The notes under the pieces were generated by a model. That model was not told where the DNA came from and did no database searches. It worked only from the letters and a program-made list of their open reading frames with translations. From Clostridiales bacterium (lineage in GTDB: Bacteria > Bacillota > Clostridia > UBA1381), in contig JAQXTR010000045.1 in assembly GCA_029219585.1 (NCBI GenBank), positions 1 through 40,873 on the forward strand: 40,873 bases of DNA, written 5' to 3'. Made by a program: the position numbers and the translations under genes. Positions 1 to 40,873 of the stretch are shown piece by piece (within the stretch, counting starts at the first letter, position 1; every line of letters begins with the position of its first letter).

Positions 1-84
1 TGTCACATCACGAATATATTTTGAAACAGTCGCATCCGATTTTTCATCGGAAATGAGATAATTTTTAAATTCGTCTATATTCAT
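1..84 (-). CDS. Tyrosine recombinase/phage-type integrase, N-terminal 28 residues (runs off the window)
   Basis: The start is an ATG at 84 with a GGAGG ribosome binding site at 93-97. The visible 28 codons begin MNIDEFKNYL and end with the helix DATVSKYIRDVT. This resembles the opening of the SAM-like core-binding domain of XerC/XerD and phage integrases, where a short helix is followed by S/T-x-x-T-x-x-x-Y-x-x-D-V/L. The catalytic domain lies outside the window, so the R-H-R-Y residues cannot be checked. The gene has its own promoter and sits next to decayed genes, which suits the edge of a mobile or rearranged segment. It could equally be a housekeeping Xer protein. Confidence 0.62.
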   Translation of the reverse strand, partial: MNIDEFKNYLISDEKSDATVSKYIRDVT

Positions 85-104
85 CAATAAATCCTCCGTA
101 AATT

Positions 105-133
105 ATTATATACTTTTATTATTGTTTTGTAAA
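105..133 (-). promoter_or_regulatory. Sigma-A promoter for the recombinase gene
   Basis: Read on the minus strand there is a -35 box TTTACA (128-133), a 17-base spacer and a perfect -10 box TATAAT (105-110). Transcription would begin near 98, giving a very short leader that starts at the GGAGG ribosome binding site. Confidence 0.7.
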
Positions 134-154
134 GATATTAAATTACTCATAATA

Positions 155-178
155 AAACAGCCTCGACCGAGGCTGTTT
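155..178 (-). terminator. Intrinsic terminator hairpin
   Basis: A perfect 11-bp inverted repeat (arm AAACAGCCTCG, 2-base centre) occupies 155-178. On the minus strand it is followed by TTATTATG, a short U-rich tract. It would end transcription entering from the decayed region and insulate the recombinase promoter just downstream. The arms also end in T residues on the plus strand, so bidirectional action is possible. Confidence 0.65.
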
Positions 179-213
179 ATATGTTCAATTATCTTAATGA
201 TGCTTACTGAATG

Positions 214-339
214 TCATATCAAAGTGAATGACTGCCATGCTTCCGTAAAATGAAAATCAATTTTTGAACCGCATGCTATCGCAGTTGCTGCATTTCCGTT
301 TTTATACCAGCGTCCTATCAGTCTGACTGCGTTATTATA
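214..339 (-). pseudogene. Fragment of an SGNH/GDSL esterase N-terminal beta-sandwich
   Basis: Minus-strand translation gives a run beginning NAVRLIGRWYKNG and continuing ATAIACGSKIDFHF before a TGA at 214-216. The pattern V-R-L-x-G-R-W-x(n)-G-S-x-I-x-F-x-F resembles the jelly-roll lead domain of Clostridia SGNH esterases. It also resembles the start of the broken esterase at 3744-4859 (IRVLGRN...ASGVELDI). There is no start codon with a ribosome binding site, and the SGNH catalytic domain is missing. I read it as a decayed remnant. The family assignment is tentative because only about 40 residues are left. Confidence 0.4.
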
Positions 340-383
340 ATATTTTATAAACATATATTATTCTCTTCGTATAATTTCTATCA

Positions 384-784
384 CTATATATATGAAACTA
401 TAATACTCATACTCCCTTTTAAACTGAATGTACCGTAATTGAACGGAATAATAAAGCTTCTTCCCTTTTTATTTTTATTCCGTCAATTTCACCGCTGCCT
501 TCGATAATTGTTACATTTGTAAAGAGATATGTCTACTCTAAGCTGCCGTAGCCATAAACATCTATTTTTTCAACAGTATAATATCGGCGCTGAACAAGCT
601 TTTCTGTTTTCAAATCTTCGTTTACTTTTACGTTCCTGTCTGTCGTTGAGTATCTAAACGATTCCTTTATAACATCTATGCTCTGCTTTATATGAAGCTC
701 TCACGGCTTGCCGTTCTGCAGACGGTCATAATCATAAAACCTATATGTAATATCGCTGTTCCGCTGACTTTCTAATATAAGTGT
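384..784 (-). pseudogene. Decayed second copy of manA (C-terminal half only)
   Basis: The translation follows the intact ManA at 4918-5853 from its residue 179 (TLILE) to the C-terminus: TLILESQRNSDITYRFYDYD matches TLILETQQNSDITYRVYDYD, and the end reads GSMSIIVSYI against GKMSFIASYI. The zinc-site half is missing. The frame carries a TGA where the intact copy has Arg in GKPRELH, a TAG about 80 codons later, and one frameshift within an A-rich run near 470. It cannot make a functional isomerase. It is followed by an esterase fragment, the same order (manA then SGNH esterase) as the intact genes, so the region looks like an old duplicate of that part of the locus. Confidence 0.85.
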
Positions 785-808
785 CCACCCTCTCACATTC
801 TGATTATA

Positions 809-859
809 TCACTTATCTGTTGCAAGCGCTGCGCCTATTGTTCCGGCATCGTTAAACAA
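809..859 (-). pseudogene. Possible 3' tail of a ROK-family sugar kinase
   Basis: The last 16 codons before a TGA at 809-811 read LFNDAGTIGAALATDK. This fits the usual C-terminal signature of ROK kinases (L-G-N-D-A-G-I-I-G-A-A-L). The upstream sequence in this frame is low-complexity and Arg/Cys-rich with no other ROK motif, so only the tail could survive. A ROK glucokinase or mannokinase next to manA is a common arrangement, and the decayed manA lies directly downstream. The match is short, so confidence is limited. Confidence 0.35.
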
Positions 860-994
860 TAAATATATGAATATGTATTTCACCTTTGTACATATCCATT
901 TTATTTCTCCAATTCTACACATGCAGGATAATGATTCCCGTCTCTTGTATCGTCTCATACATCTACACCGACCTTTTAGCAGATTTCTCATCAC

Positions 995-1070
995 AGAATA
1001 CACGGTTTGGAGAGGGAAAGAGAAACATCCAAAAACAGCTATAAAGCTAAGGGGAATTACCGTATATTCT
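995..1070 (-). ncRNA. Putative structured RNA/repeat element, copy 1
   Basis: This 76-base block shares sequence and fold with 18451-18530. On the minus strand the ends AGAATATACGGT and ACCGTGTATTCT form a 12-bp closing stem with one G-U pair. On the plus strand that pair would be a C-A mismatch, which favours the minus strand as the transcribed one. Inside is a 4-bp hairpin AGCT-loop-AGCT and a conserved pyrimidine-rich strand containing TTTGGATGTTTCTC and TCCCTCTCC. It lies between the GH38 remnant and the ROK/manA remnants. I do not recognise it as a known riboswitch class. A small non-autonomous repeat is the main alternative. Confidence 0.5.
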
Positions 1071-1136
1071 GAAATGAAAAATCTTCTCTGCTTACTCATT
1101 GCGTCATATTTTTATCCCGTCACAATTTCAAATATG

Positions 1137-1759
1137 TTATACTTCTATTAAAATGGTTACAATTTTAAAATTACATATATCAAGCTGCACTGTGCTTCCT
1201 TTTCCCATTTCCTCAACAGAGGTTTCAAGCATATCGCACAGGAATATTTTTTTCGCTTCAAATCCCAGCGTTAAAACCGGCTTTGTTTTTTATTCCATGC
1301 GTCGTACATTCTTACGATGATACCATTGCTCGATTCAGCCTGCTTTATTGTTTCGATTATAATATTTTCGCAGTATCAGGATAAAAGACTGTAGCTTGAC
1401 GGGAGTATTCCCTTGCCGTTTATCTCAATAGCCTCAAGAGGTCTGTTTGGCAGATATGCCCCTTGTATTGTGCTGCCCTGTTTAAAGCCGCTCATATGAG
1501 GATAAAGTGAATATATAAACGGATGATTGCCGATATCCGCATTTTTATCCGGATAGGTTCCGCTTTTTATAAGAGTAAGCGAAATTTTGTTTTCAAGGAC
1601 GCTGTATCCGTATTTACAGTCGTTAAGCAGACTCATACCGTAGTCATCTTCGGAAAGGTCGCCCCATTTCTGAGCGCACACTTCAAATTTTGATATGTCC
1701 AATGATGTGTTTGCGCTGTTTCTGCGTTCAACATTATCCTCTTATGATTGTAAATTGTA
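1137..1759 (-). pseudogene. Decayed GH38 alpha-mannosidase (C-terminal remnant)
   Basis: The translation contains DNVERRNSANTSLDISKFEV, then CAQKWGDLSEDDYGMSLLND and TLIKSGTYPDKNADIGNHPF. These match the conserved C-terminal beta-domain of bacterial GH38 alpha-mannosidases (VERPTHxNTSWDxAxFEVCAxKWxDLSExxYG, then LLNDCKYG). The tail continues as CENIIIETIKQA, a frameshift near 1270-1290, and LCDMLETSVEEM to a TAA at 1137-1139. In-frame stops lie at 1742-1744 (TAA) and 1376-1378 (TGA). The N-terminal catalytic domain is gone. The intact enzyme would have released mannose from alpha-mannosides. With the ROK-like tail and second manA downstream, it points to a lost hydrolytic mannose pathway. Confidence 0.85.
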
Positions 1760-1840
1760 TTATACTTTCTGTTTATGAATATCATCATTTGTCGGCTCCC
1801 CAAAGTCCCATGGTGTTCTTCTTCCATTTCTATTATCCCA

Positions 1841-2377
1841 TCAGCTAAAGCCTTCTTTGTACAGTCTGTATTTGAGCCACGCAGCCAAACCTGCTCCATG
1901 TTTGAATTCCCCGTTTGTAATCAGTTTCTCTATTTTTTCATAATCCGCCAGTTCATAAGTTATAAATTCCGTATACTCACGGTGTTCCCGACGCTTTTCA
2001 CTGCATTCAGCAAAAAACAGATGAATAACCTCATTAGTTGCGCCGAATGACGGATAAAATTCGCCAAGCTCTGTTATTTTATCCGCAATATACCCTGTTT
2101 CTTCTTCGACCTCACGCTTAGCCGCATCTACAGGCTGTTCACCGTCATCAATTATTCCCGCGGCAAACTCATATGTCCACTGTTTTATAGGATAACGGTA
2201 TTCCTTTAATAATACATACTTATCCCTTGTTTTTATAATAACACATATTCCGGGCTTTATCTCAATAAATGAATATTGAGCATCTTGACCCTGTATGTCT
2301 AACTCGTCATCAATAACCGTAAAACGCGATACCTTGAGCTTTTTTGTTGATTTTACTGTAAACAAATCTGTATCCAT
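1841..2377 (-). CDS. Nudix hydrolase, ADP-ribose pyrophosphatase type
   Basis: This 178-residue cytosolic protein has a textbook Nudix box at about residues 74-96: G74, E80, then R88-E-V-E-E-E-T-G95 (consensus Gx5Ex7REUxEExGU). The glutamates bind the catalytic metal. The upstream strands (VLLKEYRYPI, WTYEFAAG) and length are typical of NudF-like ADP-ribose/ADP-sugar pyrophosphatases, which cleave ADP-ribose to AMP and ribose 5-phosphate. The ATG at 2377 has an AAGGGGAAA ribosome binding site and lies 15 bases after the GH1 stop, so it is the last intact gene of the block. The substrate cannot be fixed from sequence. A nucleotide-sugar substrate is possible given the neighbours. Confidence 0.88.
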   Translation of the reverse strand: MDTDLFTVKSTKKLKVSRFTVIDDELDIQGQDAQYSFIEIKPGICVIIKTRDKYVLLKEYRYPIKQWTYEFAAGIIDDGEQPVDAAKREVEEETGYIADKITELGEFYPSFGATNEVIHLFFAECSEKRREHREYTEFITYELADYEKIEKLITNGEFKHGAGLAAWLKYRLYKEGFS

Positions 2378-2392
2378 TGCTTTCCCCTTTTC

Positions 2393-3742
2393 TCAGCTAT
2401 GATTTTCTATCCAAGTCTTATACCAATATCCTGAATCCTTAATTATTCTCTGCTGCGTTTCATAATCAACATAAATTAATCCGAAGCGTTCGGAATATCC
2501 GCATGCCCATTCATAATTGTCCATAAGTGACCACTGAAAATATCCCGCCACATCTGTGCCGCCGTCTGCTGCTTTTTCAAGTTGCTCCAGATGACGAGCC
2601 AGAAAATCAATTCGGTTTGGATCATGTACGTTTCCGTCCAACGATATAACATCATGTGCTGACATTCCGTTTTCCGTTATATATATCGGCAGTCTATAGC
2701 GTTCATATAAAAACTGCGGTCCCCAACGCAGGCACTCCGGCGTTACAGGCCATTGTATAGCGGTCTTTGCATACCCTGCGGTATGCTCCACTACCTCCGG
2801 CTCACCGTTTTCACCTGCTTTAACATATACACCCTGATATATATTCTGCCCGTAAAAATCTATCGGCTGATTTATAAGACGCATATCCTCCTCTGTTATT
2901 TCAGGCAGATAGTCCTTATATTTTCTCAGTCCTTCCTCCGGATAGTGTCCGAGAACCACGGGATCACTCCACCAGCTTACATTCCATGTCCAGTTTTCCA
3001 ACGCCGGACATTCAAACATAAGCTTTCTCGCAGCTGCAATATCCTCCGCGCTTTCGCTTACCGGAATTGCCGCCGTCCCGGTAGGAGCATAGCCTATTTT
3101 TATATTCTGCCTGGCACTTTTTCTCATTGCTATAACTGCCGCGCCATGCGCCTTCAGCACATTATGACTCATTTCAAAAACATCACGAACAGGATGCCTA
3201 AGACCGGGTGCATGCTCAGCCTTATAGTATCCAAGACCAATAAAGCATTGCGGCTCATTAAACGTAATAAAATTTGTAACGCGGTCCGAAAAGCGTGCAA
3301 CAACAAGAGCAGCGTAATCGGCAAACCATTTTACACTGTCTGGATTCATCCATCCGCCTCTCTTGTGCAGCTCATAAGGTAAATCCCAATGGAACAACGT
3401 TATATACGGCTCTATATTATTTTCTTTTAATTCATTTATTAACTCAGAATAAAACGCTATCCCCTTCTCGTTGACTGCGCCTGTTCCGTCCGGAATAATA
3501 CGGCTCCAACTTACGGAAAACCTGTAAGCCTTTATTCCTATCTTCTTCATTAGTGCTACATCCTCTTTGAAACGGTGATAATGTTCGCATGCCGTATCTC
3601 CGGTATGATTTCCAAACACCTTTACCGGCTCGTGAGAATACACATCCCATATGCTCATTCCTCTGCCGTCCTCGTTATATGCTCCTTCTATCTGATAAGA
3701 TGATGTCGCCGCACCCCATACAAAATCCTTTTTGAAACCCAT
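2393..3742 (-). CDS. GH1 beta-glycosidase (beta-glucosidase/beta-mannosidase type)
   Basis: At 449 residues this is a full-length family 1 (beta/alpha)8 retaining glycosidase. The N-terminal signature FVWGAATSSYQIEGA is present at residues 8-22. The acid/base is E163 in TFNEP and the nucleophile is E357 in YITENG. There is no signal peptide, so it acts in the cytosol on imported oligosaccharides, removing non-reducing beta-glucosyl or related residues. The 6-phospho-glycosidase pattern is not obvious, and the adjacent transporter is ABC rather than PTS, which favours an unphosphorylated substrate. The start ATG at 3742 has a GGAGGAGGT site and follows the end of the broken CE2-like gene by one base. 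Related beta-mannan loci of gut Clostridia also carry GH1, CE2 and GH130 enzymes, which supports a role in glucomannan oligosaccharide breakdown. Confidence 0.93.
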   Translation of the reverse strand: MGFKKDFVWGAATSSYQIEGAYNEDGRGMSIWDVYSHEPVKVFGNHTGDTACEHYHRFKEDVALMKKIGIKAYRFSVSWSRIIPDGTGAVNEKGIAFYSELINELKENNIEPYITLFHWDLPYELHKRGGWMNPDSVKWFADYAALVVARFSDRVTNFITFNEPQCFIGLGYYKAEHAPGLRHPVRDVFEMSHNVLKAHGAAVIAMRKSARQNIKIGYAPTGTAAIPVSESAEDIAAARKLMFECPALENWTWNVSWWSDPVVLGHYPEEGLRKYKDYLPEITEEDMRLINQPIDFYGQNIYQGVYVKAGENGEPEVVEHTAGYAKTAIQWPVTPECLRWGPQFLYERYRLPIYITENGMSAHDVISLDGNVHDPNRIDFLARHLEQLEKAADGGTDVAGYFQWSLMDNYEWACGYSERFGLIYVDYETQQRIIKDSGYWYKTWIENHS

Positions 3743-3743
3743 A

Positions 3744-4859
3744 TTAACCTCCTCCTAATCTGCTTTTTAAATATGCTGATAGCTCTAACGCCGCATTCAT
3801 ATGGCTTGCCTCGCCCGGATGCTGCCTCGCTCCAACCGTTTTCTCCGTAGTATCAGGCAGTTTAAAAAACGATACTTTTAAATCGACGCTTTCTTCCACA
3901 TATCTTTTGACTGCTTCCGTAATATATGGTAGGAAGCTGCATCCCAGCATACCGTATGCCCATACAATTTCAGCTGCCGGATTGTTTTTGCGGACAGTCA
4001 CAAGAAACGCGGCGGCAGCTTCAATAAACCGTTCAATGTCCTCACAGTTATACGAACCGTCATCATCCAAACGCTGCTTGAACCTTTCTCCAGTTTGTGC
4101 ATCAACCCACTCAGGCTGACGAAATGCAGATTCATCATTCGTGCCTAAATTTATTACAACTGCATCCGGTTTCCATTCGTCAAAACTATAAAGCTCCTGA
4201 GCACCGAGTTCTCTATTTCTCGCTCCGCCGGTCATACCGCATACCTGTTCATAATAATGCGGAATAACCTTATACGGATTATTATCCCATGATGACAGGA
4301 CACCCCACCCGCTCTGTGAAACAACTCTGAAATCCGCATCCATGTAATCGGCTGTCTTAACTGTAAATGCCGCCGAAGCACAAAAAAGCATTGATACCCA
4401 GTCTTCCTCGCATTTAGCACCTATAACCCCCTCACCGGAGCTTATACTGTCACCTATAAATTCTATTCTGTGTTTCTTTTCCGGTAAAGGAAATATACAT
4501 CCGTCATGCTCAATATATCCGATTCGCAGTAAGCAATCCTCATCATCATTCATAGCTTGAATATCTCTGAACACTCTAACATGCTTTTTAACATCAGGAT
4601 TCATACCTCTGAAAATACATATTCTATGAGTTCCTTTATCTATCATTTGCCTGCAAATACGGCATCCGTTTATTTCAATACTTATCCACGGCTCCAAAAC
4701 CGAATAATCTTATATAAATTCCATCCACAGCTCTGATGCCGCAATATCAAGTTCAACACCGCTTGCCGCATGAAATAATGTCAGGAATTCACTTCTCTTA
4801 CCTATATTTCTTCCCAGAACACGAATATTGAGTTCATCCTGCAATGATTTATGTACCAT
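3744..4859 (-). pseudogene. CE2-like acetyl esterase interrupted by an in-frame TAA
   Basis: One continuous frame from the ATG at 4859 encodes an N-terminal beta-sandwich (VHKSLQDELNIRVLGRN..., ASGVELDIAASELWMEFI). It stops at a TAA in codon 50 (4710-4712) and resumes in the same frame with DYSVLEPWISIEINGC. The rest reads through to an SGNH domain with the block I motif IEFIGDSISSGEG, the block III motif NLGTND and a C-terminal ASH catalytic-histidine region. This layout, a jelly-roll followed by SGNH without signal peptide, fits family CE2, whose members deacetylate mannan and xylan oligosaccharides. Downstream of the TAA the nearest possible start is a TTG at 4697 with no ribosome binding site, and it would lack the first part of the jelly-roll. 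I therefore call a recent nonsense mutation. Sequencing error is possible. Confidence 0.8.
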
Positions 4860-4902
4860 ATTATACTACCGACCTCTCGCTAAATATGTATATGCGTCTA
4901 TC

Positions 4903-4924
4903 GCACTTATATAGCACTTATATA
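4903..4924. repeat. 11-bp tandem duplication across the manA stop codon
   Basis: GCACTTATATA occurs twice back to back (4903-4913 and 4914-4924). The second unit contains the manA TAA stop (4918-4920), so the duplication extends only the untranslated side. It looks like a simple slippage event. Confidence 0.7.
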
Positions 4925-5853
4925 TAAGAAGCAATAAAACTCATCTTTCCATCCAACTCTATTATACCATATTCCGCCGGAATAGTAAAGTGTCTACCTT
5001 TATATATTTTAATGCCATTTATACTGCCGTTTCCGTCAATAACACTTACATTCACAAATTTATGGTTCTGCTCCATAACTGCTTTTCCAAATACATCTAT
5101 CTTATCTACCGCATAATAGTTACAATCAACGAGCTTCTCTATAATAATATTTTCTTCACGGACCACCCGTCTTTCTCCTTCATATGCCTCAAATGGAACT
5201 TTTATAATATCAATACTCTGTCTTACATGAAGCTCGCGAGGCTTTCCGTTCTGCAAACGGTCATAATCATATACACGATAAGTGATGTCACTGTTCTGCT
5301 GCGTTTCAAGGATAAGTGTTCCGCCCTTTATCGCATGCAGACAGCCCGGATTAATCTGAAAGAAATCCCCCTTATGCACAGGAACCTCCCTTATAAATTC
5401 ACCCCATCTTTCCCCATGTATCATAGCTTCAAGCTCCTGCTTATCCTTAGCATTATGCCCGATCACAATAGATGTGTTTTCCTCACAGTCAAGCACATAC
5501 CAGCATTCTGTTTTGCCCAAGGAGCCGTTCTCATGTACTTTTGCATATTCATCATCAGGATGTACCTGTATACTTAAATCCTGTTTGGCATCTATTATCT
5601 TAATAAGCAGCGGAAATCTGTCCCCCTCGGCATTTCCGAATAATTCTCTGTGCTTATTCCACAGCTCACTGAGGTGCATACCCTTATATGCCCCCTCGGA
5701 CACAATACAGTCCCCGTTCGGATGTGAGCTGATTGCCCAACATTCTCCTGTATTGTCACCGGGAATATCGTAACCAAAATCTGTGCGGAGCTTGTTTCCG
5801 CCCCATATCATTTGCTTGAATACAGGTTCAAGAAATAGTATTTCCTTGTTCAT
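4918..5853 (-). CDS. manA: Mannose-6-phosphate isomerase, class I
   Basis: This 311-residue protein is the usual length for the short Firmicutes type I enzyme. It interconverts mannose 6-phosphate and fructose 6-phosphate with a zinc ion. The zinc ligands are visible: H98 in SIQVHPDD, E116 in GKTECWYV and H173 in NPGCLHAI. The ATG at 5853 has a GGAGG site and starts 4 bases after the phosphomutase stop, so the two are translationally close. The pair delivers mannose 1-phosphate made by the GH130 phosphorylase to glycolysis. A decayed second copy of the C-terminal half is at 384-784. Confidence 0.95.
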   Translation of the reverse strand: MNKEILFLEPVFKQMIWGGNKLRTDFGYDIPGDNTGECWAISSHPNGDCIVSEGAYKGMHLSELWNKHRELFGNAEGDRFPLLIKIIDAKQDLSIQVHPDDEYAKVHENGSLGKTECWYVLDCEENTSIVIGHNAKDKQELEAMIHGERWGEFIREVPVHKGDFFQINPGCLHAIKGGTLILETQQNSDITYRVYDYDRLQNGKPRELHVRQSIDIIKVPFEAYEGERRVVREENIIIEKLVDCNYYAVDKIDVFGKAVMEQNHKFVNVSVIDGNGSINGIKIYKGRHFTIPAEYGIIELDGKMSFIASYI

Positions 5854-5857
5854 CCTA

Positions 5858-7600
5858 TCAATCCTCCAAAAGTCTTAAAACAGCTGCCTTAAAGCTCTCC
5901 ATTTTTGTATCCGCCTCGTCCTGTGAACTGCCTTTTACTCCCATATACAGCTTAATCTTAGGCTCCGTCCCCGATGGTCTTACACAGCACCATGTATCAT
6001 TCTCCATCTCAAAGTAAAGAACATTCGAGTTCGGAAGCCCTGTCTTTCCAGTTGTTCCGGTTACATTATCAATACGAACATCCTTGCTGTAATCATAAAA
6101 TGCGTTCACCTTATAGTCGCCTATATTTGACGGGGGATTGTTTCGTACACAGTTCATAATACTCTGTATCTTCTCCGCTCCCTCAATACCCTTGAGTGTT
6201 ACCGTGTGAAGCGCCTCCTTATAGTAACCGTACTTATCAAAGAGCTTTATCATCTGATCCCAGAGCGTCAGACCCTGCTCCTTATAATAGGCCGCCGCCT
6301 CGCAGAGTGCCATAACTGCAACTACAGCATCCTTATCTCTTGCATGAGTTCCTACAAGACATCCATAGCTTTCCTCGTACCCGAATAAAAACTCATGCGA
6401 ACCGTCCTGCTTGAAGAACTTAATCTGCTCACCGATATACTTGAAGCCTGTGAGTGTTTCAATCAGATCGACATTGTATTCCTTTGCCACGGCGCGCGCC
6501 ATTTTACCGGACACTATTGTTGTTACAACTGCGCCATTCTCAGGAAGCATACCCTTTGCCTTACGCTGGGAAAGCTGGTATTCACATACCACCATACCTG
6601 ACATATTCCCGGTAAATGAAACATATTCACCGGTTCTGCTGTCCTTTGCATATACTCCCAATCTGTCCGCATCCGGATCTGTTGCAAGCACGAGATCTGC
6701 GTCAACCTTCTTTGCAAGCTCCAGAGCAAGCGCAAATGCCGCCGGGTCCTCCGGGTTCGGATAGCCTACTGTAGGGAACGCTCCGTCCGGCTTTTCCTGC
6801 TCGGGAACAACATACACATTTTCAAATCCAAGCTCATTTAATATTCTTCTGACCGGCAAATTTCCCGTGCCGTGGAGCGGAGTGTATACAATTTTGAAGG
6901 ATGATGCCTGTTTTTTAATCACATCAGGATTTAAAACAAGGGCTTTAAGAGCCTGCATATATCTATCATCAATTTCTGTGCCGATAACATTATATAACCC
7001 CGCGCTTACAGCTTCGGCCTCCGTCATTGTCTTAACGCTGTTATAGCTTTCTATGGCGTTTACCTCGCTTATAATTTCAATATCCTTCGGGTATGTAATC
7101 TGCGCGCCATCCTCCCAGTATACCTTGTATCCGTTATACTCAGCCGGATTATGGCTTGCGGTTATTACAATTCCCGCTATACAGCCAAGCTCACGGAGAG
7201 CAAATGACAGCTCTGGAGTCGGACGCAGGCTTTCAAAAATATATACCTTAATCCCGTTTGCAGCAAGACACAACGCGGTCTCCCGGGCAAATTCCGGCGA
7301 CATTCTTCTTGAATCATACGCGATTGCAACTCCCCTGTCTGCGCCGTTTTCCTTTAATACGAAATTTGCAAGTCCCTGTGTCGCTTTCCGAACAGTATAT
7401 ATATTCATTCTGTTTGTACCCGCTCCGAGTATCCCGCGCAGTCCGCCGGTACCGAATTTCAGATCGGTGTAAAACCGTTCGGTAATCTCCTTTTCATCTC
7501 CGCTGATTGCAAGAAGCTCTTTTTTTGTGGCGTTATCAAAATAATTATCCTCACACCAAAGCTTATAGCTCTTTAAAATATTTTCATTCACATCAATCAT
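5858..7600 (-). CDS. Phosphoglucomutase/phosphomannomutase (alpha-D-phosphohexomutase)
   Basis: The protein is about 580 residues, as in Gram-positive PgcA-type phosphohexomutases. It interconverts hexose 1- and 6-phosphates through a phosphoserine. The four active-site loops are visible: catalytic Ser149 in ITASHNPAEYNGYK, the metal loop DPDADR near 307-312, the sugar loop GYEESYG near 406-412, and the phosphate loop RPSGTEPKIK near 550. I chose the ATG at 7600 (MIDVNENILKSY) over an upstream TTG at 7609 because the ATG has a GAAAG site just before it. Next to manA and a mannosyl-phosphorylase it most likely turns mannose 1-phosphate, and also glucose 1-phosphate, into the 6-phosphate. Sugar preference cannot be read from the sequence. 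Confidence 0.93.
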   Translation of the reverse strand: MIDVNENILKSYKLWCEDNYFDNATKKELLAISGDEKEITERFYTDLKFGTGGLRGILGAGTNRMNIYTVRKATQGLANFVLKENGADRGVAIAYDSRRMSPEFARETALCLAANGIKVYIFESLRPTPELSFALRELGCIAGIVITASHNPAEYNGYKVYWEDGAQITYPKDIEIISEVNAIESYNSVKTMTEAEAVSAGLYNVIGTEIDDRYMQALKALVLNPDVIKKQASSFKIVYTPLHGTGNLPVRRILNELGFENVYVVPEQEKPDGAFPTVGYPNPEDPAAFALALELAKKVDADLVLATDPDADRLGVYAKDSRTGEYVSFTGNMSGMVVCEYQLSQRKAKGMLPENGAVVTTIVSGKMARAVAKEYNVDLIETLTGFKYIGEQIKFFKQDGSHEFLFGYEESYGCLVGTHARDKDAVVAVMALCEAAAYYKEQGLTLWDQMIKLFDKYGYYKEALHTVTLKGIEGAEKIQSIMNCVRNNPPSNIGDYKVNAFYDYSKDVRIDNVTGTTGKTGLPNSNVLYFEMENDTWCCVRPSGTEPKIKLYMGVKGSSQDEADTKMESFKAAVLRLLED

Positions 7601-7625
7601 CACTTTCAAAATTTATTGTATATTT

Positions 7626-8282
7626 TTACATTTTTCTTTCAAGATACATACCCAACACTTCCGCTATATGCGCATGCCCATTATCATTTGGATGCAATCC
7701 ATCTGAAAAATAGTATTCACAATTACTTTTTACATTGGGCTGAAGTCCGCTTTCTGAATATAAATCCAATACGGGCAGTGAATAATATTGTGCAACTTCC
7801 TTTATTGCATCAACATAATCCTTTAAAGTTATATCTGTTTCTTTTCCGTTAATGATTTTTGAATTCTCAAGCAAGCGGTGCAACGGCGTCATAAATATAA
7901 TCGGTTTTCCTATATACTTATTCATCAAGCCCTCCATAAGCACATGACAGGCACCGTAGAATGTATTTACAGTTCTGTCATTAAATGTACCTATCGGCGC
8001 ATCGCCATGTCCATAATCATTTGTACCTCCAAAAACAACGATGGCATCTGCATCCGACTGCATCATAGGAAACCGCTTGCAAAAATCTTCATCATATATA
8101 GCAGGATCGGATTTTGTTTGTTGTCTTGCTATTCTTGTTCCGCCTATTCCATAATTGACAGCAGCCCTAAGTCCGTATTTTTCCTTGATTAGCTGATGAT
8201 ATATCTTATCCGGCGAGCTTGCGGCACAACCTTCTGTTATACTGTCACCAAGAAACAGTATTGTTTTATGTTTTAATTCCAT
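7626..8282 (-). CDS. SGNH/GDSL-family esterase (probable carbohydrate acetylesterase)
   Basis: This 218-residue, single-domain SGNH hydrolase has no signal peptide. Block I is FLGDSITEG with nucleophile S14, block II includes the glycine in YGIGGTR, block III is FGGTNDYG, and block V is DGLHPNDNGH with the catalytic Asp and His. Such enzymes hydrolyse ester groups, and beside GH1, GH130 and ManA the likely role is removing acetyl groups from imported oligosaccharides. It might partly compensate for the broken CE2-like esterase at 3744-4859, although the two differ in architecture. The ATG at 8282 has an AGGAGAG site. It lies 16 bases upstream of the TTG alternative of the phosphomutase, consistent with one operon. 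Confidence 0.88.
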   Translation of the reverse strand: MELKHKTILFLGDSITEGCAASSPDKIYHQLIKEKYGLRAAVNYGIGGTRIARQQTKSDPAIYDEDFCKRFPMMQSDADAIVVFGGTNDYGHGDAPIGTFNDRTVNTFYGACHVLMEGLMNKYIGKPIIFMTPLHRLLENSKIINGKETDITLKDYVDAIKEVAQYYSLPVLDLYSESGLQPNVKSNCEYYFSDGLHPNDNGHAHIAEVLGMYLERKM

Positions 8283-8340
8283 TTACTTTCTCTCCTGTAC
8301 TCTTTTATATGATTTATTATCGCAATATGCTTTTACAACC

Positions 8341-9294
8341 TTAATGTAATATCCTATATATGTCATCATTAAGATAATCCTCAACAATTATGTTTGAGCC
8401 GAGAGTTTCATGCAGATTTCTCTGATACTGTGCCGATTTGGGAAGTCTGCTCATTACCACAGACCCCATTTCCACTCCGGCAAGAATTTCCGCTCTGCCA
8501 TCCCCGACAACAAGAATATTTTTACCGCTTATATTTAGCTCCTCTCTAAGCTTTCGCATGACCATCTCTTTGGGAATTTTTTCTGTCCATGTCGAACCTA
8601 TTATATCTTCAACTATTTCATCTTTTCCTATTTTATAACCCAGTGTCTCAACCTCCTCATACATTCCCATGCCTTTTTCAACAACAGCTCCGGTAACGAA
8701 ATAGTTTTTAACACCATGCTCCTTTAAAAACCTCATAAACTCCATTGAACCTTTTACCTGAAATTCAGAGGGATTGTTCTTAGCTTTTTCAAGATTTTTG
8801 TCACGACAGTAACCGTTAAGAACAGCTTCATAAAGCTTAAATAACCGAGGTGTTTTATCTTTTAACAGAGTATTCATCTCATCCGTTTCCAGTAAATCGT
8901 CAAAAATTTCTTCGCCGTTCCAAATCCTGTTTATTATTTCCGAATTAGTATCCATATCACAATTCACACTTATGTTTCCCTCTTCAACGGAACGTCTAAT
9001 CGCCCACTCCATCTGAGTCAGAGCCGAAAGTCCCGCCGACTCAACACAGAATTTATCTGTTTCCGGCAATGCTTTCTTTCCGGCAGCTTCAATAAGTATT
9101 CTTTCATTTTCCTTGCTGTCAAACCCGTCACATACTCCGTTTCTAATGACATAATCCAGACAAATGCTCATAACAGGCGGCCATTCTCGTATTAAAGAAT
9201 GTGTTCCGTCAATGTCATGAAACGCATACAAAATTTCTGTACTATTAAATGGATTGATTATCAAATCCGATTCGATATTATAAGCTTTTAACAT
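8341..9294 (-). CDS. HAD-superfamily hydrolase
   Basis: This 317-residue protein has HAD motif I at FHDIDGTHSL (nucleophile D27, acid/base D29), motif II at YFVTGA (Thr), and motif IV at VVGDGRAEILAG. Motif IV carries Glu where GDxxxD enzymes have the second Asp. A large helical cap of about 170 residues lies between motifs I and II. HAD enzymes with this layout are phosphatases or phosphomutases of small metabolites. I preferred the ATG at 9294 (MLKAYNIESD), with an AAAGGA site, over the upstream TTG at 9318. It sits directly after a SIS-domain isomerase gene, and the pair probably acts on one phosphosugar. The substrate is unknown. Confidence 0.8.
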   Translation of the reverse strand: MLKAYNIESDLIINPFNSTEILYAFHDIDGTHSLIREWPPVMSICLDYVIRNGVCDGFDSKENERILIEAAGKKALPETDKFCVESAGLSALTQMEWAIRRSVEEGNISVNCDMDTNSEIINRIWNGEEIFDDLLETDEMNTLLKDKTPRLFKLYEAVLNGYCRDKNLEKAKNNPSEFQVKGSMEFMRFLKEHGVKNYFVTGAVVEKGMGMYEEVETLGYKIGKDEIVEDIIGSTWTEKIPKEMVMRKLREELNISGKNILVVGDGRAEILAGVEMGSVVMSRLPKSAQYQRNLHETLGSNIIVEDYLNDDIYRILH

Positions 9295-9357
9295 ATATAT
9301 TTCCTTTCTCGTATTCAATCATTAATATAAGTATTTGTATATCAGTCTTTTAATATT

Positions 9358-9969
9358 TTATTCAAGAGCCGAGCTATCCTCAAAAAAATATTTTTCCGCT
9401 GCGGCACAAAGATAATGGTATACCGGCAAATGATATTCCTGTACCTTATAGGTTTCTGTTTCCGGTACTCTGATTGTAACATCCGATATTTCCGACAACC
9501 TACTGTCACGTTTTCCGGTAAGGGATAATACTCTTGCTCCAACAGCTTTTGCCGTTAAGGCAGCATTTACGACATTTGCCGAATTTCCCGATGTGGACAG
9601 TCCTATTATCAAATCGTGTTCATCTGCGTATCCGTATACAAGCTGCGCATACATCATATCCGGCTTTACATCGTTAATATATGCCGACAATACTGCGATC
9701 TGACTCGGCAGTGATATTGCAGGCAATGCACCCTGAAGATTTTCTCTCAAATACTCAGGTATTCTGTTATCATCAACAGGACGCATACTCATAAAGCCCT
9801 TCATAAGTTCACTCACTATATGTTCGCTATCAGCAGCACTTCCTCCATTGCCGCACACAAGTATTTTACCCTTATTCTCATATGTTTTAATTATAAGATC
9901 AAGTGCGGCACTTATATCCTCCTTACATTCATTAAGCGCAGAATGCCTTTTTAATAATTCCTCCAACAT
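9358..9969 (-). CDS. SIS-domain phosphosugar isomerase, GmhA-like
   Basis: At about 203 residues the length and motifs match the phosphoheptose isomerase group. The phosphate-binding signature GNGGSAADSEH lies near residue 40 and STSGNSANV near residue 120. A C-terminal helix carries YHYLCAAAE. GmhA proteins isomerise sedoheptulose 7-phosphate, but many Clostridia relatives inside sugar loci act on other phosphosugars. The ATG at 9969 (MLEELLKRH) is preferred over a TTG at 9975 because the GGAGG site is at good spacing. It is followed by the HAD gene. In lipopolysaccharide-free Firmicutes a heptose role is possible for S-layer or capsule glycans but unproven here. Confidence 0.85.
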   Translation of the reverse strand: MLEELLKRHSALNECKEDISAALDLIIKTYENKGKILVCGNGGSAADSEHIVSELMKGFMSMRPVDDNRIPEYLRENLQGALPAISLPSQIAVLSAYINDVKPDMMYAQLVYGYADEHDLIIGLSTSGNSANVVNAALTAKAVGARVLSLTGKRDSRLSEISDVTIRVPETETYKVQEYHLPVYHYLCAAAEKYFFEDSSALE

Positions 9970-10050
9970 TCTCAAACATCCTCCATTTCTTGTTTTACAT
10001 GAATTTTATCTCCAAAACAGAATACTCTATAGTTTAATAAGATTTTACTT

Positions 10051-13000
10051 TTAATTTTCGTAAGGTGCCGGGAATGTCCAAATACCTTCTGCGGTTGACC
10101 ACACCCAAAGCTCACCGGTAATAGGATGAACTACCAGTGATTCAACACTTGTTCCTGCACTGGGGCCATCCTTCACTATTGATGATTTTGCGCCTGCCGC
10201 AGTTAATGTCTGAAATGATTTTCCACCATCACATGAACGTTGAACTGCCGCTTCATGCCTTATAGTATCATAGGCGCCCGTATATAGAATTTCGGGATAT
10301 CTTGGGTCTAACGCAATAGTATGAAAGAATTTAGCACCGGTAGCATCTAACCCGTTCGCGTTTTTTCCAATATTCATACTTTCATTTTTATCAACCTTAA
10401 TAATAACCGCTCCGGTATTATCATTTCCTGCAACATAATATAAAATGTCGTTTATTCCATCATACTCAACATCCCATATATGTATACCCGATCCTAACTT
10501 ATATCCGGTAGCTTGATCATACAGTATTCTTTGATCGTCTGCCAAAGCTTCGGCAAACGGATACCATGTTCTTCCGTTGTCATAGGAGCACACTATATAC
10601 TCCGCCCATCGGTAAGCACTATCTTTCCACTTTTTCACTACACCCCACAGCTCCTTGTTGTGATAGTAGTTAACAGCAACCACATTATTGCAGCCCCAAT
10701 CAGTTATTTCTTCCCAGCTTTGACCTTTATCATAGCTTATATATTCACCCGCAATAACAGTATGATTGTTTCTCGGCGACACCCAGTAGGATCTTGCTCG
10801 TCTTGCAAATCCCGTTTTAATCGGCAGCTCTTCATGTAATGTAAAAGTATTTCCGCCATCGGTGCTTATACCGATAAATCCGCCATCCGACCATGCTTTG
10901 GACATTGATGAAATAAACGTTGTTTCATCTACAGCAACAGAACCGTATGAACATCCAAAGCCGGAACCGTCTGCAGCTCGTATTGGTGTCCATGTATATC
11001 CCATATCCTTGCTTATCATACCAAGCAAATCCTGCGCTCCGATAAACAAAAGATTTGTATTGTATGGATTGAAATTAAATCTTCCCCCCGGTGGTGTTCC
11101 ACAATATCCGTTTGCGTCCCAAACAAAGGTCTTTCCTCCATTACTGCTGGAGGTTATCCAGTCACCGCCTAATGACCATACCTTGTTTTCGTCTGTCGGA
11201 TGCCATGCAAATGGGTGCTGTCTGTTATGATTAAAGAAAAAGTCCTTTGAGTTATCATACTCACATTCATTCCATGTTTTTCCGCCGTCTTTACTGTAAT
11301 AACGCCTGTTGTTATAATTAATATAGTCACGGCTGTCCACCAGCATATGATTTGGATTTGCCGGACTTACCGCTAAGTCTCTTGTTATATTTCTAACATC
11401 GGTTAAATTTGTGCGGTACGGGAATCCCGAACCTCCCGATGCTCCATTACCTATAAATTCAAAGGTTCGTCCACTGTCGGTTGAAACAAGGACACCTTGA
11501 CTGTTATTTATATATACATTATTGGGATATGTATCTATAACATCCAGACCATAAATGGGCTCATCTGAATATATGTGTTCAAAGGTTACTCCTCCGTCAG
11601 TACTTCTAAAAAATCCACGTTCATTTCCTACATATACCGTACCGTCATTTGGATTTACCTCAACAACGCTGTCTGACATATCAGCATTCACCAAAAACCA
11701 ACTCTTGCCTCCGTCCGTTGTTTTAAATAAACCGCCTACTTTATCTGTTTTTGGCTGTATCCATTCCTGGTCGTAGCCTTCATTGCTCGCAACCAACTTA
11801 TACAAATTTGACCAATATGCAACCTTGCTGCCTCCGGTTACATCGTCCTTACTTGATTTATCCCACGCAAGCTGCTTTCGAGTGTCCCTTTGTCCGTTAA
11901 ATATATATGAATATACCTGTTTCCATGAATGTCCCATATCTTCTGACAAATATATTCCGCACACAGAAGAATCCGAGAGCGAACCAATAGCAAGAACGCG
12001 ATTCTTATTGTTGGGATCAATTTTTATATCAACACATCCTGCAGCCAAAAATCCGCTTGTGCTTCTATGCCATGACTGTCCGCCGTCAGTTGATCGTACC
12101 ATACCTCCTATATCAACTCCGGCAAACAAAAGCGAGCCATCAACCGAATCGACCTCAATTGCCTGCATCCACTGTCCGCCTTCGCCTCCTGATACTCCCA
12201 TATCCCGAAGTTCCTGTGACACTCCCGGAATCTGTTTCCACACATTCCCGGCTTGATTATATGTATCGAATGTAACATACGGATTTTTGCTTGTCCATTC
12301 CTGACCATCCGTTTTTTCGTATTCATCACCTGATATGCCCCTGTAATCAGCAGCTGTTGCAAAAGTATATGAGGGTTCACCATTAATAGCCGCACCTTCC
12401 TTTGAAAATACCTTATTACTAAAACTAATCTTATATATCTTTCCTGCATCTAACTTGTCGCTATACATCACTACATGCACAAGCTTTGAGTTTACAGCAT
12501 CGACAAAAGCATGTTGAACAAGACCGGATTCTGCCTCATTGTTTACTAAAATCATATCACGATTTATATTTCCTACATCCGAATCAAACTGAAAGCTTAT
12601 CACAGGAACCTCTCCTGTCTGCACTGCCTTGTATCCTTGCGCAAGATATGCACTTGTAAGATTCATTTTAGGAAGTCCTTCTTCACAAACACGGCTTTTC
12701 ACAACAATATTGGCCGCTGTATCCGGCATTGAAAAGCAGTATACTCCGTCTGTTTGAGCCAAGCTGTCATTATTTACCGAAACACTTTCTATCTCATATC
12801 CTTTTTTAGTCTTAACATTAAGATAAATGAGGTTTCCTGCCAATCCAAATCCATCTCCTAATTCGCCATTGCCTGAGATAGCCACACTTGTACTATCAGG
12901 AATATCCATGGATATGGGTTTATAATTTGCAGACTCTACCGAAGCCATATTTCCATATAGTTCAACTTCGGGAATATTAATACCACCTAACCATGGTTTT

Positions 13001-16000
13001 ATATCTCTTATTGCTATTCTGAAGTATCTTGCTGAAGTAGGTATATCAAGCGGAAACAAATAATATGTTTGCTTTCCTCCCGTTGAATTCCATAAAATTT
13101 CAGGTCGTATTTCTGTACGAATACAGCCTTTAAGGCTCGGCGAATCATACACTTTCTTCCACGAATTATTTTCACCCGTATCACTTGCATAGATTTCCAG
13201 ACCTTCAGGCCATGGAATTACGGGTTTATTCAAATACATTGCCGGACCAAATGTATAAAAAGTGCCATCATACATAGCAGTAGCAAACTCATAATTAAGC
13301 TTAATGCTGTCTACTTCAACACTCGAAGTTGTTTCCACAGTCATAAGTGAAATATAATCACTGCCGATATTTCCGTTTATATCATAAATCGCTTTGCCGT
13401 TGTAATCTCCCATTGAGGCAACGGTAAGGTAATTCCCATCAACAGCTTCATCCGCCGCAATCGGTGTATCGGATGCAGATGATGCTATTGTAAAACTCTC
13501 TGCAGGAAGCTTTGCCATTCCCGCAACAGGAGAATAAACTCCTCTGAATTTTGCAATAGGCATTCCTAACTCTTCAAGACCTTCGGCAATGCCTGCCGCA
13601 ATCCATTTTGCCCCCTCTTCTGTAAAATGGAATGTATCGCCGTTTTGTCCTATAAAATACCCAAGCTCTGTTATTCCGCTAAATCCGATATTCGCCATTA
13701 AATCAAGACATTCCTTGTTGAAATCAATCAGGGGAATATCTCTTTCCTTTGCGATTTCACGGAATACATCCGGAAATCCCATCAGTTTAGATTCTACCAC
13801 ATAGTGAATACCATCTGCCGCCTTTTCATCAGTTGCCGCATCATATGTATCAGGCGGTGTAATTAAAACAGGGATTGCACCCTTTTGTCTTGCCATGGAA
13901 ACAAACTGATTAATATAACACTTAAAATCCTCCTTAGTTCCGTAATTAGGATCATTTGTTCCCAGCTGAATTAAAACATAATCACCTTTTTGCAGCTTGT
14001 TTGCAAGCTGTCCTATTCTATCCTCGCGGCTTGTAAGAAATTCAAATGCTGACATACCGCTTCTTGCCAAAGAATTATCAATCGTTACATTACTTAAAAA
14101 TTCTTCTCTAATCACCTGCCCCCAGCCGGTTATACCATAATAACTATCCTGATAAGCTTTGTCATACGTCTGACAAATCGAATCCCCTATTGTTCGGATT
14201 GTGACTCTTGCATCATCTTCCAACACATCAAGTGATTCCTCATGCATCGCAAGCGGTGTAACTGTATCATTTGATAACACGAATAATTTAAGCTTGTCAG
14301 CATCTCCGACTTCTAAATTTAATTTAACCTTGTTGCTTGTAATAGGAGCAATTTTTACCTTTGCGAGCACTTCATTCTTGTAAAGAGCCGCATAAAGCTT
14401 TGCCCCTTGAGTCATTTCATTGATGTCTATATTAACCGCATTTACCTCATAGGCTTTTTCAAGACCGTAAACACTGTTGCCATTTTCATCAACCAAACCT
14501 ATACTCAATATATCATACGGCTCTCGCATAGCTACCTTCAAATCCATGGAGGCTGCTGCAATTCGATCTCCAACCTGCACCGTTGCAGTAAGATTATCGG
14601 TTACAGTGCCAAAACCAACAGGAATTTCCTCTGTAAGCCTTCCGTATTCGTTGATATAACTTCCATTATAAGTAAGCTCTATGCCATCATAAATTGTGGA
14701 GCTAAACTTTAAATCACAGTCAACAACATCAAGTCTTTGATACTTCAACTCAATGCTGTTTTTAATTGCTTCAACCTCAATATCAGGATTTACACAAACA
14801 ACATCAATATCGTCAATGAGCATTTCTGATGTTCCGCTGATTTTTAAGTCTGCCAAACCTGTGCTTGATGCCTTGACATAGGCTGCCTTATTCTCCCATT
14901 TATTTCTGATAACAGTATCTTTAAATTGAATCTCGTCATCACCCAGGCAAAAGGAAATGTTTGAGTCCGTGTTCTGTGCAGCAGCTTTAAATGATACTCT
15001 ATAATACTCATTTTCAGTCAATGATACAGGATAAGTAATTGTCTGTCCCTCAGGAAGTCTTAGCACAGATGAATTTCTGTACTTTCTTCCGTATAAAATT
15101 TCACCATCTGACAGCCCAAAACGGCTTTTTGCCGTCTCACTTGTCATATTCATGGTACCTACGGGAATCAATCTATCATAATATCCTGTATTTTCTTCCC
15201 ATTTAAGCTTTGGCCCGTTTTGTGACGGTACAAAATCCACACACCATTCATAACCCAGTCCATTCTCCGGCATTTCAATATATGCCCAGTAAAATCCTTC
15301 CGGCCATTCCTTACTTGAACCGGATTGATAACAATTATTTACTTCAACCCAATCGGCAGTTCTTCCTATCGTTGTGTCTGAGTAACAATTTTCTATTATA
15401 CCAACATTGGTACCCTTTCCAAGTATACCGCCATCGTAATTTACAATATCCCACGATCCCTCTTTCAATTCTTCCTTAAAACCTTGTGAATAACAGCTTC
15501 TTATTTCAACCCCTTCTCCGTATACCTCACCAATCAATCCGCCGCCGCAGCCAAACTCACCTTGATTGTATCCATCGGTTCCTCTGACAAACGAGGTTGT
15601 GAAAACAATGTTTTTTGCAAAACAACGCTCAATGTCTGCATTTTCACTGATCTTAGCCACAATGCCGCCGCATATGCTGTTATACGAATCCCACCATGTG
15701 TCTATGTGAAAGCTGATATTTTCAACACCTAAATCATGTATATATGCATTACCGGATACATAAGAAAACAGAGCGTATGTGTTGTAATCATTACCGCTGA
15801 CCTCAAACTTATAATTTTTAATAATATGACCATTGCCGTCAAAATCGCCCTTAAAAGCTGTTGACTCCGTTGCACCGATGTGTGTTGTCCACTCCGTGCC
15901 GCCCAAATCTATATCCGTCATAAGCTTAAAATACATATCGGATGTATTCGACATGTCAGAAATTTTCTTTAATCCGTTTATGTCTTTAATCAAATACGGA

Positions 16001-16995
16001 TTATCAAAACATCCGTTGCCTTCCATCCCCGGTATCTCATTAAATTTTTCCCAGCTAAGGATCGGGTAACCGTCATTTATGGCATTACTGTCAGCTTCAA
16101 ACGCATTACCCAGCTCTTCAGCTTTTAATTTAAGCTCATCAAGAGTTGTCTGTGTTCCGTAATATTTCATACCATCGGCACCATAAGCATACGGCCACGG
16201 GGCTTCTGTGCCATAGTATGTGTTTGTAACATTGACATTATCTCCAATATAGCCCACTGAAGTATATGAATCCGTATAGCAGTTTCTTATATCAGAAGTT
16301 CTAAGCATCTTACCTGCAAGACCGCCTTTAATCTGCCAATACATATCCGAGCCTAAGGTCATGCCAACTGAATAACAGCTGTCCATAGTCCCGTAAAGAA
16401 AGCCTGCAATGCCGCCGACCGCGTTATATCCGCGATCTGCACTTGTTGCTCCCTCAGCAAAACCCATCCAAAAATTTTTGACAAAACATCCGGATATTTT
16501 AGAGCCTTCAAGAGCTATGCCGGTAATTGCACCGGCAGCTGTCCAATTCCAGGATAAATCATTCGAAATAATTACATCTTTAACACCAAGATTTTTAACA
16601 GTACTGCCGTTGCCTATTGCGCCGAACAAGCCTTTGGTAGTTTTTCCGTCTGCATTTGATATTTTATAATTTGATATAATATGCCCATCACCGTCAAACA
16701 CGCCCATAAAAGGATTTGACTCCAATACAACAGCACCATCATTATCGTCATATTTAAAATGGCCGATAGGTGTCCATGCTTCTCCGCCAAGATCAATGTC
16801 TGCCGTGAGTTTATAATATTTACCTGCACCGCTGTCCGTACCGCTGTTTACTGTATCTGCGAGAGCTTTAAGCTCGTCTGAATTTTCAATTAATACGGTT
16901 TCAAACGACATTCCCGCACCGCCTGCCGCCGAAATCGCAGGCATAAAACCTGCAATTATACTGAGTGTAAGTATAATACCTATTATCTTTTTCAT
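10051..16995 (-). CDS. Secreted 2314-residue GLUG / CE12-like esterase / GH74-like double-propeller protein
   Basis: A Sec signal peptide ends near residue 23 (ISAAG). Residues about 30-620 hold GLUG-type repeats with NCYS/SCYS motifs. At 625-760 there is a jelly-roll-like module, then a short module LYAALYKNEVL near 880-920. Residues about 930-1140 form an SGNH domain of the rhamnogalacturonan-acetylesterase (CE12) type: IGDSICQTYD near 937, QLGTNDPN near 1013, and DTFHFTEEGA near 1119. Residues 1165-1346 resemble a discoidin-like carbohydrate-binding module, followed by Ig-like modules to about 1547. The last 750 residues contain 12 Asp-box motifs (STDGGQSW type), the size of the tandem seven-bladed propellers of GH74. 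D1628 (in VDIGG) and D1989 (in AQDLLG) sit at equivalent points of the two halves. There is no SLH domain or LPXTG motif, so it is probably released or loosely held. Confidence 0.85.
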   Translation of the reverse strand: MKKIIGIILTLSIIAGFMPAISAAGGAGMSFETVLIENSDELKALADTVNSGTDSGAGKYYKLTADIDLGGEAWTPIGHFKYDDNDGAVVLESNPFMGVFDGDGHIISNYKISNADGKTTKGLFGAIGNGSTVKNLGVKDVIISNDLSWNWTAAGAITGIALEGSKISGCFVKNFWMGFAEGATSADRGYNAVGGIAGFLYGTMDSCYSVGMTLGSDMYWQIKGGLAGKMLRTSDIRNCYTDSYTSVGYIGDNVNVTNTYYGTEAPWPYAYGADGMKYYGTQTTLDELKLKAEELGNAFEADSNAINDGYPILSWEKFNEIPGMEGNGCFDNPYLIKDINGLKKISDMSNTSDMYFKLMTDIDLGGTEWTTHIGATESTAFKGDFDGNGHIIKNYKFEVSGNDYNTYALFSYVSGNAYIHDLGVENISFHIDTWWDSYNSICGGIVAKISENADIERCFAKNIVFTTSFVRGTDGYNQGEFGCGGGLIGEVYGEGVEIRSCYSQGFKEELKEGSWDIVNYDGGILGKGTNVGIIENCYSDTTIGRTADWVEVNNCYQSGSSKEWPEGFYWAYIEMPENGLGYEWCVDFVPSQNGPKLKWEENTGYYDRLIPVGTMNMTSETAKSRFGLSDGEILYGRKYRNSSVLRLPEGQTITYPVSLTENEYYRVSFKAAAQNTDSNISFCLGDDEIQFKDTVIRNKWENKAAYVKASSTGLADLKISGTSEMLIDDIDVVCVNPDIEVEAIKNSIELKYQRLDVVDCDLKFSSTIYDGIELTYNGSYINEYGRLTEEIPVGFGTVTDNLTATVQVGDRIAAASMDLKVAMREPYDILSIGLVDENGNSVYGLEKAYEVNAVNIDINEMTQGAKLYAALYKNEVLAKVKIAPITSNKVKLNLEVGDADKLKLFVLSNDTVTPLAMHEESLDVLEDDARVTIRTIGDSICQTYDKAYQDSYYGITGWGQVIREEFLSNVTIDNSLARSGMSAFEFLTSREDRIGQLANKLQKGDYVLIQLGTNDPNYGTKEDFKCYINQFVSMARQKGAIPVLITPPDTYDAATDEKAADGIHYVVESKLMGFPDVFREIAKERDIPLIDFNKECLDLMANIGFSGITELGYFIGQNGDTFHFTEEGAKWIAAGIAEGLEELGMPIAKFRGVYSPVAGMAKLPAESFTIASSASDTPIAADEAVDGNYLTVASMGDYNGKAIYDINGNIGSDYISLMTVETTSSVEVDSIKLNYEFATAMYDGTFYTFGPAMYLNKPVIPWPEGLEIYASDTGENNSWKKVYDSPSLKGCIRTEIRPEILWNSTGGKQTYYLFPLDIPTSARYFRIAIRDIKPWLGGINIPEVELYGNMASVESANYKPISMDIPDSTSVAISGNGELGDGFGLAGNLIYLNVKTKKGYEIESVSVNNDSLAQTDGVYCFSMPDTAANIVVKSRVCEEGLPKMNLTSAYLAQGYKAVQTGEVPVISFQFDSDVGNINRDMILVNNEAESGLVQHAFVDAVNSKLVHVVMYSDKLDAGKIYKISFSNKVFSKEGAAINGEPSYTFATAADYRGISGDEYEKTDGQEWTSKNPYVTFDTYNQAGNVWKQIPGVSQELRDMGVSGGEGGQWMQAIEVDSVDGSLLFAGVDIGGMVRSTDGGQSWHRSTSGFLAAGCVDIKIDPNNKNRVLAIGSLSDSSVCGIYLSEDMGHSWKQVYSYIFNGQRDTRKQLAWDKSSKDDVTGGSKVAYWSNLYKLVASNEGYDQEWIQPKTDKVGGLFKTTDGGKSWFLVNADMSDSVVEVNPNDGTVYVGNERGFFRSTDGGVTFEHIYSDEPIYGLDVIDTYPNNVYINNSQGVLVSTDSGRTFEFIGNGASGGSGFPYRTNLTDVRNITRDLAVSPANPNHMLVDSRDYINYNNRRYYSKDGGKTWNECEYDNSKDFFFNHNRQHPFAWHPTDENKVWSLGGDWITSSSNGGKTFVWDANGYCGTPPGGRFNFNPYNTNLLFIGAQDLLGMISKDMGYTWTPIRAADGSGFGCSYGSVAVDETTFISSMSKAWSDGGFIGISTDGGNTFTLHEELPIKTGFARRARSYWVSPRNNHTVIAGEYISYDKGQSWEEITDWGCNNVVAVNYYHNKELWGVVKKWKDSAYRWAEYIVCSYDNGRTWYPFAEALADDQRILYDQATGYKLGSGIHIWDVEYDGINDILYYVAGNDNTGAVIIKVDKNESMNIGKNANGLDATGAKFFHTIALDPRYPEILYTGAYDTIRHEAAVQRSCDGGKSFQTLTAAGAKSSIVKDGPSAGTSVESLVVHPITGELWVWSTAEGIWTFPAPYEN

Positions 16996-17063
16996 TTTAT
17001 TTATTCCCTTTCTTGCGTTAGTACTGTGTTATATTTTCCTGTCCCCGAATGAACCGAAATGTA

Positions 17064-18380
17064 TTATAAGCTAATCTCGACTATTTTTCCGGACTTTCTT
17101 GATTCTTCAGCCTTAAACACAACCATATGGCTCTTGGTAGAATCCATAATATCTGTGCAGGAAATGGACTTTTCTCCGCCTTCAAGTGCATTGCAGAAAT
17201 CAGCTATCAGCCTGATATCTCCACCACCGTGTGCACCCTGCTCACCGGCTGAACCGCCCAGCATATCAATGCTGAATTCCTGTTCGATATAACCAGATTC
17301 CTCCTTAGGCTCAATTGTTCGCAAAACAAATTTACCCGAATCGAATTCACCTTTAATTTCACCCTTGGTACCAATAATATGAATATTTCTTTCTGCTTTT
17401 GAAGCCCCTCCGACAAGATTAAACACACCTGTTGCGCCATTTCGGAAATTAATAATTACAGATTGATGGTCAACATTTCCGTCACGCTCAAAATCCCATA
17501 CACATTTTCCGTAATCATTATATGTATTAAGAGCTTCAATCAATATGGCTTTTTGTTCCTCCGTATATGGTTTGTAAAGCTCCCATTTATATCCCTTTGC
17601 CTCTAAGGGCTGAGTTACATACTGATCCCATGCTTGCGGTTCTACATAATTTGTCTGTGCTGAAAATGCGCATTTATCATTAAGAGGACAATCAAGCATG
17701 CATCTTGTCCCTGCATTTTCAGGCTTATTTTTAGTTGTAAACTGAAAGTCTCCGCCATAGCTTGCCACTGATACCGGCTCAATATCGGAAAGCATCCACA
17801 TCATAAGATCAATGTCATGACAGCACTTCGCTAAAAGCATCGGCGCAAAGCACACCTTTTCCGAACGCCATTTGCCCCTTACATACGAAACTGCCATATG
17901 ATGATAACTTACATGTTCATCCTGCTGAATGCTTATAATTCTGCCGATATCACCGTTCATAAGATGCTTTTTAATTTCGGAATAAAAAGGTGTGTATCTA
18001 AGAACGTGGCATATATATACCTTTCTGCCGGTTTCCGTAACAACATCAACTAACTCCTGCATTTCCGTCTGATTCACTGCAAAAGGTTTTTCCAAAAGCA
18101 TATCATAACCTTTTCTTAAAATCGGAATAGATGTCTGCACATGAAGATGATCCATTGTTCCGTTAATAACCGCATCTGCAAACTTATCTCTCCTGACAAA
18201 ATCTTCAACACTTGCAAAACAATTTTCTTTAGGTACATTGTATCGTTCTCTCATAATATCATTTCTGATTTTATCGGGATCAACTATACCAACTATCTTC
18301 ATTTTGTCAGGGCACAGCAATGCGTATTTTGAATACTCATTCGCTCTGTCTCCTGCACCTACCAATACTACCTTTACCAT
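17064..18380 (-). CDS. Gfo/Idh/MocA-family oxidoreductase
   Basis: This 438-residue NAD(P)-dependent enzyme has an N-terminal Rossmann fold beginning VVLVGAGDRANEY, the EKPF motif at 97-100 and the conserved H188 in CCHDIDLM, which is typically catalytic. A cysteine cluster C-x3-C-x5-C follows (CMLDCPLNDKC), as in a subgroup of these enzymes. It probably oxidises or reduces a sugar or cyclitol hydroxyl in the cytosol. Some relatives (GH109-like) use NAD for glycoside cleavage, which I cannot exclude. The ATG at 18380 has a strong AAGGAGG site. The long 5' leader contains the structured element at 18451-18530 and an inverted repeat at 18543-18583, so this gene and the giant gene behind it may have separate control. 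Confidence 0.87.
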   Translation of the reverse strand: MVKVVLVGAGDRANEYSKYALLCPDKMKIVGIVDPDKIRNDIMRERYNVPKENCFASVEDFVRRDKFADAVINGTMDHLHVQTSIPILRKGYDMLLEKPFAVNQTEMQELVDVVTETGRKVYICHVLRYTPFYSEIKKHLMNGDIGRIISIQQDEHVSYHHMAVSYVRGKWRSEKVCFAPMLLAKCCHDIDLMMWMLSDIEPVSVASYGGDFQFTTKNKPENAGTRCMLDCPLNDKCAFSAQTNYVEPQAWDQYVTQPLEAKGYKWELYKPYTEEQKAILIEALNTYNDYGKCVWDFERDGNVDHQSVIINFRNGATGVFNLVGGASKAERNIHIIGTKGEIKGEFDSGKFVLRTIEPKEESGYIEQEFSIDMLGGSAGEQGAHGGGDIRLIADFCNALEGGEKSISCTDIMDSTKSHMVVFKAEESRKSGKIVEISL

Positions 18381-18450
18381 AGTTAAATCCTCCTTAATTT
18401 ATAGATTCGGTTCTGTTTTTATATTCATATACATAATAATCTCTCATCAT

Positions 18451-18530
18451 AGAATACACGGTATGGAGAGGGAGAGAGAAATATCCAAAATGATATCGGC
18501 TGTATAGCCATGGGGGAAACCGTGTATTCT
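18451..18530 (-). ncRNA. Putative structured RNA/repeat element, copy 2 (leader of the oxidoreductase gene)
   Basis: The 80-base element is closed by a perfect 12-bp stem (AGAATACACGGT with ACCGTGTATTCT). It has an inner hairpin GGCT-loop-AGCC, where copy 1 has AGCT-loop-AGCT; the outer pair changes from A-U to G-C on both sides, a compensatory change. Conserved between copies are TTTTGGAT, TTTCTCT and TCCCTCTCC in the 3' half and a C-run after the 5' stem arm. It lies in the 261-base gap between the GH130 gene and the oxidoreductase, ending 70 bases before the latter's ATG. A cis-regulatory leader is one reading. A small mobile repeat is the other; no target-site duplication is visible. Confidence 0.55.
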
Positions 18531-18542
18531 AAGATCAAACAT

Positions 18543-18583
18543 CATGTGTAAGATATGAAAATTAATAACATATCTTACACATG
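18543..18583. terminator. 15-bp perfect inverted repeat: terminator or operator
   Basis: Arms CATGTGTAAGATATG and CATATCTTACACATG are separated by 11 bases. On the plus strand the hairpin is followed by TATTTTT, a good U-tract. On the minus strand, the direction of all genes, the following sequence ATGTTTGATC is a poor one. A perfect TTGACA -35 box lies at 18592-18597 on the minus strand, so the repeat covers the expected -10 and start region. It could therefore be an operator for a dimeric repressor rather than a terminator. It sits between the GH130 stop and the structured element. Confidence 0.5.
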
Positions 18584-18641
18584 TATTTTTCTGTCAACAA
18601 AATTTAAAAGTTTTTTATAAACCCTCGTTTAAAACGGCTGC

Positions 18642-19820
18642 TTATACCTCTTTATAGTAATCCTTGTTCGCATCAATCAGATTACATATATTTTCAACAC
18701 TTGTATGGGTTGTAAGCCCGTCCTCCGGAGTATTCATACAATAGTCAACCATTTTATCTACTGTTGTCGAAATAACATGAAGCCTTGTATCAGCCGATGC
18801 ATAATAAACAAACATGTTGCCGTCAGGATCGACGATTGCGCCGTTTGAAAAAACACAGCCCGAAACATCACCGTCACGCTCAGCACCTTTAGGCGCAAGG
18901 AAATATCCGCCCGGCTGATATATAACCTTAGTCGGATCATCAAGAGCGGTCATAAAACAATAAAGAACATATCTTAGACCTGTTGCATGATTTCTTACAC
19001 CATGTGCCACATGCAGCCAACCCTCTTTTGTCTTTATAGGCGTTGCACCGGCTCCGTTTTTAACTTCCTTTACGGTATGGTAAACTCTTGCATCTATTAT
19101 TTTTTCGTCCTTTATTTCAGCATTTTCCATACTGTCTACAAATGCCGCACCTATTCCTCCGCCGCTGCCGACATCAATAAATCCATCCGACGGTCTTGTA
19201 TAAAGCAAATACTTTCCGTCAACAAATTCGGGATGAAGCGTAACATTTCTCTGCTGATTGGGTGATATCAAATCAGGCATTCTTTCCCATGTGTCAAAAT
19301 CCTTTGTTCTTACAATACCGCACTTTGCAACAGCGGAGGATGTATCATCAACAGAAGTATCTTTTCTCTCGCTGCAGAACAGTCCGTAAATCCATCCGTC
19401 CTCATGTTGAGTAAGACGCATATCATATACATTGGTATCTATTTCCTCAACCTTTGGCAGTACAATAGGTCTTTCACGAAATTTAAAACCGTCTACACCG
19501 TTGTCACTTTCCGCAACCGCAAAATACGACTTTCTGTCGTTACCCTCAACACGAGCAACAAGAATGTATTTACCGTCAAGATATATCGCACCTGAATTCA
19601 TTATGGCATTTACGCGGATACGCTCCAAAAACATCGGATTTCTCTCATAAGAATAATCAAATCTCCAGTTAAGCGGAATATCCTCACGCATAAGTACAGG
19701 GTACTTATAGCGATTGAATACACCGTTTATACTGAATTTTGCCGTATTTTTTCTTGATGTAACCATCTTGTGGTTTTCTGTTACTTCTTTAATCCTATTC
19801 TCAAAATATTCTCTGCTCAT
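18642..19820 (-). CDS. GH130_1 4-O-beta-D-mannosyl-D-glucose phosphorylase
   Basis: This 392-residue cytosolic protein matches the five-bladed propeller phosphorylases of GH130 subfamily 1. It shows NAIMNSGAIYLDGKYILVAR, VEGNDRKSYFAVAES, DTNVYDMRLTQHEDGWIYG, QQRNVTLHPEFVDGKY and DGFIDVGSGGGIG. D133 in VYDMRLT aligns with the general-acid Asp (D131 in the Bacteroides fragilis enzyme). The reaction is mannosyl-beta-1,4-glucose plus phosphate giving mannose 1-phosphate and glucose, which saves one ATP. The products feed the phosphomutase and ManA genes downstream. The 2-epimerase that usually supplies mannosyl-glucose from mannobiose is not in the window. The ATG at 19820 has a GGAG site and follows the GH37 stop by 32 bases. 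Confidence 0.93.
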   Translation of the reverse strand: MSREYFENRIKEVTENHKMVTSRKNTAKFSINGVFNRYKYPVLMREDIPLNWRFDYSYERNPMFLERIRVNAIMNSGAIYLDGKYILVARVEGNDRKSYFAVAESDNGVDGFKFRERPIVLPKVEEIDTNVYDMRLTQHEDGWIYGLFCSERKDTSVDDTSSAVAKCGIVRTKDFDTWERMPDLISPNQQRNVTLHPEFVDGKYLLYTRPSDGFIDVGSGGGIGAAFVDSMENAEIKDEKIIDARVYHTVKEVKNGAGATPIKTKEGWLHVAHGVRNHATGLRYVLYCFMTALDDPTKVIYQPGGYFLAPKGAERDGDVSGCVFSNGAIVDPDGNMFVYYASADTRLHVISTTVDKMVDYCMNTPEDGLTTHTSVENICNLIDANKDYYKEV

Positions 19821-19852
19821 TTTCCTTTTACTCCTTCATTTTAATTACAGCT

Positions 19853-21064
19853 TTACTCATTATTTGCAGAAAGGTATTTATCAGCTGCTAAATATACTCC
19901 GGCACTCCATCCCATCATTGCCGGCTGTTTATATTCGTCCGATACCTCAAGGCTGCCGTTCACTACATTATATTTTTCCCATATATTTCCTGTTTCTTCA
20001 AAAATTTTATCAACAAGCTTAACATATTTTTCCGCAATACGTTTCGCCTCCGGCTTATAGCCATAATTATCCAAACCTATTATTGCTATATACTGCAAAC
20101 ATGCCCATCCGTTCGGATAACTCCATTGATATATTCCTACCTCATTATTCTTTTCACAGGCCAATATACCGTTTTTGCTCTCAATACGATTAAGATTTTT
20201 TATCATTGCATCGGCATGGCTCGCATCTGCCAATCCTGCAAACAGCGGAAAGAACGATGCAGCGGACAATATACAGCTGCGGCTGTCTTTTTCAAAATTA
20301 TAATCCAAGAGCAGTCCGCTGCCGTCATCCATCTTTTCTATCATCAGATGTCGGCGAAGCTCTGCCCGCTTATTCCATTCCTCATCCTCCCGGTTATTAA
20401 GCTCCAAAGCGAAGAATGCCATGTTTTGCTCAAGCATGAATAACAATGAGTTGAGATCGACAGGAGCAAAATTATAACCTTCACAGCCCCATCTCGGATT
20501 CATATCCCATCCGCTTTCACAGCATGAAATAGTATGCCTCGCCAGTTTATTCTGCTCAATATCAGGCATGATTCCCACACGTTCAAAGAAGGCATCTGCA
20601 AAATCCCTCTCATTATTCTGAAAGGTACCGTCATAATGATTCAAACCCATTGCAGATAAACGCTTTGTCTGCCAGAAGCTGTACTCTTTCTTCAAAATAT
20701 CATAAGCCGCTGACAGCCATACGGGATCGCGGTAGTAATCATATATATCCTTTACCATGCAGCTTAAAAACGGAGGCTGAGAATTCCCTAAATAAAATGT
20801 ACGGTTTCCGTTTGGCATAAATCCATATTTATTAATAAGATAAAGCATATTATCAGTATTACTTTTTGCAAGCTCATAACGACCGCTTATCATAAGACCT
20901 ATATTTGTAAAATATGTATCCCAATAATACATTTCTTCAAAATGTCCTACTGCCGGAACGGTGTAAGGATACGGCATACCTATAAATGTACCATCATCTT
21001 TTCTATTATGCCGTATACAGTTTTCCCAATTTTTATCTATAAAATTTTTTACATTATCAGACAT
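19853..21064 (-). CDS. GH37 trehalase-like glycosidase
   Basis: This 403-residue protein without a signal peptide carries both trehalase signatures in slightly changed form: GHFEEMYYWDTYF (residues 40-52) and QWSYPNGW (313-320). NGNRTFYLGNSQPP near residue 86 also matches. By comparison with E. coli TreA the acid would be D187 in ESGWDMNPRW and the base E363 in WEKYN. The fold is an (alpha/alpha)6 barrel. At 403 residues it is shorter than most trehalases (about 500 or more), so the substrate may be another alpha-linked glucoside or mannoside. It stands between the SLH protein genes and GH130 in the same direction. A hairpin at 21093-21117 precedes it, which could reduce read-through from the surface-protein genes. 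Confidence 0.8.
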   Translation of the reverse strand: MSDNVKNFIDKNWENCIRHNRKDDGTFIGMPYPYTVPAVGHFEEMYYWDTYFTNIGLMISGRYELAKSNTDNMLYLINKYGFMPNGNRTFYLGNSQPPFLSCMVKDIYDYYRDPVWLSAAYDILKKEYSFWQTKRLSAMGLNHYDGTFQNNERDFADAFFERVGIMPDIEQNKLARHTISCCESGWDMNPRWGCEGYNFAPVDLNSLLFMLEQNMAFFALELNNREDEEWNKRAELRRHLMIEKMDDGSGLLLDYNFEKDSRSCILSAASFFPLFAGLADASHADAMIKNLNRIESKNGILACEKNNEVGIYQWSYPNGWACLQYIAIIGLDNYGYKPEAKRIAEKYVKLVDKIFEETGNIWEKYNVVNGSLEVSDEYKQPAMMGWSAGVYLAADKYLSANNE

Positions 21065-21092
21065 AATACATTCGATCCCTTCCTAATTCAAA

Positions 21093-21117
21093 GGCAAGGG
21101 CTTGCTGGACCCCTGCC
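21093..21117 (-). terminator. GC-rich hairpin between the surface-protein genes and the GH37 gene
   Basis: On the minus strand GGCAGGGG pairs with CCCTTGCC (8 bp including one G-U) around a 9-base loop. The following TTTGAATTAGG is a weak U-tract. It may be a partial terminator, an mRNA 3'-end stabiliser or a processing site that sets different levels for surface proteins and enzymes. Confidence 0.45.
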
Positions 21118-21151
21118 CCTAAATAATAAATATTTCTTTAATGCTTTGATC

Positions 21152-24100
21152 TTATTTTAAAATAACAACCGACTGCGGCATATCATCCTGATATAATATA
21201 ATCACTTCTGAGCAAGAACTTCCTGAATTCTTATAATCAAGAATATCTCCGCTTGATGCCTTTTCTATATTCCGCTTCTTCTTATGCTCCGAATAAACAT
21301 AAACCTTCGCCTTCGAAATATCTGTCGTTTCAGCACTCAAAAGCGACTCTGAATTTCCCGGATCGTACTGTTGCGGAACAAGCCTCAAAACATTGTCATC
21401 CTTATCATACACCTTTGCAAACATCATTCTATCCCAGTCACCGAATGAACCGTATGGATTACTGCTGCTCATTGCGCGTTCTGAAACATCAAGGATTACA
21501 TTTGCACTGCCAATCATATAATTATACGCATCCCGTCTGCAACTGATATAATCGCCTACATCTATATTCTGCACTAAACTTTCATCATCGGTGTAAAGCT
21601 TTGTTCCGTCAATCAAATTAACCGTAAATGTAAGAGTACCGTCAATTATTTCTGAATCCTTATCCAGAACAAGACCTTTCTTATATTCACCCACATGATT
21701 TGTCATATATCTGTCCTCCGGAAGATATACGACAACAACATCAACAGCTATTGCATTACCCCGTGTCTGATATGCCTCAATAGTTTCTGCACCTAAGTCT
21801 CCCAAATCCCAAACATTGTCCGAAACATAGAATTTTGCATCGTCATCTGTCTTTGCGTTTAATGGCACATAGATTAGCTTTGCATCCTCTGTAAGCTGTA
21901 CCTTTCCGTTAAAACTACGCGCTGTCGGGCTGAAGCTTATCGTACTTAACGGGCTTGACGGATTCGGAGGAAGAATTGATGAATATACAACTCTGAATCC
22001 GTCAGCATTGTCATTGTCCTTTGGCTGCACTGTACGATAGTCCTGACAGTGTGGAAGTTTATTATATGCGGTATCAATGAACGATACTTCACCTTCAAGA
22101 TTTGTATCATATAATATCAGCTGAGAAACAACCGCGCCGGTTTCATTCATAAGACGCTGCATAGCTATTTCCGCTGTTTTTGCAGTGCTAGTATCAATTT
22201 TGATATTTTCAGCCGCCTTGAGCTTTACCATTTGTCCGTCCATGTTAAATATCTTGACCTGCATTTCTGTGCCGGTGTCACCCTCGTAACATACAGCATT
22301 CACCAAATAGCCCACATTATTCAATGAAGCTCCCGAACGGAACGCAGCGACATTACCCAGATAATCAAAGAAGAATGTTCCTGTCATACCTGTGTTTACA
22401 TTCTGACTTTCAAAAAATCCTTTTACCGTTTTATAGCTCGTTCTTACATTTGAACCGTAAAGCTCATCACCGATAAGGATGGTTGGCTCATCACCCTTTG
22501 AAACTCCGCTGACCGTACCCGTAAGGCTTTCCGAGGCAATATACATTTTTACAATTTCTCCGTCCTTGCTTCTTGCAACCGACAGAACATTGTACGGCTT
22601 TATGTCGTTTATTTTGTAATCTGCCCCGTCCTTGTCCTTAATTGAAAGAACTGTACAATCCGATATATTAACGGAAATATTGCTCAATCTGTCGTATATG
22701 ATTTCCTTATCATAATCTACGCTGCCTACATGCATAGTTTCCAAATCGGTGATAATGACAACATTATAGCCCTGACCGTTGTCTATCAATCTGATACTGC
22801 CGTATGCGGGCACATATGTCTCCTCGGTATTTGTATATTCCCCGAGATATTTTCCGTTATAGATAATACTTATTTCGTTTTCCAAACGATAGTGTGTCTG
22901 TTTATTACCTTCGTCACTCCAGACATGGTATGTGTTATTATCAAAGCTGACATCACTGTTCACAGTGGAAATATCTACAATTTTATTTCTGTTCCCTATA
23001 TCATACACATACACGAGCTTATTATCATCGCCGTCTATCTCATCATAATAATATTTTACCTTACATCCTATATACTGTGACAAATCCACATCGGACGAAA
23101 AATTGACACCGCCGATACATACTTGATTTTCACCCATGTTTGCAGACGAATACAAATATGTTTCCGGAGTTCCTTCAATTATACCTTCAGCTTTAACATA
23201 GCCGAAATATTCCTCTAAAAATGTATTTGATTTTGTCAGGCTTGGATTTCCGTTCTTTGTTCTGCTAAAATCAACGGTAAGAACATCCTCTTCAAGTATA
23301 TTATCAAGGATTTTGGCAAGGGCACCGTATGTAACCACAGCTCCGCCCTTAAGCCCGGTATTCTTTAATAATCCCATCTCCGCGCCAATCTGGTAGTATC
23401 CCTTGTTATTGCCGCCTTGATTTTCAGCTATTTTGGACCAACCCATAATGCTGAGTATTACCTTTATTACCTGCTCGGTCATTACACTGTCGTCAGGACC
23501 GAATGTCGTATCATCATAGCCGTTCATTATGCCTAATTCCGAGATTGCCGCAACAATACCTGATGAGGCCTCGTCCACATCCGTAAAGCCTACAGCCGCC
23601 TTGGCATCAGCAGCGTAATCGTATTCTATTATGTTAAGAATAACCCTTGCCAGATCAAGACGAGTTAACTCGGCATTTTCCGAAATTCCGTTCGGAATTA
23701 CACCGAATGCCTTCATCTTGTCAATGCTTTGATTCCCCATTCTTACCATATTTGAGGCGGAGGAGCTTGAGATTTCAGCCTTTGGAGGATCCTCATCGTG
23801 TCCGTCCTCAAAGAAATACCAGTCGTCTATATATACTGTTACGCCGGCATTCAATACCGCAATCCACTGCTTGACCTCGCTGAGGTCTGCTTTATTATCC
23901 ACAGTCCAGCTATATTCGAGATCCGTCCATTGTCCCGCCTTAAGCTCCACGTCGGGACCGGCATGATAATTATTTTGATCTCCGGGGATATTATAAGTGA
24001 GAACCAATCTCGCTTTTGTTGCCGAGTCGGCCTTTATGCGTGCTCTTGCAACGTATGTATATCCTGTTTTAACATAAACACGCTGTCTTACAGATGCCTC

Positions 24101-24634
24101 ATCCCAGCCGGGAGTAAACTGAAGCACATTGTTTCCGTTATCATTTATTATAGCCGAGTTTGACCATGCCTCAGATTCAAGACCATATATGTTGTTGGCG
24201 TCATCCATCCCGGGATTTGTCATCTGGCGGTATGAAGGTATATTTTTTGAGATTGTAAATGTAATACTTTTCGCCTCAAGAGATTTTCCTGATACCGACT
24301 TAATTCCGGATTTTAGCGTTACTGTATACTTTGTACCCGGTATAATGCTGTATCTGTTGAAATACAATGTTGCAGTCTTTTCCCCTGTCGCTATAATTGC
24401 GGCATAGCCGTTTCCTGACACTGATAAATTCGACATCTTGAGTGTTGACGCATCTACTGCTTCTGAAAATGTCATATCAAGCTGAAGATTTATCGGAGAG
24501 ATATCTCTTGCCCCGTCTTCAATGCTTAAGGAAACAATGGACATCTTCGCCTCTTCCTCAGCCATTGCCTGCGGCAGCTGAATTATCAGCATGCACATTG
24601 TAACTATCCAAGCTAAAACTTTTTTTAATTTCAT
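21152..24634 (-). CDS. Secreted SLH-domain protein with Ig-like and carbohydrate-binding-like modules and a large unknown C-terminus
   Basis: 1160 residues. A signal peptide ends near AMAEEE. Residues about 28-130 form a bacterial Ig-like (Big_5) module (SIEDGARDISPINLQLDMTF). Residues 135-285 resemble a CBM4/9-type jelly-roll (TNPGMDD..., ending VYIDDWYFFED). About 295-455 contain SLH repeats (VGFTDVDEASSGIVAAISEL, IMNGYDDTTFGPDD) that would bind secondary cell-wall polymer. The remaining 700 residues match nothing I recognise; they are beta-rich, with repeated short strands such as VYVYDIGNRNKIVDIS. The gene starts 5 bases after the stop of the previous SLH protein gene, with a GGAAGG site, so they are co-expressed. 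The likely job is wall-anchored glycan binding. Confidence 0.82.
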   Translation of the reverse strand: MKLKKVLAWIVTMCMLIIQLPQAMAEEEAKMSIVSLSIEDGARDISPINLQLDMTFSEAVDASTLKMSNLSVSGNGYAAIIATGEKTATLYFNRYSIIPGTKYTVTLKSGIKSVSGKSLEAKSITFTISKNIPSYRQMTNPGMDDANNIYGLESEAWSNSAIINDNGNNVLQFTPGWDEASVRQRVYVKTGYTYVARARIKADSATKARLVLTYNIPGDQNNYHAGPDVELKAGQWTDLEYSWTVDNKADLSEVKQWIAVLNAGVTVYIDDWYFFEDGHDEDPPKAEISSSSASNMVRMGNQSIDKMKAFGVIPNGISENAELTRLDLARVILNIIEYDYAADAKAAVGFTDVDEASSGIVAAISELGIMNGYDDTTFGPDDSVMTEQVIKVILSIMGWSKIAENQGGNNKGYYQIGAEMGLLKNTGLKGGAVVTYGALAKILDNILEEDVLTVDFSRTKNGNPSLTKSNTFLEEYFGYVKAEGIIEGTPETYLYSSANMGENQVCIGGVNFSSDVDLSQYIGCKVKYYYDEIDGDDNKLVYVYDIGNRNKIVDISTVNSDVSFDNNTYHVWSDEGNKQTHYRLENEISIIYNGKYLGEYTNTEETYVPAYGSIRLIDNGQGYNVVIITDLETMHVGSVDYDKEIIYDRLSNISVNISDCTVLSIKDKDGADYKINDIKPYNVLSVARSKDGEIVKMYIASESLTGTVSGVSKGDEPTILIGDELYGSNVRTSYKTVKGFFESQNVNTGMTGTFFFDYLGNVAAFRSGASLNNVGYLVNAVCYEGDTGTEMQVKIFNMDGQMVKLKAAENIKIDTSTAKTAEIAMQRLMNETGAVVSQLILYDTNLEGEVSFIDTAYNKLPHCQDYRTVQPKDNDNADGFRVVYSSILPPNPSSPLSTISFSPTARSFNGKVQLTEDAKLIYVPLNAKTDDDAKFYVSDNVWDLGDLGAETIEAYQTRGNAIAVDVVVVYLPEDRYMTNHVGEYKKGLVLDKDSEIIDGTLTFTVNLIDGTKLYTDDESLVQNIDVGDYISCRRDAYNYMIGSANVILDVSERAMSSSNPYGSFGDWDRMMFAKVYDKDDNVLRLVPQQYDPGNSESLLSAETTDISKAKVYVYSEHKKKRNIEKASSGDILDYKNSGSSCSEVIILYQDDMPQSVVILK

Positions 24635-24639
24635 AATCG

Positions 24640-27600
24640 CTATCCTTCCTGCTTCTGAGTTTCAAGAATTGACAAAAACCTGTCAAATACAACTGCCGCC
24701 TCTGCTCTGGTTGCAGTATCCTTAGGAGCAAATCTTCCGTCCTCACGTCCGTTTATTATACCGAGGTAGCTGAGATGACCGACAGCCTCCACAGCATAAT
24801 CCGAAATTGTCCTATAATCATTAAAGCCAAGTGATACGTTATTCGCTTTAATTCCCGACTGTTCTGCCATTCTGTATAAGATAACAGCCATATCCTGTCG
24901 TGTTACAGGCAGTTCTCCGCCGAATACTGTGTCTGACATACCGTTAATTATTCCCAATTCATAGGCACTTGCCACATAACTGTAGCTCCAATGACTTCTC
25001 GAAACATCATCGAATGAAACATCAGCCGCCGTATTCAATCCATCCATTGCAAGAACCGCAATTTTTGCAAATTCAGCGCGGGTAAGGGTTTCTGCCGGAG
25101 CAAATTTCCCATCCTCGCGTCCGTTTATAATTCCCTTATGATAGAGTTTAAGAATACTGTTCTCTGCCCATACCACTGTGTCGAGGTCGTTAAATATAAC
25201 CTTTTCTTCAACATTATTTTCTTTGGTATTGTTCTTTGCAGTATCTGCGTTAAAATTCACAGCACCGCTGCTCGAGCCTGCGCCTTTTGAAATGCCGGAG
25301 GATGAACCACCGCCGCCACCGCCGCCGGAGCCGCTGCTTGATGAATTTACTTCATTTATGGCTTTCTTAAGTGCCGATTTTATAGCCGAAAGACTTGTCG
25401 GTGATATTCCCTGCAATTTACCGTATATTCTTGACGATGCACTGCTTGCCTCCGCTTGTACTAAAAGACTGCTTATATCATTTTCTCCGGTGAAACTGTC
25501 CTTGGTGAGCATAAGAATATTCCTTATTCCTGCCGGACCGCCAACGTAGCACATCGACTTGCATATAATTTCGGTTGTCAATATATCTTTAATATCATCA
25601 ACGTCAGACTCTTTGTTGTCCATTGCCGACTTTGCAATTGCAGCTCTGTTCGTATCGTCAAGAACAGATACATACACTTCCCTTACTCCGCTGTCAAGAA
25701 TTGAGCCTTCAAGCAACAGTATTTCTTTTACGGTATTCATATCAGATGTACTGCCTATTATAAGCTTAAACGCACATGAGTTTATACTTCTGCATACATC
25801 ATCTATAGAATCCAGCTTTGATTCCTGCGCAAAAACGCTGTAAAATTCATCTGTTTTCTCAGATATATTATCTAATACATAGTTGTACAATGCGCACTTT
25901 CTTCCCAATTCATCATATATACCCGAAATTGCCGCTTTAACGGCATCCTTGTCACCGAGTGCGTTATTAATCTCGCTTAACAGTGACGCATCGCTTACAG
26001 CCTCAAAACTGAAGGTATATGCTTCTGTATTATACCCATCTATTGTCATAACGGTTTGGGGAACGGTTACGGTATATGTTTCACCGTTGACGTATTTATC
26101 ATTATCTATCTCGATAATACATCTCTTAAGATTTGATGTGTAAACCTTTGGCTTTGCACCCAAATCCGGAGTAACCTTAATGCCTGATACCGAATTCGGC
26201 ATTATAGGCTCGTCAAAATCAATATATATCGGAAGCTGACTCCGCTTTACCGATACTGCACCGTTTTGCGGAGAAGACGACACGACTGCCGCATTCTTGC
26301 CGTGTGCTGTGACCGTTTTAAACGTTATGTTACTGCCGGTCATTGCTTTGCCGGCCATGCTCATAACCCCGCTGAAGTCAAGCGTATACTGTGTGCCGGG
26401 CAAAAGCTCTCCAAACTGTATATGACAGTTTGTAAGATCATTATAATCAAAGCTTACATTCACCGGCTGTGTTGTGCTGTCCTGTGCTTTAAGAGTTATT
26501 CCGCTTAATAATGAATCCTGTCTTATGGGCACATTAAATCTTACATTGGTTTCAAACGCAATCGGTGATATTCCCTCATCGCCGTCACTAAGCCCCGAAT
26601 AGATAATTCCCAAATCATCGGCCGAAGCTTTTGAAATATCATATATACTCCAATTATCAACTTCAATGCCTATTGTATCGTCCGAGCCATCCACCGAACC
26701 TACTGCACGAATAGCAATCTCCTGAGGCACGGCACCTTCACCTACATTAAATACACATGAAAGGAATGTCCATTTGTTTGCTTCTACCACCGTACTCACC
26801 GTTGTCCAACCGGAATTCAGTCCGGGCGGAGCATAACAGCTTAATGCTATTTTTTGCTCTGCATCGGACTTAACCCATGCAGACATATAATATGTACCCG
26901 GGGCTGTGATTGAATCACGCGCCACAACAGGCTCATCTCCCCATTGGGGATCAAGTCTGAGAACATTGTTTACAGTGCCTGTCAGCTCTGTATCCTGTGC
27001 AAATGAAATATGACTTGCCGCCTGCGAGTTATCGGGATAGAATACAAATATATTAGTTAAATCCTCCATATCGCCATTCTTTACCAAGTTCTTCAATGAA
27101 TTATCCGGTAACTCCGAAACTGTGGCAAAAGAAACGCTTTCATCCGAAGCTATGCAGTAGCCGGCCGATGTTTTTATTGAATCTCTGAATGTCACGTTGT
27201 ATGAAGTGGCAAGATTCAATGCTTTAAACTTAATGCTGATAGTATCGGATCCGGATAAATCTGTATTCTCAATTTCAAACTCAGCCTCCGGCTCAACAAT
27301 TATACCGTCATTGTCAAGTGTTGAAAAGTCAATGTACTTATCAAACTTCACAGATAATCTGCTGTTATAAATATTAACTCCGTCACTTCCGTCCTCCGGG
27401 GATGATGAAATTATTTGGGCATCTCCCGGAAGTAATCTCTCGTCAACCTCCCACGACAAAACAGGGTATCCGTTATTTATCACACTATTAGGATCACTTA
27501 TAAAATCTCCGCCTAAACTTTCAGCAATGTTTTTAAGCTCTTCCTTCGAAATCTGTGTTCCGTAGTAAATTAAATTCTCATCACGTCCGTCATTCCACGG

Positions 27601-28389
27601 CCATGGCGGAGTAACGGGATAATATGTATTCTCCACCGTTACACCTGCCTTGGGGCTTACAGCAACATATAAATCCGTATAACAATTCCTTACTGCGGCA
27701 CCATCCGATATCTGTCCGGCAATACCGCCGCCGGCGTCTGCAAGGCTATTGAGAATATTGGTGTGCAATGAATAACTATTTTCAACTGCTGCGCCTCTTA
27801 CATATCCCGCTAACGCACCGGCATGGCTCAATGACATTTTGCTCTTATCAAATGTGCCTCCGACCGTAAAGCTTATATTCTTTGCATAACAACCGGTTAT
27901 TTTAGCATTATCGACGAGATATCCGACAACACCCCCCGCCGTTGTCCATACCCAATCCTCGTCAATGGAGAATGTCGCATTTTCAACACCGAGATTTTTT
28001 ATAACGGCATCTCCGCCTACAGCACCGAACAATCCGGCGTACAACTTATGCTTACACGATATTCTGTAATTTCTTATGACATGACCATTGCCGTCAAAAG
28101 TGCCTTTAAACGGTTTTAAAACAGGATTACTTGCATTCTCCTCACTATAAGTTCCGATATAATTCGACCACGAAGCGTTTTCTAAATCTATATCATTAGT
28201 CAACTTATAATATGAGCCTTCACAACCGTTATCGTCCGAGCTTACAGCTTCAGCCAATGCCATTAGGTCATTTACATCTGAAATCTCTATCACTTCATTT
28301 CCGCTTACCGCCGGCTCATTCGCAAAAACGAATGAGCTTTGACAAAACATCAATGAAAGCGACAGAAATATCAAAAACATTTTTTTCAT
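24640..28389 (-). CDS. Secreted GLUG-repeat, Ig-like and triple-SLH surface protein
   Basis: About 1249 residues. I chose the ATG at 28389 (MKKMFLIFLSLSLM) over a TTG at 28395 because it opens a clean signal peptide. Residues about 35-320 are GLUG-type repeats (AGLFGAVGGDAVIKNLGVEN, AVRNCYTD). Three Ig-like Big_5 modules with SSPEDGSDGVN-type starts are interleaved with a CBM4/9-like module at about 434-584 (VKNGDMEDL to EVDNWSIYDI). A helical stretch of about 200 residues and a Gly/Ser-rich linker near 1015-1043 lead to three C-terminal SLH domains at about 1063-1241 (IINGREDGKFAPAETLTRAE). The C-terminal SLH triplet anchors it to the wall with the GLUG region outward. It sits 15 bp after the propeller protein gene. 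Confidence 0.87.
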   Translation of the reverse strand: MKKMFLIFLSLSLMFCQSSFVFANEPAVSGNEVIEISDVNDLMALAEAVSSDDNGCEGSYYKLTNDIDLENASWSNYIGTYSEENASNPVLKPFKGTFDGNGHVIRNYRISCKHKLYAGLFGAVGGDAVIKNLGVENATFSIDEDWVWTTAGGVVGYLVDNAKITGCYAKNISFTVGGTFDKSKMSLSHAGALAGYVRGAAVENSYSLHTNILNSLADAGGGIAGQISDGAAVRNCYTDLYVAVSPKAGVTVENTYYPVTPPWPWNDGRDENLIYYGTQISKEELKNIAESLGGDFISDPNSVINNGYPVLSWEVDERLLPGDAQIISSSPEDGSDGVNIYNSRLSVKFDKYIDFSTLDNDGIIVEPEAEFEIENTDLSGSDTISIKFKALNLATSYNVTFRDSIKTSAGYCIASDESVSFATVSELPDNSLKNLVKNGDMEDLTNIFVFYPDNSQAASHISFAQDTELTGTVNNVLRLDPQWGDEPVVARDSITAPGTYYMSAWVKSDAEQKIALSCYAPPGLNSGWTTVSTVVEANKWTFLSCVFNVGEGAVPQEIAIRAVGSVDGSDDTIGIEVDNWSIYDISKASADDLGIIYSGLSDGDEGISPIAFETNVRFNVPIRQDSLLSGITLKAQDSTTQPVNVSFDYNDLTNCHIQFGELLPGTQYTLDFSGVMSMAGKAMTGSNITFKTVTAHGKNAAVVSSSPQNGAVSVKRSQLPIYIDFDEPIMPNSVSGIKVTPDLGAKPKVYTSNLKRCIIEIDNDKYVNGETYTVTVPQTVMTIDGYNTEAYTFSFEAVSDASLLSEINNALGDKDAVKAAISGIYDELGRKCALYNYVLDNISEKTDEFYSVFAQESKLDSIDDVCRSINSCAFKLIIGSTSDMNTVKEILLLEGSILDSGVREVYVSVLDDTNRAAIAKSAMDNKESDVDDIKDILTTEIICKSMCYVGGPAGIRNILMLTKDSFTGENDISSLLVQAEASSASSRIYGKLQGISPTSLSAIKSALKKAINEVNSSSSGSGGGGGGGSSSGISKGAGSSSGAVNFNADTAKNNTKENNVEEKVIFNDLDTVVWAENSILKLYHKGIINGREDGKFAPAETLTRAEFAKIAVLAMDGLNTAADVSFDDVSRSHWSYSYVASAYELGIINGMSDTVFGGELPVTRQDMAVILYRMAEQSGIKANNVSLGFNDYRTISDYAVEAVGHLSYLGIINGREDGRFAPKDTATRAEAAVVFDRFLSILETQKQEG

Positions 28390-28410
28390 ACCCAAATCAG
28401 CCTTTCATTA

Positions 28411-31400
28411 TTATTTGTTTTCATACGGAGCAGGGAATCTCCACATTCCCTCTGCTACCGACCATAACCATACATCACCTGTGGATGGATGAACAACCAG
28501 TGTTTCAGCGCCTGAACCTGCCGCAGGACCATCAGTTACGATTGACTGCGGATCCCCCATTGATGAAATCACTCGGAAGGTTTCTCCTCTGTCGCATGAG
28601 CGCTGTATTGCCGTCATAGTCTGATAATTACCACAGCCATATGTTCCGACATAGAGAATGTCCGGGTATCTCGGATCAAGATCCATAACGTGCATATATT
28701 TATGACCGCCCATTGTTTCAGCCTTAAGGTGGCTGCCTATATTTGTATGCTCATTATTTTCAACTCTTACTATTGTAACTCCGGTATTTACACTTCCCGG
28801 CATATAGTAGAGAATATCATTGATACCGTCATATTCAAGGTCCCAGATATGCATACCGATAGCTGTGGAGAACTCAGAAGCACTCAAATCCGATGCTCTC
28901 TGATCATCAATATATGTTTTTGAGAACGGATACCATGTGTAGCCATTGTCATATGAGCAAACTATAACTTCGTCATACCCATTACGTACCAGACCGTATA
29001 CTTCCTTGTTATGATAATAATTTACCGCAAGAACAAACGCACAGCCATTCATCTCCTGCCATGTCTCTGCACGATCATGTGTCATATACTCGCCTGCAAA
29101 TCCAACGTTCGGATCTGAAGGAGATATCCAGAACGAGGTTGCGCGACGTTCCGTACCATGTTTAAGAGGCAGATCACCTTCATATGTTTTTCCGCCGTCA
29201 TGACTGACTCTGAGTGTTCTTAACGTATACCAGCTATCCGCTACCGCAGATACCAAGAGATTTTTATCAAAAGCCAGCGCACCGTAGGAACATCCAAAGC
29301 CGCCGCCGCCCTCAGGCTCAATCGGTATCCATGTCTTACCGTAATCTGTACTTAACACTCCGAGAAGATCCTGCGCTCCTCCGAAAATATAGTCAAGATT
29401 ATACGGGTTAAATTCTACACGGCCTCCCGGCGGAGTTCCGCAGTAACCGTTCGCATCCCAGCTAAAGCTTTCTCCGGCATTATCACTTGATACTATCCAG
29501 TCACCGCCCAGCGACCATACCTTGTTTTCATCTGTCGGATGCCATGCAAACGGATGCTGTCTGTTATGACAGAAGAAAAAGTCCTTTGATGTATCATACA
29601 TACATTCGTCCCATGTTTTACCGCCGTCATGCGAAAAATACCGTCTGTTATTGTAATGGATATAATCTCTGTCATCTATGAGCATATAATCCGGATTTGC
29701 CGGGCTTACGGCGAGATCCCTCGGAATATTGCGCACATCGCTTAAGTCATCTTTAACCGGGAAGCCTGTTGCCTCAACCCTTACGAATGTTTTACCGCTG
29801 TCCTCGGAAATCATTACGCCGCGGCTGTCATTTATATAGACATTGTTCGGCCTTGTATTAATAACATCAAGTCCATAGATAGGCTCTCCGGTAATAATAT
29901 TGTCAAAGGTCTTGCCTCCGTCCGTACTTCTGAAAAATCCTCTTTCATTTCCTATGTAAACAGTTCCGTCATTCGGATTTACCTCAACAACACTGTCAGA
30001 CATTTCTTCATTTACACAGAACCATGTTTTACCGCCATCCTCTGTTTTATAAAGACCTCCCTTTCTGTCACTGAAAGGACGTGTCCATACAGCATTGAAG
30101 CTTTCATTTTCGGCAATAAGATAATACATATTCGACCAATAACCGATTCTGCTGCCGCCTATTTCCTCATCATAGCTTGACTTATCCCAAGCAAGCTGCT
30201 TTCTTGTATCTCTCTGACCACCGAATCTGTACGAGAACACCTGCTTCCATGTTGAGCCCATATCCTCGGACATGTATATACCATCCGCCGGAATATTTCC
30301 TATTGAGCCTATAGCAAGAACCCTGTTCTTATTATTAGGATCGATTTCAAAATCAACACAGCCCTTTGGTATAAAGCCGCGATAATTTCTTTCCCATGTC
30401 TTTCCGCCGTCGGTTGAACGTATCATGGAACCGATATCCACACCGCCGAACAAAAGCTGTCCGTCCTCTGTGTCACATTCAATAGTCTGCATCCACTGAC
30501 CGCCTTCGCCGCCCGATATACCCATATCAAGCTGCGCCTGTGAAACGCACGGTACTGATTCCCATACATTGTTTTTCTCATTTTCCACATCGAACTCAAC
30601 CTCGGGAATATTTTCAGTCCAGTCATAGCTTATATTTACATCCGGCCTTGCGGCATTATATATCTCTGCCGCCGCCCAATGCTCTGACGGTACATCATAA
30701 AATCCCGTATCTGAAATCGGTTCCTCCGTCTGTGCTGTTTGTTCAGCCTCACCCTTGGATTTTGCGCGGTTAAAGAGAGTAACTGCCTCAGCTCGTGTTA
30801 CATTAGCCTCCTGATTATAGCTTCCGTCTTCATAGCCCTGAATAATTCCCTTGCCGATAAGATCGCCAAACATATCCTGTCTTGAACCTAAACCGTATCC
30901 GTTCATCATGACATATATGATTTCAGCCATATCCATTCTTGTTGCAGCCTTATCGGAGGCTTCAATCGATGAAAAATCAACATCCTTGGCAAGACGTCCT
31001 GCCATAATGAGCGCTTCATTGATGGTTACATCATTTTCAGGGCGGAAGCTTCCGTCATCATAGCCTTGAATGAAGCCTACAAGATGCTCCTTATGGACTA
31101 CATAGTCATCACTTGTTGTAAACGACATTTCTGCCCACCCCTCAAGGGGTTTGTCTGCCGCTGACTTAATCTCTTTAAATGATATAGTATACTTACGTCC
31201 CTGCTCAAGCTTATCTCCGAACATCGCTACATGTATCTTCTTGTTATCTAACGCATCAACAAACGCGTGCTGTACAAGACCGGTATCTTCTTTACCGTCA
31301 ACAAGAATCATGCTCTTATCCACCTGTGCCGCACCTCTGTTAAACTCAAAAGTAATTACAGGCACAGTGTCTGCCTGCACAAGACTTCCTCCTGCCACTG

Positions 31401-32367
31401 ACGCTGATTCAAGCTTAAAAGGAACATTTTCATAATCGCTTATTCCGCCGTCAATCTCGATATTAATATCATCATTGGGCATTACAAACGAATATTCTCC
31501 GTTCTTACCCTCAATGGGCTCTCCGTTAAGCTTAACGGAATAAACCTGTGATACCTCGTCAGGCTCTGTTTTCAGAGTAATGGTTTTACCCACCTTGCCA
31601 TATTGCGCACCTATCGTATCCGCACTCACAAGCTTTGCATCAATACATTCCGGTGTGCTGATATTTACTTTTTTGTAATCAGCCGGAACAGCGGAAGGAT
31701 TGGCAAAAAGCTTTATTTCCGGCATATTGATAGCTCCGAGCCACGGCTTAACGTCTTTTATGGCAAGTCTCATATATTTCGCAGTTACTTCTTTGTCAAA
31801 CTCCAAATTATAATATGTTCTCAACCCGTCAGAATGATCCCAGAGTGTTTCGGGACGCTTTTCTGTGAGCAGCTTTCCTTCAAGGCTGTCGCATGAATAT
31901 ACCTTTGACCATGAGCCGACATCACCGGTATTGCTTACGTATACCTCCACACCCTCCGGCCACGGTATTACAGTTTCATTCATATATGCGCCTCCGGCAT
32001 TTGTGTAGAAGGTGTTATCGGCATATGCTGTACCGTATTCATAATTCCATTTAAATCTTTTCATCGGTACCGGCGAATCCATCTCAAGAGTCATGAGAAT
32101 GATATAATCTTTTCCCTCTTTACCATTGATATCAAATATCGGGATACCGTTATATTCTCTTGTTGTTGCACACGTTACAATATCTTCATCCAAAGCTTTA
32201 TTTCCGTCATACTCACCTTCCGATGTAAGAATTGTAAAATTAGAATTCTCCGGATTGAGAACATTTATCTCTGTTTCTGTACCTGCCGCCTTTGGCATAA
32301 TAATAACCGAAGATGTTAATGCAATCGCAGCAACCGAAGATATTGCTTTTCTTAATATATTTCCCAT
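28411..32367 (-). CDS. Surface protein: discoidin-like module, SLH repeats and GH74-like double propeller
   Basis: 1318 residues. A signal peptide ends near PKAAG. Residues about 40-225 are a discoidin-like module nearly collinear with the one in the 10051-16995 protein (IPWPEGVEVYVSNTGD). An Ig-like module follows, then SLH repeats at about 425-540 (IQGYDDGSFRPENDVT, IQGYEDGSYNQEANVTRAEA). The last 730 residues hold 12 Asp-box motifs in two sets and align along their length with the other giant protein. D644 (VDIGS) and D1000 (AQDLLG) are conserved between them. GH74 enzymes place two catalytic Asp residues in the cleft between propellers, with one in a DIGG/DVGG motif, so hydrolysis of a beta-glucan backbone is plausible. 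Pure binding is the alternative. SLH in the middle of the chain is unusual. Confidence 0.83.
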   Translation of the reverse strand: MGNILRKAISSVAAIALTSSVIIMPKAAGTETEINVLNPENSNFTILTSEGEYDGNKALDEDIVTCATTREYNGIPIFDINGKEGKDYIILMTLEMDSPVPMKRFKWNYEYGTAYADNTFYTNAGGAYMNETVIPWPEGVEVYVSNTGDVGSWSKVYSCDSLEGKLLTEKRPETLWDHSDGLRTYYNLEFDKEVTAKYMRLAIKDVKPWLGAINMPEIKLFANPSAVPADYKKVNISTPECIDAKLVSADTIGAQYGKVGKTITLKTEPDEVSQVYSVKLNGEPIEGKNGEYSFVMPNDDINIEIDGGISDYENVPFKLESASVAGGSLVQADTVPVITFEFNRGAAQVDKSMILVDGKEDTGLVQHAFVDALDNKKIHVAMFGDKLEQGRKYTISFKEIKSAADKPLEGWAEMSFTTSDDYVVHKEHLVGFIQGYDDGSFRPENDVTINEALIMAGRLAKDVDFSSIEASDKAATRMDMAEIIYVMMNGYGLGSRQDMFGDLIGKGIIQGYEDGSYNQEANVTRAEAVTLFNRAKSKGEAEQTAQTEEPISDTGFYDVPSEHWAAAEIYNAARPDVNISYDWTENIPEVEFDVENEKNNVWESVPCVSQAQLDMGISGGEGGQWMQTIECDTEDGQLLFGGVDIGSMIRSTDGGKTWERNYRGFIPKGCVDFEIDPNNKNRVLAIGSIGNIPADGIYMSEDMGSTWKQVFSYRFGGQRDTRKQLAWDKSSYDEEIGGSRIGYWSNMYYLIAENESFNAVWTRPFSDRKGGLYKTEDGGKTWFCVNEEMSDSVVEVNPNDGTVYIGNERGFFRSTDGGKTFDNIITGEPIYGLDVINTRPNNVYINDSRGVMISEDSGKTFVRVEATGFPVKDDLSDVRNIPRDLAVSPANPDYMLIDDRDYIHYNNRRYFSHDGGKTWDECMYDTSKDFFFCHNRQHPFAWHPTDENKVWSLGGDWIVSSDNAGESFSWDANGYCGTPPGGRVEFNPYNLDYIFGGAQDLLGVLSTDYGKTWIPIEPEGGGGFGCSYGALAFDKNLLVSAVADSWYTLRTLRVSHDGGKTYEGDLPLKHGTERRATSFWISPSDPNVGFAGEYMTHDRAETWQEMNGCAFVLAVNYYHNKEVYGLVRNGYDEVIVCSYDNGYTWYPFSKTYIDDQRASDLSASEFSTAIGMHIWDLEYDGINDILYYMPGSVNTGVTIVRVENNEHTNIGSHLKAETMGGHKYMHVMDLDPRYPDILYVGTYGCGNYQTMTAIQRSCDRGETFRVISSMGDPQSIVTDGPAAGSGAETLVVHPSTGDVWLWSVAEGMWRFPAPYENK

Positions 32368-32381
32368 AAATATTCCACCTG

Positions 32382-33239
32382 TTATCCTTTCACTGCACCA
32401 TCAGCCAGTCCGCTTACAAAATACTTGTTTGCTACCGCAAACATTACAAGAACCGGAACAAGCGCAATAACGGTTCCCGCAAGCATAAGGTTCCACTGTG
32501 ATGCACCCATACCTGAATTTTTCAGTGCCATTATACCTACTATCAATGTCTGCTGCTTCGGATTTGTAAGAGTAAACATTGCCGGCATAATATAGCTGTT
32601 CCACGAACCGTTGAATGTAAGAACGGCTATTGTTGCCATAATCGGCTTTAACAGCGGCAGAATAATCCTGAAAAATATTCCCGTAAAAGTACATCCGTCA
32701 ATTTTCGCTGCTTCATCAAGCTCTTTTGGAAGAGAATTTACAAAGCTTCTTACAAGATACATATTTACAATAGGTATTCCGAAGCAGGTCAAAACCACAA
32801 GACCTACCAATGATTTGTTCAGTCCGAATAATCCAAGAACCTCAAACTGAGGATAGATAGTTATCGAACCTAAGCTTACGAACATAAGCGATGAGAACAT
32901 AGCGAAAATAACTTTTTTAAATTTGAACTCGCCTCTGGCAAATACATATCCCGATACCGCCGAAACAATAAGCGTAACAATTACCGAGGATATGGTAAAC
33001 CACATACTGTTAAAGAACATTCTTCCTACGTCCATGACATCTGAATTCCAAGCTTCCTTATAATTGTTAAGGGTCCAGACCTTAGGGAATATTCTGTCAG
33101 GCTCAGCCATGATTTCCATGTTCGTTTTAAACGAAGATAATATTATGTATATAAGCGGAAACATAACTGCTGCAAACACTATTATAAGCACTGCATAAAT
33201 GATTATTTTTTGAATTATCTCTATTTTTTTCATATTCAT
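32382..33239 (-). CDS. ABC sugar transporter permease, MalG type
   Basis: This 285-residue inner-membrane protein has about six transmembrane helices, the first at residues 10-30. The ATPase-contacting EAA loop is DEAAKIDGCTFTGIFFRIILP. It belongs to the carbohydrate uptake CUT1 type and pairs with the MalF-type permease immediately upstream (12 bases apart) to import oligosaccharides. The ATG at 33239 has a GGAGAG site. No ATP-binding subunit is encoded nearby, so a shared MsmK/MalK-type ATPase from elsewhere is expected. The operon continues 14 bases later into the propeller/SLH gene, tying uptake to surface capture. Confidence 0.93.
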   Translation of the reverse strand: MNMKKIEIIQKIIIYAVLIIVFAAVMFPLIYIILSSFKTNMEIMAEPDRIFPKVWTLNNYKEAWNSDVMDVGRMFFNSMWFTISSVIVTLIVSAVSGYVFARGEFKFKKVIFAMFSSLMFVSLGSITIYPQFEVLGLFGLNKSLVGLVVLTCFGIPIVNMYLVRSFVNSLPKELDEAAKIDGCTFTGIFFRIILPLLKPIMATIAVLTFNGSWNSYIMPAMFTLTNPKQQTLIVGIMALKNSGMGASQWNLMLAGTVIALVPVLVMFAVANKYFVSGLADGAVKG

Positions 33240-33251
33240 TGATATTCTCTC

Positions 33252-34205
33252 CTAATATATTTCCGTCATCTTTTTGCTGACACTCATATATATTAATCCT
33301 ATGCCGGCACATATAATTGAAGAAATGATACTCAACGCACAGCCGTATCCAAGATTCGGTGTTCCCGTTGAAAATCCCGGCAAGAATGACTGCATCACAT
33401 ATGCCTCCGCTGTAAGCGTTGTACCGGCAGGAGCTCCGTTTGTCATGACAATAATATACTCACCTACGCGTAATGTACCATTAATAGCAAGCAGAAGAAT
33501 TGTCTGGAATACGCTTGCAATCATAGGGACTGTAACTCTGAAGAATTTTGTAAATACACCCGCGCCGTCAATATCCGCCGCCTCATAAAGGTCCTTCGGA
33601 ACATTTGAGAGTGCCGCTGTGAAATATACAACATTTATTCCGAATGACGACCATACTCCTCCCAGTAATAATACGGCAAGCGCTCTATCCGTATTTCCAA
33701 ACCAGTCTATAGGCTGACTTATTATATTAAATTTAAGCAGCCATGCATTAACTATACCAAACGGATCAAAAAGATTTGCAAAAATTGTACCGATAATCGC
33801 CAAGCTGATAACACAGGGAAGATAGTACATATTTCTGAAAAAGCCCGACAGCTTCAGTTCCTTACTGAGGAATACTGCAAGTATAAGTGCCAACGGAATT
33901 TCAATGGGCAGCTTTATTAACATATACTTGAATGTGAAAAGCCATGCATTCCAATAATCCCCTCCGTTTGTAAACAACGTTACAAAATTTTTCAAACCTA
34001 CAAACCTTGTATTTGACGGTACAAGATCGTAATAATAAAATGCTTTAATTGCCGACCAAATGATTGGATATATTGTGAATACAAAAAATCCTATAAGCGG
34101 CAATGCAATTAACATATAACACTGTGCCTGATCTGAATTCTTAATTTTCTGCCACAGACTCAATCGCTTGTCCTGACGCTTAAGCTCAGCATTAATAGTT
34201 TTCAT
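33252..34205 (-). CDS. ABC sugar transporter permease, MalF type
   Basis: About 317 residues with six transmembrane helices and the EAA loop YEAADIDGAGVFTKFFRVTVP. It forms the other half of the CUT1 channel with the MalG-type permease. I place the start at the ATG at 34205 (MKTINAELKRQD), which has GGAG at 6-base spacing, rather than the GTG at 34217 that overlaps the ribosome binding site. A strong hairpin separates it from the binding-protein gene, which fits the common pattern of making much more binding protein than permease. Confidence 0.93.
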   Translation of the reverse strand: MKTINAELKRQDKRLSLWQKIKNSDQAQCYMLIALPLIGFFVFTIYPIIWSAIKAFYYYDLVPSNTRFVGLKNFVTLFTNGGDYWNAWLFTFKYMLIKLPIEIPLALILAVFLSKELKLSGFFRNMYYLPCVISLAIIGTIFANLFDPFGIVNAWLLKFNIISQPIDWFGNTDRALAVLLLGGVWSSFGINVVYFTAALSNVPKDLYEAADIDGAGVFTKFFRVTVPMIASVFQTILLLAINGTLRVGEYIIVMTNGAPAGTTLTAEAYVMQSFLPGFSTGTPNLGYGCALSIISSIICAGIGLIYMSVSKKMTEIY

Positions 34206-34247
34206 CAATTGCTCCACTCCTTTTACAATTATAATTTCTTAAAATAA

Positions 34248-34285
34248 GGGCTGTCGAAAGTCTTTTTCAATACTTACGACAGCCC
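34248..34285 (-). terminator. Attenuator-type hairpin between binding protein and permease genes
   Basis: A perfect 9-bp stem (GGGCTGTCG with CGACAGCCC, 20-base loop) is followed on the minus strand by TTATTTTAAG. It would stop or slow part of the transcription after the binding-protein gene and protect its mRNA, leaving the permeases at lower expression. Confidence 0.75.
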
Positions 34286-34306
34286 CGATCTTATCAAAAG
34301 ATATTC

Positions 34307-35689
34307 TTATCTCATAAGCTTCCAATCTTCAATAATGTAGGGTGACGGATCGTAATCAGGATTTAATTCTTGATATTTCTCTATGCCCGCATTCATCTTG
34401 TCTTGATATTCCTTAAGAATAGTTCTTAATTCATCAAGTGAAGGCTCATTGTTCCAAATCTCAAGCCACAGCTTATCCGGAGTTTTTTCGCCACCTGTTT
34501 CTGTCTTTATTGAAAGCGGCGGACACTGACTGAACGGAGTAAAGCTTGCAAATGTCTTCCAATTTTCCATTTCATCCGGAACCTCAACATCCTTTACAAG
34601 ATTGTAATCACAAGGAATTGATAAACCTTCCTTATACAAATCTATAAGATACTCATCGCTTGCAAAGTAATTAAGAACTTCAGAAAGCTTATCCTCTCCT
34701 ATTCTCTTAACACTTTCGCTGTTTATTGCATATAAACCGTCAAGTGAACCGTACTGCATTCCCAGCGAATTTTCATCAAGAACCGGCATAGGAGCTACTC
34801 CCCATTCAATCTGTGCCGGGAACTGTGTGGTAAATACGCCAACATCGTAGCTGCCGGCAATCTTCATACCAATATTGCCCTGAGCAAATCTTGCCCTAGC
34901 CGGATCATTATCGAAGCCCTCTGTACCCGGAACACAGCTTCCGTCACGCTTTATCTGCAGCAATGCATCCATTACATCTGCCTGCTTCTCAAAATCAAAC
35001 TTACCTGTCTGCGGATTATATCCGTCTACAATACCGGTGCTTGCCGATGATGAGAAGTTTACATCCGTCATGTACCAACCGTCCCATTTACCCGGGAATA
35101 TTATACCATACTGATTCTTAGAAACATCTGTGAGCAGCTTTGCATCCTCAACAACATCCGCCCACGTTACCGGCGGCTTTGCCTCTCCGTTTTCGTCAAC
35201 TATGCCTGCATCAACAAACATCTGCTTATTATATACAAGTCCGTATGTACAGCTTGTGACGGGCAGCATATAGATTTTGCCGTCATATGAATGACGCGCC
35301 TCAAGTGCATTTGCACCGTACTTTTTCACTATGTCCTCCGTACCGGCAATATCGTTATATGCGGCTATCTGTCCCTTTTGTACTCTTGCTTCAAGCTGAT
35401 ACGTAGTATAAAGATCCGGTGCCTGTCCTGATGTATAAGCTACATCAATAAGCTGATCTATATCGCCTTCCTTGGCAACATACTCAATCTCTATGCCCTT
35501 ATCTTTGCCAATAGTATCGTTGAACTCCTTTATCTTTCTCTGTACAAACTCCTTATCATGTCCGTTTGTACGCCAAAGTGTAACCTTTGTAACATCTCCT
35601 GTTGCAGTTTCCCCTCCGCCGCATGCAGCAAGCGGAATCATCATAGCCGCAGCCATAAAACCTGCCATAATTCTTTTTGTCTTAGTCAT
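34307..35689 (-). CDS. ABC transporter sugar-binding lipoprotein
   Basis: At 460 residues this is a family 1 extracellular solute-binding protein. The N-terminus is a lipoprotein signal with the lipobox LAAC near residue 23, so it is anchored to the outer face of the membrane. The core begins TKVTLWRTNGHDKEFVQRKI and includes typical landmarks (APDLYTTYQLEARVQKGQIA, GKIYMLPVT, FAQGNIGMKIAGSYD). It captures oligosaccharides and delivers them to the two permeases downstream. The ligand is not readable from sequence; context suggests beta-manno- or gluco-oligosaccharides. The ATG at 35689 has an AAAGGAAAG site, and the gene is the first of the operon, driven by the promoter at 35755-35783. Confidence 0.95.
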   Translation of the reverse strand: MTKTKRIMAGFMAAAMMIPLAACGGGETATGDVTKVTLWRTNGHDKEFVQRKIKEFNDTIGKDKGIEIEYVAKEGDIDQLIDVAYTSGQAPDLYTTYQLEARVQKGQIAAYNDIAGTEDIVKKYGANALEARHSYDGKIYMLPVTSCTYGLVYNKQMFVDAGIVDENGEAKPPVTWADVVEDAKLLTDVSKNQYGIIFPGKWDGWYMTDVNFSSSASTGIVDGYNPQTGKFDFEKQADVMDALLQIKRDGSCVPGTEGFDNDPARARFAQGNIGMKIAGSYDVGVFTTQFPAQIEWGVAPMPVLDENSLGMQYGSLDGLYAINSESVKRIGEDKLSEVLNYFASDEYLIDLYKEGLSIPCDYNLVKDVEVPDEMENWKTFASFTPFSQCPPLSIKTETGGEKTPDKLWLEIWNNEPSLDELRTILKEYQDKMNAGIEKYQELNPDYDPSPYIIEDWKLMR

Positions 35690-35754
35690 TTTTATCTTTC
35701 CTTTCTAAAAAAAATTGTGTAATTGGCACATCTACAGTTTAATTTTATATTAAT

Positions 35755-35783
35755 ATTATACATCAGATTACCATGCTTTACAA
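35755..35783 (-). promoter_or_regulatory. Sigma-A promoter of the transport/surface-protein operon
   Basis: On the minus strand a TTGTAA -35 box (35778-35783) is 17 bases from a perfect TATAAT -10 box (35755-35760). The leader to the binding-protein ATG is about 60 bases. It lies just downstream of the response-regulator gene, so that regulator is the natural candidate to act here. I found no clear CcpA site. Confidence 0.75.
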
Positions 35784-35863
35784 GTTTAAATAACATATGC
35801 TTATCTGTATCAATTACCCTTTTGCCGGATATGCCGTTTCACTGCACTTTGTAAACTATTCTG

Positions 35864-36544
35864 TTATTTGTTAAAATTCATGTCTAAGAATTCAAATAAT
35901 TTCATCTCCTTTATTGATTTTACTAATTTTTGCATACTTTTTGCTCCGAGTTTCTTCAAAATGCCGGATGCCTGTGCTCTCACCGTTCCTTCCTCCACAT
36001 ATCGCTCATGGGCAATTTCTTTATAGGTTTTACCGTAATATACACCTCTCAGAACGCTCAGCTCACTTGCAGAGAGCTTTGTTATTTCATTTAAAGTGTA
36101 CAAAATCGACTTCTGTCTGTCAAAAACATACTTCGCCTGTTTTGCAATTATTTGTGATACTTCATAGGACAATGCTACCCGATCTTCATATACGGCACGA
36201 AGTTTTTGCACTATCTCATCCTCCGTAGATGTTTTGCATATATAGTCCTTTGCACCCAAAGCTATGGCACGAAAAATATATTCTTCAACCTCATGGGCAC
36301 TGAGTATAACGATTTTCAAATTAGGATTAATAACAAGAAGCTCTTCAATTATAGTCAGTCCCTCGTCATTTGTGCGCATTTGAATGTCCAGCATCAGCAC
36401 TTCCGGATTACGCTCTTTAACCATTTCTATGCACTCGTCGCCGTTATGCGCAGTTCCCACCACCTCAACATCTTCAATGTCGTTTAGCAAGGTTGTGAAA
36501 TATATGCATAAGCTATCCATGTCATCACATATTGCAACTCTCAT
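35864..36544 (-). CDS. Response regulator, NarL/LuxR type
   Basis: 226 residues from the ATG at 36544 (MRVAICDDMDSL), which has a GGAGGG site. A longer upstream reading overlaps the kinase gene and lacks a ribosome site. The receiver domain spans about 1-120 with acidic pocket D8/D9, phospho-acceptor D53 in VLMLDIQM and the conserved Lys in YICKTS. The C-terminal half has a LuxR-like helix-turn-helix (LSASELSVLRGVYYGKTYKEIA, then GTVRAQASGILKKLGA). It starts 16 bases after the kinase stop and is its obvious partner. The position just before the transporter promoter suggests it switches the locus on when the glycan is sensed. Confidence 0.93.
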   Translation of the reverse strand: MRVAICDDMDSLCIYFTTLLNDIEDVEVVGTAHNGDECIEMVKERNPEVLMLDIQMRTNDEGLTIIEELLVINPNLKIVILSAHEVEEYIFRAIALGAKDYICKTSTEDEIVQKLRAVYEDRVALSYEVSQIIAKQAKYVFDRQKSILYTLNEITKLSASELSVLRGVYYGKTYKEIAHERYVEEGTVRAQASGILKKLGAKSMQKLVKSIKEMKLFEFLDMNFNK

Positions 36545-36560
36545 ACCTTTTCCCTCCGTT

Positions 36561-38030
36561 TTACCTTTTATAGCGGGGAAATGCTGTATAAACACTTGTA
36601 TACATTCCCTCTGAACTTTTTATAATCGCGTCTCCTCCATGTATCCTCGACACTCGTCTGACAAAATCCAATCCCAAGCCATTGCCAATCTTCTTTGACT
36701 TGGTTGTGAAAAAAGGATGGAAAACCTTTTTAAATATAGCTTTTGGTATTCCGCAGCCGTTATCTGTTACAATCACGCAGAACATATCGTACTCTGTATA
36801 TACCTGTATTTTTATTTCTCCGTCCGATATGTTTTTCTGCTCTATGGCTTCCACCGCGTTACACACTATATTTAAAAAACATTCGACAATATTGGCGCGG
36901 TTGCCCAGAATATAGTTTTCCTGTCCCTCATATTTCCGTATGACTTTAATTTTAGACAAGTCGCATTTGCTGAGCGCATCATTTATACAGCCTTCTATTG
37001 AAAAGATATGGTAATCCATAACAACGGGATTAACAGCTCTCAGCACCCTGCTTATATCAACAGCAGCAGTCATTGAATCCTTCTCTATATTCTCTAAAAA
37101 TCCCTTGACATCTGCCATATCTCCTTTTTCAACGGAGGCATCAGCCAACGCTGCAAGCTTTTGTATCCCCAAAAATCTGTTCTTATAGGAATGAAGAATC
37201 ATAAAAATATCGTTACTCAAAGCATCATTTTCCTTTTTACGCTTCTTCAGGCTTGCCATACCGTGTTTTTCGAATGGGGTAAAGCATATAAGAAGAATGA
37301 AATTCAGTACCATTACAACAAACACAATGATTATACTCAATATTTCCTCATAATACACTCCGATATCTCTCATAGGGAAGCTGAGCAAATCCATATTGTA
37401 AAACATTGTCGGTGCGAACACACCCGTTATAAACAAAAGCAAAGTAATAATATCTATCAGTATTATACTCACAAGTCCTGCCAAGCCATATCTTTTTTTC
37501 ACAAAGATTTTTGTCTTAACTATATATCTTATATAAAACACTATCGGCGCAACGAAAAAGACAGCCGCTGTCAATATAAGGAATCCCCGTATTCCTTCGT
37601 TTAAAAGCTCGAAAAATTCACTTCTTGATTTCATATGCTGATATATATACATATGCCAGCGCAATTCAGGCAAATTCAGTATAAACATAAGCAAGACGGG
37701 TATAAGAAGCAGCAGCCTCACCGACAGTTTCATCGGGCATACAAGACGTATGCACTCCTCCGTTGCTACCATAAGAACACAAATACCGATATTGTGTATT
37801 ATAGACATTTTATAAATGTCTATTTTTATACGCGATAAAAACCGCAGAATCTTATAATCCCACTCGCTCAGATATCTGTAATTCGTAAATTGTTTAAAGT
37901 AAAATATTCCGATTATCACAAGAATAAAGTACCCGACATAATACAGCATTATAATTCTTGCAAACCTGGTGCGCCGAAACAAAATACAGTTCAGCATAAA
38001 CGCAATGCCCAATAATAGCAGTAAAATCAT
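36561..38030 (-). CDS. Membrane sensor histidine kinase
   Basis: 489 residues. The first 250 form about seven membrane helices with very short loops and no large extracellular domain, so it may sense a membrane-level signal or the transport machinery rather than bind glycan directly. The phospho-acceptor is probably H280 in ILHSYKNRF, similar to the H-x-x-K-N box of HPK families that pair with LuxR regulators. The ATPase domain shows the N box (NIVCNAVEAI), G1 (VTDNGCGIP), F box (FHPFFTTK) and G2 (GNGLGL). The ATG at 38030 has a strong GGAGGGGG site. A weak promoter and an upstream terminator make kinase plus regulator a separate transcription unit. Confidence 0.92.
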   Translation of the reverse strand: MILLLLLGIAFMLNCILFRRTRFARIIMLYYVGYFILVIIGIFYFKQFTNYRYLSEWDYKILRFLSRIKIDIYKMSIIHNIGICVLMVATEECIRLVCPMKLSVRLLLLIPVLLMFILNLPELRWHMYIYQHMKSRSEFFELLNEGIRGFLILTAAVFFVAPIVFYIRYIVKTKIFVKKRYGLAGLVSIILIDIITLLLFITGVFAPTMFYNMDLLSFPMRDIGVYYEEILSIIIVFVVMVLNFILLICFTPFEKHGMASLKKRKKENDALSNDIFMILHSYKNRFLGIQKLAALADASVEKGDMADVKGFLENIEKDSMTAAVDISRVLRAVNPVVMDYHIFSIEGCINDALSKCDLSKIKVIRKYEGQENYILGNRANIVECFLNIVCNAVEAIEQKNISDGEIKIQVYTEYDMFCVIVTDNGCGIPKAIFKKVFHPFFTTKSKKIGNGLGLDFVRRVSRIHGGDAIIKSSEGMYTSVYTAFPRYKR

Positions 38031-38067
38031 ATTATCAACCCCCTCCTTGATATATAATTTTAATATT

Positions 38068-38096
38068 ATTATAATTCAGTCCACAGTTTTTTATAA
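38068..38096 (-). promoter_or_regulatory. Candidate promoter of the two-component genes
   Basis: A perfect TATAAT -10 box (38068-38073, minus strand) lies 17 bases from TTATAA (38091-38096), which matches the -35 consensus at only three of six positions. Its place between a hairpin and the kinase start supports it. Low basal expression would suit a regulator. Confidence 0.45.
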
Positions 38097-38106
38097 ATAC
38101 GACATA

Positions 38107-38134
38107 GAAGGAAGAAGAATATCCCCCTTCCTTC
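38107..38134 (-). terminator. Hairpin after the GLUG protein gene
   Basis: GAAGGAAG and CTTCCTTC form an 8-bp stem with a 12-base loop, about 55 bases after the stop of the GLUG gene. The following minus-strand sequence (TATGTCGTATTTATAA) is only moderately U-rich, so termination may be incomplete. Confidence 0.5.
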
Positions 38135-38188
38135 CGATATCATAAATGCCGTAAATAATCCAATCTGTCAATCGTGAGTCCTTGTTAA

Positions 38189-40873
38189 TTACGGAACCGT
38201 CACTACGCAGGCTTTTGCTAAAGGCTTCATATCAGCAGTCATCACGAAAATCTTGACTGTATCTGCACCGTTCAATAATAGGTCCGCATTATATTTACCT
38301 GATGCTTCAACTGTCTGATCGCATATAACAACATTTTTTAAAACATTATCCTTATAAGCAGCAGCAAATAATCTGCCCTGCTCATCGTTTGTCTTTATCA
38401 GTTCAACCGATTTAAGACTTACCGCGTCACTTATTGACAAAGTTTCTTTACCTTCACTGTCCAAATAAATAAGCGAAACAATTCCATCCTTGACTTCGGC
38501 AGTTTCCCAAACAAGTACGGGATAACCGTTTTCGGTATTGACATATGCCCCGCCGAGTACGGAAGCCATCGTCTTAAGGGTATTCTCCTCCGCCAGTGTT
38601 CCTGCTCTGTCATACGCAGTGCCGGTTGTTTCGGTCACATAATATGAATTTTTGACCTTATTCATATCCTCGCTGAGACACATTGACAGAGTTGTATCCG
38701 AATAGCAGTTTGCAACACTGCTGAAATTCAGAAGCTGACCTATAAGTCCGCTCTCATTTGCAGCACAGTCATTGTTCACCTGTGTTCCGAGACTGTAACA
38801 GTCTATAACGGTTACTCCGTCACCGTCTGCTTGTCCGAGCAATGCGCCCACTGTTTCGAACAAGAAATTGTACTGACCGTTGTTATCAAATACATTGTTC
38901 TTCACATAACATCTGCTGATGGAGGCATTGTCCACAGCTATGCCGACAACCGCACCGCAGACTGTATTGTAGCCCCATTCGCCTTCCGCAGCGGCAACAG
39001 TATTCTCAACACCCAAATCATATATACGTGCATCTCCGCCTATACATCCGAACAGACCGACATAATTGATCTTACCGCTCTGGGGTGCCTTGAGCTTCAT
39101 ATTTCTAATAACATGACCGTTACCGTTAAATATACCCTCAAACGGTGCTGTCTTGCTGCCTACCGGAACACTCCATACAGCGCCGCCCAAGTCAATATCA
39201 TCCATAAGCTTGAAATACTTGCCCGCTGTATTATCATATGTCGCAAATACCGATAGATCCTCCTCTGTATATATTTCATACGGCATATCCTCCGTTCCAC
39301 CGCCCGAAAGTGACGGAGCATTATATTCCCATGTAAGAACAGGATAACCGTCATTAATCGTATTAGTAAGGCTGTCTATACTGAATGCCTCACCCAAAGT
39401 CGGAGCAAGGTTTTTTAGCTCCAGAGTGCTGCCAACCTGTGTTCCTTTGTATACATAAGTACTGTCGGCACCGTTACTCCATGGCCACGGAGGTGTGCCT
39501 AAATAATAAGAATTATCTACAGACGCTCCGGTGGACTTAGTACTTACCGCAATATATAAATCCGTATAACAGTTCTCTATCTTGGCATAGCCATCTATAT
39601 AACCTGCTATACCGCCTTCAAACATTACTTCATCGGTATCCACTGTCATATTAAGCGCATAACAGTTCCGCACTGTACCGGAATCGTATACTGCACCTAC
39701 AAGACCGCCGCCGTACGAAATTGTATTCCTTACTTCACCCGCAACCTTATAATTTGTTATATCCATGGTTACGTTCTTGGCATAACATTCCGTCACCTGC
39801 GCGCTGCCGTAAACGCCTCCCACAAGACCTCCGGCTGTTGTCCATACCCAGTCGGTATCTACTATTACAGATACATTCTTTACACCGACATTTTTTACAA
39901 CCGCGCTGTCGCTGATTGCTCCGAACAAACCGGTCATTAGCTTATGCGCGCCCTTAACTGTATAATTCTTGATAACATGACCGTCACCGTCAAAGGTACC
40001 CTTAAACGGCTTTCCGACTCCTGTTTCATAATTGTATGTACCGATAAATGTGTTCCATGTCTTATTCTCCAGATCGATATCGGCAGTGAGCTTGTATGTG
40101 TTTCCTTTTCCGCAGTCAGCATCCGCATTTATTGCATTGGCTGCTGCGATAAGCTCCTCGGCTGTGCCTATGAGTATCTCCTCACCCGTTTCTCCTTCGC
40201 CGCCTTCACCGCTTTCATCCGACTGCCACTTCAGCACAGGATAACCGCCGTTTATATTCTTTGTATCCGCCGCAAATGCAGACTTTAAATTGCCGGGGAC
40301 CGCCTTAAGCTCATCCACCGTCTGCGTATCGCCTATATATCCTACAGGTGTGTTTTGACTGTAATACTTCCACGGCCACTTAAGTGTTATTGTATCGGGA
40401 TAATATAAATTCCACCATTTTCCCCACGCGCCTGCATCGGCTACGCCTATCGTTGTGTCGCTGTAACAATTTTGTATTGATGTATCCGCTGAATAGATAC
40501 CTCCTACAATACCGCCGAAATATGATGAACCCGAAGCCTCTGTTAATCCAAGTGAATAACAGTTAAATATCTTTGCAGTACCATACATCGATCCTGCCAG
40601 ACCTCCGGTTTTTGAATATTCACCGTTAGAGTATGCATGATTACACGATACGTTCTTTGAGTAACAGTTTCTGATTTCCGCATTATCTATCATGGCTCCG
40701 GTAAGTGCGCCAAAGGATATATATACCCAATGCGCACCCATTCTCAGCGATACATTCTCTATGCCGAGATTTTCAATAACCGCATCTCCGCCTATTGCAG
40801 AGAATAGACCATATGCCATATGGGTGTTATTGTCTATCTGTTCAGCATTAATTTCATAATTCTTAATTACATG
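38189..40873 (-). CDS. GLUG-repeat secreted protein, 5' end outside the window
   Basis: The frame is open to the window edge: 18 codons upstream of the first internal ATG (40819) read HVIKNYEINAEQ, the standard start of a GLUG unit, so the true start is beyond 40873. The visible 894 residues hold three blocks. Each block has a lead strand set (YKLTADIDLENKTW, FKGTFDGDGHVIKNY), a LFG motif and two to four GLUG units ending NCYS or NCYT. The final 100 residues form a module (LFAAAYKDNVLKNVVI) that also occurs in the 2314-residue protein. No SLH or sortase signal is seen. It is probably a secreted beta-helix-like stalk or binding protein, co-located with the sensor genes but in its own unit. Confidence 0.85.
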   Translation of the reverse strand, partial: HVIKNYEINAEQIDNNTHMAYGLFSAIGGDAVIENLGIENVSLRMGAHWVYISFGALTGAMIDNAEIRNCYSKNVSCNHAYSNGEYSKTGGLAGSMYGTAKIFNCYSLGLTEASGSSYFGGIVGGIYSADTSIQNCYSDTTIGVADAGAWGKWWNLYYPDTITLKWPWKYYSQNTPVGYIGDTQTVDELKAVPGNLKSAFAADTKNINGGYPVLKWQSDESGEGGEGETGEEILIGTAEELIAAANAINADADCGKGNTYKLTADIDLENKTWNTFIGTYNYETGVGKPFKGTFDGDGHVIKNYTVKGAHKLMTGLFGAISDSAVVKNVGVKNVSVIVDTDWVWTTAGGLVGGVYGSAQVTECYAKNVTMDITNYKVAGEVRNTISYGGGLVGAVYDSGTVRNCYALNMTVDTDEVMFEGGIAGYIDGYAKIENCYTDLYIAVSTKSTGASVDNSYYLGTPPWPWSNGADSTYVYKGTQVGSTLELKNLAPTLGEAFSIDSLTNTINDGYPVLTWEYNAPSLSGGGTEDMPYEIYTEEDLSVFATYDNTAGKYFKLMDDIDLGGAVWSVPVGSKTAPFEGIFNGNGHVIRNMKLKAPQSGKINYVGLFGCIGGDARIYDLGVENTVAAAEGEWGYNTVCGAVVGIAVDNASISRCYVKNNVFDNNGQYNFLFETVGALLGQADGDGVTVIDCYSLGTQVNNDCAANESGLIGQLLNFSSVANCYSDTTLSMCLSEDMNKVKNSYYVTETTGTAYDRAGTLAEENTLKTMASVLGGAYVNTENGYPVLVWETAEVKDGIVSLIYLDSEGKETLSISDAVSLKSVELIKTNDEQGRLFAAAYKDNVLKNVVICDQTVEASGKYNADLLLNGADTVKIFVMTADMKPLAKACVVTVP

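Follow-up and report, generated by a model that had tools for sequence, protein, structure and literature searches.

Among the genes of one contig of a Clostridiales bacterium lie two short, look-alike blocks of DNA that appear to fold, and the question they raise is whether they belong to a functional RNA or to a repeat that has merely spread. A first-pass annotation of the window, by which is meant the whole 40,873-nt stretch of DNA analysed here, had left the choice between a cis-regulatory RNA of sugar genes and a small repeat that folds.

The two copies in the window

The two blocks, about 17 kb apart, were recovered by a repeat search as a 52-nt direct repeat of 90% identity accompanied by inverted repeats (families D12, I3 and I4). 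The blocks are thus real, but the limits first drawn for them (995-1070 and 18451-18530) were too narrow, and the full elements, both on the minus strand, have the extents given in Table 1.

Table 1. Positions in the window of the two element copies, their parts and the neighbouring features
Feature	Position	Strand	Basis and remarks
XerA-like tyrosine recombinase, first 28 codons, cut by contig end	1..84	-	best matches are the element-following G005 recombinases; about 0.9 kb downstream of copy 1
Copy 1, full element	977..1085	-	RNA 5' end at 1085; covariance model R1 120.5 bits, R3 99.3 bits; fold z -9.4 (for 980-1085)
Copy 1, 3' arm of long stem P1	981..1006	-	fold; pairs counted on alignments A2 and A5
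Copy 1, CU-rich 16-nt loop of hairpin P3	1012..1027 (P3, 1007-1032)	-	fold; CU motif count
Copy 1, inner hairpin P2 (AGCU..AGCU)	1037..1048	-	fold; A-U/G-C double change among own-genome copies
Copy 1, 5' arm of P1	1059..1084	-	fold; pairs counted on alignments A2 and A5
ORF with GH38-type gene remnant, upstream of copy 1	1379..1636	-	Pfam PF07748 over 31 residues
Gfo/Idh/MocA oxidoreductase gene, start 53 nt after copy 2	17064..18380	-	Pfam PF01408
Copy 2, full element	18433..18545	-	RNA 5' end at 18545; covariance model R1 108.6 bits; fold z -5.3 (for 18440-18540)
Copy 2, 3' arm of P1 core	18450..18462	-	fold
Copy 2, CU-rich stretch	18468..18483	-	fold; seven-copy consensus
Copy 2, inner hairpin P2 (GGCU..AGCC)	18497..18510	-	fold; own-genome copy comparison
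Copy 2, 5' arm of P1 core	18519..18531	-	fold
Distinct 14-bp perfect inverted repeat next to the RNA 5' end of copy 2	18544..18582	.	sequence
GH130 glycoside phosphorylase gene that copy 2 follows, ends 97 nt before copy 2	18642..19820	-	Pfam PF04041

In RNA orientation, the seven-copy consensus has P1, a long stem, and within it a C-rich joint, an inner hairpin P2 (AGCU..AGCU or GGCU..AGCC) and a hairpin P3 with a CU-rich 16-nt loop. Copy 1 folds as this consensus, with a 13-bp core stem followed by one mismatch and 12 more pairs; in copy 2 the core stem is extended by three to a few pairs. The minimum-energy RNA fold of copy 2 has P1 and P2 formed and P3 replaced by a different small hairpin, with the CU-rich stretch unpaired beside it, the same stretch being the P3 loop in the seven-copy consensus and in a fold with DNA parameters. 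The minus strand gives the better RNA fold for both copies, at -38.9 kcal/mol (z -9.4) for copy 1 and -30.8 (z -5.3) for copy 2, against -27.2 (z -4.5) and -27.1 (z -3.1) on the plus strand, and for neither copy did any of 200 shuffled sequences fold as well. With DNA parameters the values for copy 1 are -17.3 on the minus and -14.9 on the plus strand, and the two strands of copy 2 are equal (-14.0/-14.1).

The compensatory change from A-U to G-C that had been noticed in the inner hairpin is real and recurrent, with five A-U and two G-C pairs among the first seven copies, and the outermost core pair is also double-changed, from C-G to U-A in copy 2. Gene decay around copy 1, another early observation, is supported by the C-terminal remnant of a GH38 gene on its 5' side and by a broken frame on its 3' side, the latter resembling (by eye) intact genes in contig C14. 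Strong hairpins without a U-tract, like the inverted repeat beside copy 2, precede several other copies (by eye, at L009, L083, L090, L071 and L078), and come after the gene's stop codon where a stop is in reach. Elsewhere on the minus strand of the window (10051-16995, 21152-32367 and 38189-40819) are genes for very long proteins of 876-2314 aa that share DNA repeats and are probably large surface proteins.

Size and distribution of the family

The first-pass annotation had proposed that covariance models be built and related Clostridia searched; once run, this search yielded further copies, and these, far from being scattered without gene context or covariation, show both. The element, about 70-155 nt long across the family, was found at seven places in its own genome by a pattern search and at eight by the covariance model built from those seven (R1). 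The own-genome copies are about 81-94% alike in the blastn pairs shown, and for six of the eight the nearest contig end is no more than 1.9 kb away. R1 found matches in 8 of 61 genomes, a wider model of 22 copies (R2) in 12 of 70 genomes of the family, and the widest, of 32 copies (R3), in 17 of these 70, the own genome being included each time; the 17 are spread patchily over 5 of 17 genera, in draft genomes, and one of the genomes cited below, G014, is a same-genus relative of the window's genome. Beyond the family, R3 was run at E 1e-4 on 25 other genomes of the order and had no match. A strict two-arm pattern run against one genome per species (84,980 species) matched five contigs, all of them from Clostridia MAGs and one from Candidatus Ornithomonoglobus merdipullorum. 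The same pattern had no match in viral contigs, nor did copy 2, as a blastn query, match phage or plasmid records. Searches spanning more than 40 genomes used stricter filters, on draft genomes.

A covarying stem and its folding strand

Covariation was counted on alignment A5, which holds 32 of the 35 listed copies (C54:552, G025:C9 and a truncated copy of G012 are omitted). The further covariation that had been looked for is present, as 96.7% of the cells in the 23 stem pairs are paired and 19 of the 23 pairs show double changes, above both shuffled and slid controls. Cells with double changes number 103, compared with a shuffle mean of 26.8, and none of 500 shuffles reached 103, a contrast that is inflated by the relatedness of the copies; all six slid structures score far lower (34-54% paired), in a comparison that favours the consensus structure, itself derived from copies of the family. 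Compensatory changes beyond controls were also present in an earlier 22-copy alignment. The letters of the outer stem vary widely across the 32 copies and stay paired, so that there is no conserved terminal inverted repeat, and in the GAUUACAGGG-type subgroup (G069:C78, G005:C41, G013:C89 and G008:C19) the core is largely different yet re-paired. Two internal mismatches are kept, a G-G in 23 and a U-U in 20 of the 32 copies.

The same alignment bears on the strand. It had been remarked that the single change in the closing stem is a G-U pair on one strand and a C-A mismatch on the other, and this one-sidedness holds family-wide: the cells comprise 635 Watson-Crick pairs, 76 G-U, 6 A-C and 19 others, and by copy, 27 lean to G-U, none to A-C, and five are ties. 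Since the wobble is so one-sided, it is the gene-sense strand that folds. Covariation and wobble together favour an RNA; that the folded molecule is the corresponding single strand of DNA is less likely. C-to-T mutation linked to transcription might account for some of the wobble, but could not have contributed to the double changes.

The CU-rich loop

The second conserved trait is a pyrimidine tract. The loop contains CUCUC or CUCCC in 46 of 47 copies, a share that is possibly overstated because the covariance models include loop columns and copies lacking the tract may be under-detected; the 47 are drawn from 51 located copies, less four tandem neighbours (G005:C17 twice, G005:C41 and G013:C89). 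The longest pyrimidine run averages 13.3 nt, compared with 7.7 nt in shuffled loops. The loop interior ranges from 16 to 98 nt as trimmed and varies in its pairing and inner hairpins too, and in copy 1 and in G069:C67 the tract forms a 16-nt hairpin loop on hairpins whose letters are quite different. A search of the own genome for sites complementary to the tract 12-mer, with at most one mismatch, revealed no excess, with 19 sites (eight of them the element itself) against 18 for a reversed control pattern. Only one of the 11 sites outside elements lies just before a start codon, at G000:C44:18810-18821 (L264), where it directly precedes a 221-aa ORF.

Neighbouring genes

The nearest upstream ORF is on the element's strand in 30 of the 34 copies that have one, at a median distance of 68 nt and within 50 nt in 12 of the 30; downstream, 26 of 33 rows have a same-strand ORF and the other seven an opposite-strand, thus convergent, one. 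In some operons no more than 20-30 nt separate the end of the element from the following start codon. The nearest-ORF table (35 copies) was drawn up mechanically and its counts kept as computed, including two miscalls, at G008:C78:17134 and G014:C81:2242, where reverse ORFs were taken and an mgtC-type frame or remnant can be seen by eye on the element's strand. The names AlaS, SGNH and mgtC were all assigned by eye.

Carbohydrate enzymes or transporters, as sorted by us from Pfam names, account for 21 of the 30 same-strand upstream ORFs (the four opposite-strand ones were dropped) and for 5 of 27 control genes (p 1.5e-4), and a strict count of enzymes only gives 19 and 2, respectively (p 2e-5). 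The controls are the genes meeting the rule in 27 of 32 regions from carrier genomes, many of them on element-bearing contigs. Upstream sugar genes include those for GH78, GH36, GH3, GH2, GH35, GH38, GH65, GH130 and trehalase-type enzymes, FucI, ROK/NagB, ROK, KduI and mannose-6-P isomerase; also counted were two ABC components taken by context for sugar transport and a HAD protein that looks, by eye, similar to the C61 beta-phosphoglucomutase. Downstream, where Pfam was run on 20 of the 33 rows, all same-strand, the genes are mixed: some loci have GH65, GH3, GH2, GH43 or an FGGY sugar kinase, others housekeeping genes (EF-P by Pfam, AlaS by eye), a transposase (Pfam) or convergent genes. Because the upstream genes are mostly sugar genes and the downstream ones mixed, the element goes with the gene before it, and would usually lie in the 3' UTR of that gene or between genes. 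The early proposal of a cis-regulatory RNA of sugar genes or a folding repeat therefore stands as to the link with sugar genes and the dispersed repeat, but not as to a leading position, as the element usually follows the sugar gene. At L008 (711-893 with 912-1535, and 1949-2122 with 2137-2757) and L011 (4772-5585) there are repeated gene pairs for a secreted protein of about 205 aa and a protein of about 60 aa (beginning MKKY or MKIY); an element follows at both L008 loci, and the two proteins tested had no Pfam match.

Promoters, terminators and free-standing copies

Promoter-like sites are not enriched upstream of the copies overall (4 of 35, against 2.3 expected), and a terminator-like hairpin lies within 120 nt downstream of 7 of 35 copies, compared with 11 of 192 random windows (p 0.01). 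Two copies look like candidate genes for free-standing RNAs. G069:C67, situated between two genes of the other strand, has a perfect TTGACA-17-TATAAT, then the element and then a separate strong hairpin; at G083:C98, TTGAAA-17-TATAAT begins about 60 nt before the element, the stem is extended into a hairpin of -60 kcal/mol that ends in seven T, and another perfect promoter-like site precedes the next gene. As an intrinsic terminator the element fits poorly: among 35 copies viewed by eye a stem with a direct U-tract is clear only in G083:C98 and possible in G007:C65, and most copies are without one.

Shared flanks and recombinases

In many of the copy pairs among the blastn pairs listed, homology stops at the edges of the element. 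Five sets of copies have one flank only in common: the downstream flank in C54:552 and C81 (90% over the 80 nt available), in C61 and G025:C9 (97% over 113 nt, C61 having only 93 nt upstream) and in G004:C188, G008:C78 and G014:C20 (52-74 nt); the upstream flank in C54:552 and G025:C9 (74% over 257 nt); and the upstream genes and the element in G004:C156 and G007:C65. C61 and G025:C9 represent a GH65 locus in two genera (L009/L081), in one of which the beta-phosphoglucomutase gene is largely missing. Other pairs (G005/G013) share both flanks. G013:C89 and G005:C94 (L079/L201, two species) agree at about 83% of positions in the upstream gene; on reaching the 5' arm of the first of two elements, identity rises to 99% (save a 15-nt gap) over a block of about 420 nt that holds both elements and ends about 104 nt after the second, followed by divergence. 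An empty site that could reveal a target-site duplication was sought at two loci, those of copy 2 and of the FucI-EF-P copy, and none usable was found.

The genome G005 has four XerA-like tyrosine recombinases whose starts lie 192-222 nt after the end of an element, the other three being 73-82% identical to the one on C27. None of 31 distinct, less similar recombinase loci has an element within 1 kb upstream (two have less than 1 kb of upstream sequence), and upstream of the next most similar recombinase, on G069:C13 (63%), an element lies at a distance of about 3.2 kb, beyond two intervening genes. A 33-residue recombinase start on G025:C110 (L082), 1.4 kb downstream of a copy, has its best match, like the start at the edge of the window, to the G005 enzymes; the grouping goes by percent identity, and for these fragments by 28-33 residues. 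Window positions 1-165 (minus strand) and the end of G025:C110 are 96% identical over 165 nt across genera, which looks like a recently shared mobile gene. The link within 1 kb comes mainly from four paralogous loci of one genome, G005, and most carrier genomes, as drafts, have no recombinase of more than 60% identity. A general link between the element and any XerA-like recombinase was considered and rejected, as 40 of 70 genomes have such an enzyme (E 1e-20), with and without elements. At three contig ends of G005 (C94, C27 and C17; L201, L202 and L247), an element is followed by a recombinase, a 107-108-aa protein and a phage-type exonuclease, in that order. The exonuclease belongs to PHROG 69 in all three and to Pfam DUF2800 in the one tested, and these loci may be the ends of integrative or multi-copy phage-like elements.

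Relation to known elements

The first-pass annotation had recognised no known riboswitch or ncRNA class, and no Rfam family matches the element. Rfam had no match in the whole window at the gathering threshold; at a loose threshold there were 13 weak matches around copy 2, one of them spanning it, all far below gathering, and two sub-threshold matches on 15 copy loci, neither on an element. A general-term search of mainly open-access literature found no paper that describes the element in its title or the start of its abstract. On this evidence it is apparently a new RNA or repeat family, related in kind to known ones and with an unusual mix of traits.

The attC site is a hairpin with a variable tip at the 3' end of integron cassette genes, with boxes RYYYAAC/GTTRRRY, and integrons recombine the strand opposite to gene-sense. 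The element is likewise a hairpin 3' of genes in the same orientation, with a variable tip, a tyrosine recombinase near some loci and flanks that differ on one side. It is unlike attC in that no such boxes were seen by eye at the stem foot on A5, the other strand is favoured and the recombinase is not IntI: the G069 enzyme, the one protein tested, scores 54.5 bits against the NCBIfam integron integrase TIGR02249, the cut-off being 265.

Stem-loops between carbohydrate-enzyme genes are known from a relative of Clostridium. In the cip-cel cellulosome operon of Ruminiclostridium cellulolyticum, according to the cited parts of the sources, stem-loops act as cleavage signals and stabilise processed transcripts (PMC10311766), and these selective RNA processing and stabilisation (SRPS) stem-loops are the subject of a further paper (PMC4423207). 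By its position (30 of 34 copies behind a same-strand ORF) the element lies where SRPS stem-loops lie, in a 3' UTR or an intercistronic spacer; the cip-cel stem-loops are, however, of two structural types within one operon, as far as the cited part of PMC10311766 goes, whereas here one family with a conserved core and CU loop occurs behind unrelated genes. According to the cited part of PMC4132741, LhrC of Listeria binds through UCCC motifs to a G-rich stretch ahead of the lapB start codon, and a motif of this kind is typical of the sRNAs of low-GC bacteria. LhrC also has several similar copies with CU-rich motifs in loops, but is described there as two stem-loops, one of them a terminator, whereas the element is one long stem, mostly without a promoter of its own and behind sugar genes. 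Among repeats, the nearest known kind in the part of PMC2229807 cited are ERIC, NEMIS and RPE, dispersed intergenic repeats of 105-155 bp that fold when transcribed, and mRNAs co-transcribed with ERIC are reported to change in stability; stem-loop sequence families have also been catalogued (PMC2267715, cited in part). Compared with what PMC2229807 says there of these repeats, the ends of the element covary instead of being conserved, and it is biased in orientation and in gene class.

What the element may do

The dispersed copies, with a covarying fold on the gene-sense strand, a CU tract and a position after sugar genes, suggest, with a probability of about one half, a lineage-restricted family of structured RNAs, known from a few uncultured Clostridia and usually situated in operon spacers and 3' UTRs, which would shield or process the mRNAs of glycan genes while its CU loop is available to a partner; that the element is transcribed, that it stabilises or processes messages and that the loop has a partner are what we infer. 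RNA polymerase would read through the end of the sugar gene into the element, whose long stem would fold at once, block 3' exonucleases and mark a cleavage site, giving the upstream message a stability of its own. The CU-rich tract would be held open in the loop for a partner in trans, either a G-rich mRNA site, for instance a Shine-Dalgarno region, or a pyrimidine-binding protein, and the few copies that seem to possess both a promoter and a terminator would be small RNAs in their own right. The stabilising or processing half of this proposal resembles the cip-cel stem-loops, and the CU-loop half the UCCC motifs of LhrC, as far as the cited parts of PMC10311766 and PMC4132741 describe them. 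Several observations weigh against it. The G-U excess could come in part from C-to-T mutation or from the folding of single-stranded DNA, and for stabilisation alone neither a conserved loop tract nor conserved mid-stem letters would be needed. The sharing of one flank and the recombinase neighbours are not explained by an RNA role, and the lack of an excess of complementary sites, the lack of promoter enrichment and the patchy distribution also count against one.

The loop suggests the foremost of the alternatives, which is nonetheless unlikely: a multicopy family of trans-acting sRNAs like LhrC, in which several near-identical RNAs of about 110 nt, cut out of 3' UTRs or made from their own promoters, jointly repress sugar genes by pairing exposed UCCC/CUCUC motifs with G-rich Shine-Dalgarno regions. 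Eight similar copies in one genome, the near-universal CU tract and two free-standing candidates are what such a family would look like, but LhrC comprises two stem-loops, one of them the terminator, in place of one long stem (in the cited part of PMC4132741), most copies here have no promoter of their own, and complementary sites are not in excess. That the element instead works on DNA, as a site at the 3' ends of cassettes where a XerA-like tyrosine recombinase shuffles glycan genes in the manner of attC, or as the attachment region of an integrative element, seems to us doubtful and ranks next. The one-flank pairs, the jump in identity at the element between G013:C89 and G005:C94, the four G005 recombinases just after elements and those farther downstream (G069:C13 and the start fragments) speak for it. 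The close link, however, comes from one genome with four paralogous loci, most draft carrier genomes lack a recombinase of such similarity, the wobble favours the gene-sense strand where integrons recombine the other, no attC boxes were seen by eye, and the G069 recombinase scores far below the integron-integrase cut-off. Homologous recombination would likewise reassort the flanks of 110-bp repeats, some G005/G013 pairs share both flanks, and an integrative element fits the three G005 loci that run into a phage-type exonuclease as well as a cassette does.

The two roles might be combined in a glycan gene-cassette system, in which the element is both a 3' RNA hairpin and the joining site for a XerA-like recombinase or for an integrative element that carries one; we place this slightly lower again. 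If it were true, gut Clostridia would swap sugar-digesting genes as integrons swap resistance genes, with another hairpin and another recombinase. Just below it, and improbable, comes a non-autonomous mobile repeat (a MITE, or ERIC- or NEMIS-like) that spreads through intergenic DNA, is transcribed along with its neighbours and folds, without serving the host in any specific way. Homology that stops at the element's edges in many listed pairs, the patchy presence and the similar size and folding of ERIC, NEMIS and RPE (in the cited part of PMC2229807) agree with it, against which stand outer ends that vary yet stay paired without a conserved terminal repeat, the bias in orientation to the upstream gene and towards sugar genes, and the lack of a blastn match of copy 2 in phage and plasmid records. 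A riboswitch or attenuator in the 5' UTR of the downstream sugar gene is very improbable. It would account for the 26 of 33 rows with a same-strand downstream ORF, some of them GH65, GH3, GH2, GH43 or FGGY sugar kinase genes, but seven of the 33 face a gene on the opposite strand, others precede EF-P or (by eye) AlaS, and the loop interior varies in length and pairing, unlike a ligand pocket. A 5'-UTR element of sugar genes had been the first guess in this analysis, and was dropped on gene context.

Work on polysaccharide use by gut Clostridia has centred on the enzymes and transcription factors. A dedicated RNA placed after glycan genes would mean that these are also controlled post-transcriptionally, and from its conserved CU loop one can predict a partner to look for. 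If the element were also a site at which cassettes are joined, it would explain the reshuffling of glycan genes in these genomes.
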